The notes under the pieces were generated by a model that searched no databases, had not been told where the DNA came from, and worked only from the letters and a program-made list of their open reading frames with translations. The position numbers and the translations under genes are program-made. This document shows positions 1 through 64,000 of a stretch of DNA of 64,000 nt, in pieces. Numbering within the stretch: the stretch's first letter is position 1; the number at the start of each line of letters is the position of its first letter. Source of the stretch: Mugil cephalus (Eukaryota > Chordata > Actinopteri > Mugiliformes > Mugilidae); assembly GCF_022458985.1 (NCBI RefSeq), contig NC_061770.1:34701599-34765598 (forward strand). The letters run 5' to 3'.

Positions 1-1720
1 AGACTGGGCCGGGCAGCCTGCGCTCGCTGCCTGGTAAATGGGCCATGTTGCGCGCAGATACTGTCGGTGAAAAACTGCTGAGCACGAATACATCTGAATC
101 CCAGCAGAGCAAAAGTGCTTGAGGAGTTTGGGAGAATGGGAGGGGAGGGGAGGGGGGTAAACTTTTGATGACATGTCTGAGGTTAAGAGAGAGAATAAAC
201 TGACAAGGAGAGCCATGAGGAAGGGTGCATGAGGAGTTTTCTGATGACGGGAAACCGCAAGACGTAAAGACACAATCTTTTGTGCTACAGAGTGACGAAT
301 TATGCGGAGTCACATTAACCTGAGCGGTGACTGCAGATGACAGTAGGTACGGTGTCAGCGCGGTTAATCTGCCATATGCTTGGAGTCATAATAGCGCTTG
401 AATATAAATGACAAGCTGCTGATATGACTGCATGCTTTCAGCGTTGGTCTAGATAACCGGGAGATATAAAGATTCTGCAAGAGGTTGTTTTAGTGTAAAG
501 GCGCTTTTAGAGTACGTGCGATCTAGACGCAGCAACCTTCACACGTAGTCTCAGACATTTATCCTCCTGAGATCCAAGCGTTTGTTTGGAAAGCATCTTA
601 ATTTCTTTAAGATAAGATTAAGATCTTTAAGTATTTGGGATTAGTAGGACCTAGGAACTATTAAAAATAATAAGCATCATCTTTGAACTAGAAGCAGTTT
701 TTGAAAAAGATGTGAACACAGGGATTATTTCACTGTATATAAGAATTTAAGTCCCCGATGTGCAAAACCAAAATATAAAACTGTTTATTTTAATGGCAGA
801 GCAAAATTGGAAATGATGAAATCCCAGCGCCCTTAAATGTGTCTCCTTATGAGGACAACAGGTCTAAATGAAGCAGAATGAGCTGCAACAATCCTAAAAC
901 GTAATGTCCCCATATGAGGACACAGGGTCTTGGGAGGTAAAACTTGTGCACTCGTCAGTCTGTCTCGCTCTGTAACAACGCCACCAAAACACTAGTCGTC
1001 TTTTTTGTCATTTTGGTTGATTTTTGTTTCTACTTCCTGCTTCACTTTCAACAAAGGTGACTCTATCACACCAAATCTCCTTAGTTACAGTTTCAGTTCC
1101 TTATTAATCCAAAACAATCAAGTTTAAAATTGCGGAGACGGAGAAGAAGCCGGAAATGCTAACGCAATTCAATAGGGGAACATGAAACTCAACCCTTTTC
1201 AGCCTCCTCAACAATATCATAACATCATAACAATAGTCATCATAATAGTATGATGTCACAATGATCATGGCGACATGATGTCAAGCTAGGATTCTTAGGG
1301 TCGTAGAGTTTCTATTTCTGAGCTCTCCCAGCATCTCTGGAAAATTCGATAAACTTTAAACCTTAAAAACCCGATAAGATGCACACTTTGCATAAATGCA
1401 ACACACACTCTATGCACAACCACCTCGACGGGGAACATCAGCTGAAACACTGAAGGTCCACAAGCCTCCCGACCGCAAAACGAGACAACGGCGTCGGGAT
1501 TTTACTGCTACAGTGAGCTGTGTCTGATTGATGGATTACTCAGAAACGAATCAGTGGATTACTAGAAAAATCAATGAAGAGTTTAATCGCTTAATTAAAA
1601 AAAAAAACTAGAAACCAACACTAAAATCCTTATATGAGGACATGTCACCACAACAGATCATTTGCAGAAATTAAAAATCCTCTCATCTGTAAAAAGGCAC
1701 CAGAATTAAACTAAACTGAG
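1..1720. other. Non-coding stretch, one interspersed-repeat copy
   Basis: I see no supportable exon. Positions about 925-1190 belong to an interspersed family also seen near 6700-7050, 16655-16920 and 47280-47640. The remainder is AT-rich unique-looking DNA with stop codons in all frames. The first 33 bases are GC-rich and are followed on the plus strand by GTAAAT; on the minus strand they follow CAG. They could be the edge of an exon, but too little is visible to call one. Confidence 0.5.
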
Positions 1721-1726
1721 GCATAC

Positions 1727-1995
1727 ACCGGTCCGCCACAACATTATGACCACAGACAGGAGAAGTAAATACCATTGAACATCTCGATAAAACCTAGTTT
1801 TCATGCTGGGAAGCTTTTGGACCTGGTATTCATTCACCTAGACCAGGCCAGACACCCCCACCCCGTAGCAGTGACACTCCTTGATGGCAGCAGCCATCCC
1901 CAGCAGGACGCAGCCTGACACGAGTAACAGGACTCCTGGTACATATTGTTCCTCCATCCCCTCGACAGGCTTGGCTGAGTGTGTTTTTGACATAC
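1727..1995 (+). mobile_element. MITE-like element, family A (left-half fragment)
   Basis: This begins with a variant of the family end (GCCACAACATTATGACCAC) and continues with the family interior: GACAGGAGAAGTAAATA, a TTTTGGACCTGGTATTCATTC-type block, GACACCCCCACCCC and CTCCTTGATGGCAGCAG. The most complete copy (10391-10880) has matching inverted ends, so I treat the family as non-autonomous DNA transposons of roughly 490 bp. This copy lacks the right half. No transposase is encoded. Confidence 0.7.
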
Positions 1996-3100
1996 AAGCT
2001 AAATGCACTAAATACAAAGACGATGTAGAAAGTTATACCCTGTTATTTGCTGCTTTTACACAATGGTATGTTAAAATGACCTTTAATACATTTTCATTTC
2101 AGCCGCTCACCTCAAAAAAGGATATTTTCTTGACACAGGGACGTTGCAGTACTTCAGCAGCCTTTGTATTTTTATGCTATATAGGGGTAAACGATATATA
2201 TATATAGCTATGCATTTTCTGACTAGATAATCAGCGTTAAATCAAGGCCCACATATGAGGCGTCAAACACGCACACACACTTTTATTAACATGGACTGTG
2301 ATGAAAATAAAATGCAAAGACTGGGTTTCCTTCCTAACGCACGACTCTCTGCATGCTGCAGAAGTGTTATACGCCACTTAGCATATTCGTTACGCTACAG
2401 CGTTATATTTGCCTTCTGCCTAGTGTCTGCTGCTGTCAGCCATTCACATCTGCTGGTTTCTCTCCTACTCTCTGCCTACATAAACTGTATTTCAACACGG
2501 CCAAATTCTTTAAAAAAAGGCTGTTTCCATGTTTCCAAGCTGCTGCTGCCACTAAATTCTTGCGAAGTTGTCTGACAATATCACCACAATCAGTGAATAA
2601 CTGTGTCACACAAAGGATTGAAAGTACTGCTGCATCTGAACGGAGTAGACCTCCAGCCTTGCTGGGCAGTGTTGCAGAGTCTGTTTCCCCTAAAAACCAG
2701 GGACGGGTTTTTTCCAAAAAGTAAAAAAATAAATCGCTTCATATGGGGGGAACCTTGTAAGCATTTTTTTGCTCGCCAGGTTTGATAGGGGGAGCACAGA
2801 CAGGATGCGTGGAATCTGAGAGATTAGAGCTGCAAACTCAGCTCAGCAGTCGTCATCAGACACTTAAATCCACACCGCTCTGGGTGTTCTGCTGAGAGGA
2901 AACCAGATTCAAAAGGGAACAAGCAACTCAACCCTGATCAGTCACCTCTACATTAAAGGTTGTGACATTAGGTTAAGATGGACTGAGTCCTAAAGCTCAG
3001 TGGGCAGTGCTGCATACGCTCCTTCCAGCAATAGTCTTTTCCAAAATGTCACTAGATTTGCTTGACAACATATAAAAATAAGTTGCTAAATAGGTTGTAT
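1996..3100. other. Non-coding stretch with one half of a dispersed duplication
   Basis: No exon is recognised; the short ORFs lack coding character. Positions about 2783-2840 (from GGGGGAGCACAGACAGGATG to TGCAAACTCAG) recur at about 3484-3541 with a few substitutions, so this block was copied across the start of the neighbouring satellite. Confidence 0.5.
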
Positions 3101-3109
3101 GCCACATGT

Positions 3110-4560
3110 TTCAATCCAGTTTGAAACCAGATTAAAATCCAGACTGAAGCAGGTTTAAACCCAGTCTGAGATGATTTTTGAGAGGATTTTCTTTGTTTTG
3201 TTCTTCTTTTTCACTGTTGTTTTTAAACTAAATCCAAATCCAGACTGAAACCAGTCCAAATCCAGAATTTGACTAGTTTAAATCCGGTTTGAAACCTGTT
3301 TCGAATCCAGACTGACGCCTGATTAAAATCCAGACTGAAACAGGTTTAAACACCATCTGAAATGATTTTTTCTGAAGGACTTTCTTTGTTTTATTCTTCT
3401 TTTTCACTGTAGATTTGAAGCCAGAGTCAAATCCAGATTGAAACCAGTTCACATCAGGAATTAGACCAGTGTTAATCTTGTTTGATTGGGGGAGTACAGA
3501 CAGGATGTGTGGAAAGTGAGAGAGAAGAGTTGCAAACTCAGTACAATCATTCATTTAATTTATCTGTACACTAACCAAAATTGTTACAAATGCATCACAT
3601 GATATATGTGTGCTGTCGGGTTTTTTTTTTTTTTTACTGTAAAATGAACTGGATGTTACTGATTATGCCTTAGGTGCTTTAAATGATGAAATAAAAAGTT
3701 TGTTTTAGTTATATGATGATTAAGAGTCTGTTCTTGAGCGCATCAGTGGATGTAAATTAACAAAGTGCTGACGGCAGATGGAGAAACGCGTCCGACCGTT
3801 CTGCTGACTGCTGCAAATTAGCTCCCAATTTTAATGGCATGCGATCGTCACATTCTTGATGTCTGCCTTGTTTATTTTAGAGAATATTTTTCTTTTTTCT
3901 TTTTTAAAGCAGCCGGTTAGAACTGAGCAACAGCCAATTATCACTGTTCTATTTAGAGAGTTCTTTGTTTTGTTTTTCGCTGGATCTGTGGCCAATTAAC
4001 TGGCGCATTAATGGTTGACACCACGATGCAGACGACGGCACAAAGTAATGGAGTAACAGAAGTAATATGATATATAAAATAAAGAGGAGGAGGAGGGTAG
4101 AGTGGTTGGGGCAAATAGGGGAGGAAAGGTAGAGCAGCATTCAAATCCAGACTGAAACCAGTTCAAACCGAGACAAAAACAGACAAAAACAATCTAGTTT
4201 GAAATTAGTTCAAATCCCGACTCAACCAAGTTTAAATCCAGACAAAAAACAAGATTAAATCAAGTTTCAAACAACAACAAAAATGAGTTTAAATCCAGAC
4301 TGAATCAAGTTTTAATTGAGACTGAAACCAGTTTAAATCAAGACAAAAATTAGTTTAAATCTAGTTTGAACCCAGTTTAAATCCATACTGAAACTAGTTC
4401 AAATCCAGACTGAAACCATTTTAAATCCAGACACAAACCAGTTCAAGTCCCAATTTAGACCAGTTTAAATCCAGTTTGAAACCAGTTCAACTCCAGACTT
4501 CTACCTGTTTAAATCCCGACTTTCACAAGATTCAAATCCAGTCTGACCTAAATCAAGACT
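3110..4560. repeat. Satellite block 1, unit about 22 bp
   Basis: Degenerate tandem units resemble TTTAAATCCAGACTGAAACC followed by AG, with variants reading GTTTGAACCCAG or CAAGTT. The block runs 3110-3500 and 4140-4560, with about 600 bp of other AT-rich DNA between. The part 3110-3480 is itself a larger duplication: each half contains a TTTTCTTTGTTTT...TTCTTTTTCACTGT segment. The same unit forms a second block at 8345-8990. No coding role is seen. Confidence 0.85.
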
Positions 4561-5928
4561 AAGTCTAAATTTAGCCCAAAATGTTCATTGAAAGCAGATT
4601 TTCTTCTTTCTTTGTCTCATGTTATGATTTCACTTTGATCTCAGGTCTAAACGATGAACCTTCAGACTGGTTTCGTTCCACTGTCTCTTCCATACCGGAC
4701 CACCTCGGTTCTGGTTCTGGGTTCTTGCTGTTTTCCTTTAACAAAACATGTTTTGTGCAAAAGGAAAACGCACAAACATACGCTGATGTTTATGCAGAAG
4801 CCATATACACTCACTCACACGGGGTCGCTAACTACTTTAACTCGGTGCATCTAGTTTGAATGGAGGTTATTGTCTGACGAGTTGTTTTTTTATTTGCCCT
4901 GGGGGTAGTTCACTCCACATGACCGGACAGCGTGATCCCACCAGTTTGACCTTTCTCTGAGAGAGGAAAACTGTTGGATGCAGACTTCACGCCACTTGCA
5001 ATCTGAATCAGACCCCGAGCACTGAAGAATGACTAGTAAACGGGACTTTCTGTGACATAATGTGGACTGGAATCTGAGCTCCTCTACTGTACTGGTGCAT
5101 TTCTCTAAACTCTGCCTTTTATGGACACACAAAGACGGGGACAGGGTCTGATTCGTTGGTTCGGTTGAGAAACCAGACCCAGAACATCAACACTAGAAGA
5201 CATTGAAGTCTTCAAACCAGGAGCTGATTGCAAACGTTTCTTGTCACACACACACACAAAAATAAAAGTGCTCAGACTTCTGTAATTCAATCTTTCTTCT
5301 TTTGCCTCGGATACGCGCTTGGCTCCGGAGTCGCTTCGGGATTCTTGCAATTTACCGCGTATTTACGCGCAGTTAAAACAGAAACCGCAGACAAACGCAC
5401 GACTTTCTATTTCTAAAACAAACCACGTCTCCCGCTGATTTCGGCACCAAAGTCATAACTCGTCAAGCTCGAGTTTAAGAGCGGTTTAACCTTATATGCC
5501 CCGTATATTGGAGGAGGGCGCAGCAGTGGGGAACAACCAAATGTTATTGGGAAAGATGACAAAAAAGGAGAGATGTTTTTCAGCTGCAAATCATAGCAGA
5601 TTGATGCATGGGTTCACGCTATCCGGAAAATACCTTGTAGTTTATGCGAGACTTGCGCCTTTGCCTCGTCAGGACGCGCAGCATTAAAACGAGCATGTTT
5701 TTAAATGGAGTTTGGCGCACGCAGGCGCCTTCTTCGCCTAACGTGATTTATTCGGGAAAAGTTTTGAGTCGTGTCCCAGCAAAACGCGCCTCGCTCCACC
5801 TGGACTCCCCCGGCGTTGGCCGACACACTTTAAACCCACCCGTGCGCGTTTTCTTTCGCTGAGGATCAATGCGCAACTGGTAGATAGATGCTGGAAGAAG
5901 TTTTTGCAGCATCCGCTCTTTTCTTTAC
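4561..5928. other. Non-coding stretch, becoming GC-rich rightwards
   Basis: From about 5300 the sequence gains GC and CpG (ATACGCGCTTGGCTCCGG, GTATTTACGCGCAG, AACGCGCCTCGC), consistent with a CpG island running to about 6250. That island surrounds the minus-strand signal-peptide-like exon. On the minus strand this stretch would be the first intron of that candidate gene. I could not identify another exon in it. Confidence 0.45.
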
Positions 5929-6058
5929 CTTGTTGCCCGGTGTCTCCGAGGGCTCTTTCCAGGGTGCCGTTCAGCAACAGAAGAGCGAGGAAAACGAGCC
6001 AGTGTCCACATCTTGCCGTTGATATTTGGGCATTTTTCTGCCTGTGTTTACTGTACAT
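5929..6058 (-). CDS. Candidate first coding exon of a secreted or membrane protein
   Basis: Read on the minus strand, an ATG at 6058-6056 opens 43 codons. A basic start (MYSKHRQKN) leads to a strong hydrophobic core (WLVFLALLLL), then a polar stretch with an ALG-type potential signal-peptidase site. The frame reaches a good donor, CAAG|GTAAAGA, at 5929/5928, leaving phase 1. The exon lies in a CpG-rich stretch, as first exons often do. The open frame continues into the presumed intron, but the hydrophobic leader followed by a donor fits a signal-peptide exon better than a complete gene. I do not recognise the protein and found no continuation in the 5.9 kb to the left; further exons may lie outside the window. 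Confidence 0.4.
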
Positions 6059-6254
6059 CCCTGTGACCCTCGGTGCCGCCGGCCGTCTTCCCCTTTCCTC
6101 GCCGTTGTTCGCCTCTGCCTCCCTCTCTGGCTCCTCACACCGTCAACCGAGACGCAGCGACGTGCAACACTTCCTGTATGACCCATCACAATAAAACACA
6201 GCTCACTGTGAGAGAGGAGGAAGACGCGCCGATGAGCCGCGACGCTCGGACCTG

Positions 6255-6642
6255 ACATTAATTGGTGTGGATGTTACACAGACATGCCCACTTAGACCAG
6301 ACCAGGCACCCAAATGCAATGACGCTCCTTGATGCAACCTGACACACACACAGCTACGCTTTAGGAACAACTCAAAAAAACATCTCAAGGTGTTGACCTG
6401 GCCTCCAAATTCACTAGATCCCAAACTGATCAATTATCTGTGGAAGATACCACCATAGAGACCCCTCTCGTCAATTCAAAGGACCGAAAGACCCCCCGCA
6501 TTTACAACTTCCTGTTTCCAGACACCATAGGACACCCTCAGAAGACCCATGTCCATTCTCTGAACAGGTTTGGAGGCGCAAGAAAGACCTACACAATACT
6601 AGGAAGGCGGCCATGATGATATGCCTGATTGGTGTATTAGGC
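6255..6642 (+). mobile_element. MITE-like element, family A
   Basis: Interior family blocks occur in order: GGATGTTACACAGACATG, CTCCTTGATGCAACCTGACAC, GGTGTTGACCTGGCCTCC, CTAGATCCCAAACTGATCAA, ACCATAGAGACCCCTC, CATGTCCATTCTCTGA. It ends GGCGGCCATGATGATATGCC followed by TGATTGGTGTA, a diverged form of the right end. The left end is missing. It sits just upstream (minus-strand sense) of the candidate signal-peptide exon. Confidence 0.75.
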
Positions 6643-6644
6643 AT

Positions 6645-7050
6645 TTTGGATTTCTGCATCAGTTTGCACCTCCCCAGTGGTGACGCAGATCACAAGAGCT
6701 TCGATTGGTCCTCTTGGCAGTCGCATGTTTCCTCTTTAGTATTTGCGGTCGCTTCTCCATCTCCGCAATGTTCAAATCAATCAATAAAGATGGAACACAC
6801 GGAGGAAAGGTCAACCGAGGAGGTTCAAAAGGTACACGCATTTGTACGACTCGCGCTCGGCGAGAACTGGGCGAAGGTTTCGGTCGCCTGTTGAAAGTGC
6901 AGCAGGAAGTGGAAACAAATATGAACCCCACTGGCAAAGAAAAAAAAGACAGCGCCCACTAGTGTTTGCATGGTGTTGTGACAGGCGGAGCGCACAAGCA
7001 TAAATGTCTCACACTGGCGTAGGCTGGGCTAATGTAGGTTTACATAGATT
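6645..7050 (-). mobile_element. Interspersed repeat family D copy
   Basis: The segment shares blocks, in opposite orientation, with the copies at 925-1190 and 47280-47640: GTGCAGCAGGAAGTGGAAAC, CACTAGTGTTTGCATGGTG, a CATAAATGTCTCACACTGGCG-type end. The family includes a primer-like GAAACAGGAAGTAGAAAC motif. Short ORFs here do not look like a known transposase. The class is unknown to me. Confidence 0.6.
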
Positions 7051-7417
7051 GATGCATCTATGCCGTAGCAACAGCTTCACGAGTCTAAACTTGAGATTCC
7101 ATGAACAGTTGACATCAACTTGACTCTGCACCTCTGTGTTTAAGATGTAATTATTTCGTTACGTCCATTTTGCTTTGGAGCTAATTATGTTTCAGAAGCA
7201 GAGAAAGGTATGAGACAGGTGAAGTCCTGTCTGTCTTTACAGTAAATAGTCTTAATCAGGATGGTTTAGTCAGTCAGTGTTGGTTAAAACTTTACGTTTA
7301 CCATTCTTCGTCCATGAATGACACGTTTGCTCCTCCACTGTCAGCGACTCTGTCAAACACATTTCAAGATCACGGTCGTCGTCACGAATGCTAAGGAGCT
7401 ACGTGTTTACGTATACG

Positions 7418-7640
7418 TCTGCACCGAGGCCTGACAGTCATCTATTTTTTTTTTTTTTTTTGCGTGCAGAGGTTGACAGGTAACCTTTTTTCTTCCTTTC
7501 AGTCAGGAAATGAAATGAAGATTCATCTCGGGCCGTGAGTAGATCACCTCCTGTCGCTGCACGCTTTGAAAAGTGCCAGACAAGCCACCGTGTATCCAAC
7601 AGCCAGATAAACCTTAGCTGTGTAACATTTTCTGAGCTTT
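7418..7640. repeat. Duplicated segment, copy 1
   Basis: Starting TCTGCACCGAGGCCTGACAG, this segment matches 8995-9193 with few substitutions over most of its length; a poly-T run differs. In the middle is TTTCAG, a 32-nt core (7503-7534), then GTGAGT, which looks like acceptor, mini-exon and donor. The 32-nt core is not a multiple of three and I recognise no protein in it. The two copies flank other DNA and satellite block 2. Confidence 0.85.
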
Positions 7641-8340
7641 TAGCTTAAATTGATATGATGCCCTGTTTTTTTTTAAGTGTCTTAACTCTTCTAATTCCAC
7701 ATAAGAACAGCAGTAATGTTCTTCCACTTCTAAACTGTTTAACTAATCAAATCCTCCAGCAGCAGCTGCAGCAGCTGCAGCAGCAGGAAATGCACGATAT
7801 AATTATTTCTGTTCGTCTGTGGCGTAATTCTCACCTCTCATACTAAGACTGAGCCTGAGGTTTACCCTAAGCCTGCAGCGTATCATTTTAACCCGGGTTT
7901 ATCATAAACCTGCTGCTGACCCCAATGAACCACGGTTTTTACCACAAACTTACCGTAGACCTAAATTTAACCGTGTAGCTGCTGCAGACCCACGTTTCCA
8001 GAGGCTTAGTAATGTCTTTGTATCGACCCGTATTCATTCACACAGTTTTCTGCTACTCTCTGTTACTTAACAGTAACTATGACCACATTGTCTGGATTCA
8101 TTCTTTTCATCACTGATCAGTTTTCCTTGTGTCATGCAGAACCTTTAAGTCATTTCTCTGTTTTGGCTTTGTTGTGTTTATATTTAAAACCATATTTTAC
8201 TAAAAAAAGGTTAAAATCTGGTTTTGGTTTTTTGCTTTTAGTTCAGCGGCACAACTGGTGTGGTGGTTAGTGTGGGTTCACACTAGGTTCACTGGTGATT
8301 CTAAATTGGCTGTAAGTGGTAGTGGTTGATGGTTCCCTGT
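7641..8340. other. Non-coding stretch
   Basis: AT-rich DNA with a short CAG/CTG run near 7757-7784 (CAGCAGCAGCTGCAGCAGCTG). No exon, RNA gene or recognised mobile element is seen. Confidence 0.5.
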
Positions 8341-8344
8341 CTCT

Positions 8345-8992
8345 CTGTGTTAGTCCTGAAACCAGTTTAAATACAAATAGAAACAAGTTTAAATCTGGTA
8401 TGAACCCAGTTTAACTCCAGACAGAACTACTTCAGATTCAGATTGAAACAAGTTTAACTCCGGTTTATATATCGAGTTTAAATCCAAACTGATACAAGTT
8501 TAAATCTAGTTTGAACCCAGTTTAAATCGGAACTGGAACTAATTCAATTATAGACTGAAACTGGTTCAAATCAAGACTGAAACTGGTTCAAATCAAGACT
8601 GAAACCGGTTTACATCTAGACAGAAACAAGTTTAAATCTAGTTTGAACCCAGTTTAAATCCAGAAAGAAGCAAGTTTAAATCTAGACTGGAACCAGTTTA
8701 AATCCAGACTGAAACTAGTTTAAATCTAGTTTGAACCCAGTTTAAATCCAGAAAGAAACAAGTTTAAATCTAGACTGGAACCAGTTTAAATCTAGACGGA
8801 AACTAGTTTAAATCTAGACGGAAACTAGTTTAAATCCAGATGAAACCAGTTTTTAAATCCAGACAGAAATGAATTTGAATCTGGTTTGAACCCAGTGTAA
8901 ATCCAGATAGAAACAAGTGTGAATCCAGATAGAAACCAGGTTAAATCCAGACACAAACCAGTTCAAGTCCCAATCTACACCAGTTTGAATCA
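8345..8992. repeat. Satellite block 2, unit about 22 bp
   Basis: Same unit as 3110-4560 (AAATCCAGACTGAAACCAGTT and variants such as GTTTGAACCCAGTTTAAATC). A higher-order unit is visible: about 96 bp from CAAGTTTAAATCTAG through GTTTGAACCCAG repeats near 8635-8720 and 8720-8800. The block ends directly against duplicated segment copy 2. Confidence 0.85.
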
Positions 8993-8994
8993 TT

Positions 8995-9193
8995 CTGCAC
9001 CGAGGCCTGACAGTCATCTATTTTTTTGCGTGCAGAGGTTGACAGGAAACCTTTTTTCTCCCTTTCAGTCAGGAAATGAAATGAAGATTCATCTTGGTCC
9101 GTGAGTAGATCACCTCCTGTCGCTGCACGCTTTGAAAAGTGCCAGACAAGCCACCGATTTAAGATAAATCTTAGTTGTGTCATGGTTCCTGAG
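8995..9193. repeat. Duplicated segment, copy 2
   Basis: This matches 7418-7640. The exon-like core is at 9069-9100, again preceded by TTTCAG and followed by GTGAGT, with two substitutions against copy 1. A potential second donor of copy 1 (GACAG|GTAACC, about 7480) is changed to GACAGGAAAC here, so the core and its flanking splice-like sites are better kept than that site. Confidence 0.85.
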
Positions 9194-10025
9194 GGTTTTG
9201 TCTGTCTCTATGTGTTAGTCCTGAGCCAGGATGTACCCCCCCGCCCCACTGGCAGTTGGTACAGTCTCCGTCCCCCCCTGTGACCCTCCAGAGGACAAGT
9301 GTTTACAGAAAATGAATGAATGAATACTGAGGCATGCGAGATCATTCTTTATGTCTTCAGGTATGAAGTTCTCATGTAACAGGAATATGAATTAAAAGCG
9401 CTTTTAATTTTGTAACCTCACTCCTGAAGCTAAAGAAAGGAAACACCTGTCTGGGCCCCAGAGCTGCAGCTGTCAAGCTTTCTGCTGTCACTACTGTAGC
9501 TGTAGTCTGGCACAGCTGCAACCAGACACACTGTTGAGATCTAAATGCCACGAGCAGCATTAACAGGCTTTAGTATCCACTAAAGAAAATAGAGTTTTCA
9601 CTTTTATTCATAGCGGTTAAAGTGAAGTGTGACCCTAGATAATTATGAGCGTTGCACTGAGACTTTTATTCTGAAGTGGGAATTATCCTCCGTCTGGTCG
9701 CTCTCTGGCTGCCTTCGACTTGACACAGAGCGGTGCTTCAGAAAACAAGGAATGGATCTGAGAGCAGTGATACTTTAACTTGTGAGCTGCCTTCAAATTC
9801 AGATGCGAAATAATGCCCCCAAAGAATCCGTGATGAATAAATTAAATCTGACTTAAAGTTGCCTAACTACTTGAAGCCTGAAAGTTCATAATGTGGGCAT
9901 TTTCTGAATGTAGCACTGATAGAGCACATTTATTTTTAATTCAACAGCTGTTAGCTTAGCATGAATGTTATAGGCTAAATCTGAAGTAAAATACGCCTCA
10001 CAACTGATCAGGTATATTCTAAAGA
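9194..10025. other. Non-coding stretch
   Basis: No exon, RNA gene or mobile element is recognised. A short GAATGAATGAATGAAT run lies near 9310-9325. Confidence 0.5.
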
Positions 10026-10029
10026 AGGC

Positions 10030-10330
10030 GTCTTCAACATCTTTCAGGCCAATGACCAAAAAACTGATGGAGAGATTAAATAGGGATGTGTTCTATAGTA
10101 AACTCTGCCTATTTATAATTATACATCATTATTAGCATTTTGCATTCAGTATTAAGATAACCCCCTTATCCTTTTACGAAAATATGTTGTATTTATATTA
10201 ATGTGTTTTTAAAGAAATTTAAATTTGTGGAAGAAATTGAAGAAAATATATAAAAAATGTCTAATCAACCAAAGATTTTGCGACCCCCACTGCCTCCACG
10301 GACCCCCTGTTGAAGACCTATGATCTAAAA
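10030..10330 (+). mobile_element. Small inverted-repeat transposon, family E
   Basis: Left end GGCGTCTTCAACATC and right end CCCCCTGTTGAAGACC are inverted relative to each other (GTCTTCAACA / TGTTGAAGAC). The interior block TAAAAAATGTCTAATCAACC and CAAAGATTT also occurs in the copy at 46515-46769. TCTAAA lies at both edges and may be part of a target-site duplication. The size of about 300 bp and the lack of coding sequence indicate a non-autonomous element, possibly hAT-like. Confidence 0.7.
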
Positions 10331-10390
10331 TGTACATCTGTTTAAATTTGAAGCGTATATACTTACTGCAGACAGGTCAGCAGTGTATAA

Positions 10391-10880
10391 ACACGGATCA
10401 GCCACAACATTATGACCACTGAGAGGAGAAGTAAATAAAATTAAAGCCTTGTTCTGCTGGGAAACTTTTGGACCTGACGTTCATTCATTCATGTGGATGT
10501 TATTTAGACATGTAGTACTCACCACACCAGAACCCCCACACCCATAGCAATGAAACACACAAAAACAGCTTAGGAACACCTCCAAAATAAATAAATAAAT
10601 AATATAAAACAATTAAAAACAGAACGAGGTGTTGACCTGGCCTCCAAATTGACCAGATCCCAACCTGGTCGAGTTTATGTTGGATGATGCACCATAGAGA
10701 CTCCTTCCCTCAGCCCATAGGACCCAAAGACCCCTGCAACTAACAATGTTGTGTTACCAGACACAACCCTCAGAAGGTCCATGTCCATTCTCTGATGAGT
10801 CACAACTGTTTTGGTGGCAACAAGAGAGACCTACACAGTATTAGGAAGGTGGTCATAATGTTACGCCTGACTGGTGTGTG
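10391..10880 (+). mobile_element. MITE-like element, family A, most complete copy
   Basis: The left end GGATCAGCCACAACATTATG followed by ACCACTGA is mirrored by the right end AAGGTGGTCATAATGTTACG followed by CCTGACTGGTG, so terminal inverted repeats of about 25-30 bp are visible. The interior has the full order of family blocks, including ACCATAGAGACTCC, AGGACCCAAAGACCCC and CATGTCCATTCTCTGATGA. A short AAATAAATAAATAAAT expansion lies inside. This copy serves as the family reference in this window. Confidence 0.85.
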
Positions 10881-11858
10881 TCTACGAGGCTAGACTCCCG
10901 GAAGGCAGCTTTTCATAAACCTTGTGAGAACATGTTTCAAGGCTAGTCAAAGCAAACTGAACCCACATGACCACAGTTGGAAGATGTTATCGGTGATTCA
11001 GTGAGTGCAGAGCGATGAGGTACAACTCTATTTTTATCCACTTCAAATAAATTCTACTCCAAAGTAATGTGATTACTGCACGCTAATGTTAAAATAGCCC
11101 ATGACGGAAACAAACAGCAGCCGACCTCAGCAGGTCACGTGCAGCTTCCGAATTTTCATCAGAGTGAGGTTACCAGGTAGCGTCGCGTTACACATAGCAA
11201 AGAGACACAAAAAAAATAAAAAAAATACCAGATTCATCTTTCAAAACAGCCAAATTGCCACTTCAAGCTCTTAATTTGCGGCTTGATACACAGAAACCAC
11301 CCGGAGCCTTAATCTTAATTTCTAAATATGCAAATGTTTCGCGCATTCGAATACACTGCGAGATCCCGGCTCTGCCTCGGTTGCGTGTTTGTGTTGTTTG
11401 GTTTGGAGGCAGCGATGGGATAATGTGAGTGCTGCGGTGTCAGAAACACAGTGCTGCCTCCCTCTGTCATAAAGCGTATGAATTATTGCTTATCAATTTG
11501 CATAAAGTTATGAAAATGAGACACAATGAATAATTCATCTCGGGGCACCTCTTGCAGCTCCGTTTTCAATTTGGTTAGCATTTGCTCATGACCAAAAGAT
11601 GAAGCTGAATATTAAGTTACTGGATGGAGGGAATTTATTGAAGAACTAGGCGCTGATCAAAATTTGGCCAATGGCAGAGTCCCTCTTTTGGTTTTTGTGC
11701 TGGAAAACAACAGCCTGTGCATGTGCACGGTCCCGGAACATTAGCATGGGGCTCATTACCACAATATGGCATCTGATGTGAAGAAGGCAACAACGTGTGT
11801 GCAGAATATTATTATACTGTGTGCATACTAACTTCCAGGACATACATACATGCATGTG

Positions 11859-11897
<39 letters not shown>

Positions 11898-14330
11898 ACA
11901 CAGCGCCAGAATTTCTGCATTTCTGCACAAAAAATACTCAAAACTTTGGATTTTCATTAGTCCAGATATTTACATATCTCTAAGGGGTAATTTCCCAATA
12001 GTCTTCAGGCTTGTCCCATATTCTGTATTAAGATAAACTGCTCCTGAAAAGTGAAGCCAAGCAGAGTTGTATATACTGAAATGTCGATAATTCCGATATC
12101 AGGAATTTATGCTTTAAAATAGATTATCAAATCAAAATGTCGATACTTTTGATACTTAAGTCATTGGAGGTGATGTAGGAACACAGTGGAAAGTAACTAA
12201 ACTGTTGAGTTGTGGCAGCACAACAAACGTTGTGAAACACCTGCATCAGCTCGGCTTTATAGTAAATGAGGCCTCTACCTAAATATACTTCATAGTTTAA
12301 GACAAACAAAAATAAATTACTCTTGTATTCTTTATGAAAATATCATTTTAAATACGCTACTTTTTCTAGGTTTTACCAGAAACATTAGGGTGGATTTACA
12401 CAAAGTATCGGTAATAGATCGGTATCACGGATATCGGCCTGAATTTCACTCTGTATCGGTTTGGAAAGGAAGGGATGTTCTTTTTCCAAAGGGTAGAAAA
12501 CAGCTGTTGTGTAACTCTGTATTTTGTATCGATACTTGTGAAATGCTGGTCTCCAATCAATAAAAAGAAGAAAAAAATAATTGTGGTGAATTATCTTTCT
12601 TTCTTCCGTCCTCTTTTTTTTTATTTTTTTGTTCCTCCTTCCATCTCTCAGCTTCCTGGGAAATCAAACCGTCTGAGGAGCTTATTGAGTGCTTCGCCCT
12701 CTGCTCTGCTGTATCTGGCCCCTGAACAACAACAACAACAACAACAAAAAATGACATCCACAGCCTGGTCGAGTTAAAAAAAAAAAAAAAAAGCTATCTG
12801 TCCCCTCCAGAGGACTCAGATCATGTGCTGGCAAGCTGCTTACTCCATAATGTGAGGAGTGCTGGCAGGCCTGGATGAAGCCCAGAGCCATTGTCTATCC
12901 ATCCCCTCCAGCCGCCCTCCCCGCTACAGCAGCGTGCCGGCTTCACGCTCACTCTTCTCTTTGACTTTGGAATTATGGCAAGGATTTAGACTTTAGCTGG
13001 CAGGAAGACGAGGGGGTGGGTGGGGGGGGGGGTTTTGCTGGATAAGACGGATTTATTTCACCTCATCTGGAAAAATGTCTGGTCCGCTAACTCGACCACT
13101 TTGGTTCGCACGGCGCCGGTGGGAGAGCGCGGGGCATCGCTCCAGTCGTGCTGGTGCTCGGCTCTGTTTGGGGGGATATTGTGACGGCCACTTGGCGCAT
13201 TGAAAGGTCAAAAAGCTTAAACCCAGACAGTCTGAAATCCATCATCCCATTCACACTGCTCCCGGAGACAAGAAGCGCCGTGTCAAGGGGGAAGATAAGG
13301 TTCATAAAGCTTCCGGGATCTACTCACACAGGCTGCGGTTGTTTCTCTCTTTAAACAATAAGCTACACATTTAGTTTTTATTTTTTTACCAAAGACAAAA
13401 AGCACATTCAATACATCTCTAATATTCTTCCGCCTCTGGCTCAGAACTGTAAAGATTTGAGAGGAAACGAGGAGTCGCACACCATATAAGTGTAAAAGGA
13501 GACGAGTGTGTGATCTCCCTGCAGCAAACTTATTTTACATGATTCATTCTAAAGAGCTTGTTTTTTGCTCCGACTCAGACGATACGAAGAAATGAGCTTT
13601 TTGGAAAAGGGGCGCACTGGTAACTGCAGGGCGATGAAGAGCGTCTGGTGGGAGGTGTGCAAGCAAAATTTGCACTTGTGCATTATCCGGTCCTATTTGA
13701 ATTCCTTCAAGGTTTAAAGATAAATAAATAAATAAATAAAAAATGACAAAAGCTCCATTGAGCTGACATCTAAGCGTTTTCTGCAGGTAACGTACGAAGG
13801 ATTGTCTGAATTTGTCAAAGCAAGTAAAGACATTTTATTTGATACGCGGTGACTGAAGGAAAATTACAACAGCTCCAAATACGGGGGGGGGTTGCACGAG
13901 CTCAGATTACACAACCATCTCTGATGACGTCACTAACAAAAACCAAGCACAAAGTGATGCATTGCAACAATTAAATCTATATATTTTTGACGTGAGTATG
14001 TACATGCTGAGATCAGACAGCTCATGTGTTACTTACTGTGAGGTGCAGATATGTACAGCCTGTATAAAAATAGGCAGCAACTCAGCACCATTAATAACAT
14101 TTAAAAGTACTGTGCCGCAGGAAAAATGATTATGTATTTACTGCAAATAATTAGTCCTGGTCCAACTATCCCAGCGACGTATAGTGACAGGCAGAACAAT
14201 TAAATCCTCATCCACTAGATGGCAGAATAGAGATCATAAACCTGTCTGTCTATCTGCTGTGATTCCAACAACACAATACGTCATGATGCTTCTTTGGAGT
14301 AAGACGGCAGGCGGGAACCTCCAGGTCTGA
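10881..14330. other. Non-coding stretch with microsatellites
   Basis: No gene is recognised. Contents: a (TA)n run at about 11863-11895; a cluster of TAAT and ATTTGCAT-like motifs at 11470-11580; GATATCGG-rich transposon-like DNA at 12070-12460; (CAA)n at 12727-12750; poly-A at 12776-12793; G-runs near 13012-13032 and 13886; and (AAAT)n at 13722-13742. ORFs in either strand are short and low complexity. Confidence 0.5.
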
Positions 14331-14680
14331 ACAATGAAGTGCAAAAAACTACAGTTCATCAAGTGGTCACTTGAGGCTCCAAAATGGAGCAAATCCCCAT
14401 AGACCCCCATGTTAAAAAGCCCAACTTTACAGCATTATTAAACATGTTTACAGCCTGGTACAAAAAATGATTTTGTTTTATTTCACTATTAATGACAACA
14501 ATTCTTTCTAACTCATTCGTTTATTTTTATTTATTTATTTTTTATTAAGGTTTAAAATTCTGCATTTGGAAGATCTAAGTGTGTAAAGCTCATCCAACAT
14601 GGCGACTGCAGGCTCCGCCCACTTTGGGCTTCATTTTCGATGTTCAGAATCCAATGGGTGACGTCCATAGTATAAACAGT
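14331..14680. mobile_element. Interspersed element, family C
   Basis: Blocks CTACAGTTCATCAAGTGG, GAGGCTCCAAAA, CCCCATAGACCCCCATG, TTACAGCCTGGTACAAAAAA and CTCATCCAACATGGCGAC are shared with 27395-27855. The right end ACGTCCATAGTATAAACAGTC matches the family end ACGTCCATATTTATATACAG. No coding sequence is evident. Other copies are at 31567-32010 and 41950-42405. Confidence 0.75.
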
Positions 14681-15330
14681 CAATGTGAGACAGAAAAATA
14701 CTCAAGCCGAACTGAGTGCTGGAGAAAGTTCTAACCAAGATGAAGAGTGGTCAGAATGTAAAAAAAAAAAAGATGAGCTCAAGACAATACAATGAAAGTT
14801 CTCTTTCCTTTGGATTTACTTTTACCGGGGAACCGACCAAGCTGATTCTATTACGCTTGGTGGGGAAAAGATGTCTAACAGAGCCACGGTTCCAAGAAAT
14901 CTTAAACACCACCTCTAAACAAAACACACATAGATGATCATTATTTCATCATTTATTCTTTTTGTGACATTTTATATTTCCGTGTTAAGCTGTGGGACTT
15001 TTCTGCTGTAAAATATGTGCTCAACAAAGGTTTAGAAACACTCTTCTACTTTATGTTGGAAAGTGGGATTGCATAACAAGTTATTTCTCTGCAGCCTTCT
15101 CCGTGTACTAAAGCTAAACATCTAATAACTTTATTAAATAGTTGATGTGCAGCTTCATTCTCTCTCATTTGGTGAAGTTGTTACTGACTCCTGTCCAGAG
15201 GGTTGGAAACATTCATCTGCTAGCGTTAGCGGACGTCTTTTCAGATGCTTTGCAGTTGAACTTTAGTTGTATTTCAGGACTGACATGTCACGGTAGTACG
15301 GGCTTCATCTTTAGTGAAGCATTTCTACAC
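14681..15330. other. Non-coding stretch
   Basis: No exon or recognised repeat; AT-rich DNA leading up to the telomere-like tract. Confidence 0.45.
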
Positions 15331-15334
15331 ACTT

Positions 15335-15490
15335 AAGGTTAGGGCTAGGCCTACAGCTAGGGCTAGGGTCAGGGCTAGGGCTACGGTTATGGCTATTTCT
15401 ACGGCTATGACTATGGCTAGGGATAGGGCTACGGTTAGAGTTAGCATTAGGGCTAGGGCTGGGGCTAAGTCTGGGTGTAGGGCTTAGTTT
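15335..15490 (+). repeat. Degenerate telomere-like hexamer tract
   Basis: About 150 bp is built of six-base units of the form GGNTAG/GGCTAG with TTAGGG among them (GGTTAGGGCTAGGC, GGGCTAGGGTCAGGGCTAGG, TTAGAGTTAGCATTAGGG). Vertebrate telomeres are TTAGGG, so this is either a decayed interstitial telomeric repeat or a chance hexamer minisatellite. The 100-residue minus-strand ORF over it (Ser/Pro/Asn repeats) is a product of the repeat. Confidence 0.65.
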
Positions 15491-16650
15491 GTTGCAACAA
15501 CCTACTGTCCCCCTCACTTGTCTTCTAGAAGGCATCCATGTTGTTATTGTGATCAGTGAGTAGTCAGGAGTCGTTGCCATGCACATCCTAGACTGTTTTG
15601 GAGACCAGATCATATGACAGAGGGGGGCTGGATCACAGATCCACTATGGACGATTTTCAGCAGCTCTAATACAGTGTTAGGATGCAGTTATCAGAGCAGC
15701 CTTTCCAAAAAAGCTAATTTCTGCATTTCGTTTCAGTCAAAGTGCGCCGCAGGGAGATCACACTTGGGTATTGATCGGGAACGAAGACGCTCAGACCACT
15801 GTTTAGGTACATCAAGGCCGAAAAGTAATCTGGTTTACAGCTTGTTCTTTTAATGGCCTTGTTTGGGTCGCCGTTTAGATTTGCATAAATCTCTGGGTGA
15901 ATACAACTTAATAAAGTGCAAAAAAAAAGATCAGGCTAAATTTGCTGCTTAGTCATGCTAGGCGGTTTTGCTCAGGCACACTGGAGCACAGCAGATGCTC
16001 TAATTGCTTAGTTAAACAGTCACCTCTTTATTCTGCAGGCCATGTCCTCGTTGGCTCAAAGCGAAGCCGTCTTTTCATTGTCGCCCGCTTTCTTCAGGTG
16101 ATTCCCTGCTTGTTTCTTGGTCGATCTCAGCGGCTGACCGTAATGCCGTGTGGCTCATGTAATTGATCGCTCTAGGGGGGGGGTCGGGACCGGTGGTGCA
16201 TGAAAAGATCTCCTCTACTGCTTTTCAAATGTTAATATCAAGGGTGCACGAAAGGAGGCAGCGAGTCCCACTCCTGTCATATCTGCTTCACTTGGCTTCC
16301 AGTTGATCAGGAGGTGAGAGGTAAATGACTAAAAATAACCCCCACTGTGAGGAGTTTGAGGCCTGTCGGCTTTTATCAAGTTGTGTGCACACAAGTATGA
16401 ATCAAATTTTTTTAAGATGTAAATGCACCATTGGCTGATTCCTTTTTTTTTTTTTTTCCTAACTATGTCCAACTGTTCACTGACTAACAAAATATTGTCC
16501 TATTCCCCAGTATTGGACAATATACAGCAGGCGAGTCAAACATATACGTCCAAGCCAAAAGGTCCAATATGGCCCATGGGATGATTTTGCCAAATGCAAG
16601 AAAAACATGAACAATTCCTATAATTTATCATAAAACAAAGTAGCTGCACA
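15491..16650. other. Non-coding stretch
   Basis: No exon or RNA gene recognised. ATTTGCATAAAT, an octamer-like motif, lies at about 15880. The DNA around 15700-16170 is free of obvious repeats and could hold regulatory sequence, but nothing decides this from one sequence. Confidence 0.4.
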
Positions 16651-16654
16651 TTCC

Positions 16655-16920
16655 TTATTTTTCGACTAGAGCAATGACTTATTTTACTAATGCCTGGTTT
16701 ATGCTTCTGCATCAATTTAATGCAGTAACAGTTGTTAAAGTGAAACAGGAAGTAGAAACAATAATTAACTTGACTGCTAAAAAGGTTAAGGCGACAACTA
16801 GTGTTTGGGTGATGTTGTTACAGAGCGAGCCAGACTGTCGAGCGCACAATTATAAATGACTCGCACCAACGTAATTACGCTGTCTAGTACTGTAGAGTCA
16901 TAAATCATGCTTAAGTGGTG
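16655..16920 (-). mobile_element. Interspersed repeat family D copy
   Basis: GTGAAACAGGAAGTAGAAAC, CAACTAGTGTTTGGGTGATG, TTACAGAGCGAGCCAGACTG and TATAAATGACTCGCACCAACG match the reverse complement of the copies at 925-1190 and 47280-47640. No protein is encoded. Confidence 0.65.
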
Positions 16921-16926
16921 CTGGGA

Positions 16927-16976
16927 TGCCAGGCTGGAGGTGGAGGTGGAGGTGGAGGTGGAGGTGGAGGAGCGGA
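16927..16976 (+). repeat. (GGTGGA)n microsatellite
   Basis: About eight GGTGGA units in a row, G-rich on the plus strand. In the plus frame it would encode poly-Gly, in the minus frame Ser/Thr repeats; neither belongs to a recognised gene. Confidence 0.9.
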
Positions 16977-16979
16977 GAA

Positions 16980-19190
16980 GGAGGTTTGGGTCGGCAGTGA
17001 CGTCTGCCCTCATGGGGAACGTGAGGCCTTTAGTCTAAGTCTAAGAGTTGCAAATGTGGCACAACACTCAGTACGTCTACATGTAAAAAACAAAACAAAC
17101 AAACAAACAAAAAAATGGATTATAGCCTTAATCTGACTTTAACTGGACAACTTAAGTGCATGTAAACACATTAATCCGACTAATAGTTCTCTTTTATCCG
17201 ACACCAAGATAATGAGATTGGAAACTGATTTTCCCGGTCACAGAAGAAGAAGAAGAAAATAAACAGAGCCAGTAGATGAACCACCTGAGGGATAGCGCCA
17301 CCTTATCTGCAATACAAGTAGCACACACATTACGTACAAGATTAAAAAAGCTAAGCTAGTATCCGTCTGGTTGTTGGTTTAAATGTTGTTCTGACGCACG
17401 GACGACTGTTGTTTATTATGTGACGCAATAGGTCAACCGGAAAACAGACGCATTAACGTGGTTTTATCCTGCTGAAAAGACACGTATCGCCACCTAGTGT
17501 ATAGGAGGAGGACATGTTCAAGGACATGGCACGAGGACACAATTCAGAAAGTTAAATTGTGACCACAGCTCGATCGAGCTTGTGCATGTCAACATACTGA
17601 CTGACTCCGAAAACTAAACTGTAGATCGCAGCAATGCAACAAAATTGAATTTATTTTCCTTAAAAAACATCAGGTGTCACATCGTAGCTATTTTCTCCCT
17701 CAGGCTAATTAGCATTCATGGCGCCTTTAATTTGTACTCACTGATGCTGTGCTACGTTTCTTATAAAAGAAACTGGGTGGTTGTCGATTGGTACGTTCCG
17801 TCTCAAGTGGTTAATGAGTTAATGCATTTAAAAAATAATAATAATGATGATCTTAACATTTGGCATTTGATGTACATGAAGGCTGTGTCACCGTGGCAAC
17901 GTGTTCAGGGAGATACTGTAGCCACAGCACATCTTTGTCTACGAATATTTGCCCAAAAAAAATAAAAAATCTAAATCTTCAAATGAAACTATAACTTGTG
18001 TTATATGCAGGATATGTGCGTTTTCCTTTTTTGTTTTTTTTACCCCCCACATCATTTCTTTCGACTTGAAAGTGATATAGCGGAACAGTTTGCTCTTTAA
18101 AAGTACACGGCGCAAAAGGAAATTGTAAAAACTTTTCATCAGACAGAATATTACAGGAGCAGTCTGCAGAGTGAAAAAGAAACAACTGGAAGGAAAGTGC
18201 CCCGAGAAAAAACAGGGGGCGGCTGTTTGTGTGCGTTCTCGTGTTTGTCAAAAAGCTTCTGGGTGGATGGAGAGCAGCCAGTTTTGCAAAGAAGTGCCAC
18301 ATTAGGGAAGAATATGAAGCTGTCAGGAGGCCTGTTGTGTGAACAGACACGCCGTCTTTGCAGAAAGCGCTGATTTGAGCCGGCTTGTTAAATAGCCGAT
18401 AAGCTGCATCTGTTTCAGTGGGAATCCTCAAGCTGTTTATCAGGAAGTCCCGCTGAACTCCATTCATGCTCATTTGGCAGTTAGCTGGAGCGAGAGGAGG
18501 AAGAGGAAATAAGGGGGGGTGCTTAGGAAAACTCGAGCATTTCAAGGCGCACAAACACATGAGATCCCTCGGGGGCTGGCGACAGCGACAACGTCCGACA
18601 TAAAACGCACAAATTCGTGGCGGCGGCGGGATGATTTCGGCTTCTGTTTGCATTAGAGAGCAATTAGAGCTAAGGCGCTACAGCAGCTGAGGTTTTACTC
18701 CCACCCAGGGCCGCAGCCGTGGATTCTGGGTCCCATGGAAAGAAAAATCACACTGGGACCCCCATCATAAAAAATAAAACTCTCTCAACATTAAAGAAAG
18801 TCAAATAAACTCAAAATAAATTAAGATAATCCTCTTAAAATAACAAAAACAGTAGATTTTTTTAAAAACTGCACATATTTCAATGGACAACATGACAAAG
18901 TCTGTCCTGGGACGCTGTGGACCTCAGCTATTTCTCTTATCAGTTTTAGCTCAGTGGAAACTCTCGCTCCACCAGCAACAGTCACAGGCAGCGTACAAAA
19001 TATGAGTCAAGCGATGCAGACTTCTCCAAAAATGGTTTGAAGCAGCTGCATCTTGTTTGTGGCAAACAGGAGACCAAGAAGGGACGAGCTGTCTCTCCTC
19101 TCACTCCCTTCTCTCTTTCCCTTTTTAAAACCAGATTTTTCTTTGCTGCTGGGAAACGTTGTGACTGATCCAACAACCACAGACTAATGA
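16980..19190. other. Non-coding stretch, mostly free of repeats
   Basis: No gene is recognised. The minus strand at 17979-18653 stays open for 224 codons, the longest ORF in the left half, but its composition (Phe, Pro, Cys, Thr runs, no domain motif) and lack of splice logic do not support a gene. Short A-runs and (AAAC)n lie near 17085-17110. Confidence 0.45.
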
Positions 19191-19194
19191 CATG

Positions 19195-19800
19195 TGGATC
19201 GATACTGACATATCGATACTTCTCAAGTCAAAATATCGATAGTTTATATGCGAGGATCGATTTTAGAGCATAAAGATCTGGTATCAAAAGAATCGATATT
19301 TTGATTCCAGAATTGATTTTAAAGCATAAAGACCTGGTATCGGAAGTATCAAAATGTTCATTCGAGAATCTATTTTATAGCATGAAGACCTGGTATCAAA
19401 AGTACTGAAATTCTGATTTGAGAATCAACTTTAAAGACCTGGTATCGGAAATATCGATATTTTGATTTAAGAATCGATTTTAAGCATATACACCTGGTAT
19501 CGGTAGAAACGATATTTTGATTCGAGGATCAGTTTTAGAGCATATAGACCTGATATCAGAAGTATCGATATTTTGATTCAAGGATCGATTTTAGAACAGA
19601 TAGACCTGGTATCAGAAGTACTGAAATTTTCATTTGAGAATCTATTTTATAGCATAAAGACCTGGTATCAAAAGTAGCGATATTTTGATTCAAGAATCAA
19701 TTTTAAGGATATACACCTGGTAACAAAAGTATCGATTTTTTGATTCGAGAATCGATTTTAAGCATATACACGTGGTATCGGTAGTATCGATATTTTGATC
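19195..19800. repeat. Tandem array of about 58-bp ATCGAT-rich units
   Basis: About ten degenerate units follow the pattern TATCGATATTTTGATTC, GAGAATCGATTTTAAAGC, ATATAGACCTGGTATC, GGAAG. Each contains short palindromes (ATCGAT, AAATATCGATATTT). The unit resembles sequence at 12060-12440, where it is not tandem (there AAAATGTCGATACTTTTGAT), so the array probably grew from one part of an interspersed element. Confidence 0.85.
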
Positions 19801-21370
19801 TGACTTTGATTTAACTTAAGTGTCAGTGTCCCCTGAGCCAACTCCGACTATAAGCCTTTTTAAAAAGGAAAGTTGACGGCCTAACTTTAAAAACCAACCT
19901 GGTTTTACCAAAAAAAAAAAATAAATTCAGGTTGATGTTTGTTGGTGTATATTTTTATCAGGCTAACCCCTTCCTACTGCTTCCAGTATTCAGCGTCTCT
20001 GCAAATTGACATCACAAGACAAATTGTTCCAGTTTCACTGCAAAATGAGGGTTAGAACAAAGTTGTTAACAAGCATTTTTTTCTGAGCAGTCGTTGTCAG
20101 CAGAAAGAAAACACACCAACATTAGATGTAAGCGGCAGACTCAACACAGAGGTGCCAGCTCCAAACCACAAACTCTACGGTGTTAGCGGGAACGCACTCG
20201 GCAGCCGCCGCTCGCTCCTCTCCAGATCACTTATTCATACGTGCCATATGGTTTCAGCTGTTCTGTGTATTAGCTCCGAAGAGTGACACCCTGTACGCGG
20301 AAGATAGAGTCAAACGTTTCCTTCCTCTCCGCTAATGTTATTAACAGACCTGTCAGGGGAGCGTGACACACTTCTCACAACACAGGCCCAGTTTTATCAA
20401 TCAGGGCTTAGCTGGATCCCCACATGACAGAAAGTCTGCCTAAAGTTTACCCCTCCTCAGCTAAAACACAAGAACAAAGCTCGGCGGCGAACACTCTTCC
20501 CTCCGCCGCTGCAGAGCGCAGATATGCCGAGTTATTCCGAGGTATCCTGGTGAGAGATGTGTTTATTTGAATTATCACATCTCGAGAGGAAGCATGCCTC
20601 CCTCAGCCAATTTAGAATTTGCCCTATAGGCCCGAAATCTTTTAGCAAAGTGAATAAGTTAATTAAGAACAGTGAGGAGATGATAACGGCCTTGTGTTCT
20701 GCTCCTGCTGTACAATAATTGCATTTCATACTCTGTTTTTGTGGCGGGGGGGGGGGGGGGGGGGGGGTCATTGTGTATTGGAGGACTGGGCTCTGAGAAG
20801 ATGAAAACGTCTCATTGCCGCCGTACGAGGCCGCGGTGGAACAAAGCCAGCTGACAAATCTCCAAAAATATCTCAAACAGATGGGCCCGATGTATTTATC
20901 AACTGTGACTTTGATTCGCTTTGAAGAAAACGGCTCAAGAGAAGCTAACAAGGCCGAGCAGCGCGGGAATCAAAAACGCTCGCTGCCTTCTGAACACATA
21001 ACCAGCCGCGATTGAAGAGTTTACCGAATTTAAGTGCATATTTCAACATTTTAATTGCCCCGATTTCAACCCAGAAATACGACGCATTACCTTTCGAGCG
21101 GCCTCATACTTCACTTTTTTTTTAATTCCCCACTTTACCCACGTGTGCTGCAGCATTTCTCTTCTCCTGCGAGCAGACTTGCAAATCAGCGAGAGGCCCG
21201 GGCAGAAGTGTGCTTCAGATGAAATGGCTTGTTTGAAAGGAACCAGAGTGAGACTGGTGTTTTTGAACTGGTCGCACTTCAAGGTGGAGTCAAAAGCCTG
21301 CTGCCACGGAGACGGGTCGGACATTGTGAGACGATGAAGGAGTCCTCCTCCCGTATTTGCATTCAACACC
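19801..21370. other. Non-coding stretch with a long G-run
   Basis: A near-uninterrupted G-run lies at about 20745-20767. The segment 20530-20720 lacks repeats and has several AATT/TTAATTAA motifs; it might be regulatory, but nothing shows it. No exon is recognised. Confidence 0.45.
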
Positions 21371-21374
21371 CGTG

Positions 21375-21480
21375 AACAACGATCGGGCGTAACATTACGA
21401 CCACCTCACTCATCAGAGAATGGACGTGGGCCCCACAGAAGATGCTTGATCGGTTTGGGATCCGGTGAAAGTTGGAGGTC
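21375..21480 (-). mobile_element. MITE-like element, family A fragment
   Basis: GGCGTAACATTACGACCACC followed by CATCAGAGAATGGACGTGGG and a GATGCTTGATCGGTTTGGG block gives the right-hand end of family A in reverse orientation. Only about 100 bp remain. Confidence 0.7.
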
Positions 21481-24400
21481 ATTGGTACCCAGGCGGCAGG
21501 TAGGGAAGGCAGACAGGGCACAGACTTAATCCTAAAATCCGGTCAAAAAGTCAAAAAGGCACAAAAAGTCAAACTGAATACAAATGCTGCGACGCTTGAC
21601 ATCAGACAAAGACGAACTGTCGCAGGGAGCAGGGAGCACACACTTGAAGGAGGAAGACAGTGGTGGCTCAGGTGTAACACGCCATCCTCTGTAAACCCTG
21701 GAGAATCCCAGTAGATCATCAGGTCCTGAAAGTCATTAAATCATCTTCTTTGATGATGATAATCACCTCTACATGACTAAACACATTAAACTGCAGCAAT
21801 GTGATTGGCTGATTAGCTACTTGTGTTAACAAGCAATTGAACAGGTGTACCTAATAAAGTGGCATCTCTTCATCCCTCCTTACCTCGAATTCTTTCACAA
21901 ATTAAGTCGAGGGTTTTTTGTGAGTGAATGCAAACTCGGTAAGAAGCACAATGAAGCCTGGACACTAGAGTTATTGACTTCGAAGAAGATCGTTATGAAA
22001 ATGTTTGCATTAAATTAACTATCCCGAACTATTTTAGGAAAATTAAGTGCAATTTCTTCACATTGCTGACACCTGCTTTTCAGTTCTGGGTCTCAGAGTC
22101 ATGACGTGTCCACTACTATTAAAACAGTGCGACCCCTAGTGGACAAATCAGGGACATCAGTCACTTTTATTGACAAATTGCTTTACGTCTTAAATACGGA
22201 AGCCCTAAGGGGCCACGCATTCATACGTATTATTTCAAACGTTTTCCTGTGACAATGAGTTCATTCATTTCCTCTGTTTTTATCCTGAGATCTCCAGAAA
22301 CTTAATCGTTATCTAGCAAACGCTGAAGCACAAAATAAACTGCTCACCTTACAGTAGACCAGTTACGTCAGGTTATTATTTTACTGCATTGTTAGCGCTG
22401 AGGGCATCCATGGGTCAGAATGACAGGTCACGTATGATGATCTCGAGAAGTTAACGGGATAAATAGCTTGTTATCTTGAGGAAACAGAGGAAATGAACTC
22501 GTTATCACAGGAAAATGGGAAAAAAATAAACTTCTAAGTCTTTCATCCTCAATAAATTCCTCCATCGGACCAGATTGGACGATCTGGGCCCGATTTTGTC
22601 CCGCGGGGCGTATATGTGTCGCCTCTTCTTGGCTGTCAAGCAGTACAGTAAATTGAAAAGTACACATGCTTGTACTTTGTGCAGTAAAACACTTGTTCCA
22701 GCAGGACGGTTTCTATTATGAAAATGTGCTCCTTCATCGGCTGTGATGGTGAAACCCATTAGTATGGAGAGGATGGAGTCGCTCTCACTGTCTGCTCCAG
22801 GAAAATAAAATATAAAACACGGCTTTCTCTTCAATTACCTTTTCCAGCGGATCCGCTGTGAATGAAATCGACATTAAAGCTCGGCGCGCATCTTCTCTCA
22901 TGTAAATGTTAATACTGAGGAGTAAAGCGAGGCACTCAGGCTCGCGGAGGCTGAATTGGTCTGAGCGAAGCAATCGATCTGGGCCTAGCTGGGGGGGGGG
23001 GGGGTCCTCGGCCAGATCCGAGGTATCAGAGACGGAGAATGGAGCCCTGAAAGATGCAGCGTGACAGCATCATACGTAGATCCATGTTTACCACGGCTCT
23101 GCTTCATTAGAACGAGAACGCGTCACAAACAGAGACGGTTAATGTCATAATTCAAAAGTTTCACTTAAACCATTCGCTCAGAGAACGATGGAGGACGTGG
23201 AGGGAATTACTGCAAACTCAGCTTTACGCTCTGTTACTCTGGGATTTTTCTTTTTTTTTTTTGCATCTTTTAGTCTTTTAGCACATTGTTTATGTGTTTT
23301 TGTGGGGTGGGGTGGGGTGTGTGTGTGTGTGTGGGGGGGGGGGGCTGCATTCTCCACTTCAACTAGCATCTGTTTTTGGTGACACAGTTAGAAAGTTTTA
23401 CCAAAAAAAAAAAAAGTTAGCAGCAAAATCTAAACATGGCTCTTTGAACACAAACCTGAATTAATGTCAGTGCTGTTTTTTTTTTTCGTGCAGAATTTTT
23501 TTTTTCTTCAACAGAGAGTACACATTGACGTCACTGTGGCCCCGCCCACTGAGGGGCAAACTCAACAATGATCCATACTAACAACCAAATAACAAATGGT
23601 CCACAAATATTAACATGTGGCTAGAAATCAGTTCTTCTGATATTTATATGGACCTGATTTCAACACCAAGAAATTATACTGATACTAAAGTATGACCTTT
23701 GGTACTTAATACAACACAGCTCCAACAGCTTTGTACTAGAGGACCCCCTTATGTGTTAACGTGGATTAGCCTCAGTTTCAGTTAGTTTCAGTTATGATAA
23801 ATGTAGCTAAATAAATGATGCTAACGCTAAGAGCTTTACTGAGAAACGGTGTTGCCACACTTATCTTCAAAAAAGGAATCTTTACTCTTCACTAATTACC
23901 TGTTAAAAGTTAAAAGTGACTTCATTAGTTACATTCAGAAGCCCCGCCCCCTCAAGAAAGAAATCACATTTTGCATTTCCTCTACAACATACGGCCCAAC
24001 ACAGTCTAATTTACATAAGATATACAGTAAATAAAACATTACCTTTTTAAACTAGATGGTTAATCATGAAACAGATAAATTATAGAACCTGGGAGGGATT
24101 CGCTTGAATTTAAATGTGTTTCACTGTTGTATCTGATAAGTCTGATCAGATACAGCGTCCAACTGATATCATTTAAATACGGAAACCATTTAAAGTTAAA
24201 ACTTCATGTTTTTTTATATGTGGTTTGACTTTGCAAAGTTCATGTCATTCAGATGTGATTTAAACTTGTAAACATTGGGGTAGTTGTGCCCCTGTGAGCT
24301 ACAGAATTTACAAGAAAAAAATCTATAATCCACTAGCACATAACACTTATTTCTCCAGTTAGTGGTCATAATGTTGTGGCTGATCAGTGTAGGGCTCATT

Positions 24401-25535
24401 GCACAAAATGCACCCATTTGTAACTTCAGATCCCATTAATAATAACAATGATAGTTTCAATCAGGTTTTGCTTAAAGCAGTGCTGTATAATTTGATTAGT
24501 TTCACATTAGGCCGTATTGAGCTCCTTTTTTTTTTTTTTTTAAAGTTGAATTGTTTCCATTTTTTTCTGGGCAGTAATCAAGATGCAGAGAAAACCTGAG
24601 GCAAGATGGAGAATGGCAAAGCTTAAAAATCAATAAATCGTTCAGCGTTTAAAATGTCACCAAACTCTGAAATCCACCCGTCACTATTATCGTTCCCTGA
24701 AGCTCAGGTTAACATGTTTTTAGTGCTTCATTTGTTACCTACCTACACTCCCCTTAATGTTTGATTTTACCGTCTCAAAGACAAGGGCGAACCCGCCGAA
24801 TATTCACATCTGAGAGGCTGCTCCGCTCCGGGGACGTGTTTCTGCTCAGAAATGATCCGTAGACAACGAGTTACTGAAACATTTGGCGCCTGCTCTGGAG
24901 TCACATTAGGACATTAATCCTTCCATCGGAGGATGGAGAGTTTAAACCCAGGTCAGGGATGTGAGCCGGGCTCTCGGTGCCCTCTAGTGTCGACTGGAGG
25001 TTCGGTTCCTGTGAGCAGAGGATGCTGCTACAATGCATTTACACTCAGAGTCAAGTCACATCCTGAAACCATGTCTCCAGGGAAAGGAAAACATTTGTGT
25101 TTATATCAGAGTTCATTTGCACAGAAATCCAGACAGAAATTTGGTGCAGGGGGTCTTTCCTCCTCGAAATATCTTTTTTAACATTAATGTGTGACTTTGA
25201 CCCCATCATATGATGACATTGAAAGCACATGAGCGCATCCTAGATGCAAAACAAGATATTTTGAAGCCTCTTTAAAGGATTTCTTCACTTTATATTATCC
25301 TTGAAAATCCTACTGTGTGTCTAGATTGTTAGGATTATTATTTGCAGTCAGATAATTTACCAATAAATGGGGAGAATTTCTTCCTGACTTTGAAAGAATG
25401 ACTAAAATACTTCGTAAATTAGATCTTAAACTGGACATTTCTACATATACTCTGGTTCCAGGAAGAACTATACACCACATACTATATTTCTGGCCTATGT
25501 GAGTCCTGTTGTTTTGTGGATAAAGGCTGGAAAGT
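21481..25535. other. Non-coding stretch with low-complexity runs
   Basis: No exon, RNA gene or intact mobile element is recognised. Contents: G-run at 22991-23003; T-run at 23249-23263; GT- and G-rich tract at 23303-23343; poly-A at 23403-23414; T-run at 24524-24541. A 28-bp piece near 24360 (GTGGTCATAATGTTGTGGCT) is a lone terminus of MITE family A. Confidence 0.45.
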
Positions 25536-25549
25536 TTTGACTTGATGCT

Positions 25550-26155
25550 AGGCCCGGGCGTGTCGATCTAAGTATCGAAAGTACCGATACCAAGGCTAGT
25601 ATCGGATCGGATCGATACTAGCGTGATGAGATCGATACTTTTGTTACAGTCAGTTTTCTATAGGCTCATTAATGGCCAATCATCAACAAGCATAGTCTCT
25701 AAAATATGCGTTATCCTTAACAAAACAGTCCATTAAAATATGCTAACTGCCGTTTACATGCTATGGTGTTTGAGATGTTTTGCCTCCAGCTAAGCCCCGC
25801 CCCTCAAAAAATGTCACACTGTTTATAAACTGTGAAGAGATCTGTACAGAATTTACATTCCACTGTTGTTGTGTTGTTTACATTATTATATTTATATTTT
25901 TGACATTGTTCCTTTTTCCTGTTTTGCACGGATGCCATTTTTTTCTAGGACTGTGTAGAACAAGGAGAATTGTTTAATTTTTATACTGTTAAATTAATTT
26001 ATATTGTAATAGAAACAGGCTCATTTGCCTAAAATATTTGTCCTGTGTCAATAATCAACTAACTGAAGGCAAAGTTACAAAGTGGCGATACTAGCCCGGT
26101 ATTTACTTGGTATCGGCTCGATACCCAGATTACCAGTATCACCCACCCCTACTTG
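25550..26155. mobile_element. MITE-like element with GATACC-rich ends
   Basis: Left part GTATCGAAAGTACCGATACC and AAGGCTAGTATCGGATCG is mirrored by the right part CTAGCCCGGTATTTACTTGG and TATCGGCTCGATACC..CACCCACCCCTA. The mirrored blocks (CTAGTATCG / CGATACTAG; GGTATCGG / CCGATACC) indicate inverted-repeat ends about 600 bp apart. Between them is AT-rich DNA without a transposase. A related element lies at 35745-36200. Confidence 0.7.
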
Positions 26156-26159
26156 ATGC

Positions 26160-26275
26160 TCATCGCTAACAAGATAAGCTAAGCTAAGCTAAGCTAAGCT
26201 AAGATAAGATAAGATAAGATAAGATAAGATAAGATAAGATAAGATAAGATAAGATAATACTTCATTGATCCCAAG
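26160..26275 (+). repeat. Pentamer microsatellite next to a retroelement-like tail
   Basis: (AAGCT/AAGAT)n units run 26171-26258, shifting from GCTAA to GATAA, and are followed by ATACTTCATTGATCCCAAGTC. In fish genomes a (GATAA)n-type tract next to CTTTATTGATCCC is a common 3-prime tail of LINE or SINE copies, so this is probably such a tail, read on the minus strand. Confidence 0.7.
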
Positions 26276-26554
26276 TCAAGAAAACTAGAGACCAAAGAGA
26301 AATTAAATAGAACAGAGAGAGGAGGCAGCAGAAAGACATTAAATAGGACAGAGACGACAAAATAACCGCTACACGAGAACAAAGTGACAAAAGTTGTAAA
26401 TAAAGTGACGATGGCAGCGGGTACAAAGGAGCGTCTGGGCCCATCAGCTCATCGTGCACCAACATTAAACAGCCGCGTTTCTTCCTCATATTAATTTTTT
26501 TCAGCGCTGTTTCTCTTCTCGTTTACTACCCACACATCTGTGTGCTTCTGCTTT

Positions 26555-26630
26555 ATCCGCCACTACATTATGACCACCGACAGGAGAAGTAAATAGCATT
26601 TAAACCATCTTGTGACAACATGAACTACTA
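26555..26630 (+). mobile_element. MITE-like element, family A fragment
   Basis: CCACTACATTATGACCACCG, ACAGGAGAAGTAAATAGCAT and TTAAACCATCTTGTGACAAC are the left end of family A; the rest is missing. Confidence 0.75.
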
Positions 26631-27394
26631 AAAAAAAAGTCACAGGGGGAGAGACAGAAAGCAAAGTCACACTAGAGCAGTAGAAATAATTATAAATAAT
26701 AAGATAATATGGACAATAAAAAGAAAAAGAAATGAGAAGAATGTTCAGTTTTCCAGGTTTACTTAACCACATACACTTCTCCCTTCAGTTCGTCCAAACC
26801 CTTCTCTATGACTTCTCTCCATCCCTTTTGATCCTCCTCCTCCTCCTCCTCCACCGCGACAGCTTCATCACCTGAGAGGAATAACTCAGAGGATCAACAT
26901 AATCACCACTCAAACACCATGTGTCACTTTCAGCCCCACAGTGGAAACGATCACTTCTTTCCCTCCTTTACACCCGGCGCACTGCTGGTGCTTTTACAGC
27001 TTTAATTTCAGCTCTAATTTCACCTGTATTCGTCATCAGAGTGATCAGAGTGTGTGTAACTAGCTGCTCTCTAACGTCATTTCTCAGTTTGAGGTCGTTC
27101 TGTTGAAGGTTCATTCTTTCAGGTGCATCGTCTGACCCCCTAGAATAAAACAGAATCTCGTTATTGTCACTGTAACATGGGAACTAAGTGCAGCCCATTC
27201 AGTGCAAAGAATTAAGGCTCCTTGAACGTACTGCGAGACATGGACGCCGTAGCCTACGTAGCTAGCCTACGCTGGTGCAAGCCATATAAGCCACGTTCAC
27301 AGGCTGTAGTAGTACATATCCCTGGTCTATGTGTGGCGCTGTTTCTGCTATAAAACTCAGTCAAATCAAACAAGCGGATTGAATCACCTCCAGA
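26631..27394. other. Non-coding stretch
   Basis: No exon is recognised. A short (CTC)n run lies near 26833-26850. Near 27240-27290 GTAGCCTACGTAGCTAGCC reads as a small imperfect palindrome. Confidence 0.4.
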
Positions 27395-27860
27395 ATTGGA
27401 AAAAACTGCAGTTCATCAAGTGGCCACTAGAGGCTCCAAAAGGCAGCAAGTCCCCATAGACCCTCATGTTAAAAAGCTCAACTTCACAGCATTATTAAAC
27501 ATGTTTACAGCCTGGTACAAAAAAGCAATTTAAGTCTAAAAAGTGTATTTCACTATTCATGGCAATTGTACTGGGGGTGCTTTTTTTTTCTATCTCATTC
27601 ATTTATTTTTTATTACTGTTTAAAATTCTGCATAAAATTCCGCTTTGAGTGACCGATGGTAGCCTGAGCTAACAGGTAGTGAAGCGTTGAGTGGGCGGAT
27701 CTCAAAGCCCGAGAACGACCCGCCCATGCCCATATTTGGAGTGTCCGCGTGTGGGCGGAGTAAAGCTCATCCAACATGGCGACCGCAGGCACCGCCCACT
27801 TCGGGCTTCATTTTGAACGTTCAGAATCCAGTGGTTGACGTCACGATGGGTCTGGCAAAA
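27395..27860. mobile_element. Interspersed element, family C
   Basis: Same block order as 14331-14680: CTGCAGTTCATCAAGTGG, CCCCATAGACCCTCATG, CAGCATTATTAAACATGTTT, CAGCCTGGTACAAAAAA, then CTCATCCAACATGGCGACCG and TTCAGAATCCAGTGGTTGAC. It carries about 100 bp near 27640-27750 missing from the other copy. No coding potential. Confidence 0.75.
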
Positions 27861-28880
27861 TCTTTGGTTGATTAGACGTTTTCTTTATCCATATAGTTTT
27901 TAAAATTCTCCCCCACAAATTTAAATTTCTTTACATACACATTTACATGCATCCAACATATTTTAGTGAAGGGATAGGGGAGTTCAATATAGAACATGTA
28001 TAATAAGTAGGGGGTCTCTACTTAATCTATCTGAAGGTCTCTGAGGACCCTTACCATAAAATATGATGAAAGGTGATAATGTCTCAAATGGACATTTAGC
28101 CTTCTGAGGGTGTCCAATGGTGTTAAATACTATATTTATTGATTTAGTTCCTTATTTGAAATGCTAAAGACAACTTGGTTAATGTGAAACACTTTAGTGG
28201 ATTAATCTATCTGGAGAATTTAAAGGTCTAGAATCAGAAATTTGTGAATGTGCCGATGCCGTCTGTAAAGTGCCTCAACATGACCCCTGAATCCCAGGCG
28301 TGCTACTGTGTAATTGCCTGTGAGCCCGACCATAAATAAATAGCATTAGTTAGCGGCGTTGGTCTTCAGAGACACTCTGACGACTCAGACTATAGATGGA
28401 GTCGGTTTTTGAAGAAACAGATTAGGGATTAAACAGATTTGCTCGGTGGTGCAATTTCACTTTCTCGTTCTGGCTTCAGCTTCACTTGCAGCAGATCAAA
28501 TACCTGCCCACGTTTTATCTCTCTGATCCACCCCCGTCTGATCTCTTCAATCGTCTCAGATGCTTTCTGCTGTATTTATAAGGCACGTGTCTATTTTTAG
28601 ACGCCTCGCGATTTGAAAGCACTTCGAGAAAACTGAATGTTTGGAAGTTGTCCCGAAGATAAAGACAATCATTACTTTTTTTTGTTTGTTTGTTCTTTAT
28701 TTTGGCCTCGCTTATTAATAGAACTGCATCTGCATACAATATGTCCTCTCTCTGGAACGTAGTCAGGCCCCTTCACCTTTTGTGCATATTTTATTTTATT
28801 TTAAATTTTGCTATAAATATCTTTGAGATACTGTCATGATAAGATAGAAGCTAAATTATTTGGACATATTCTAAGCATTG
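27861..28880. other. Non-coding stretch
   Basis: AT-rich sequence without recognised exons or mobile elements. Confidence 0.4.
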
Positions 28881-28914
28881 GTTCCTGCTGTTCCCTGGCT
28901 GCTCATTCCTGGGT

Positions 28915-29010
28915 TAATACTGGAAGCATGGAGGTGGTAGCATCATGCTGTGGGGCAGCTCATCAGCAGCAGACTGGTCAAAACTGATGGAAAGGTGAAT
29001 TCAGTCAAAT
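28915..29010 (+). pseudogene. Tc1-like transposase remnant
   Basis: A plus-strand frame from about 28926 reads KHGGGSIMLWG and then Ser/Ala-rich residues before a stop. KHGGGSIMLWGC is a recurring motif of fish Tc1-like transposases. Only this part survives, the reading frame is broken, and AT-rich DNA follows. A second remnant of the same superfamily lies at 57930-58230 on the other strand. Confidence 0.65.
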
Positions 29011-29159
29011 ACAAAGATTATTATGTAACATTAAAGGAGGTCTGGACACTTTCTGAAGCAACCAACAACAAAAGTGTTCACCTGTAAGGGATGCTACCGA
29101 TATTTGTAAAATGACTCTCAAACTGTGACCTATTCAGGACAAAATACCAATAACAATTT

Positions 29160-29850
29160 AACAACTCCATCCACTTTTTTTTTTTTATGTATAATTGGCA
29201 CTTTTTGCAAAACCACTGCATAGTATTTATAACCACCATGTGCATGAAAATGACTTATAGTTGTATCGCTATGAAATTTGATATATTTTTATTATCTAGA
29301 CATGTTCAAATAAAACACCATCACATATGTTCATTTTTTATTTATTTATTTAGAATTTCTTTCAGAATTTTGTGCGAAAATTGTTATTATTATAGCCACG
29401 TACCAATAAACCAATCTTAATTTACTTAATTTATTGCATCACTGCTTTTATTTCCCTTTCTGAATAAAATAAAAAAAGAAAATTATATTCCAGATATTCT
29501 GAAATTTTATAGAATCAATTTTATATTGTAATATATAATATTATATATATAAAAAAAATGTTCATATAAAAAAAATATTCTAATATCTCTTATAAGCATA
29601 GGTAATATTAAAACGTTACATATTTAGGGGAGTAGTCTAATAAAATAAATAAGACAAATAAAAACATAAATATACTGATATTTCTAATACGCATATGTAA
29701 TATTAAAGTGTTATATTTTAGGGGAGTAATCCAATAAAATAAATAAAACAAATAAAAATTAAAAATTCTAATATGTATTATTAAAATAGTTATTATTAAA
29801 AGTTATCTTTCTAAGGGGTTCAATAAAATAAGAAATAATCACGTCCACTA
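29160..29850. other. Very AT-rich non-coding stretch upstream of rwdd4
   Basis: Runs of A and T with repeated AATAAAATAAATAA motifs; a block at 29590-29660 (TAATATTAAAACGTTACATA...GGGGAGTAGTC) recurs at 29700-29765, a local duplication of about 70-110 bp. No exon. Confidence 0.5.
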
Positions 29851-29859
29851 TTCACGGGT

Positions 29860-30046
29860 CAAAGTTCACCCACGGTGCCCACACAACTGCGCATGCGTAC
29901 ACTATCATGGTCGCGACTCCAGGCAGGAGAAGTTATGGCATCATTAACATAGTTTTAATGACAGAAAATGGGCTGTTGAGTGTGTAAACGTGTCGACTTT
30001 GGATCTCTACTCGGAGACAGTACAACACAGAAACAGACGGAAGAAC
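29860..30046 (+). promoter_or_regulatory. rwdd4: rwdd4 promoter and 5-prime UTR with NRF1-type site
   Basis: An abrupt rise in GC and CpG follows the AT-rich stretch. TGCGCATGCG at 29888-29897 contains the palindromic core bound by NRF1 (GCGCATGCGC-type), and the identical 10-mer is in the ing2 promoter (60680-60689). Further on are GTCGCGACTC and the 5-prime untranslated sequence leading to the ATG at 30047. No TATA box is visible. The transcription start is not determined. Confidence 0.65.
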
Positions 30047-32489
<2,443 letters not shown>

Positions 32490-32959
32490 GACCTGCTTCA
32501 ACTTCATCTACATGTTACATCTGACATAGGTGGTTGTGGTGTGTGTGTGGGGGGGGGTGACGGTGGACGCAGCTCTACTGTGATTTATTTTTATGTTTTA
32601 CAGCTGGGAGTTTCATCACAGCCCCTCGCTATCTTTTATTTTATTGTTTGTGGTGTTTGTGCGCTGCAGCCGGAGGAAGGAAGGGAACTGGATTCTGTTC
32701 CTCCAGTCAGCGCCGACTCTTCCCAGGAGTTTGCTCCGGGTGAACTTACTGCCACGTTTTCAGCCCCCCCCCACCACCTGTCGCCGGAGCCTTTACCCGA
32801 AGCAGTAGCATCGTCCTGCTGTTACGTTCAGGCACCAGGCGACTTTGTGAACACAGAGAACGTTTTTAATAGCCCACCAAATGTTACTCCTTTCATCGAT
32901 TTCTTATTCTGGTAAATGTTTCCCTACGACTTAGTAATAATAAAAAAGAAGCTGAATTT

Positions 32960-32998
<39 letters not shown>

Positions 32999-34166
32999 AA
33001 ATAAAACTAAATTTGATCTACTGCTTGTGTGACAGTGTCTGTTCATCAATTTGAAGCAGATGAAATTTCAAGTTGAGCAAAAGCAACGACGTCAAAGAAA
33101 CTAAATTAAAACGTTCCACTCTCATTTATGGCTTTTTCCTTTATGAATGAAAACTGCAGTGGATCATGTTATGATGTCAGTGCTACAGGATTGTGTGACC
33201 AACTCATCTTTTATTTAACTACATTTATCAGAACTGAAATGACCTAAAACTGGTCTACAAGGTCCTTCCATCGACTGGATATACCAGGGCTCATATACCA
33301 TGAACAAGAAGAAGTGTCTTGTTTTTCTACCTAAATTTCACAAAATTTGCATTCATGGGGTTTTATAAATACAACCATCATAGAAAGTGATACTGGAATT
33401 TCTTTATGTACAATATAGATACAAATACTAAAGAACTACATAAAGTATGCAAAGAACCATTCCCCAAATAAAGAGGTTCTTCAGCTGGTGCTGGTTCTTG
33501 TTAGAACCATAGGAACTTTTCAGGATCAGCCTTATTGTCCGAGCATGTGTGCACATACGAGGAATCTGACTTCTGTCACTTCGCTCAATGGAACGAGACT
33601 AAGCATGAAAATAAAAGCATTAAAAAATAGGAAACCGTACCACACAAATTAGACTTGATTTAAGAACCACCATTTTTTCAATACAGTTCAATAACACTCT
33701 GTGTGTTTGCTCTGTGAGGGTTGACATTTAGAATTTGTAAGTATTTCAATGATATAAAGGGACAAATGGCCACTTAAATACAGTCTGGTCCAGGATTTGT
33801 CATTACTCTGGGACTCATGTATTCAGAGGAACGTGTACAGATGTTCCCAGTCAAATAAATAAATAAAAATAGTGACGTTTACTTGCTGGCGGTAAAGACC
33901 AGCTGGAGTGACCTAAGCTCGATGTTTCCGTTTGTATCAAGTGTACGCGTTTAATTATTTATTTTATTTATTTATTTATTTTTTATTCTACGGCACAGAG
34001 AACTTAAACAAAAGCCTTGGCACCCAATTTATAGTGACTAAGTACTGTTAACTGGTGTATTTAGTTGACCAAGTGTTTTATTTTGAAATTCTGCGTTGGG
34101 GGTTGTGCGTTTCTCCTGCGCTCTTTACGCACGGATGGCTCAGGTCGGGACGAGCTGGTGACAGAG
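32490..34166 (+). other. rwdd4 3-prime UTR and intergenic spacer
   Basis: The 3-prime UTR probably reaches the AATAAA at 32939. A (TA)n run is at 32968-32994. The remainder up to the next gene is AT-rich without recognised elements, apart from (ATTT)n near 33955-33985. The 5-prime UTR of the next gene must lie at its right end, but no promoter motif is clear. Confidence 0.5.
32939..32944 (+). terminator. rwdd4: Poly(A) signal, probable, rwdd4
   Basis: AATAAA about 450 nt after the stop codon, the first canonical signal downstream, followed by AT- and T-rich sequence. Position alone supports the assignment. Confidence 0.55.
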
Positions 34167-37100
34167 ATGTGGAGCTTCTACCAAAACGGGCTTTTACCCG
34201 CAAAGAAGAAAGTAAGTGTTCAGTTTCATCAGCATTAATGAAAGAAATTTGACAAAATGGAGCAAATAACTGTTTTTTATAGTCGGAAGCTATAGAGAAT
34301 TAAAAAAAAGAACGACAATACAAACGTATATTGTCTAATTTGTCTCGAACCGTAACTCAAGTCTGGAGACTGAAAGTGTAGAGAACCATCAATCCATGTA
34401 AACGCGTAAAAGCTGGAAGCTATGACACTAAACCGAATAACTGTTTTCCTTTGATTTCGTTTCGCAGCAAACTAAAGAGACTCTGATACTCCCAGCGATA
34501 ACCAGCGGCCTCACTTCACAGTGTCAGGTGATATTTACAATCTGAATCCACTCATTCACTCATTAAATTGTCTGAAAAGAGGAAAAACAAAAGCACCGGA
34601 AGAGTTGTCTATAAATTAATCTAAACAACTATTAACAAACGAATCCTCCTTCGATAATCATCCAGTGCTCTGATAACAAGACCAGTTTAATTAACTACCT
34701 GACGAGCTCTTCATAAAAAGTGCCATTAATACACATGATTGACTTGTTTTGTAGAGGACAAAGGGACATAGCAACAAACCGACAGACGGATCCAGAACCA
34801 GAAATCACCTCAGGGTAAACCACTCTCAAGGCACGACCCAGAAGTTCTTCGATTTATTCATGAGTTAAACAATCTATCAATTTCTGCAGCTGGATTATCC
34901 CGTGTGTCAACCACAACTCAAACAAAATAAGCCCAAAATTCTTCCTCGTGGACAAGATGATGTTTTCTTACCAGGCAAAGTTGACTTTTTCAAGGTATGT
35001 TTATTTTATTATTGTTTTATAGAATAAGCTTAACTCAACTGACCTCCCAGACTTAATGTTGTTACTGTGGGCGACAGGTTAAGTCTGACAAGGCCTTGGT
35101 GGAGTCATGTGAGCGTGGAACTAGGAAGGAGTCCTCGTCAAAGTTACTGAGGAGCAATGAGGTGGACGAGAGACACGTCAACAAAACCTCTAATGCATAT
35201 TTAGGATTCAACAACGAGGACAAACTTCGTACTGGACTAGAAGAGAAAAGGTTCATGATCTACGTTTGTGGTGGATATAAAGGTAGGAATCAACAAACAT
35301 GACATAGTAGTTATAATAACACTGGGGGAAAAAATCATCTAAATTTCACTTTAAGTCTGACCTGAATATGAGTTACACCAGTCAGCCACAACATTATGAC
35401 CACTGACAGGAGTAAGAAAATAACATTTAAACCATCTTGTGACAGTTCAGTGTTGTGCTGGGAAACAAACTTTTGGACCTGGTATTCATTCATTGGGATG
35501 TTATTTAGACATGTAGCACCCACCTAGACGAGACCAGACACCCCCACTCCATAGCAATGACACTTCTTGATGGCAGTAGGATGTAGCCTGACACAAGCAC
35601 AAAAACTGTTCAGGAACAACTAAAAAAACTAGAAGAGCAGCACAAGGTGTTGATCTGGCCTCCAAATTCACTAGATCCCAAACTGATCAAGTATCTGTGA
35701 GATGTAACTTTGAGTTTTCTTTGTGTCAGACAGGAGTAATTAGGGCTGGGTGTCATTTAAAACATTTTGATGCCAGTACCGATACCAGTACCGATACCAG
35801 TAACCTTAAAATTATACCGATACCAATTGAGTACTACATTCGATATTAATCATGTGAATAGAAAGAAATCAGTTGTTTAAATTTCACCACTCCTCCCTAT
35901 TTAAAAGATTGTTGCCCAAATGCATTTTGAAAGTCTTCAAACTACTGAAAACTTTCTTTAATAACTACACAAACCTGTACAACAAATATTATAAGTATTA
36001 TTTGGGCTGTGTAATTGTCGACATCACAACCATGGACCAATATTTTCTAACCTCATCAAACATGGAGAATGTAGCCACTGACCAGTGAGTCATCCACATG
36101 TTTTACTTGTTAATTAGGTAGAAATTAGCGAGCAAGTTAGCGTTACCACACACAACTGCCTACTACAAGATGCCAAAAACAATTTTCTTAAAAATAAATG
36201 TAATACATTTTTTTTTCTAGATCTTGGTACAAAAACAACCGACTGAATAGGACCCAAAGACCCCCATGAACAACATTCATTAGACCCTCAGAAGGTCCAT
36301 GTCCATTCTCTGATGAAAAATCAGAAATAAATAAATGGAAATTGCCAATGCTAACACATTGCTTTAGCAGCTATTATCATGCCATATAGTAGTAGTGCAC
36401 AAATGCATGAGTAATACGTGAGAAGAAATTAGAGGATAGGCGCTCGGTGCAAGATTTCAACATCATGAGCAGCAACAATTCTTGCCACTGACATTGCGGC
36501 AGAAACTCATCTGTATAACATTGGTTTTGTATGTATGTGTGTGATTCAGACACAACTGCAGAGAGAAGTGCACTCGTGGAGGAAATTTATCCCAGACTGT
36601 ATCTGTACTGTAAGCAGCGTGGCTACGACTTCAGGATGGTTGACCTACGGGCAGGTGTTGGAAATCCTGCTTCCGAACGCCACGACACTGTAAAGCTGCA
36701 TGTGGAGAATCTCCAGCTGTGTCAGAAAACTCCAGGTCCAAACTTTATTGTAAGAGATTTACCATAAGAGAGCACAGTAATTCATTGATCTCCTAGCAAA
36801 AGAAGCATGGAGATACTCTAGTTCAAGAGATAAATAATGCCTCGTTGTCCTGGTCTGTTGGTCAGTTGTTTGTAGGACAGAAGTATGAGGTTCAGAGTCT
36901 TCCCTCAACTATCACCAGAGAAGCTTTCGAGGCTATAGTGAGAGCACTGGAGAGACACAGAGGAGAACAGATGTCCAAGATGAAACCTCAGGAAGAGTTT
37001 TCTGCCTCAGGCTCACGGTCCAGCATCACTACTACTCACAGGGACTCCAACAGTTTTGTCCAAGAATCCATTTATGGGAATTATCTGAATATTGGAGAAA

Positions 37101-40100
37101 ACGCCACAGGTTCAGAAATGCTGAGCCAGAGCTCTCGCAGCTCATTTTCTGATGAAGAAGAAGATGACCCTGGCCCACTTGGTGTGAAGAACCAAGAAGA
37201 TTTGGACAAAGACTTAACTCTACTGCGGTTGTGGTATAAGTTGGATGAGAACTTCTCTCCTCCTGTCTATGGGCTACTTCCCATCAGGTGAAAAACTTGC
37301 TGTTCAACATTTTAGTTTTCTGTTGTTCTGACATTTCCCAGGACCAGTAATACCTCATCTATAACAAGGGTTCACTGTCTGCAGAAGATGACTTTAACAA
37401 CCCCTTCCTGGTATGTCTTGCTGCCATTTACAGTACCCATTATCCTAACATGTCAAACATGGACAAGGAGGGCCAGAAGAAAGCCAGGAAGGACTGGAGC
37501 ACCACCTGCCAAAGGTTGTGGCGAGTTCTGCAATGCAGTGCTGTTGAGGCACTTGGTCAAGAGGAGGCATCACTGTTACTCAGGACAGGTAAGGTCTGGA
37601 AACTCAGTCAGATGCTTTAGGAACAACTTGTGGAGTTTATTGAAAACGTTTAATCTAAGTAGCTTCTTCGCTTCTAAAGACCTGGAGGCAAATATCTGGT
37701 CATTAACATAAAATAGTCAAGGAAATTTCTGATGGGCAACACCCACAGATGTCCTTATTTAAACCTCAGCTACCCTTAGAACTGAAGAAGCTACTCGGAT
37801 GAGCGGTAAAATGTCTTCAAGGAACTCTTCAAGAAAGTCCAGTTTCCTTTCTGTCACATTTTTGGATATGGCATGATCTGGAGAACTAAGAACCTTCACA
37901 GACATGAAGGCCCCAGTTCAATAAGTTTCTTGCTTGTTTCTATCATTTAAATCAACATAACAAGTTAAGAATTTTTCAGCTTAATTTAACGGGTTCTTGG
38001 TATTCCAACTTAAGGGCTTAATCCAGTTCAATGAAATTTAAATATCAATGTGTCCACCTAACTTGACTTGAATATGAGTTTTAAAATGGTAACTGGATCT
38101 CTCAAAGTTGAGTTAACTCAGTTTATCACACATTATTCATTATTATACAGGAAAGGATGTTACAATGCCTTGTGCCAAAATCCCAGATGAAACACATTTA
38201 GAAGTCGAGTCCAACTGAACAAACCATCAGCAGGCTAGCAGTCAGCTACTAGCTAGCAACTAGCAACCAAGAAGACTAAGACTACTCAGCTAGTCTTACC
38301 TTTAGCATGCTCCTCAGCTAGCATGTTTCCTCTTTAGCCACAGCCACTCACTTGCTCGCTCTGCTGCCAGGGACATGTTTAAAGTTGAGTTAACTCATGT
38401 ATTTAAGGCAGCTTTTGAACTTAAGTTTATAACAGTAGATTTGGAACAAAATGACTATTTTTTTTAATGCCTAGTTCTTGACTGGGAGGTGGAGACAGCT
38501 CTGCAGTCTGTACCGCCAGAGGAGCACTGCCACTGTTACAAAAGAGTGATCCCAGATCTTCATTACAACATGAAGAACCAACACGCAGCTCGATACGTCG
38601 ACCTCCTGAAGGGACAAGCGCGACTTGATCCAGTACTCAGCAAAGCGCACAAGTGTTTTGTTGACCGTCTCCATAAAAAGGTAGTTTCCATATTAGTACA
38701 TACATTGCACTATGGAGTGTTTGTTCCTGATAACATTTTAAGCTGTTCAAAAGGCTACTGATTTCTAGTTATCTAGCCTGCAAACTGGCAGAAAGAGTAT
38801 TCTCTCCCACGGTGAGGTGTTTGTTTGTTACTCCATGGTTTTCCACTAAAGTTTATTCCTTTAATTTTTGTGTCTGCACCAACAAGCTGCGTCACACCAA
38901 CATCTATGAGCGTAACGTGAGCTGGGGACGGAAAGGCCTGAACCCCAAACACAATCGGTCCCACCGTTTCTATACTGAGCGCATCTCCTCCCATTTCCAG
39001 CGGACTGTCATCAACTCCTTCAAAAAGTACTGCATTGACACATAGTGTAGAAGTAGTAAGTGAACAAATATCTCTGTGTTTCATTGACGACTAAGAGATT
39101 TTTGTGTGCACCTTTACCTCCCCAGCTTGATGAAGATCCCCAATACTCCAGGGCCCTATGATGTGGTGAGGAGAATCGAAGCCAGAGCACAGATACAGGA
39201 GGAGATACAGCGTCATGTTAACTATGGGCTCCACCTGTGAGTATCATCGCCTTTATTATCTGGTGTGCATAGAGTACAGTGACTTTAAATCAGCTTCAGC
39301 TTCAAGTAGTTTCGAAAACTGAATCAGAAACTATGTGCAGAATGGCAGCATTAAAACGTTTTTGATGGAATTTGTTTAATTTGACTGGCATATTGTGAAT
39401 ACAAAGTCTATTGGAAATTGTTCGAACAGTCTGGTATTGAGTGTAAATGCAGTTCCTTCTATAGTGTATCTCCAAAGTTCCAGCTCAAGTTTCTCTTCTT
39501 TTGTCAGGGAGAAAAACTATACTTTGAGGCAGCCGTTCTTAGCTGATGTACGAAGAGCAGTGGAGCAGCCAAGAGCCAGACCAACCCTCCTGTTGGGACC
39601 ACCAGGCTCAGGGAAGAGCACCACCATGGCTGCAGTAGCTCAGCTAGCACCGTCCTGGCTGCCTGGGTGAGATGCTCAAAGCATGTAGCTTTGAGATAAA
39701 TTAAATAGAGGTAGTAATGTATGAAACACATTTATTTTGTTTGGTCTCATTGATTCAGCGCTGCGAATGTGTTGTTGCACTTTATTGGCTTCACGGGAGA
39801 GAGTAGGAACATCCGTCTGGTCCTGCAGAGCCTTTGTGTTCAGCTGGTTGAAATCTACTGTCCTCACACACAACTGTCAGAGGTGCCTCATAAAAAAAAC
39901 AAAAAAAACAAGACTTTGTAACATCTCGCCTGACTGACAGGTATTTGGACAATTTGTACTGTTGAGATTTAAATGGTTGTTTTTTCTGTTTCAGGGCCTC
40001 CCTCAACTGGTCAATGAGTTTTACTCTCTGTTGGAGCTTGTGCCAGCAGAGAAGCCTCTAGTGGTCATTTTAGATGGATTAGATGAGCTGTCTGAGGAAC

Positions 40101-43100
40101 ATGGGCCTGACCTCTCTTGGATCTCAACACCGCTACCTCCAAATGTCCATCTCATTCTTTCCACAACTACTGACTCCCCGTGTGCTCAAGTTCTGCAGGT
40201 CAATAGAGTTGAACCGATAAACAGATGCCTCAAATGGCAGGACTACCTGTGCAGAGTGCAAGCAGTTATAAAGGGAGTTAATACCCTAAAATGTCCTATG
40301 GAATTATAAATATGCTAAAACCTAGACCTATAAATATGCCAATATTTCTTGCACTACATTGCATTTGATTACAACTTCTTCTCTTACATTCCCCCAGCAA
40401 TCAGCCCATTGTACGCTCCTGTCCATACCTCCTCTCACCCCTGATGACATCAAAAGAGCATTGAAGGCCAAGCTGAAGGCAGACCGGCGGCATCTGCAGG
40501 AACCTCAGTGGCAGGCGCTGTTCCAGGCTTGCATCTCTTGTCCCTGTCCTCTCTACCTGGAAGCCGCTTATTCCGAGAGCCTCTTGTGGACGTCCTACTC
40601 CTTCCAGAGTCTTCCTCCCAGCCTGGAGGACCTATACCTTAGTCTGCTCGCTCGCCTGGAGAGAGAACTGGGGAAACATCTGGTGAGACGAGCTGCATCT
40701 CTGATATCCATTTCACGTTGGGGTGTCACTGAAGAGGTGGGTAAAGCTACAGTTCCCTGAGCAAGCCCTAATTACATTCTTTTGTAGTGAGTATAATATT
40801 TGGAGTATTGGTACTTCAAGTCAATACATAGTAGGGTATCAGTCTTTTAGGTACAGGGGCAATTATGTTTCAAAGACTTGTTCAGTCCATGTTTGTCTCC
40901 ACCATCAGGAGTTACTGGACCTCCTGGCCAAAGATGGGAAGGTGCTCGAGGAAGTGATCTCTTCTCATCCATTCTCTAGCCACTCCAGGGTGCCTTACGT
41001 CTTGTGGGCTCGACTGAAACTTAACCTAGGTCACCACCTCACCGAGGTTAGGACAGATGGGACGTGGGTGTACCGCTGGACACACTCTAAACTGAGCCAC
41101 GTGTGCATGAATTACTATTTACAAAGGGACGACTCTCGGATGGCGCTGCACGCCGACTACGCTGACTACTACCGTGACAAATCACAACATGCACACATAT
41201 TTCAGCCACTTGCGTGGACATTGAATGAGAAAGGGGAAGGGGAAGGTACGTCTAAAAGTTTCAGGTTCAATCTGAGGAAGCTCCATGGGTTGCCCTACCA
41301 CCTGGTCCGCTCTGGCCAAATCCTGCCCTTCCTGTCTGATTGTGTTTTTAACTACGAGTTCCTGCTACATAAAGCCTGGGGTCTGTCTGTCCTGGACATA
41401 AAGGAGGACCTAAAGAAAGCCGTGCTATCAGAAAAGTAGGTGTTATCTTGTACTGCATACACCCATCAGGTAGTTCTTTGTTCTCTCTGTTGCGCCAGTT
41501 CATGCTATGAGCCTTCACCTGCCGTGTCCGTCGTTATCAAATGTACCTTCTCTTCCTAGGGTACTGGTGGATGTGGAGATTCTGTCAGGTGCTCTGGAAA
41601 TGTCCCAGCAAGTGCTGCAACAGGACCCCTGCCAGCTGGCCTCCCAGCTCATGGGTCGACTGGGGCAAATGATTATTGAGGACCGGCCAGTTGCTAAAGG
41701 TATTGACAGAGTCTGCATCGAAATCGCTTTGAGAAGGACCGAACAAAAACAAAAAGTGTACAAAAAGACAAGCTGATGTCTGTTTTGGGTCTTTGTCTGT
41801 TAGATGTTCTACCAAGAACCTTTTTTCTTCTCTTTCATAATTTTTTTCTCCGCTTACGAAATTACAATTCCATAGCATGACTTAACGTAAATTGAAACAA
41901 CATATTATAACGTAGTAACATGACATCAAATGATACTGACGTGACCGTATATGGTATAAATATGGACGGCAGAACTGCTCCTCAAAAGTGAAACCAAAGC
42001 AAATAGAGCTCCCCCTGGTGGCTGGAGGCTGCAGTATAGGTCATAAGCTCCACCCCCTCCATGTTAGTGGGTGGGACTTGCGCTGAACCAAAACCATGCC
42101 AACAGGTCTGTAAAGTGGTCCCATGGGACCATGAGAGTTCAGGGTATAATTAAACATTTTCTTGTAACTGGCGGAGGTAGAATGGAGGTGGAACAGAGTA
42201 TTAATTTAATTAAAACCTGAGTGAATCTGGAGGAAGTGTGGGCGGGGCATCGATATCATGGCACATGACTCCACCTTTGGACCCTACTGATCAGACTCTG
42301 GCTCCAAAGTCACAAGACGGTACCGCCCATATCCCTGTGAAAATACTGTCAGTACAGCCAAGAAAATGGGGGCACATTGTCCATATTTATATACAGTCTA
42401 TAGATGTGACATTAAATAATATAACCATAACAGAACATATTATAACAAGACATGACTTGATCTATAATTATCTGCTTCTTTAACAAGCCGTGTGTCTGAC
42501 ACAGGTGACCCACGAAAGTTTAGCTACCTGCACGATCTTCTGGCTCAGTGTACCCAGTCGTCCCTCCCGGTGTTGCTACCCTCCTCCACATGCTTACTAT
42601 CCCCAGTAGTAAGGCCCCAACACACCCTTCTCGCAGGTGACCCATCCCCACGTGTACTGAATACACACACTAGTTAGTTAGTTACTGGAAGCATGTCCTA
42701 TACCTAAATAATGAAACATTTATTATTGTTGACTAGGTCACTTGACCAATGTGACTGCTCTGGGAGGGGGCCAAAGAGGTACCTTGGCTGTCACCAGTGA
42801 AGCAAATGGATGTTTGAGGTTCTGGGATCTGGAGCAGAGGCGTATAATCATGAGCCTAAATGCAGAAGGGGGGATTGTGGGAGACTACCTCACCCTCGGT
42901 CTGGACGACAGGATGCTCATAGTCCGCCAGAGACAGAGTCTACAGGTTGGATTCATTTTATTTCACTCCTAATCTGACCTCTCTGAGCAACATATAAGTA
43001 GGCGTAGGTTTGTTTTATGGGAAAAATGAGACATAATACCTTAGCGTGAAAGAGCGTGATTTGTGTCTGTGTTTCAGGTGAGAGAGAGGGAATCTGGACG

Positions 43101-46100
43101 AGTTGTGTATTCAGAGAACGACTCCGTGGACGTTCCTATTGTCACTACAACCTGTGAAGGACAACTCCTGGTCGTCTTCTACGATGGAAGTCATCGAGTC
43201 AAGGTTGTATACATAATAAATATATAATATACTGCTAAAGCAATGATTTTCAGCTGGGAGTCTATGGATCCCAAGTGGAATAATTGGTGGTGTAATTGCA
43301 AAGGGGTCCAGGAAAATAAAATATCCTTTGAAAAAAGATCATATGACAGGATTTTTTTTACTCTAATTACATCTGTTTCCAAGAGCAATTTACTGTGTTC
43401 TATTAAGAGATCTAGCTCCCTGTTGTTGTTCAAAGTTACTGCATGGCGCTGTTAATACAAAGTTAACACAATATGCATCCGTTTCAAATTATGAGGCCCC
43501 TACTGTTTCAGTGGGTATACACCATTCATTTCTTAGTAATGCTCTTATTGTGAAACATCTGCAGGAAGGTGTTAAATTGCATTGTTCAGGTTAGCACTCG
43601 AAATTAAGCTAATGCTACAAACAAACAAAGAAGAAGATGATAAGCACAGATATCTAAGAACCCTGATGGGGTTCCTCAGCGTAGGTCCTGGACCCCAGTA
43701 AGGTTGAGAACCACCTATTAAAGGTGGAGGAGTTACCCATCAGAAACTCACAATATTAGTGTCTGTTAACGACTAAATACTCGCTTTAGAACTGTAGAAG
43801 TTTTCTTTTACATTTTTGGAAAAAAATAGGTTGCAACTACTGAATATGCATCTTTGTCGTGTTTGCTAGGTTTTTGACCTGGACACCTCCTGCTCTCTGC
43901 TGCACAGTGTTAACGTTTCCATGGAACCTGAGGCCGTCCACGAAGACCGCTCCATTCTGCTGTCCAGCTGCTCCATCAGAGACTACGTCCTGTTTGCCTA
44001 CAGGTCAGACAGCATCAGTTTAAACCCAGGTTAAAGTCACTAATATGGCTGGGATATACACTGATCAGCTTCTCCACTGACAGGAGAAGTAAATATCATT
44101 TAAACCATCTTTTGACAATTCAGTGTTCTGCTGGGAAACATTTGAACCTGAGATTCATTCACGTGGATGTAGCACCCACCTACACCAGACTAGTCGTCCC
44201 CACCCCATATAACCAAAAAAAATGGTTTCTCATAGGCCCCTCCCACTGCAGAATATATCCTAAGCATTATGGGAGATACAGGAGATGCAGCCACACACAG
44301 TATGAAGATCTCAACCCAGGAGAGATTGTCACACTGTGAATATCAGCATCTGGTAGCTCACAGAGCATTTTCACTAGCAGCTAGCATTCCACTTTTCAGA
44401 ATTAACCACAGCCACTTTCTGACCAATCACAGAATAGTTGCTGGACGCCACACAAGAAAAACGTTCATCCTGGCTAGTCAAACTCCCAAACGAGGACTGC
44501 CCTAGAAATGAGAACCAATTTCTTGCTTCTTGTTGAGCATGTAACAGCCCATGGGACCTATAAAGACCCCTCCCCTCAACTCATACGACCCAAAAAGACC
44601 CCTCCCCTCAACATATAGGACCCAAAGGCCCCTCCCCTCAACATATGGGACCCAAAGGCCCCTCCCCTCAACCCATGGGACCCAAAAAGACCCCTCCCCT
44701 CAACCTATAGGACCAAAAAAGACCCCTCCCCTCAACATATAGGACCCAAAGGCCCCTCCCCTCAACCCGTAGGACCAAAAAAGACCCCTCCCTTCAACAT
44801 ATAGGACCCAAAGGCCCCTCCCCTCAACTCATACGACCCAAAGGCCCCTCCCCTCAACCCGTAGGACCAAAAAAGACCCCTCCCTTCAACATATAGGACC
44901 CAAAGGCCCCTCCCATCAACCCAAAGGACCCAAAGGCCACTCCCCTCAACTCATATGACCCAAAGGCCCCTCCCCTCAACCCATAGGACCCAAAGGCCAC
45001 TCCCCTCAACTCATACGACCCAAAGGCACCTCCCCTCAACCCATAGGACCCAAAGGCCACTCCCCTCAACTCATACGACCCAAAGGCCCCTCCCCTCAAC
45101 CCATAGCACCCAAAGACCCCTCCCCTCAATGTATAGGACCCTAAGGTTTTAAGGATACATTGTGATAATATTAAATTTGAAATTTGACACGTTAGGCAGG
45201 TTCTTTTTTTCAGATTCTAATTCATCACAAAGCCCCACGAACTGGATGTGTGACTGGTTTCAGATTCAACGAGCCCAAACATGCAGCCAGAATCCTTAAT
45301 GGCATCCTGATCGCAATGTCATGTAGTTGGTCTGGGATTACATGAGGAGACAGTGGACACTGGAACAACACCCCCACCCCCTCCTCATCCCCAGTTACTA
45401 GAATCTCCATCAGAGGCCGGTTTAGGTCGTACAATGTGAAATCCTGAGTGACCTCACCGGCCTCGCATCCATTATGCACGAGTCACAAGTGTCCTCGTTC
45501 TTAAATAATATCACACGCACCTTCTGTTTACAAGCCTCCGTGGTTTCTACACAGCGTGGCCAGCGACTGTGAATTATTGAGACAGGTCACCACTGCCGTG
45601 TCTCACCGGCGTAACGCTGCCCATGCTCCTGTCGCATCAACAAGTAATGAGTGACACTCAAGACGATTAGCGCTGGAATTACGGCAGGATAATGGGAGCT
45701 ATTTTCTGTATTCTCTTACTGCCCGTTTGAGATTGAATTAAAAGCAGCGGCGTGGACGCCCTGAGAGTAATTAGCGTCAAAGAAACACCTGACAGGGAGG
45801 TGTCAGATACTCAGAAAACTAGGTCAGCGGTGTTTGCTGGTAATAGAAGACAGCACAGGTCCAGGATGATGGAGACTATCTGCACAGTTGAATCACTTTT
45901 AAATCAGATTTCTTCTTCTCTTTTCTTTTGAGGTCTGGTGGCGAGGCGGCAGTATTCGGCGCCAGGGGGGGCGCTGTGCTGTCTGTCCTGTCTGCACAGC
46001 GCGATGCGGCCTCCATCCAAGCTGTGGAGATGACTGAAGATTACCTGCTGCTCTTCTGCAGGTAACACCTCAATTACACTGTAGGCTACGGGCTTCTTGG

Positions 46101-49100
46101 ATTTAAAAACATTCGACCACCTTCCCTTGTGCCTCCAAAACAGTTGTGACTCATCAGAGAATGGACATGGATCTTCTGAAGGTGTCCTGAATGTTGTTAG
46201 TGGGGGTCTTTGGGTCCTATGGGTTGAGGGGAGGGGTCTCTATGGTGGATCATCCCACAGATACTTGATCAGTTCTAGTGAATTTGGAGGTCAGGTCAAC
46301 ACCTCGTGCTATTCTTCCTTGTTCCTAAAGTGTTTTTATGTGCATTCTGCTGGGGATGTCTGCTGCAAACCATCAAGGAGGGTCATTGCTATGGGGTGGG
46401 GGGGTCTGGTCTGGTCTAGGTGGGGGCTACATGTCTAAGTAACATCAACATGAATAAATGCCAGGTCCAAAAGTCTCCCAGGAGAACACTGAATTGTCAC
46501 AAGATGGTTTAAAAGAAGGCCAAGGACCCAAGGAGAGATTAAGTAGGTTATATATTTATAAATATATATTATTATTATTATCATCATTATGCATTAAATA
46601 TCCCCTGTACCTTTACTAAAACATTTTGGATTCATGTTGATGTGTAAATTTGTGGGGGAAAATTGAAATATATATATAAAAAATGGCTAATCAACCAAAG
46701 ATTTAGCAAAACCCCCTGAAGTACCTCCCTGGACCCTCTAGGGATCGCAGACCCCCTGTTGAAGACCAATGGTTTAAAACGTTATTTACTTCTCTTGTCA
46801 GTGGTCATAATGTTGTGGCTGATCCGTGTATGTGTATACCTCGTTCCAGATACCCGCACAAAGGAGGCGGTGGAATCATCCACATCGAGCTCTTCAGCGC
46901 CTCCACCTTCGCGTACCTGCGCTCCGTACTGGGCTGCGGTCAGGACTCCATCACCTGGGTTACCGTCAACCGCGAAGGCTCTCACGCCGTTGCCTTCTGC
47001 TCCTCCCTTCACACCGGCCTCACCGAGCTGGTCACCTGGAACCTGGAGACCGAGGACCACAAGCACCTCGCTCGCTTCCCCGCGGTGCTCACTCAAGGTT
47101 GTTCTGGCATCTAGTTGATAGTTTGGAGGAAAACCAAAAACACAACAGCAAAGTTTGTAAGGAATAGACTGTGTGTTTGTGTTTAGTGTAAGTCGCTAGC
47201 ATTAGCATTAGCTTTCTAGGTTATGAGCTACAAGGTGGTGTGAGCATTTAGAGCAGTGGTGTCAAATTTAAGGCTCTTATATGTAGCCTACACGCCGGTG
47301 TGAGACATTTATACTTGTACCTCATCAGTCTGGCTCACTCTGTAATAACACCACCCAAGCACTAGTTGGCGCTGGTTAATTTTTGTTCCTACTTCCTGAT
47401 TCACTTTCAACAATTTCGACCGAAACTTTTCCAGAAATTTCACCAAAGTCGCGCAACTGTTTATGTCTCCAAACCTCCTCCATCTTTATTGATCCAAAAA
47501 AAACAATTCAAAAGCAGATAGAAATACTAAAGTGGAAACATGCTGCTACCAAGCGGACCACGTAAACGACCCATTACGGCCCGTTAGCCAAAACCGTCCA
47601 ACCAGAGGGTCCAATCTGTTGAAGTGTGAAAATTACACAGAAGACATTAACTTAATTAGTTTCTCAATAAAACTAACTGCTATTCTTATTTCGTCCACTA
47701 GGGGGCATTGTACATCAAATGTTTCTGTAAAAGTATACTTCATTAAATGTAAACATTTCTGTAATTTAACTTCTTTGCTCTAAAACTACGTTGTATGTGG
47801 CCCCTAAACTAAAATGAGTTTGACACCTATCAATCAATTAATTTTCCTACTACAGTAGCCAGTCTAAAAAGGTCCCAATCACACATCCACCTGTCACATC
47901 GGTCTACTTTTGAGGAATTAATGCAGCCTTTAAAATGTCCTTCTGCTTCAGGGCTGTGTTTTGATCTGCGCTTCTGCCTGGGAATCAGTAGCGGAGAGAA
48001 GTACCTCCACCTCTGGGATCTTTCCTCCTGCATCAGCGACCCGTCTCTCACCTATAACACACATAAACCCAGACGTGACGGCACACGGGAGATCGTACCA
48101 GTGGGGAAATCTCCACGGTATGTACAGATGTATGTGTTAGAGATTAGATTAGACAGGGTTTAGCTGCCTTATCTTACAGAGTGAACATTGTGATGGGAAG
48201 TGACTAAGATCACATCTTATCGTTCATCTCATAGAAGAGAATAGGGTACAGCATAGCATAGCATGTCATTGAATAGAATAGCTTAGCATAGCTAAGTATA
48301 GAATAAAATAGAATAGAATAGAATTGAATTGAATACCAAAAATAGCATAGCATAGCATAGCATAGAATAGCATAGCATAGATTGCAGATAACAGAGCTGG
48401 AAACCCTACTATGCAACTGAACTAAGTAATAGCATAGCATAGCATTGAATAGATACCTTAGCATAGCTGAGTACAGAATAAAACAGAATAGAATAGTGAA
48501 CAATTGCCAAGCATAGCATAGGGTATAGCATAGCATAGCATGGCATTGAAAAGAATAGCTTAGCATAACCAAGTATAGAATAGAACAGAATAGAATAGAA
48601 TAGAATAGAATAGAATAGAATACCAAACAATAGCATAGCATAGGTTGCAGATACATGAGCTGAATACACTACCATGCCATCTGAGTTAAGTAATAGCATA
48701 GCATAGCATTGAATTGAACAGCTTAGCGTAGCTAAGTATAGAATAAAATAGAATAGAATACCAAAGAGTAGCATAGCATAGCATAGCATAGCATAGCATG
48801 GGTTGCAGATAACAGAGCTGATCATCATTATTATGATGCCTGTTATAGAATCTCATATAGTGGGATTGATGTCATTACTAAAGCAAGAAACAATTCAAAA
48901 TGTCTCCTCTGACTCACTGCACCCCACAGCACATACATCAAATCCAGCAGAAGCTACAATTTCGGCCCAATAAAATGGCAAAACATATACATAAACAATG
49001 TAAATATCATAGATTTTACTCACCAGAACTTCAGAAACAATGAGTTCCCATCATAGTTGCCGACTTGTTTTACCCTTTACCCCAGCTTGGTCAGGCTAGC

Positions 49101-52100
49101 TAGCTCTGGGCTTGGGCTGCCTTTCCTCACAATATCCATCTTTTCCTTCATAGATCAATGCCGTAAAATGTCTTTCTAAGAAGACCTGCAATCAAATCCA
49201 TAGCCTTTCTGGTTTCCACCAACGTGGGTTCAACAAGTAGCTGTCAAAACGTTAGCGGGGATGATTTGGTTGTGCAGCTCACAACAGATGAACATGAACC
49301 GCTAGCTTGGCTAAGAAGGAATATGAAATAATTTAATAAGATTAATGGGAAAATATTCAGAAGTAAGTCAGTGATTTTGATAAAGTTTGGCTTTTGTTGG
49401 CCTACTGGGTGATATGCATGGTGTCTTTTTTAAATCCATTTTTACGCAGATGAGACTCACATCTACCTCCCTTTTAACAGACATGGGAACCCTGAGTCAG
49501 GCTAGCTAGCTCCAGGGTGGGGCGACCTGTCCTCACAATGTCCAACTTTGCTGATCTTGTTTGACTTTTATAACTTAGAATCTGCAATATTAAGAGTACT
49601 CAGTGGAGCATATATTTCTATAATTTCTAATTCTCTAGTAGTCTGGTTTTATTGTGTGTATGTTGGCTCCATAAATATAGCTTTGCCCCATGCTCTAATT
49701 AATATTCTTCCCCCCAGTGCGCTACTCTGTGGCAAACTGAGGGGAAGAGGTCCCCTATGGTGGATATTTATGTAGTGATGGCGCCCTCTGGTGGCAGGTA
49801 CGCCGTGTGCCTCTCCGTCAGACCTGGGACGGTGTTCGTGTGGAACCTGGCCAGACGTCGCTTCCTCCACCGGCCGGTCAGAGTGGAGCACGGCCTCTAC
49901 AGCAGCACCGACGTAGCGCTCGCCCACGGCTTCAAACTTTACATCCTCACAGACAGAAGCAACAACAGCGGCACGGTCGGTTATCGGTTCCAGGTGAGAC
50001 ATTTTTTTTGTTTTCTGATTAATCTGTTCTCTTCAAAGCACAGGATTGAAATTTAACTATGCCTGTTGTTTTTGCCCCAGACTCTGCTGGTGTACGATCT
50101 GATCAAGCGGAGCTATGTGGGAAGACGGACAGGGATTGCAGTCGTGCCCTGTCTACAGCATGAATACCGTCTCCTGGAGGACGGACGGACTCTTCTGGGT
50201 CTGTCGGAGGACAGGTGAAGCTTTACCTATTGGGGCGCTTGGCGTAGATTTTCAGGGGGTCTGATGGATTTCAAGACTAGAACCTTGAACCACTCAGGTC
50301 GAACCCCTAAAGTGATATGATGACCAAATAGGAAACATGGTAAATCATGCCACAAGGAATCTTTAGAGCATACGACATATATAGTATAATAAGTTTAAAC
50401 CAGGACTTAAACTAGTGTTAAGCTAATTTGATACTGAACTTACAGTTTTGGACAGATTTTATCACTTTACCCTCTTAAAATAAAGAAGTAATAAGTAATA
50501 GATTAGACTAGAATAGAACGGTACTACTATGATACAATACTGCTATACTATCTGAGTTAGCATAGCATAGCATAGCTTAGCACTGATTTGAATAGAATGG
50601 CGTGGCACAGCACAGCATTGAATCGAATATCTTAGCATAGCTAAGTACAGAATAAAGTAGAATACAATAACACAAACAGCATAGCATAGCATAGTATAGC
50701 ATAGCTGGGCACACTACTATACTATCTGAGTTAAGTAATAGCATTGCATAGCATTGATTTGAATAGAATGGCATAGCATAGCACTGAATTGAATAGCTTA
50801 ACATAGCTAAGTATAGAATAGAATAGAATAGCTAAGTATAGAATAGAATAGAATAGAATAGAATAGAATAGAATAGAATAGAATAGAATAGAATAGAATA
50901 GAATAGAATGCTGAAAAAAAGCATAGCTTAGCTTGGGTTGTAGATAACAGAGCTGGATGCACTCTTATGCTATCTGTGTTAAGTGATGGCATAATATAGG
51001 ATAGCATAGCATAGCACAAAATAGCATAGCATAGAATAGAATAGAATAAAATAGTACAGCATAGCATAGCATAAGATAGCATAGCATAGCATAGCATAGA
51101 ATAGCATAGGATAGAATAGAATAGAATAGAATAGGCTGCAGATAACATACACACTGTTCTCCTATGCGACTTGGCACAACATAGGATAACATAGAATACT
51201 ATAGCATAGCATAGCATAGCATATACAATAGATTAGTATTGTTTAGAAGTACTTTGTGCGTGATTTTTTCTTTACATTTATTCAAACTGTAGCGACATTG
51301 TAGAAGAGTTTGTGAACTGAAACAGGTGACATGTTACCATGGTTACCTTGATGTTTTCACACTGACCTTAACAAACACACTCCCAGAAGAACGTCTCAGT
51401 GGAACTTGGTCCGTTGCAGAGATGGTCTGATCCTGTGGAATCTGGACTCCGGCTCCATCAGACATGAGATCAAGCCGCCCCCCAGAGAGAGGAGGAGGAG
51501 CAGGAGGAGGAGCAGGAGGAGGAGCAGGAGGAGGAGCAGGAGCCCCGTCCAGGACCTGACAACATGTGACGGCCTCTTCTTTACACTCCTGTTTCTAAAC
51601 ATGTTCCCGTGGAGACTTTTAGACCGATATGAAACTCAAGTTAGTTCATATTAATGAGTTAAAGGTCCTCAGTTTAGTTCTTATTAATTAATTAAAGGTC
51701 CTCAGTTTAGTTTTTATTAATTAAAGGTCCTCAGTTTAGTTCTAATTAGTTAGTTAAAGGTCCTCAGTTTAGTTCTTATTAATTAATTAAAGGTCCTCAG
51801 TTTAGTTCTTATTAATTAATTAAAGGTCCTCAGTTTAGTTTTTATTAATTAAAGGTCCTCAGTTTAGTTCTAATTAGTTAGTTAAAGGTCCTCAGTTTAG
51901 TTCTTATTAGTTAGTTAAAGGTCCTCAGTTTAGTTCTTATTAATGAGTTAAAGGTCCTCAGTTTAGTTCTTATTAATTAAAGGTCCTCAGTTTAGTTCCT
52001 ATTAATTAATTAAAGGTCCTCAGTTTAGTTCATATTAATTAAAGGTCCTCAGTTTAGTTCCTAATAATTAGTTAAAGGTCCTCAGTTTAGTTCTTATTAA

Positions 52101-54036
52101 TGAGTTAAAGGTCCTCAGTTTAGTTCTTATTAATTAATTAAAGGTCCTCAGTTTAGTTTAAATTAATTAAAGGTCCTCAGTTTAGTTCTTATTAATTAAA
52201 GGTCCTCAGTTTAGTTCTAATTAATTAGTTAAAGGTCCTCAGTTTAGTTCTAATTAGTTAATTAAAGGTCCTCAGTTTAGTTCTTATTAGTTAAAGGTCC
52301 TCAGTTTAGTTCTTATTAATTAAAGGTCCTCAGTTGAGTTCTTATTAATGAGTTAAAGGTCCTCAGTTTAGTTTTTATTAATTAGTTAAAGGTCCTCAGT
52401 TTAGTTCTAATTAATTAAAGGTCCTCAGTTTAGTTCTAATTAGTTAAAGGTCCTCAGTTTAGTTCTAATTAGTTAATTAAAGGTCCTCAGTTTCGTTCTT
52501 ATTAATTAAAGGTCCTCAATTTAGTTCTGATTAATTAATTAAAGGTCCTCAGTTTAGTTCTTATTAATTAAAGGTCCTCAGTTTAGTTCTTATTAATTAG
52601 TTAAAGGTCCTCAGTTTATTTGTTGTTGTTGAAAAAGGCTCATTTTACAGGTTTCTCTATATTTATTCATTCATTCATTCATTCATTCATTCTGTATCTG
52701 TCTGTCTATCTTAATTTTCTTTATTTCTTTCTTCATTCATTGTTTCTGTCTTTGTTCTTCATCATTGTGTCAGTGATGCCGTGGGAGGTTCGTGCTGAGA
52801 GTAGTTCTGCTAAAAAGACGAGGAGGAAGGAGGAGGAGGAGGAGGAGGAGGAGAAGGAGGATGAGGAGGAGAAGGAGGAGGAGGAGGCGAGTGTGGCCAG
52901 AGAGGAGTTTAACTCTATAGACCAGTATCTTCTGAGTGGAGACCATCAGGTGAGATGATGAAACTCCTTCATCGTTTCTTGGTCCTGGACGTTCACGGCG
53001 TTGACCTCTGGCTCTGCTTGTGTTCCAGGTCGTAGTCTGCTCCTACTTCGCCCACCACCTCCACGTCTTCAGCCTGGCGTCCCGCGAACACGTCCACGTC
53101 CTGGAGGACGGGACGTCCCTGCTGGACCTCCGTCCTGCAGCTCTGACCCACAGCGGTGGACACCTGGTGCTGAGCAGCTACGACCAGGACCAGAGGACGT
53201 CCTGGGTCACACTGTGGGACCTGAGAGGAGGGACGGTGGGACGGGACTATTACCTGGGCCTCAGTCTGGGCCACACAGTATAAATATAAATACAGTATAA
53301 ATATAGTGTAAATATAATATAAATATAATATAAACATAGTATAATGTCTATAAACTGATTATATTATAAACATAGTATATATGTCTATATAACTGATTTC
53401 ATTATTTTATTTCATATTATTATTTTCCATCTTCTCTGTGTCTTTCTTTTTTCTTTCTTTTCCATCATTCATTATTTTTCCATCATTCTTTCCTTCTTCT
53501 CTTCTTTCTTCTTCTTTTCTTTCTCTTCTTTTCCTCAGTTCTTTCCATACCTTCTTCTTTTTCATCATTCTTTCCATTCTTTGTTTCTTTCTAACTTCCA
53601 TTTCTCTTCTTTGTTTCTTTAATTCTTCTCCAATTCTTCTTTCTTTCTTTTCATTCTTATCCCTTCATTTTTCATTTCTTTCCTTATCCTTCTTTCTTTT
53701 CCTTTCATTTTCTTTCTTTCTTTTCTTTCTTTCTTTCTTTCTTTCTTTCCCTTATCCACCATTCTTTCATTTTTCCATCCATTCTTTCTATCTTTCATTT
53801 TCTTTCTTTCTTTAATTCTTTCCACAATTCTTTCTTTTTTAATCGCTCATTTCATTCAATCTTCGTTCCTCCATTTCTTTCTTCTTCTTCTTTTCTTTCT
53901 TCCCTTTTCTTCATTCGCCATCCATTTTTCTCCATCATTCATTCGTTCCATCTTTCTAACTTCTTCCCTCTTTCCTCTTTCATTCTGTCTTTTATCCTTT
54001 GTTCTGTCCGTGGTTTGTTGTTATTGAGTCTTATTG

Positions 54037-54075
<39 letters not shown>

Positions 54076-54702
54076 CTGCTGGCAGGTTGTGCGGAGGCTG
54101 AGGGACGAGGCTGGACTTTGTTGCGTGGACGTGACGGAGGACGCAGACAGAGTCGTCTTCGGGGTCGTCGGGGGGAACAGGTGAACATCGTAAAAACATC
54201 TGCAGTAGTTACCACTGTTACCTCGGGTTCATTCCCTGTGTTTGCTCCTGAAGCCTGAAGCTGTGGGAGCCTTTCAACACAACCTGCATCTGCATCGTCG
54301 GCTACGGGACGCTGAGTCTGGACGTGTCCTCTCAAGTCCACGTGACGGAGGGCGGAGCCAGAGCCTTCCTGCTGTCAGGTGGGACCTCGTCATGAAGACG
54401 TTGCGGAGACTCCAGGCGTTAGACTGAGCCCGTGTCTGTCCTCAGGTTGTTCTAATGGCCGGGGTCAGATCAGCCTCTGGGACCTGGACGCCTGCAGCGT
54501 CCTCTCCGTGGTCTCCCTGGACGCGCACGTCCGCTGCTCTGAGCTGCTCGGTGGACGCGAGGGACCCGTCCTGCTCGGCCTCAGCCACGGCCCGGCCCTC
54601 ATCACCGTTGGGTCCACGACGTCCGGGACGGACAACGTCTCCGAGGACCTGTTTGGAGAGTCCAGCAGCAGCGAGGACGAAGACGGAGACGCCCAGGTCT
54701 AG
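34167..54702 (+). CDS. NACHT and WD-repeat protein, NWD1/NWD2 family
   Basis: Thirty-two coding exons join with all phases matching: 34167-34211, 34468-34527, 34755-34814, 34890-34994, 35078-35282, 36550-36749, 36866-37287, 37434-37588, 38475-38680, 38887-39026, 39126-39236, 39508-39666, 39759-39882, 39995-40198, 40398-40736, 40909-41435, 41560-41699, 42505-42636, 42737-42945, 43078-43203, 43870-44003, 45933-46061, 46850-47097, 47952-48117, 49798-49993, 50081-50214, 51387-51565, 52774-52949, 53029-53235, 54086-54180, 54254-54378, 54446-54702. This is 1904 residues (human NWD2, as I recall, about 1740). Order: basic N-terminus (1-147); DUF4062-like segment (FMIYV, DTTAER, VDLRAGVG, about 148-366, ending WYKLDEN); P-loop GPPGSGKST (600-608); Walker B PLVVILDGLDEL (685-696); winged-helix-like GVTEEELLDLL; WD repeats from about 1068; acidic Ser-rich tail. 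The family are STAND ATPases; the ligand is unknown. The start, the end of exon 27 and the end of exon 29 (53235 or 53280, both in frame) are least certain. Confidence 0.88.
35380..35712 (+). mobile_element. MITE-like element, family A, in intron 5 of the NACHT-WD gene
   Basis: Left end CAGTCAGCCACAACATTATG followed by ACCACTGACAGGAG, then the family interior up to CCCAAACTGATCAAGTATCTG. The missing right part (AGGACCCAAAGACCCCCATG, CATGTCCATTCTCTGATGAA) appears at about 36248-36320, beyond another inserted element, so the copy was split. Confidence 0.8.
35745..36230 (+). mobile_element. GATACC-rich element splitting a family A copy
   Basis: TAGGGCTGGGTGTCATTTAA, then CAGTACCGATACCAGTACCG and ATTATACCGATACCAATTG form a typical left end of a short inverted-repeat element related to that at 25550-26155. 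It lies between the two halves of a MITE family A copy and so inserted later. The right end is not clear. Confidence 0.55.
39508..40198 (+). other. NTPase core exons 12-14 of the NACHT-WD gene
   Basis: Exon 12 (39508-39666) carries the P-loop GPPGSGKST at 39596-39622. Exon 13 (39759-39882) encodes VLLHFIGFTGESRNIRLVLQ, which occupies the position of the VVIRFLGTT-type strand in NWD2. Exon 14 (39995-40198) carries Walker B, hydrophobic strand then DGLDEL, and an LPPNVHLILST strand matching the family's sensor-1 region. All residues expected for nucleotide binding (Lys and Ser/Thr of the P-loop, Asp pair of Walker B) are present, so the ATPase should be functional. Confidence 0.9.
41950..42405 (+). 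mobile_element. Interspersed element, family C, in intron 17
   Basis: GGTATAAATATGGACGGCAG opens the copy; CCCCCTGGTGGCTGGAGGCT and GACCATGAGAGTTCAGGG-type blocks are internal; the right end CATATTTATATACAGTCTAT mirrors the left end of the 31567 copy. It is non-coding. Confidence 0.75.
44058..45150 (+). repeat. 30-bp minisatellite grown from a family A MITE
   Basis: A family A left half lies at 44058-44215 (CTCCACTGACAGGAGAAG, AAACCATCTTTTGACAATTC). From 44552 to 45145 about 20 copies of a 30-bp unit follow, pattern GGACCCAAAGGCCCCTCCCC TCAACCCATA. The unit matches a single-copy block inside other family A elements (CCATAGAGACCCCTCCCCTC, AACACATAGGACCCA; compare 46205-46240 and 55645-55675). 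It therefore arose by local amplification inside the element, within intron 21. Confidence 0.85.
45160..45930. other. Intron 21 remainder, repeat-free
   Basis: About 750 bp with no recognised repeats; GC-moderate, with several TAATTA and GACAGG motifs (for example GAGTAATTAGCG and GACAGGGAGGTGTCAG). It may contain regulatory sequence but no exon is seen; the next exon begins at 45933. Confidence 0.4.
46120..46830 (-). mobile_element. MITE family A with a nested family E insertion, in intron 22
   Basis: Family A runs in reverse from about 46120 (CAGAGAATGGACATGGATC) to 46504 and resumes at 46780 (GTTATTTACTTCTCTTGTCAG, GGTCATAATGTTGTGGCTGA). Between them a family E element (46515-46769) ends TGTTGAAGACC. 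TGGTTTAAAA occurs at 46505-46514 and at 46770-46779, the target-site duplication of the nested insertion. The outer element ends at about 46830, only 19 bp before the acceptor of exon 23. Confidence 0.85.
47270..47640 (+). mobile_element. Interspersed repeat family D copy in intron 23
   Basis: GTGTGAGACATTTATACTTG, CTGGCTCACTCTGTAATAAC, CACTAGTTGGCGCTGG and CTACTTCCTGATTCACTTTC match the copy at 925-1190 in the same order. No coding potential. Confidence 0.65.
48240..48815 (-). repeat. Pentamer array (ATAGC / ATAGA) in intron 24
   Basis: Mixed runs of AGCAT and AGAAT pentamers with embedded pieces such as GTTGCAGATAACAGAGCTG that recur every roughly 190 bp (about 48380, 48645, 48802), so the array has a higher-order unit. 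Minus-strand ORFs rich in Tyr, Leu, Cys, Phe and Ile over it come from the repeat. Confidence 0.9.
48816..49797. other. Intron 24 remainder
   Basis: AT-rich, no exon accepted. An open frame joins the start of exon 25 from about 49700 (after CCCCCCAG), but using that acceptor would not match the phase left by exon 24; the acceptor at 49797 does. Confidence 0.5.
50475..51240 (-). repeat. Pentamer array (ATAGC / ATAGA) in intron 26
   Basis: Same pentamers and the same embedded GTTGTAGATAACAGAGCTG and ATACTATCTGAGTTAAGTAA pieces as the intron 24 array. A pure (AGAAT)n stretch lies at about 50818-50910. The two arrays bracket exons 25 and 26. Confidence 0.9.
51486..52890 (+). other. Arg/Ser-repeat and poly-Glu exons (27 and 28)
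   Basis: Exon 27, after the blade end LILWNLDS, contains an AGGAGGAGGAGC microsatellite (about 51491-51541) read as RRRS four times, residues about 1594-1611. Exon 28 contains a GAGGAGGAG/AAG tract (about 52829-52890) read as 19 acidic-rich residues, about 1638-1656, after SSSAKKTRRK. A basic and an acidic low-complexity stretch are thus separated by about 27 residues, in what should be a loop between WD blades. The donor of exon 27 is weak (ACAACAT|GTGACG at 51565/51566) but is the one I found that gives the phase exon 28 needs. Confidence 0.7.
51655..52620 (+). repeat. Minisatellite of about 30 bp in intron 27
   Basis: About 30 copies of a unit with the constant core AAAGGTCCTCAGTTTAGTTC and a variable AT part (TTATTAATTAATT, TAATTAGTTAGTT, etc.). 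Unit length alternates between about 28 and 35 bp because the TAATTA part expands and contracts. The core hardly varies over nearly 1 kb, suggesting recent growth or homogenisation. Confidence 0.95.
53395..53965 (+). repeat. Long pyrimidine-rich tract in intron 29
   Basis: About 570 bp of almost only C and T on the plus strand, with TTTCTTTC and TTCATTC motifs, including pure (CTTT)n near 53715-53748. It resembles a decayed (CTTT)n microsatellite. A purine/pyrimidine bias this long can form triplex DNA. Confidence 0.9.
54039..54073 (+). repeat. (GT)n microsatellite just before exon 30
   Basis: About seventeen GT units end some 12 bp before the GGCAG acceptor of exon 30 (54086). The (GT)n therefore takes the place of the polypyrimidine tract. 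Confidence 0.9.
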
Positions 54703-54754
54703 TGATAGCGTCTCTAATAGGGTTTTATGTCTTTAGCTTGTTCAGTATCTAAAC

Positions 54755-54870
54755 TACACCTATCAGCCATAACATTATGACCATCTTGTGTCAATTCATT
54801 GTCAGCAGTGGAAATGTTTGAACCTGGTACTGATCTAGTGCTGATTCATGTGGATGTGCAGTCACATGCT
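54755..54870 (+). mobile_element. MITE family A fragment in the 3-prime UTR
   Basis: CTATCAGCCATAACATTATG followed by ACCATCTTGTGTCAATTC and GAACCTGGTACTGATC mark a shortened left end just after the stop codon. Confidence 0.7.
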
Positions 54871-55589
54871 GAAACATTTTTCATTTTAAATACAGCGACA
54901 TACTGGTGTACTTGATTACACACCACGTTTGGGACACTACGCAGCGAGACACTGTTTCAGGCCGGACCATTTTCACTATGGCGCTTCTAAACCCTTTAGA
55001 GCCTGAACGCATCGCTGGTGATACGTTAAAGCATGTGGCATTTGAATTACCGTAACTACAAGAGAAGACTTGCACCAAAATTTGTTCGTTTTTGTTTTTG
55101 TTTTTTTAGGGACAGTGCCCCTTTTGGGTGACCTGTCCCCCGGCTGAAGTTGTCCCCAGAATTATCCCCAACTTTAGCTTTTTATGAACGAGGGGGAAAA
55201 AATGATGCACACATACTATAATTATTACGGTATCTGGTCGTGCTGCTATTGACATTACAGACATAGTAGTTTAAATATGTTTAAATATGAATATGTCGAA
55301 ATAAATTAAACCGTAAATCTTAACTTAAACCGTTAAATCTTGAAGCTGTAAACGTCCCCAGATTTCCACATCAGCAGACAGAGCTAACGCCTGTTTACAA
55401 CTAGTGTTGGATTATTCTACTAATATCAACTCATCATCACAGTAAAATAGCAATAACATGTGTCATCACATTGACGTACGACTTAAACGTGGTGCAACAT
55501 CACCATAAAGTGACTGTTTGTTTGTACACGCCCTCGTCCTCCGCCCAACGTGAGCCCTTAGACGCTGCCGTTGTTGTTGTGTAGCAACT
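54871..55589. other. Presumed 3-prime UTR of the NACHT-WD gene
   Basis: Between the stop codon at 54702 and the AATAAA at 55885. No ORF of interest. T-run at 55088-55107. The length of the 3-prime UTR depends on which poly(A) signal is used. Confidence 0.4.
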
Positions 55590-55752
55590 TCCATAGCAGT
55601 GACACTCCCTGATAGCAGCAGTATCTTTGGGATGATCCACCTTAGAGACCCCTCCCCTCAACACATAGGACCCATTCAGGAGCCTCTCAGAAGGTCCACG
55701 TCCATGTAGGGAGAAGAAGGGGGTCATAATGTTATGGCTGATCAGTGTGGGC
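55590..55752 (+). mobile_element. MITE family A, right half
   Basis: CCATAGCAGTGACACTCCC, GGATGATCCACCTTAGAGAC, CCCTCCCCTCAACACATAGG and the right end GGGTCATAATGTTATGGCTG. Together with 54755-54870 it could be two halves of one copy split by other DNA. Confidence 0.75.
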
Positions 55753-55884
55753 CACATAATCTACATAATTTGCTAACATTTTGGTCCAAATAGAAACTGA
55801 GGGACTAGACGTTACCTGACTTGGCACGTTTCCATGCTAATGCTAACGCTATCAACGCTAGCATTGTAGCACCTTTACTGTTTA

Positions 55885-55890
55885 AATAAA
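55885..55890 (+). terminator. Poly(A) signal, probable, NACHT-WD gene
   Basis: AATAAA, followed after 15-35 nt by a GT- and T-rich stretch (GTTTTGAGTGACAACTG, TTTTTC), as expected for a poly(A) site. It would give a 3-prime UTR of about 1.2 kb containing two family A pieces. An earlier signal is not obvious. Confidence 0.5.
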
Positions 55891-55956
55891 GTTTTGAGTG
55901 ACAACTGTTTTTCTTTGCTCCGGTGTCTTGGCGGTTGAACGACTTCTAGCTGGTGG

Positions 55957-55962
55957 TTTATT
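55957..55962 (-). terminator. ing2: Poly(A) signal, probable, ing2
   Basis: TTTATT on the plus strand reads AATAAA on the minus strand, about 900 nt after the ing2 stop codon. It lies about 70 bp from the plus-strand signal at 55885, so the two convergent transcripts would end very close together. Confidence 0.45.
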
Positions 55963-55973
55963 TTGGATTTAAG

Positions 55974-55976
<3 letters not shown>

Positions 55977-56005
<29 letters not shown>
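55977..56005 (+). repeat. Uninterrupted G-run of 29
   Basis: Twenty-nine consecutive G on the plus strand; in the ing2 3-prime UTR it would be C29. The exact length is sensitive to sequencing error. It can form G-quadruplexes. Confidence 0.9.
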
Positions 56006-56008
<3 letters not shown>

Positions 56009-56009
56009 G

Positions 56010-56857
56010 ACTTAACGCCACAGCAGATTTCAAACTCGTTTAGCTCGTTCAGACACGCATCTGATTGGAATAAGGGAAGAAAGGAGCGGGACAGGCTTTT
56101 CTCAGACTGTGGGTCTCTAGACACCAGGGAGTTCGCTTTAAAACACCTTTTTAGGGTGACTCTTAAAAGACAATATAAAAAAATTCAGGAAATTAGCTAG
56201 AAAATGCAGCTTTTACCCCCAAAGGACACTTCAATGGTGGATGAATGGCTATAATTAGTTTTAATCCATATATATATTTATATATATATAAAAAAAAGAA
56301 AGAAATGTACACAATAGTGAACCAGTGAAAACACAAACATGACGTCCTCTTCCAGTGTCCCGTCAACATTCATCTTCTTGTAAACATATTACATGTGTGA
56401 GTTATTCTCTATGAGCCATTATCGTAGAAAGAGAGACACCGATTTTTACTAAAGAGTTTAGTACAATAAAGTAAAACTGAAATTTAAAAAAAAAAAAAAA
56501 AAAAGAAATTGACGACCGTGATTGATAAAAAGACAGTAAACAAAAAGATGCTTTCATTGTTTTTTTTTTCTTCTGTTAAACGTCCAAATAAAAGTCTCAC
56601 AAAAAAAAGAAAGAAAGAAAGAAGGAAAAAGAAATGGCAGCTTCAGGCTGATGATGATCCTTTAGAGCAGCTGGACTCCCGACAGACTGAGGTACAGTTA
56701 GAACCAGTGGGAACCACCAGCACACGCTCAATCACAACTCATTCTTGATTAATAATAAGCGCTGCTGCTGCTGCTAATGGTGTTCGATTGTGCTCTTACA
56801 ATATCACAAGTACTCGTATCAACTACCACTGACCAGTCCCGAGTCCGACCAGGGTCA
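56010..56857 (-). other. ing2: Presumed ing2 3-prime UTR
   Basis: From the ing2 stop at 56858 leftwards. Contains an A-run at 56487-56504, (AAAG)n near 56602-56622, and a short (CTG)n at about 56762-56776. No ORF of interest. Confidence 0.5.
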
Positions 56858-59800
56858 CTACCTGGACCGGCGCTCTTTTCTGTTCTTGTCTAGGCTTTTG
56901 TCCATGGTCTTTTCGTTGTCTCCTCGACACTTGGGGCAGTACCACTTGCCCTTGGGCTTGTAGGTGAGCCCCACGCAGGAGAAGTGGAACCACTCGATGG
57001 GGCACTGGTCGTTGTCGCAGCCGATCATCTCGCCGTAGGACACCTGCTCGCAGAGGCAGTAGGTGGGCTCGTTGGGGTCGATGGCGAAGTCGACGGGCGA
57101 GGCGTCCCGCTCCTGCTTGGCCTTGCGCTTCTTCTTCTTCGCCGACTTCGACTTCTTCTCCCGGGGCGGCGGCAGGGACAGCTCCTCCACGGCGTCGTCC
57201 ACCAGGGAGCCGTTGGCGGACGCGTGGCTGGAGTCGCGGCTCTCGCTGTTGCGCTGGCGCCGCGGCCGCCGGGTGGAGGCGCGCTCGGGCGCCGGGAGCT
57301 CCTGGTGGACGCTGGAGCGGCGCTCCGGGGGGAGGCGCTCGGCCTCGCTGGGCTCCTGCAGGCACAGGGAGTGGGAGTCCATCTGCCGGGAGCGGTTCTC
57401 CACCAGCTCCGTCATCTGGGTCACCACGTGGATCTTCTCGTCGCCCAGCTCCTGGCTGAGGATGAGCGCCCTCTGCAGCTGGATCTGGAGGCGCTTCCTC
57501 TGGGCCGCATCCTGCTCGCCTTTGTACTTCTCAAACACTTCATCCACCTCCTTTAGCACCTCTGAAAAGGAGCAGAATACACAGATAAGCACTACCGGTC
57601 AAAAACACTCCTTTGTTTTATTGAAATGTATGCAGTTCAATGTCTCATTTTACTCTGAAATGTAACCCCTAACCCCTATATAGGGCTCCATATAGGGGTT
57701 AGGCCATTGTGTAGGTAGGTGTGCCCAAACCTTAGTGATTAAATCCTAAGCCCTACGTAGGGGTCTCAAAATTTCCCATAAAGCATTGTGAAAAGTAGTG
57801 ACCATCCAATGGTCTGGTGCGGTGTTGGGATCGAGTTCAATATAAGGTAGCACCCTACATAGGGAATAGGGGTTAGTGAGTGAAGGCACAGTTTCGGACA
57901 AAGAGTTGGAATTCTTTCTTTCTGAAACGGAAATCAAATATTTTCCAGAGAGTTTTTCTCAATTTTGTTGCAGAAGTTCACAGAAATGTGTGGCATTTGT
58001 AGGGAGCTTTCCAGTTCATCATCACAAACCAGCTCCATTGGGTTAAAGTCTAGAGACTGGGCCATGGTCCACTCCATGTTTTCAAGCTTTCCATCTTGTT
58101 TTTATCCTCAGGTAGTTCTGGTGTAGCTAAAGGTTTGGGTCATTATCTTGCTGTAGGTTGAAGCCCTGACCAACTATAACAGAGGATCCTGGTGCTGTTC
58201 TAAAACTTTGGACCAGTAGTGCATTAATAGTTCCTGCACAAATTTCTTTTATATCCATTTACCAATGTAAATGTATGGGCTAGAGATCGACTGATATATG
58301 GGGCCGATATGTGCGTTTTTTACTGGTATCGGCCGATACGTAGCTGCTTACCCCCCCTCAGTATCGGCTGATACTAATACCAGTCCCCAAAAAATCTGTA
58401 TTGGTCGATCTCTAGTATGGTCACTACCGGCTGTTTTAATATACAGACAGATACTTCAGTGTCCAGTAGCACAGTTTCACCGTCCTATGTCCTGACAGAC
58501 AAACGTCCTCCTCAACCTGTCAGCTTCTCTGTCCGACTATGGATTTGTGTAGAAGGTGGTGGACATTGTTCAGCAAGGACCGGAAGTCCTTCCATCTACT
58601 ACTGATGTCGGGGACTCCAGTTCTGTCCCTACCACAGAGTCCACCTTCCTTCTGTATCAGTTTGTCCAGTCGTGAGGTTCATCCCCAGGTCACCACTGGC
58701 GACGACAGTCTGGTAGAACATTTTTTTTGTAAACTGAGTCCATGTTAGCCGATCAGTCCAGTTTGTGATCTAGATGCGGACCCAGGTTCTTCTAGGTCTG
58801 AAGCACCTCTACCCACTCCCCGTTGATGGTCACGGGTTGCAGGTGGGGCTTGGACTAGAAATCAACTGATGTATCAGTATCGGCCAACACGCAAGTCCGT
58901 TCGCTGATGGTCGCTGCGGACCATGCAGCCCATACATCGCCCCTCCCCCACTAACAGACTGCGCGTATCCATAAAAAAAAAAAAAATGTTTATGTTTTCG
59001 GTTCAACTTATACTTGCAACATTTGTTATCATTGTGCAATTTTTATCATGTAAATGACGGGAGAGAAAAAAAAAACCGTATCGGCTCAAAAATATCGGAT
59101 CGGAAAAACCGGCAGCACGTATCGGCCAATGCTGATGTAAAAGCATAAAATAAAATAAAAAAATAAATAAATGCATGAGCTGTATGTGCAAGGCTGCTTG
59201 ACTGAGATCCTGCTGAAGTGAAACTGGAGTTGTCAGGAGTGGAAGTGGAGGAGGAGGAGGAGGAGGAGGCTGGGCCGCAGTACATTCCTGCCTACAGGAG
59301 ATGACGCCAGTCCTATGGTGAGAGGGGGTTGCCTACAAGAGAGGGGATATCTGGCTCTGCAGTTCACACTCGATGGAGCAGAGAGGGGTCGGCAGGCAGC
59401 GTCTCAACCCTCAGCTGCGGATGGTGGACTTCTACACGAAGCAACAATGAAGACTTGCTTTATTTGCATTTATTTATTTATTTATTTTCTGTGCCTATAA
59501 GTGTAGGGGTTTCGTTAACAAACAGTCTCTGCAGCCTTGCCTTCCCTCATCCCTGGTCCCAGCCGTATCAACAACGGACCCCCGAGCTAAATATCTCACA
59601 AACAACATGTATATATTTTTGTATATCCTGGTTTCGGTGCACTTCTCCTCCTGTGCAGATTCCTGCAACAGCTAAACAGGCGACGCTGCATGTTTACCAT
59701 GAACCAAGAGGTTCACACATGCATCAGCACTAGTACCAAGCGTATTCCATGTTACTGAGGCTTAATGCGTTTCTCATTTAACGCATAACCCTTGTTTGTT

Positions 59801-60526
59801 AATGATTCTCACACTAATCCTCAGCGAGAGAGGAGAAAAAAAAAACACTGGGGTGGGCGGTAGTGTGCACCTACTAACAAAAGTTGGGGTTTTACCCACA
59901 CCTAGCCGCGATATTTGAATTATACTTACGCCGAATTCACCACCGGACTCGGATCATTCACACTGCACCGAGTTTGGGTTTGTAACGTTTACACGCGCGT
60001 TTGTGGAGAGGAAGAAGCGTTAAATCGGACGATTCTCTAAGGGAGTTTGGAGGCGTCCGCACAACAGGACGGAACCAGGACGCGGAACGTATCCGGGGCT
60101 ATGCTAAGTGGAGGACGGGTTTATTAGAGAAGAGAAGAGTCGTGTGACCGGCCACATATCGCACAGTCACATTAGTGTTTATCGAAGTAGGAAGGAACAA
60201 GAGCTACTGGCTTTTTTTTTTTTTTTTCTGCTTCTTCTTCTTCTTGTAAAATGGGAACACAAGGCTCCACCATTTCTGTACAAGGGGCTGGACAAACGTC
60301 AGTGTTTTTTGCTAATTCCTCTTCCCCACAGATGAATAAATTAATAGATAATTAAACGGAAGAAGCGTTAAAACACAGTACCTTGATACTTTGCATCAAT
60401 TTCCCGAAGCAGGGAAACATTTCTTTGTATATCCAAAGGCAGCGACTCCACACATTCCAGATAATCCTCCACATAGTTGACGAGTTGCTGCGACTTGTCG
60501 TTGTTTGGGTAGTGGTGGCCCAACAT
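56858..60526 (-). CDS. ing2: Inhibitor of growth protein 2
   Basis: Two coding exons on the minus strand: 60526-60382 and 57561-56858, joined as CAA G|AG (phase 1), giving 282 residues (human ING2, as I recall, 280). The N-terminus (MLGHHYPNN...[12 protein letters not shown]) is the ING helical dimerisation region, followed by EKYK, a basic nuclear signal ([14 protein letters not shown]) and a PHD finger with all zinc ligands: C217, C219, C230, C235, H241, C244, C257, C260. The tail EKTMDKS..KERRSR is ING2-like and supplies the polybasic region known to bind phosphoinositides. ING2 reads H3K4me3 through the PHD finger and is part of the mSin3A-HDAC complex. The coding sequence has very high GC3 against AT-rich surroundings. 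The acceptor is TTTTCAG and the donor GGTACTG. The initiator ATG has no in-frame upstream homology. Confidence 0.97.
57655..57870. mobile_element. Short inverted-repeat element in the ing2 intron
   Basis: CCTAACCCCTATATAGGGCT, CCATATAGGGGTTAGGCCAT and, at the other end, CACCCTACATAGGGAATAGG with GGTTAGTGAG suggest a small element with CCCTA/TAGGG-type mirrored ends and the block TTTCCCATAAAGCATTGTG. Similar short elements are common in fish genomes. No coding sequence. Confidence 0.5.
57930..58230 (-). pseudogene. Tc1-like transposase remnant in the ing2 intron
   Basis: On the minus strand a frame near 58075-58030 reads [17 protein letters not shown], clearly a decayed form of the WPAQSPDLNPIELVWDEL motif near the catalytic end of Tc1/mariner transposases. 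Sequence either side (GAAAGCTTGAAAACATGGAG, and a GGGTCATTATCTTGCTGTAG block on the plus strand) fits the same element. Frames are broken and the element is dead. Confidence 0.75.
58270..58400. mobile_element. TATCGGCCGATA-rich interspersed element
   Basis: GCTAGAGATCGACTGATATA, GGTATCGGCCGATACGTAGC, AGTATCGGCTGATAC and ATTGGTCGATCTCTAGTATG: the ends are mirrored (CTAGAGATCGAC / GTCGATCTCTAG), so this is a short inverted-repeat element of about 140 bp. A related, longer copy probably lies at 58855-59140. Confidence 0.75.
58480..58855 (-). pseudogene. LINE (L2/Rex-like) reverse-transcriptase region remnant
   Basis: Read on the minus strand this segment resembles the 3-prime part of fish L2-type LINE ORF2, judged from blocks such as AGAGTCCACCTTCCTTCTGT, CAGTCTGGTAGAACATTTT and CTCCCCGTTGATGGTCACGG that recur in such elements. 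No intact frame remains. The subfamily is a guess. Confidence 0.45.
58856..59150. mobile_element. TATCGGCC-rich interspersed element, second copy
   Basis: GACTAGAAATCAACTGATGT and ATCAGTATCGGCCAACACG on the left mirror TATCGGATCGGAAAAACC and CGTATCGGCCAATGC on the right. It has the same kind of ends as 58270-58400 but contains about 170 bp of other sequence. Confidence 0.55.
59151..60375. other. Remainder of the ing2 intron
   Basis: Low-complexity pieces: (AAAT)n at 59150-59170, (GGA)n at 59247-59269, (TTTA)n at 59466-59487, T-run at 60210-60227 followed by (CTT)n. GC rises towards the promoter. No extra exon is accepted. Confidence 0.5.
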
Positions 60527-60860
60527 CGTCTCCGCGATGCATAGAGGCGCTGAGAGAGAAGAATACGTCGCTAAAATCTGACGCTTTGGACACTTTGCAG
60601 CTTTTGTAGGAGCAGCTCCGAGCGGCTCCGGCCAGAAGCAGCAGCAGTAGCAGTTCACTTCAAACAAAACTGGGCCCAGTGCGCATGCGGGAGTATTTTC
60701 CTTTTATGGTATCCTGCTGTTTCCGGTGGCGTGTGGCGTCACCGTGAAGGGCGGCATGGGGCGGGGCCACCCGGGTCCGGCGCTTCCGGGATTGGACGAC
60801 GGGGGGCGTCGCTGTCGTAGCGTTTTCCCGGGAAATTAAACCAATGGAAAAGACAAAAGG
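60527..60860 (-). promoter_or_regulatory. ing2: ing2 promoter and 5-prime UTR with NRF1-type site
   Basis: CpG-rich sequence upstream of the minus-strand ATG. It contains TGCGCATGCG at 60680-60689 (NRF1-type, identical to the one before rwdd4), an ETS-like TTTCCGG near 60719-60725, the GC box GGGGCGGGGCC at 60758-60768, a second ETS-like CTTCCGGG at 60783-60790, and ATTGG (reverse CCAAT) at 60791-60795. No TATA box. This is the composition of a housekeeping promoter. The start site is not fixed by the sequence; it likely lies near 60600-60690. Confidence 0.65.
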
Positions 60861-61480
60861 AGACAGATATGTTGATAGACAGAATTATACAAAATGATGT
60901 GTCAAAATAAACAAAAGTATATAAAAAATGATTAAGTATTCATAAAATATTAGTTCTATTTATGCTTTGTGTTTATACACAATTAATATTTTATAAAAAC
61001 AAAGTATATATAAATATACAAAGATTAAATATAAATATACTAATAGTACAAAATATTTTATCAAAACATAAAAAAGTATTTATAAAATATTAATTATATA
61101 TTTATATATACACAAAGTTTAAAAGATGTGCAAAGTATATATAAATAAATAATAAAAATAATAAAAATACATATTAAAATAATCAATTTCATGTAAAAAT
61201 GTTAAGTAGAAATATACAAATTACACAAAATGACGTATCAATATATACAAAGTTATATAAAAAATTAGTATAAAAGTATAAAAAATGTGCAAAATGTATA
61301 GAAAACATAAAAAAACAATATATAAAAATATGCAAAGTTTGTATAAAAGATACAAAATTATATATAAAATGTAAAAAATAAATAAAATAAAATATAGAAG
61401 GTATATAAAAACAATATATGTGACATATATATATATACGTATGTCACATATATGTGGAATTGTATACAAAATGTATAAAT
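60861..61480. repeat. AT-rich low-complexity tract
   Basis: About 600 bp of TATAAAAATATACAAAGT-like units with loose periodicity and no coding sense. A palindrome-like ATATATGTGACATATATATA and its mirror TATGTCACATATATG lie near 61415-61455. Confidence 0.8.
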
Positions 61481-61559
61481 ATTGTGTACAATAAACCTGT
61501 TTAAAGTACTACAACACTGTTACTTAGACAATAACTTCAACAGTTTATTAGTTTCTTAT

Positions 61560-61560
<1 letters not shown>

Positions 61561-61614
<54 letters not shown>

Positions 61615-61615
61615 G
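61561..61615 (+). repeat. (CTAT)n / (GATA)n microsatellite
   Basis: About thirteen uninterrupted CTAT units (GATA on the minus strand). Confidence 0.95.
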
Positions 61616-62260
61616 GTGTGAGGGAGGGATGGTGACGTGGCAGGTTTCTGAAAAGCGATGGCAGTAAAACCACATTAATAAAACATCAGGAGTGTTTTCG
61701 GGGGTAAATGGAGCTGAGATCATCGTCCATAGCAACGCTCGTCTCGTCTCCGTCCGTCCCGTCTCCTGCTTCACCTTTCAATGAATTGTCATTAAAAGTT
61801 TGTGTCTAATTAGTGCAAGTTTTCCATGTTCGCCTCCAACACACCTGATTCAAACGCAGGAGCCTGATGACGACACATTCATGTGAACCAGGTGTGTTGA
61901 GAGACACTGGATGAAGGTTGAACCAGACTCGTGGTGTTTCACCTGTGAACTCAGCCAAACTGAAGCCGACTGTGAAAACAAACAGAGCAATGAAACGACG
62001 TTACCGTCAAACACCTGCTCAGGAGCTCATTTCCTCTTTCTGTGTCGTATACGTGTCTGTGTGTCTTTGTGTCTATGTGTCTGTGTGTTTATGTGTCTGT
62101 GTGTGTTTATATATTTAGGCCTGAATAAGAGAACGATTATAATTCAACATTTGACTGAAAATGGCAAAGAAACAACATGTCAGGAGTAAAGATGCAGATT
62201 CACCACATGAATGTATGAGCTGCACACACAGAAGTCATGATATAAACACACATTTATACG
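61616..62260. other. Non-coding stretch
   Basis: No gene recognised. The block CACCTGATTCAAACGCAGGA and ATTCATGTGAACCAGGTGTG near 61840-61900 forms an imperfect inverted repeat. A GTGTCTGTGTGT-rich tract is at 62055-62110. Confidence 0.45.
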
Positions 62261-62264
62261 CACA

Positions 62265-62982
62265 TTATTATTATTTTTTAATGCTTCTGAATATGTTTCT
62301 ATATTTTTATATATACATTGGGAGATTTTTTAAATATATTTTTTTAATATTTTATATGTGTTTGTATATTTTTCGTATATATATTAGGATTTTCTATACT
62401 TGTATATTTTTATACTTTTGAATATTTCAGACATACTTGTATTTTTTATTCATACTTCTGAATAGTTTCATATAGTTTTGAATATTTTATATGTGACTGT
62501 ATATTTGTCATATATATATATTGGGATTTTCTCTATATATTTTTGGATATTTTATATATACTTATACATACTTAGATATACTTTTAAATATTTTATATAT
62601 GTGTATATTCTTTCTATATATATTTTTTTTTATATATATATTTTTGGAATATTTTATATATGTGTATATTCTTTCTATATATATATATATTTTTTATATT
62701 TATATTTTTGGAATATTTTATATATGTGTATATTCTTTATATATATATATTTCTTCTTTGTTATATTTTTGGGATATTTTATATATACTTGTATAGTTTT
62801 CATATATATATTGGCAGTTTCTTTATATATTTTCATATATTTTATACACACTTGTGTATTTTTATATATACTTTTGAGTATGTTTTGGGATATTTTATAT
62901 ATTATCAAGGCTCAGTTAACATGTACACTCTCTTTAACATGGGAGGTTTATACATACACTTACATTTGTTAATATATATATA

Positions 62983-63013
<31 letters not shown>

Positions 63014-63030
63014 AGATATAGATATATACA
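62265..63030. repeat. AT-rich degenerate tandem tract
   Basis: Repeating TTTTTGGAATATTTTATATA and TGTGTATATTCTTTCTATAT blocks, period about 60-90 bp, then (TA)n at 62972-62994 and (GATATA)n at 62997-63025. ORFs rich in Tyr, Ile and Phe over it come from the repeat. Confidence 0.85.
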
Positions 63031-63895
63031 TTATTACTGGTGAGTGCCAGTTTGTGTATGTGGTTGTGTTAGAGATGTTAGAGATGTGTGAACGTGTGAA
63101 TGACTAAGGAGCCGTCACCACCGTCCAGGACCTGGAGGTGGAGGCAGTGAACCACTAAAAGGACCCGGGTCCACATTAAAAACAGGCCGGACTGGAGGGA
63201 CAATGTCAGTGATGCTGTGGACTTTTCTGGTACATTTGTTCATATGCTCATTTTTCTCTTCTACCAGTATTAGTCTAGTTTAACAGATGTTAGTTCATTT
63301 TATTGACATTATCTGCCGTGTTTTTGTTTATGTGCCACTGACCCACTGAGACTGAGGAGTTTCCCTTGTGAACGATCAAAGGTTAAGTTTTCTTCTGTTA
63401 CTGGAACCGTGACACAAACACAACTCACACAGTGACTGAAACACACGTGGTTTTTTCCCTCTTTCCTCCAGGAACAGATGCTGCAGATCAGACGGACACA
63501 ACAACAGCTTCACACAGGAAGCGAATCACATTATTAAAAGTCCAGTGAGGGTTTCTAGTCCGCGTCCATTAAAGGTTTGTAAGGTTCAGTTTCAGGCCGC
63601 GCCCTTCTCTTCTCTCACTTTAGTTTCGTTTCGTGCTGCTGCCACTTGGTGTTTCAAAATAAAAGCACGCGGCTCACATGTAAATAAATGAATAATAAAC
63701 TAAAAACCTAATAAATAAAACAACGAATTTAAGCTGAAATAAACGTGTTCCGCTCTATTTAATGTGAAACGTGACCATTATTACACTAATTATTAACTTA
63801 TCTAAAAAAAAAAAAGTCTACATTTGAAGTGAAACTATGAGTTTAATTAAAACTTTATGGTTTAAAAAGTCTTTAAGTTATATTAATCTATATTT
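63031..63895. other. Non-coding stretch
   Basis: No exon, RNA gene or recognised mobile element. Small A-runs and AATAAAT motifs from 63655 on. Confidence 0.4.
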
Positions 63896-63904
63896 ATATA
63901 GATA

Positions 63905-64000
63905 TATTTATTTATCTTTATTGTTCCCTCATAGGGAAACTCCCGTTCTGCATTTAACCCATCCAGCATCGCAGCTCCTCACCTTGACCCAATTTTAAAT
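63905..64000 (-). mobile_element. Interspersed repeat end (retroelement-like)
   Basis: CTTTATTGTTCCCTCATAGG, GAAACTCCCGTTCTGCATTT and AACCCATCC form a well-known type of fish repeat tail (CTTTATTGTCCC...GGGGAAATT...GCATTTAACCCATCC). The copy runs off the end of the window. Confidence 0.6.

Follow-up and report, generated by a model that had tools for sequence, protein, structure and literature searches.

NWD-type proteins and their relatives

The closest described systems are NWD1, NWD2, and TEP1. NWD1 and NWD2 are counted among the conserved vertebrate NLRs in a paper on the round goby, which names no third member in the part available (PMC6988351). In C. elegans, QUI-1 and T05C3.2 are described as NACHT/WD40 proteins, the first as an orthologue of NWD1 and the second as nearest to NWD2, and the NWD family is thus older than the vertebrates (PMC8871372). 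Human NWD1 is located at 19p13.11 (PMC4039239).

DUF4062 is described as a TIR-like NADase domain that is active in human TEP1; purified human NWD1, NWD2, and NPHP3 are reported to be inactive on NAD+ (PMC13174449). The same account proposes an APAF1-like autoinhibited switch for this architecture.

A third vertebrate NWD gene was not found in the open-licence PMC literature, at least among the matches listed, judged by titles and the starts of abstracts. By the same parts of the papers, a search there for 'NWD3' with NACHT gave fungal papers only. Among the matches listed for rwdd4, ing2, and synteny, no title concerned the gene described here. Genome databases may well annotate it already as NWD1- or NWD2-like.

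Position of the gene

The gene lies in the window, the whole 64,000-nucleotide stretch of Mugil cephalus DNA that was analysed. An earlier sequence-only reading placed it between rwdd4 and ing2, and the flanking genes bear this out. Upstream is an RWD-domain gene (30047-32487; RWD E 2.5e-23), whose exon reading is off by one base towards the end; we take it to be rwdd4, following the earlier reading. Downstream, on the minus strand, is the ING-PHD gene ing2 (ING E 1e-11, PHD E 3.6e-5), with a last exon that lies within 56858-57598 and ends in a stop. Elsewhere in the window, positions 6430-6894 hold a 154-codon open frame with a Redoxin match (E 0.0011, below cut-off).

In human, RWDD4 and ING2 are neighbours at 4q35, with a gap of about 130 kb between them. 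The gene may have been lost in mammals. A human focal-deletion table, which may be non-exhaustive, gives ING2, C4orf41, and RWDD4A for 4q35.1 (PMC7137242), and an 'ING2/RWDD4' intergenic site is named in human (PMC7015923). As far as these two entries go, they fit the absence of such a gene at the human locus.

Gene structure

The gene is composed of 32 exons on the forward strand, from 34167 to 54702 (Table 1). Start and stop codons are those of the sequence-only reading, and there is no internal stop. The 1904 residues claimed there were not recovered: the rebuilt protein has 1932 or 1921 residues (coding sequence of 5799 or 5766 nucleotides), depending on the acceptor chosen for exon 27. 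The second in-frame acceptor of this exon gives the better WD40 sequence, SEDR/DGLILWNL, and the 1921-residue protein.

Exons and splice sites were picked by eye for an open frame, and the chain was then checked by script. An open frame is in itself little proof, as the choice of sites and frame aimed at openness. All 31 introns are GT-AG. The mean donor score is 4.6, against 2.2 for 1203 GTs of the locus, and the acceptor pyrimidine fraction is 0.69, against 0.47 for 1505 AGs. The donor or acceptor value was reached in 0 of 10000 resamples, which is not an unbiased test because picking by eye favours good-looking sites. GC content and codon usage add to the signal; GC is 0.54 in the exons versus 0.38 in the introns.

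Of the 32 exons, 22 have their best coding score in the used frame, and in 30 the score of that frame exceeds zero. It is 0.43-0.91 over the last ten, with the used frame best in nine and other frames also above zero. Exons 1-4 (residues 1-90) score only -0.23 to 0.23, and the N-terminus is therefore uncertain; translation could instead begin at Met150, which adjoins the TIR-like domain. Homology runs in collinear order as far as residue 1174.

The junction of exons 24 and 25 is weak. The best-looking donor, CCACG/gtatgt (after 48117), and the best-looking acceptor, ccccag/TGCGC (before 49718), differ in phase, and joining them leads to an early stop. An open frame requires either a weak donor (after 48121, two of seven consensus matches) or a weak acceptor (before 49750). 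This junction leaves room for a damaged gene.

Several introns are repetitive. Intron 21 holds a long tandem array in which a 30-base unit is repeated about 19 times (44562-45146), and intron 27 another, with a 33-base unit in about 31 copies (51641-52618). Introns 24 and 26 both have ATAGC/ATAGA pentamer-type repeats (48223-48835 and 50483-51225).

Table 1. Exons of the NWD-type gene, in window coordinates; a slash marks an exon junction.
Exon	Positions	Strand	Content and remarks
1	34167..34211	+	start codon, N-terminal extension; weak coding score
2	34468..34527	+	weak coding score
3	34755..34814	+	weak coding score
4	34890..34994	+	weak coding score
5	35078..35282	+	exon end falls in first strand of DUF4062-like domain; intron in phase 1, splitting Asp codon of D..ER
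6	36550..36749	+	DUF4062/TIR-like core; phase-0 intron after GPNFI
7	36866..37287	+	TIR-like domain ends here, E247 being the aligned catalytic Glu; Ser-rich insert; WYKLDEN motif
8	37434..37588	+	acceptor after tttacag keeps frame: LLPI/STHYPN
9	38475..38680	+	
10	38887..39026	+	pre-NACHT region
11	39126..39236	+	
12	39508..39666	+	Walker A GPPGSGKST
13	39759..39882	+	NACHT
14	39995..40198	+	NACHT Walker B VVILDGLDE
15	40398..40736	+	NACHT end / winged helix start
16	40909..41435	+	NWD1-type winged helix, then helical region
17	41560..41699	+	
18	42505..42636	+	
19	42737..42945	+	first WD40-like repeats; WD40-type matches in 1105-1238, below curated cut-offs
20	43078..43203	+	WD40-like
21	43870..44003	+	WD40-like
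22	45933..46061	+	
23	46850..47097	+	
24	47952..48121	+	two candidate donors: a strong one in the other phase after 48117, a weak one after 48121
25	49718..49993	+	acceptor uncertain; alternative start 49750
26	50081..50214	+	
27	51387..51565	+	alternative in-frame start 51420; Arg/Ser-rich repeats
28	52774..52949	+	Glu/Lys-rich repeats
29	53029..53235	+	second WD40-like region; WDR75 propeller model E 0.0016, below cut-off
30	54086..54180	+	
31	54254..54378	+	
32	54446..54702	+	stop codon TAG

Related loci in the same genome

Three parts of the protein, namely its N-terminal half, its NACHT, and its winged-helix part, served as queries against the genome (634,849,253 bases in 24 contigs). At least three further NWD-type loci were found, at C1:44.90-44.94 Mb, C9:15.35 Mb, and C6:28.68 Mb; the count is a lower bound because the search scores best candidates only. 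The sequence-only reading had proposed a third NWD-type paralogue. It is very likely a separate paralogue, but not the third, as this is at least the fourth NWD-type locus here. A candidate at C10:22717850-22718242 was excluded (E 0.64, two stops).

The C1 locus contains an nwd2-like gene (C1:44904081-44908001) on the same chromosome as the window gene. From its sequence and from the giant last exon typical of nwd2, we take it to be nwd2. The C9 locus (C9:15349215-15357790) is a second nwd2-like gene, with a last exon frame of 1068 codons and Gln at the aligned catalytic Glu. The C6 locus (C6:28674042-28679000) is most likely nwd1; a peptidase M3 gene lies near it. Of two TRIC loci and three Sin3 loci found in the genome, one each is on C6; these lie 12 and 25 Mb from the NWD-type locus and thus show linkage, not adjacency. 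TMEM38A and SIN3B are neighbours of human NWD1. Some downstream exon sequence of the C6 locus may be concealed by a run of N within it (C6:28679054-28679782).

The winged-helix family PF25469 is matched three times in the genome, at C1:44.9 Mb, at C9, and in the window gene. A DUF4062 profile search of the genome found only C7:8.35 Mb, a tep1-type locus (C7:8347928-8348170).

Domains of the protein

Both nucleotide-binding motifs are intact, as first read: Walker A is GPPGSGKST (600-608) and Walker B is VVILDGLDE. The NACHT domain occupies residues 594-755 (Pfam E 5.7e-12, above the curated cut-off). It is followed at 816-918 by a winged helix of the NWD1 type (HTH_NWD1; E 3.4e-13, 50 bits against a cut-off of 27). 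The Pfam scan gave 20 families at E up to 1, among which TROVE is absent. The Pfam DUF4062 profile has no match to the protein, and the TIR-like region aligns with those of nwd2 (38% identity), the C6 gene (31%), the C9 gene (26%), and tep1 (26%). The protein appears to carry a diverged DUF4062-like (TIR-like) domain. A PDB search with about residues 150-1105 gave only 13 weak P-loop-type matches, the best at E 0.072.

WD40-type Pfam matches have E values of 3.4e-5 to 0.07 when the protein is scanned whole and of 0.0016 to 0.95 when it is scanned in pieces, all below curated cut-offs. The position of the C-terminal half, its WD/WN dipeptides, and these weak matches suggest a propeller fold. 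A 348-residue piece of this half has six matches in the genome, all six at the window locus. Compared with nwd2 and C9 by hhalign, the WD40 half gave E 0.25 for the whole array and 0.14 and 0.2 for its halves, against 0.023-0.83 for eight shuffles. A first hhalign run had suggested collinearity with nwd2 (E 7e-16 over 911 columns). The printed alignment, together with a repeat run confined to the WD40 part, traced this signal to the winged-helix and helical part, and the collinearity was rejected.

Comparison with nwd2, the probable nwd1, and tep1

The window gene shares with nwd2 the order of putative TIR-like, NACHT, winged-helix, and putative WD40 regions, along with two introns. The last exon frame of nwd2 has 1307 codons and a phase-0 intron sits just after Walker A; the C9 gene is built likewise. 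In contrast, the window gene has 18 exons after the Walker B exon, its post-Walker A intron lies elsewhere and is in phase 2, and the WD40 half of nwd2 cannot be aligned with its protein. The C6 gene, probably NWD1, arranges N-terminal domain, pre-NACHT, and NACHT as the window gene does and has both common introns, but its pre-NACHT and NACHT form one 468-codon open frame and it has Gln at the aligned catalytic position. TEP1 likewise has a TIR-like DUF4062 domain ahead of a P-loop ATPase; the window protein differs in having no TROVE match.

Both common introns lie at the same aligned codon and in the same phase in the window, nwd2, C9, and C6 genes. One, in phase 1, splits the Asp codon of D..ER; the other, in phase 0, follows GP.F. 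Both are absent from the tep1-type exon. The nwd2, C9, and C6 genes have in common a further intron, ahead of VDL, that is missing from the window gene, which thus has two of the three introns compared in the TIR-like region.

From the TIR-like domain to the winged helix, identity to the window protein is 27.3% for nwd2 (717 columns), 29.0% for C9, 28.2% for C6 (517 columns), and 29.9% for tep1 (187 columns only). By blastp, the window protein matches nwd2 over 627-1174 (E 5e-30 or 2e-29, by direction) and the C6 exon at E 4e-22. The resemblance to NWD2 and NWD1 first noted holds for about residues 150-1174 at most; the WD40 half is no closer to nwd2 or C9 than shuffles are.

The tree alignment consists of exon pieces joined by eye (window 763 residues, nwd2 807, C9 804, C6 562, tep1 206). 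In the best tree, nwd2 and C9 form a pair with an ultrafast bootstrap of 99, and so do C6 and tep1 with 85; because of the latter pair it shows no single NWD clade. The AU test at 0.05 rejected 12 of 15 topologies. All three survivors keep nwd2 with C9 and place the window gene alone, with C6, or with tep1; of the three topologies that pair it with C6, one survives (AU p 0.174). Each of the six topologies that pair the window gene with nwd2 or C9 was rejected, including all three with nwd2 (AU p at most 0.03). On this genome's loci, then, the check for NWD2 orthology does not place the gene inside nwd2. With an nwd2-like gene at another place on the chromosome and the pairings rejected, the window gene is not nwd2. 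From the 27-29% identity to the NWD-type proteins, the common introns, and the rejected pairings, we judge it to be a distinct NWD lineage of deep origin, which makes at least four in this genome.

Aligned catalytic positions of the TIR-like domain

The TIR-like domain of human TEP1 is in the PDB (11gz_A), and the fish tep1-type sequence matches it at E 6e-38. The published TEP1 residues R908, R954, R976, and E1008 (PMC13174449) were set on 11gz_A; a single offset places the first three on Arg and the fourth on Glu, which makes E1008 the second Glu of TEME. Glu247 of the window protein (AFEAI) was aligned to E1008 by hand and without gaps through nwd2 (AEFEMI); the five-sequence alignment leaves the TEP1 motif out of line with AFEAI, and a direct alignment to TEP1 needs a choice of gap. 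The aligned catalytic position is Glu in the window protein and nwd2 and Gln in C9 and C6. By alignment, the positions of R908 and R976 are Lys in the window protein.

Discussion

We consider it very likely that the window gene is a protein-coding NWD-family STAND gene, a deep paralogue separate from the nwd2, C9, and C6 genes. It might instead be the fish nwd1 orthologue itself, with the C6 gene as the extra paralogue. Sisterhood with C6 or tep1 survives the AU test, and the winged-helix model named for NWD1 matches the window protein and was not found in the modelled part of C6, close to which is a run of N. The surroundings speak against this: C6 has TRIC, Sin3, and peptidase M3 genes, and human NWD1, at 19p13.11, has TMEM38A and SIN3B as neighbours, whereas the human counterparts of rwdd4 and ing2 are at 4q35. 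The human entries cited above (PMC7137242, PMC7015923) agree with the 4q35 position. Orthology to nwd1 is therefore quite unlikely. Decay into a pseudogene, or a break at exons 24 and 25, has in its favour the phase clash between the strongest donor and acceptor and the high divergence of the WD40 half. The remaining exons are nevertheless open, the last ten score well in the used frame, and the 348-residue piece of the WD40 half has no second copy in the genome that could take over; we regard decay as very unlikely.

The paralogue would most likely be an autoinhibited STAND switch. By analogy with the family, the C-terminal WD40-like array and the winged helix would hold the NACHT ATPase closed. 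A ligand on the propellers would open it, ATP would bind, and the protein would oligomerise, bringing the N-terminal DUF4062/TIR-like domains together. The gathered domains would act as a scaffold, the role left to those of NWD1 and NWD2 if inactive as NADases; cleavage of NAD in the manner of TEP1 is the less likely alternative. An active NADase, which would make the protein a TEP1-like or SARM1-like executioner, is suggested by the Glu aligned to E1008, kept in the window protein and nwd2 where C9 and C6 have Gln. That alignment, however, runs through nwd2 as a bridge, and human NWD2 is itself reported inactive on NAD+ (PMC13174449). Moreover, Arg residues that support TEP1 activity are Lys in the window protein. 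Activity is unlikely, and the domain is more probably a scaffold than an enzyme.

The boldest proposal, and a long shot, is that this fourth NWD lineage dates back to the split of NWD1 and NWD2, was retained between rwdd4 and ing2 in fish but lost in mammals, and has a TIR-like domain that would cleave NAD+ on activation. If true, vertebrates would have another DUF4062 NADase sensor in addition to TEP1.

Little is understood about the human STAND ATPases NWD1 and NWD2. An additional deep paralogue in a fish suggests that the vertebrate NWD family was once larger than the human set, and the window gene can be compared in the light of the newly drawn connection of DUF4062 domains with NAD+ cleavage.
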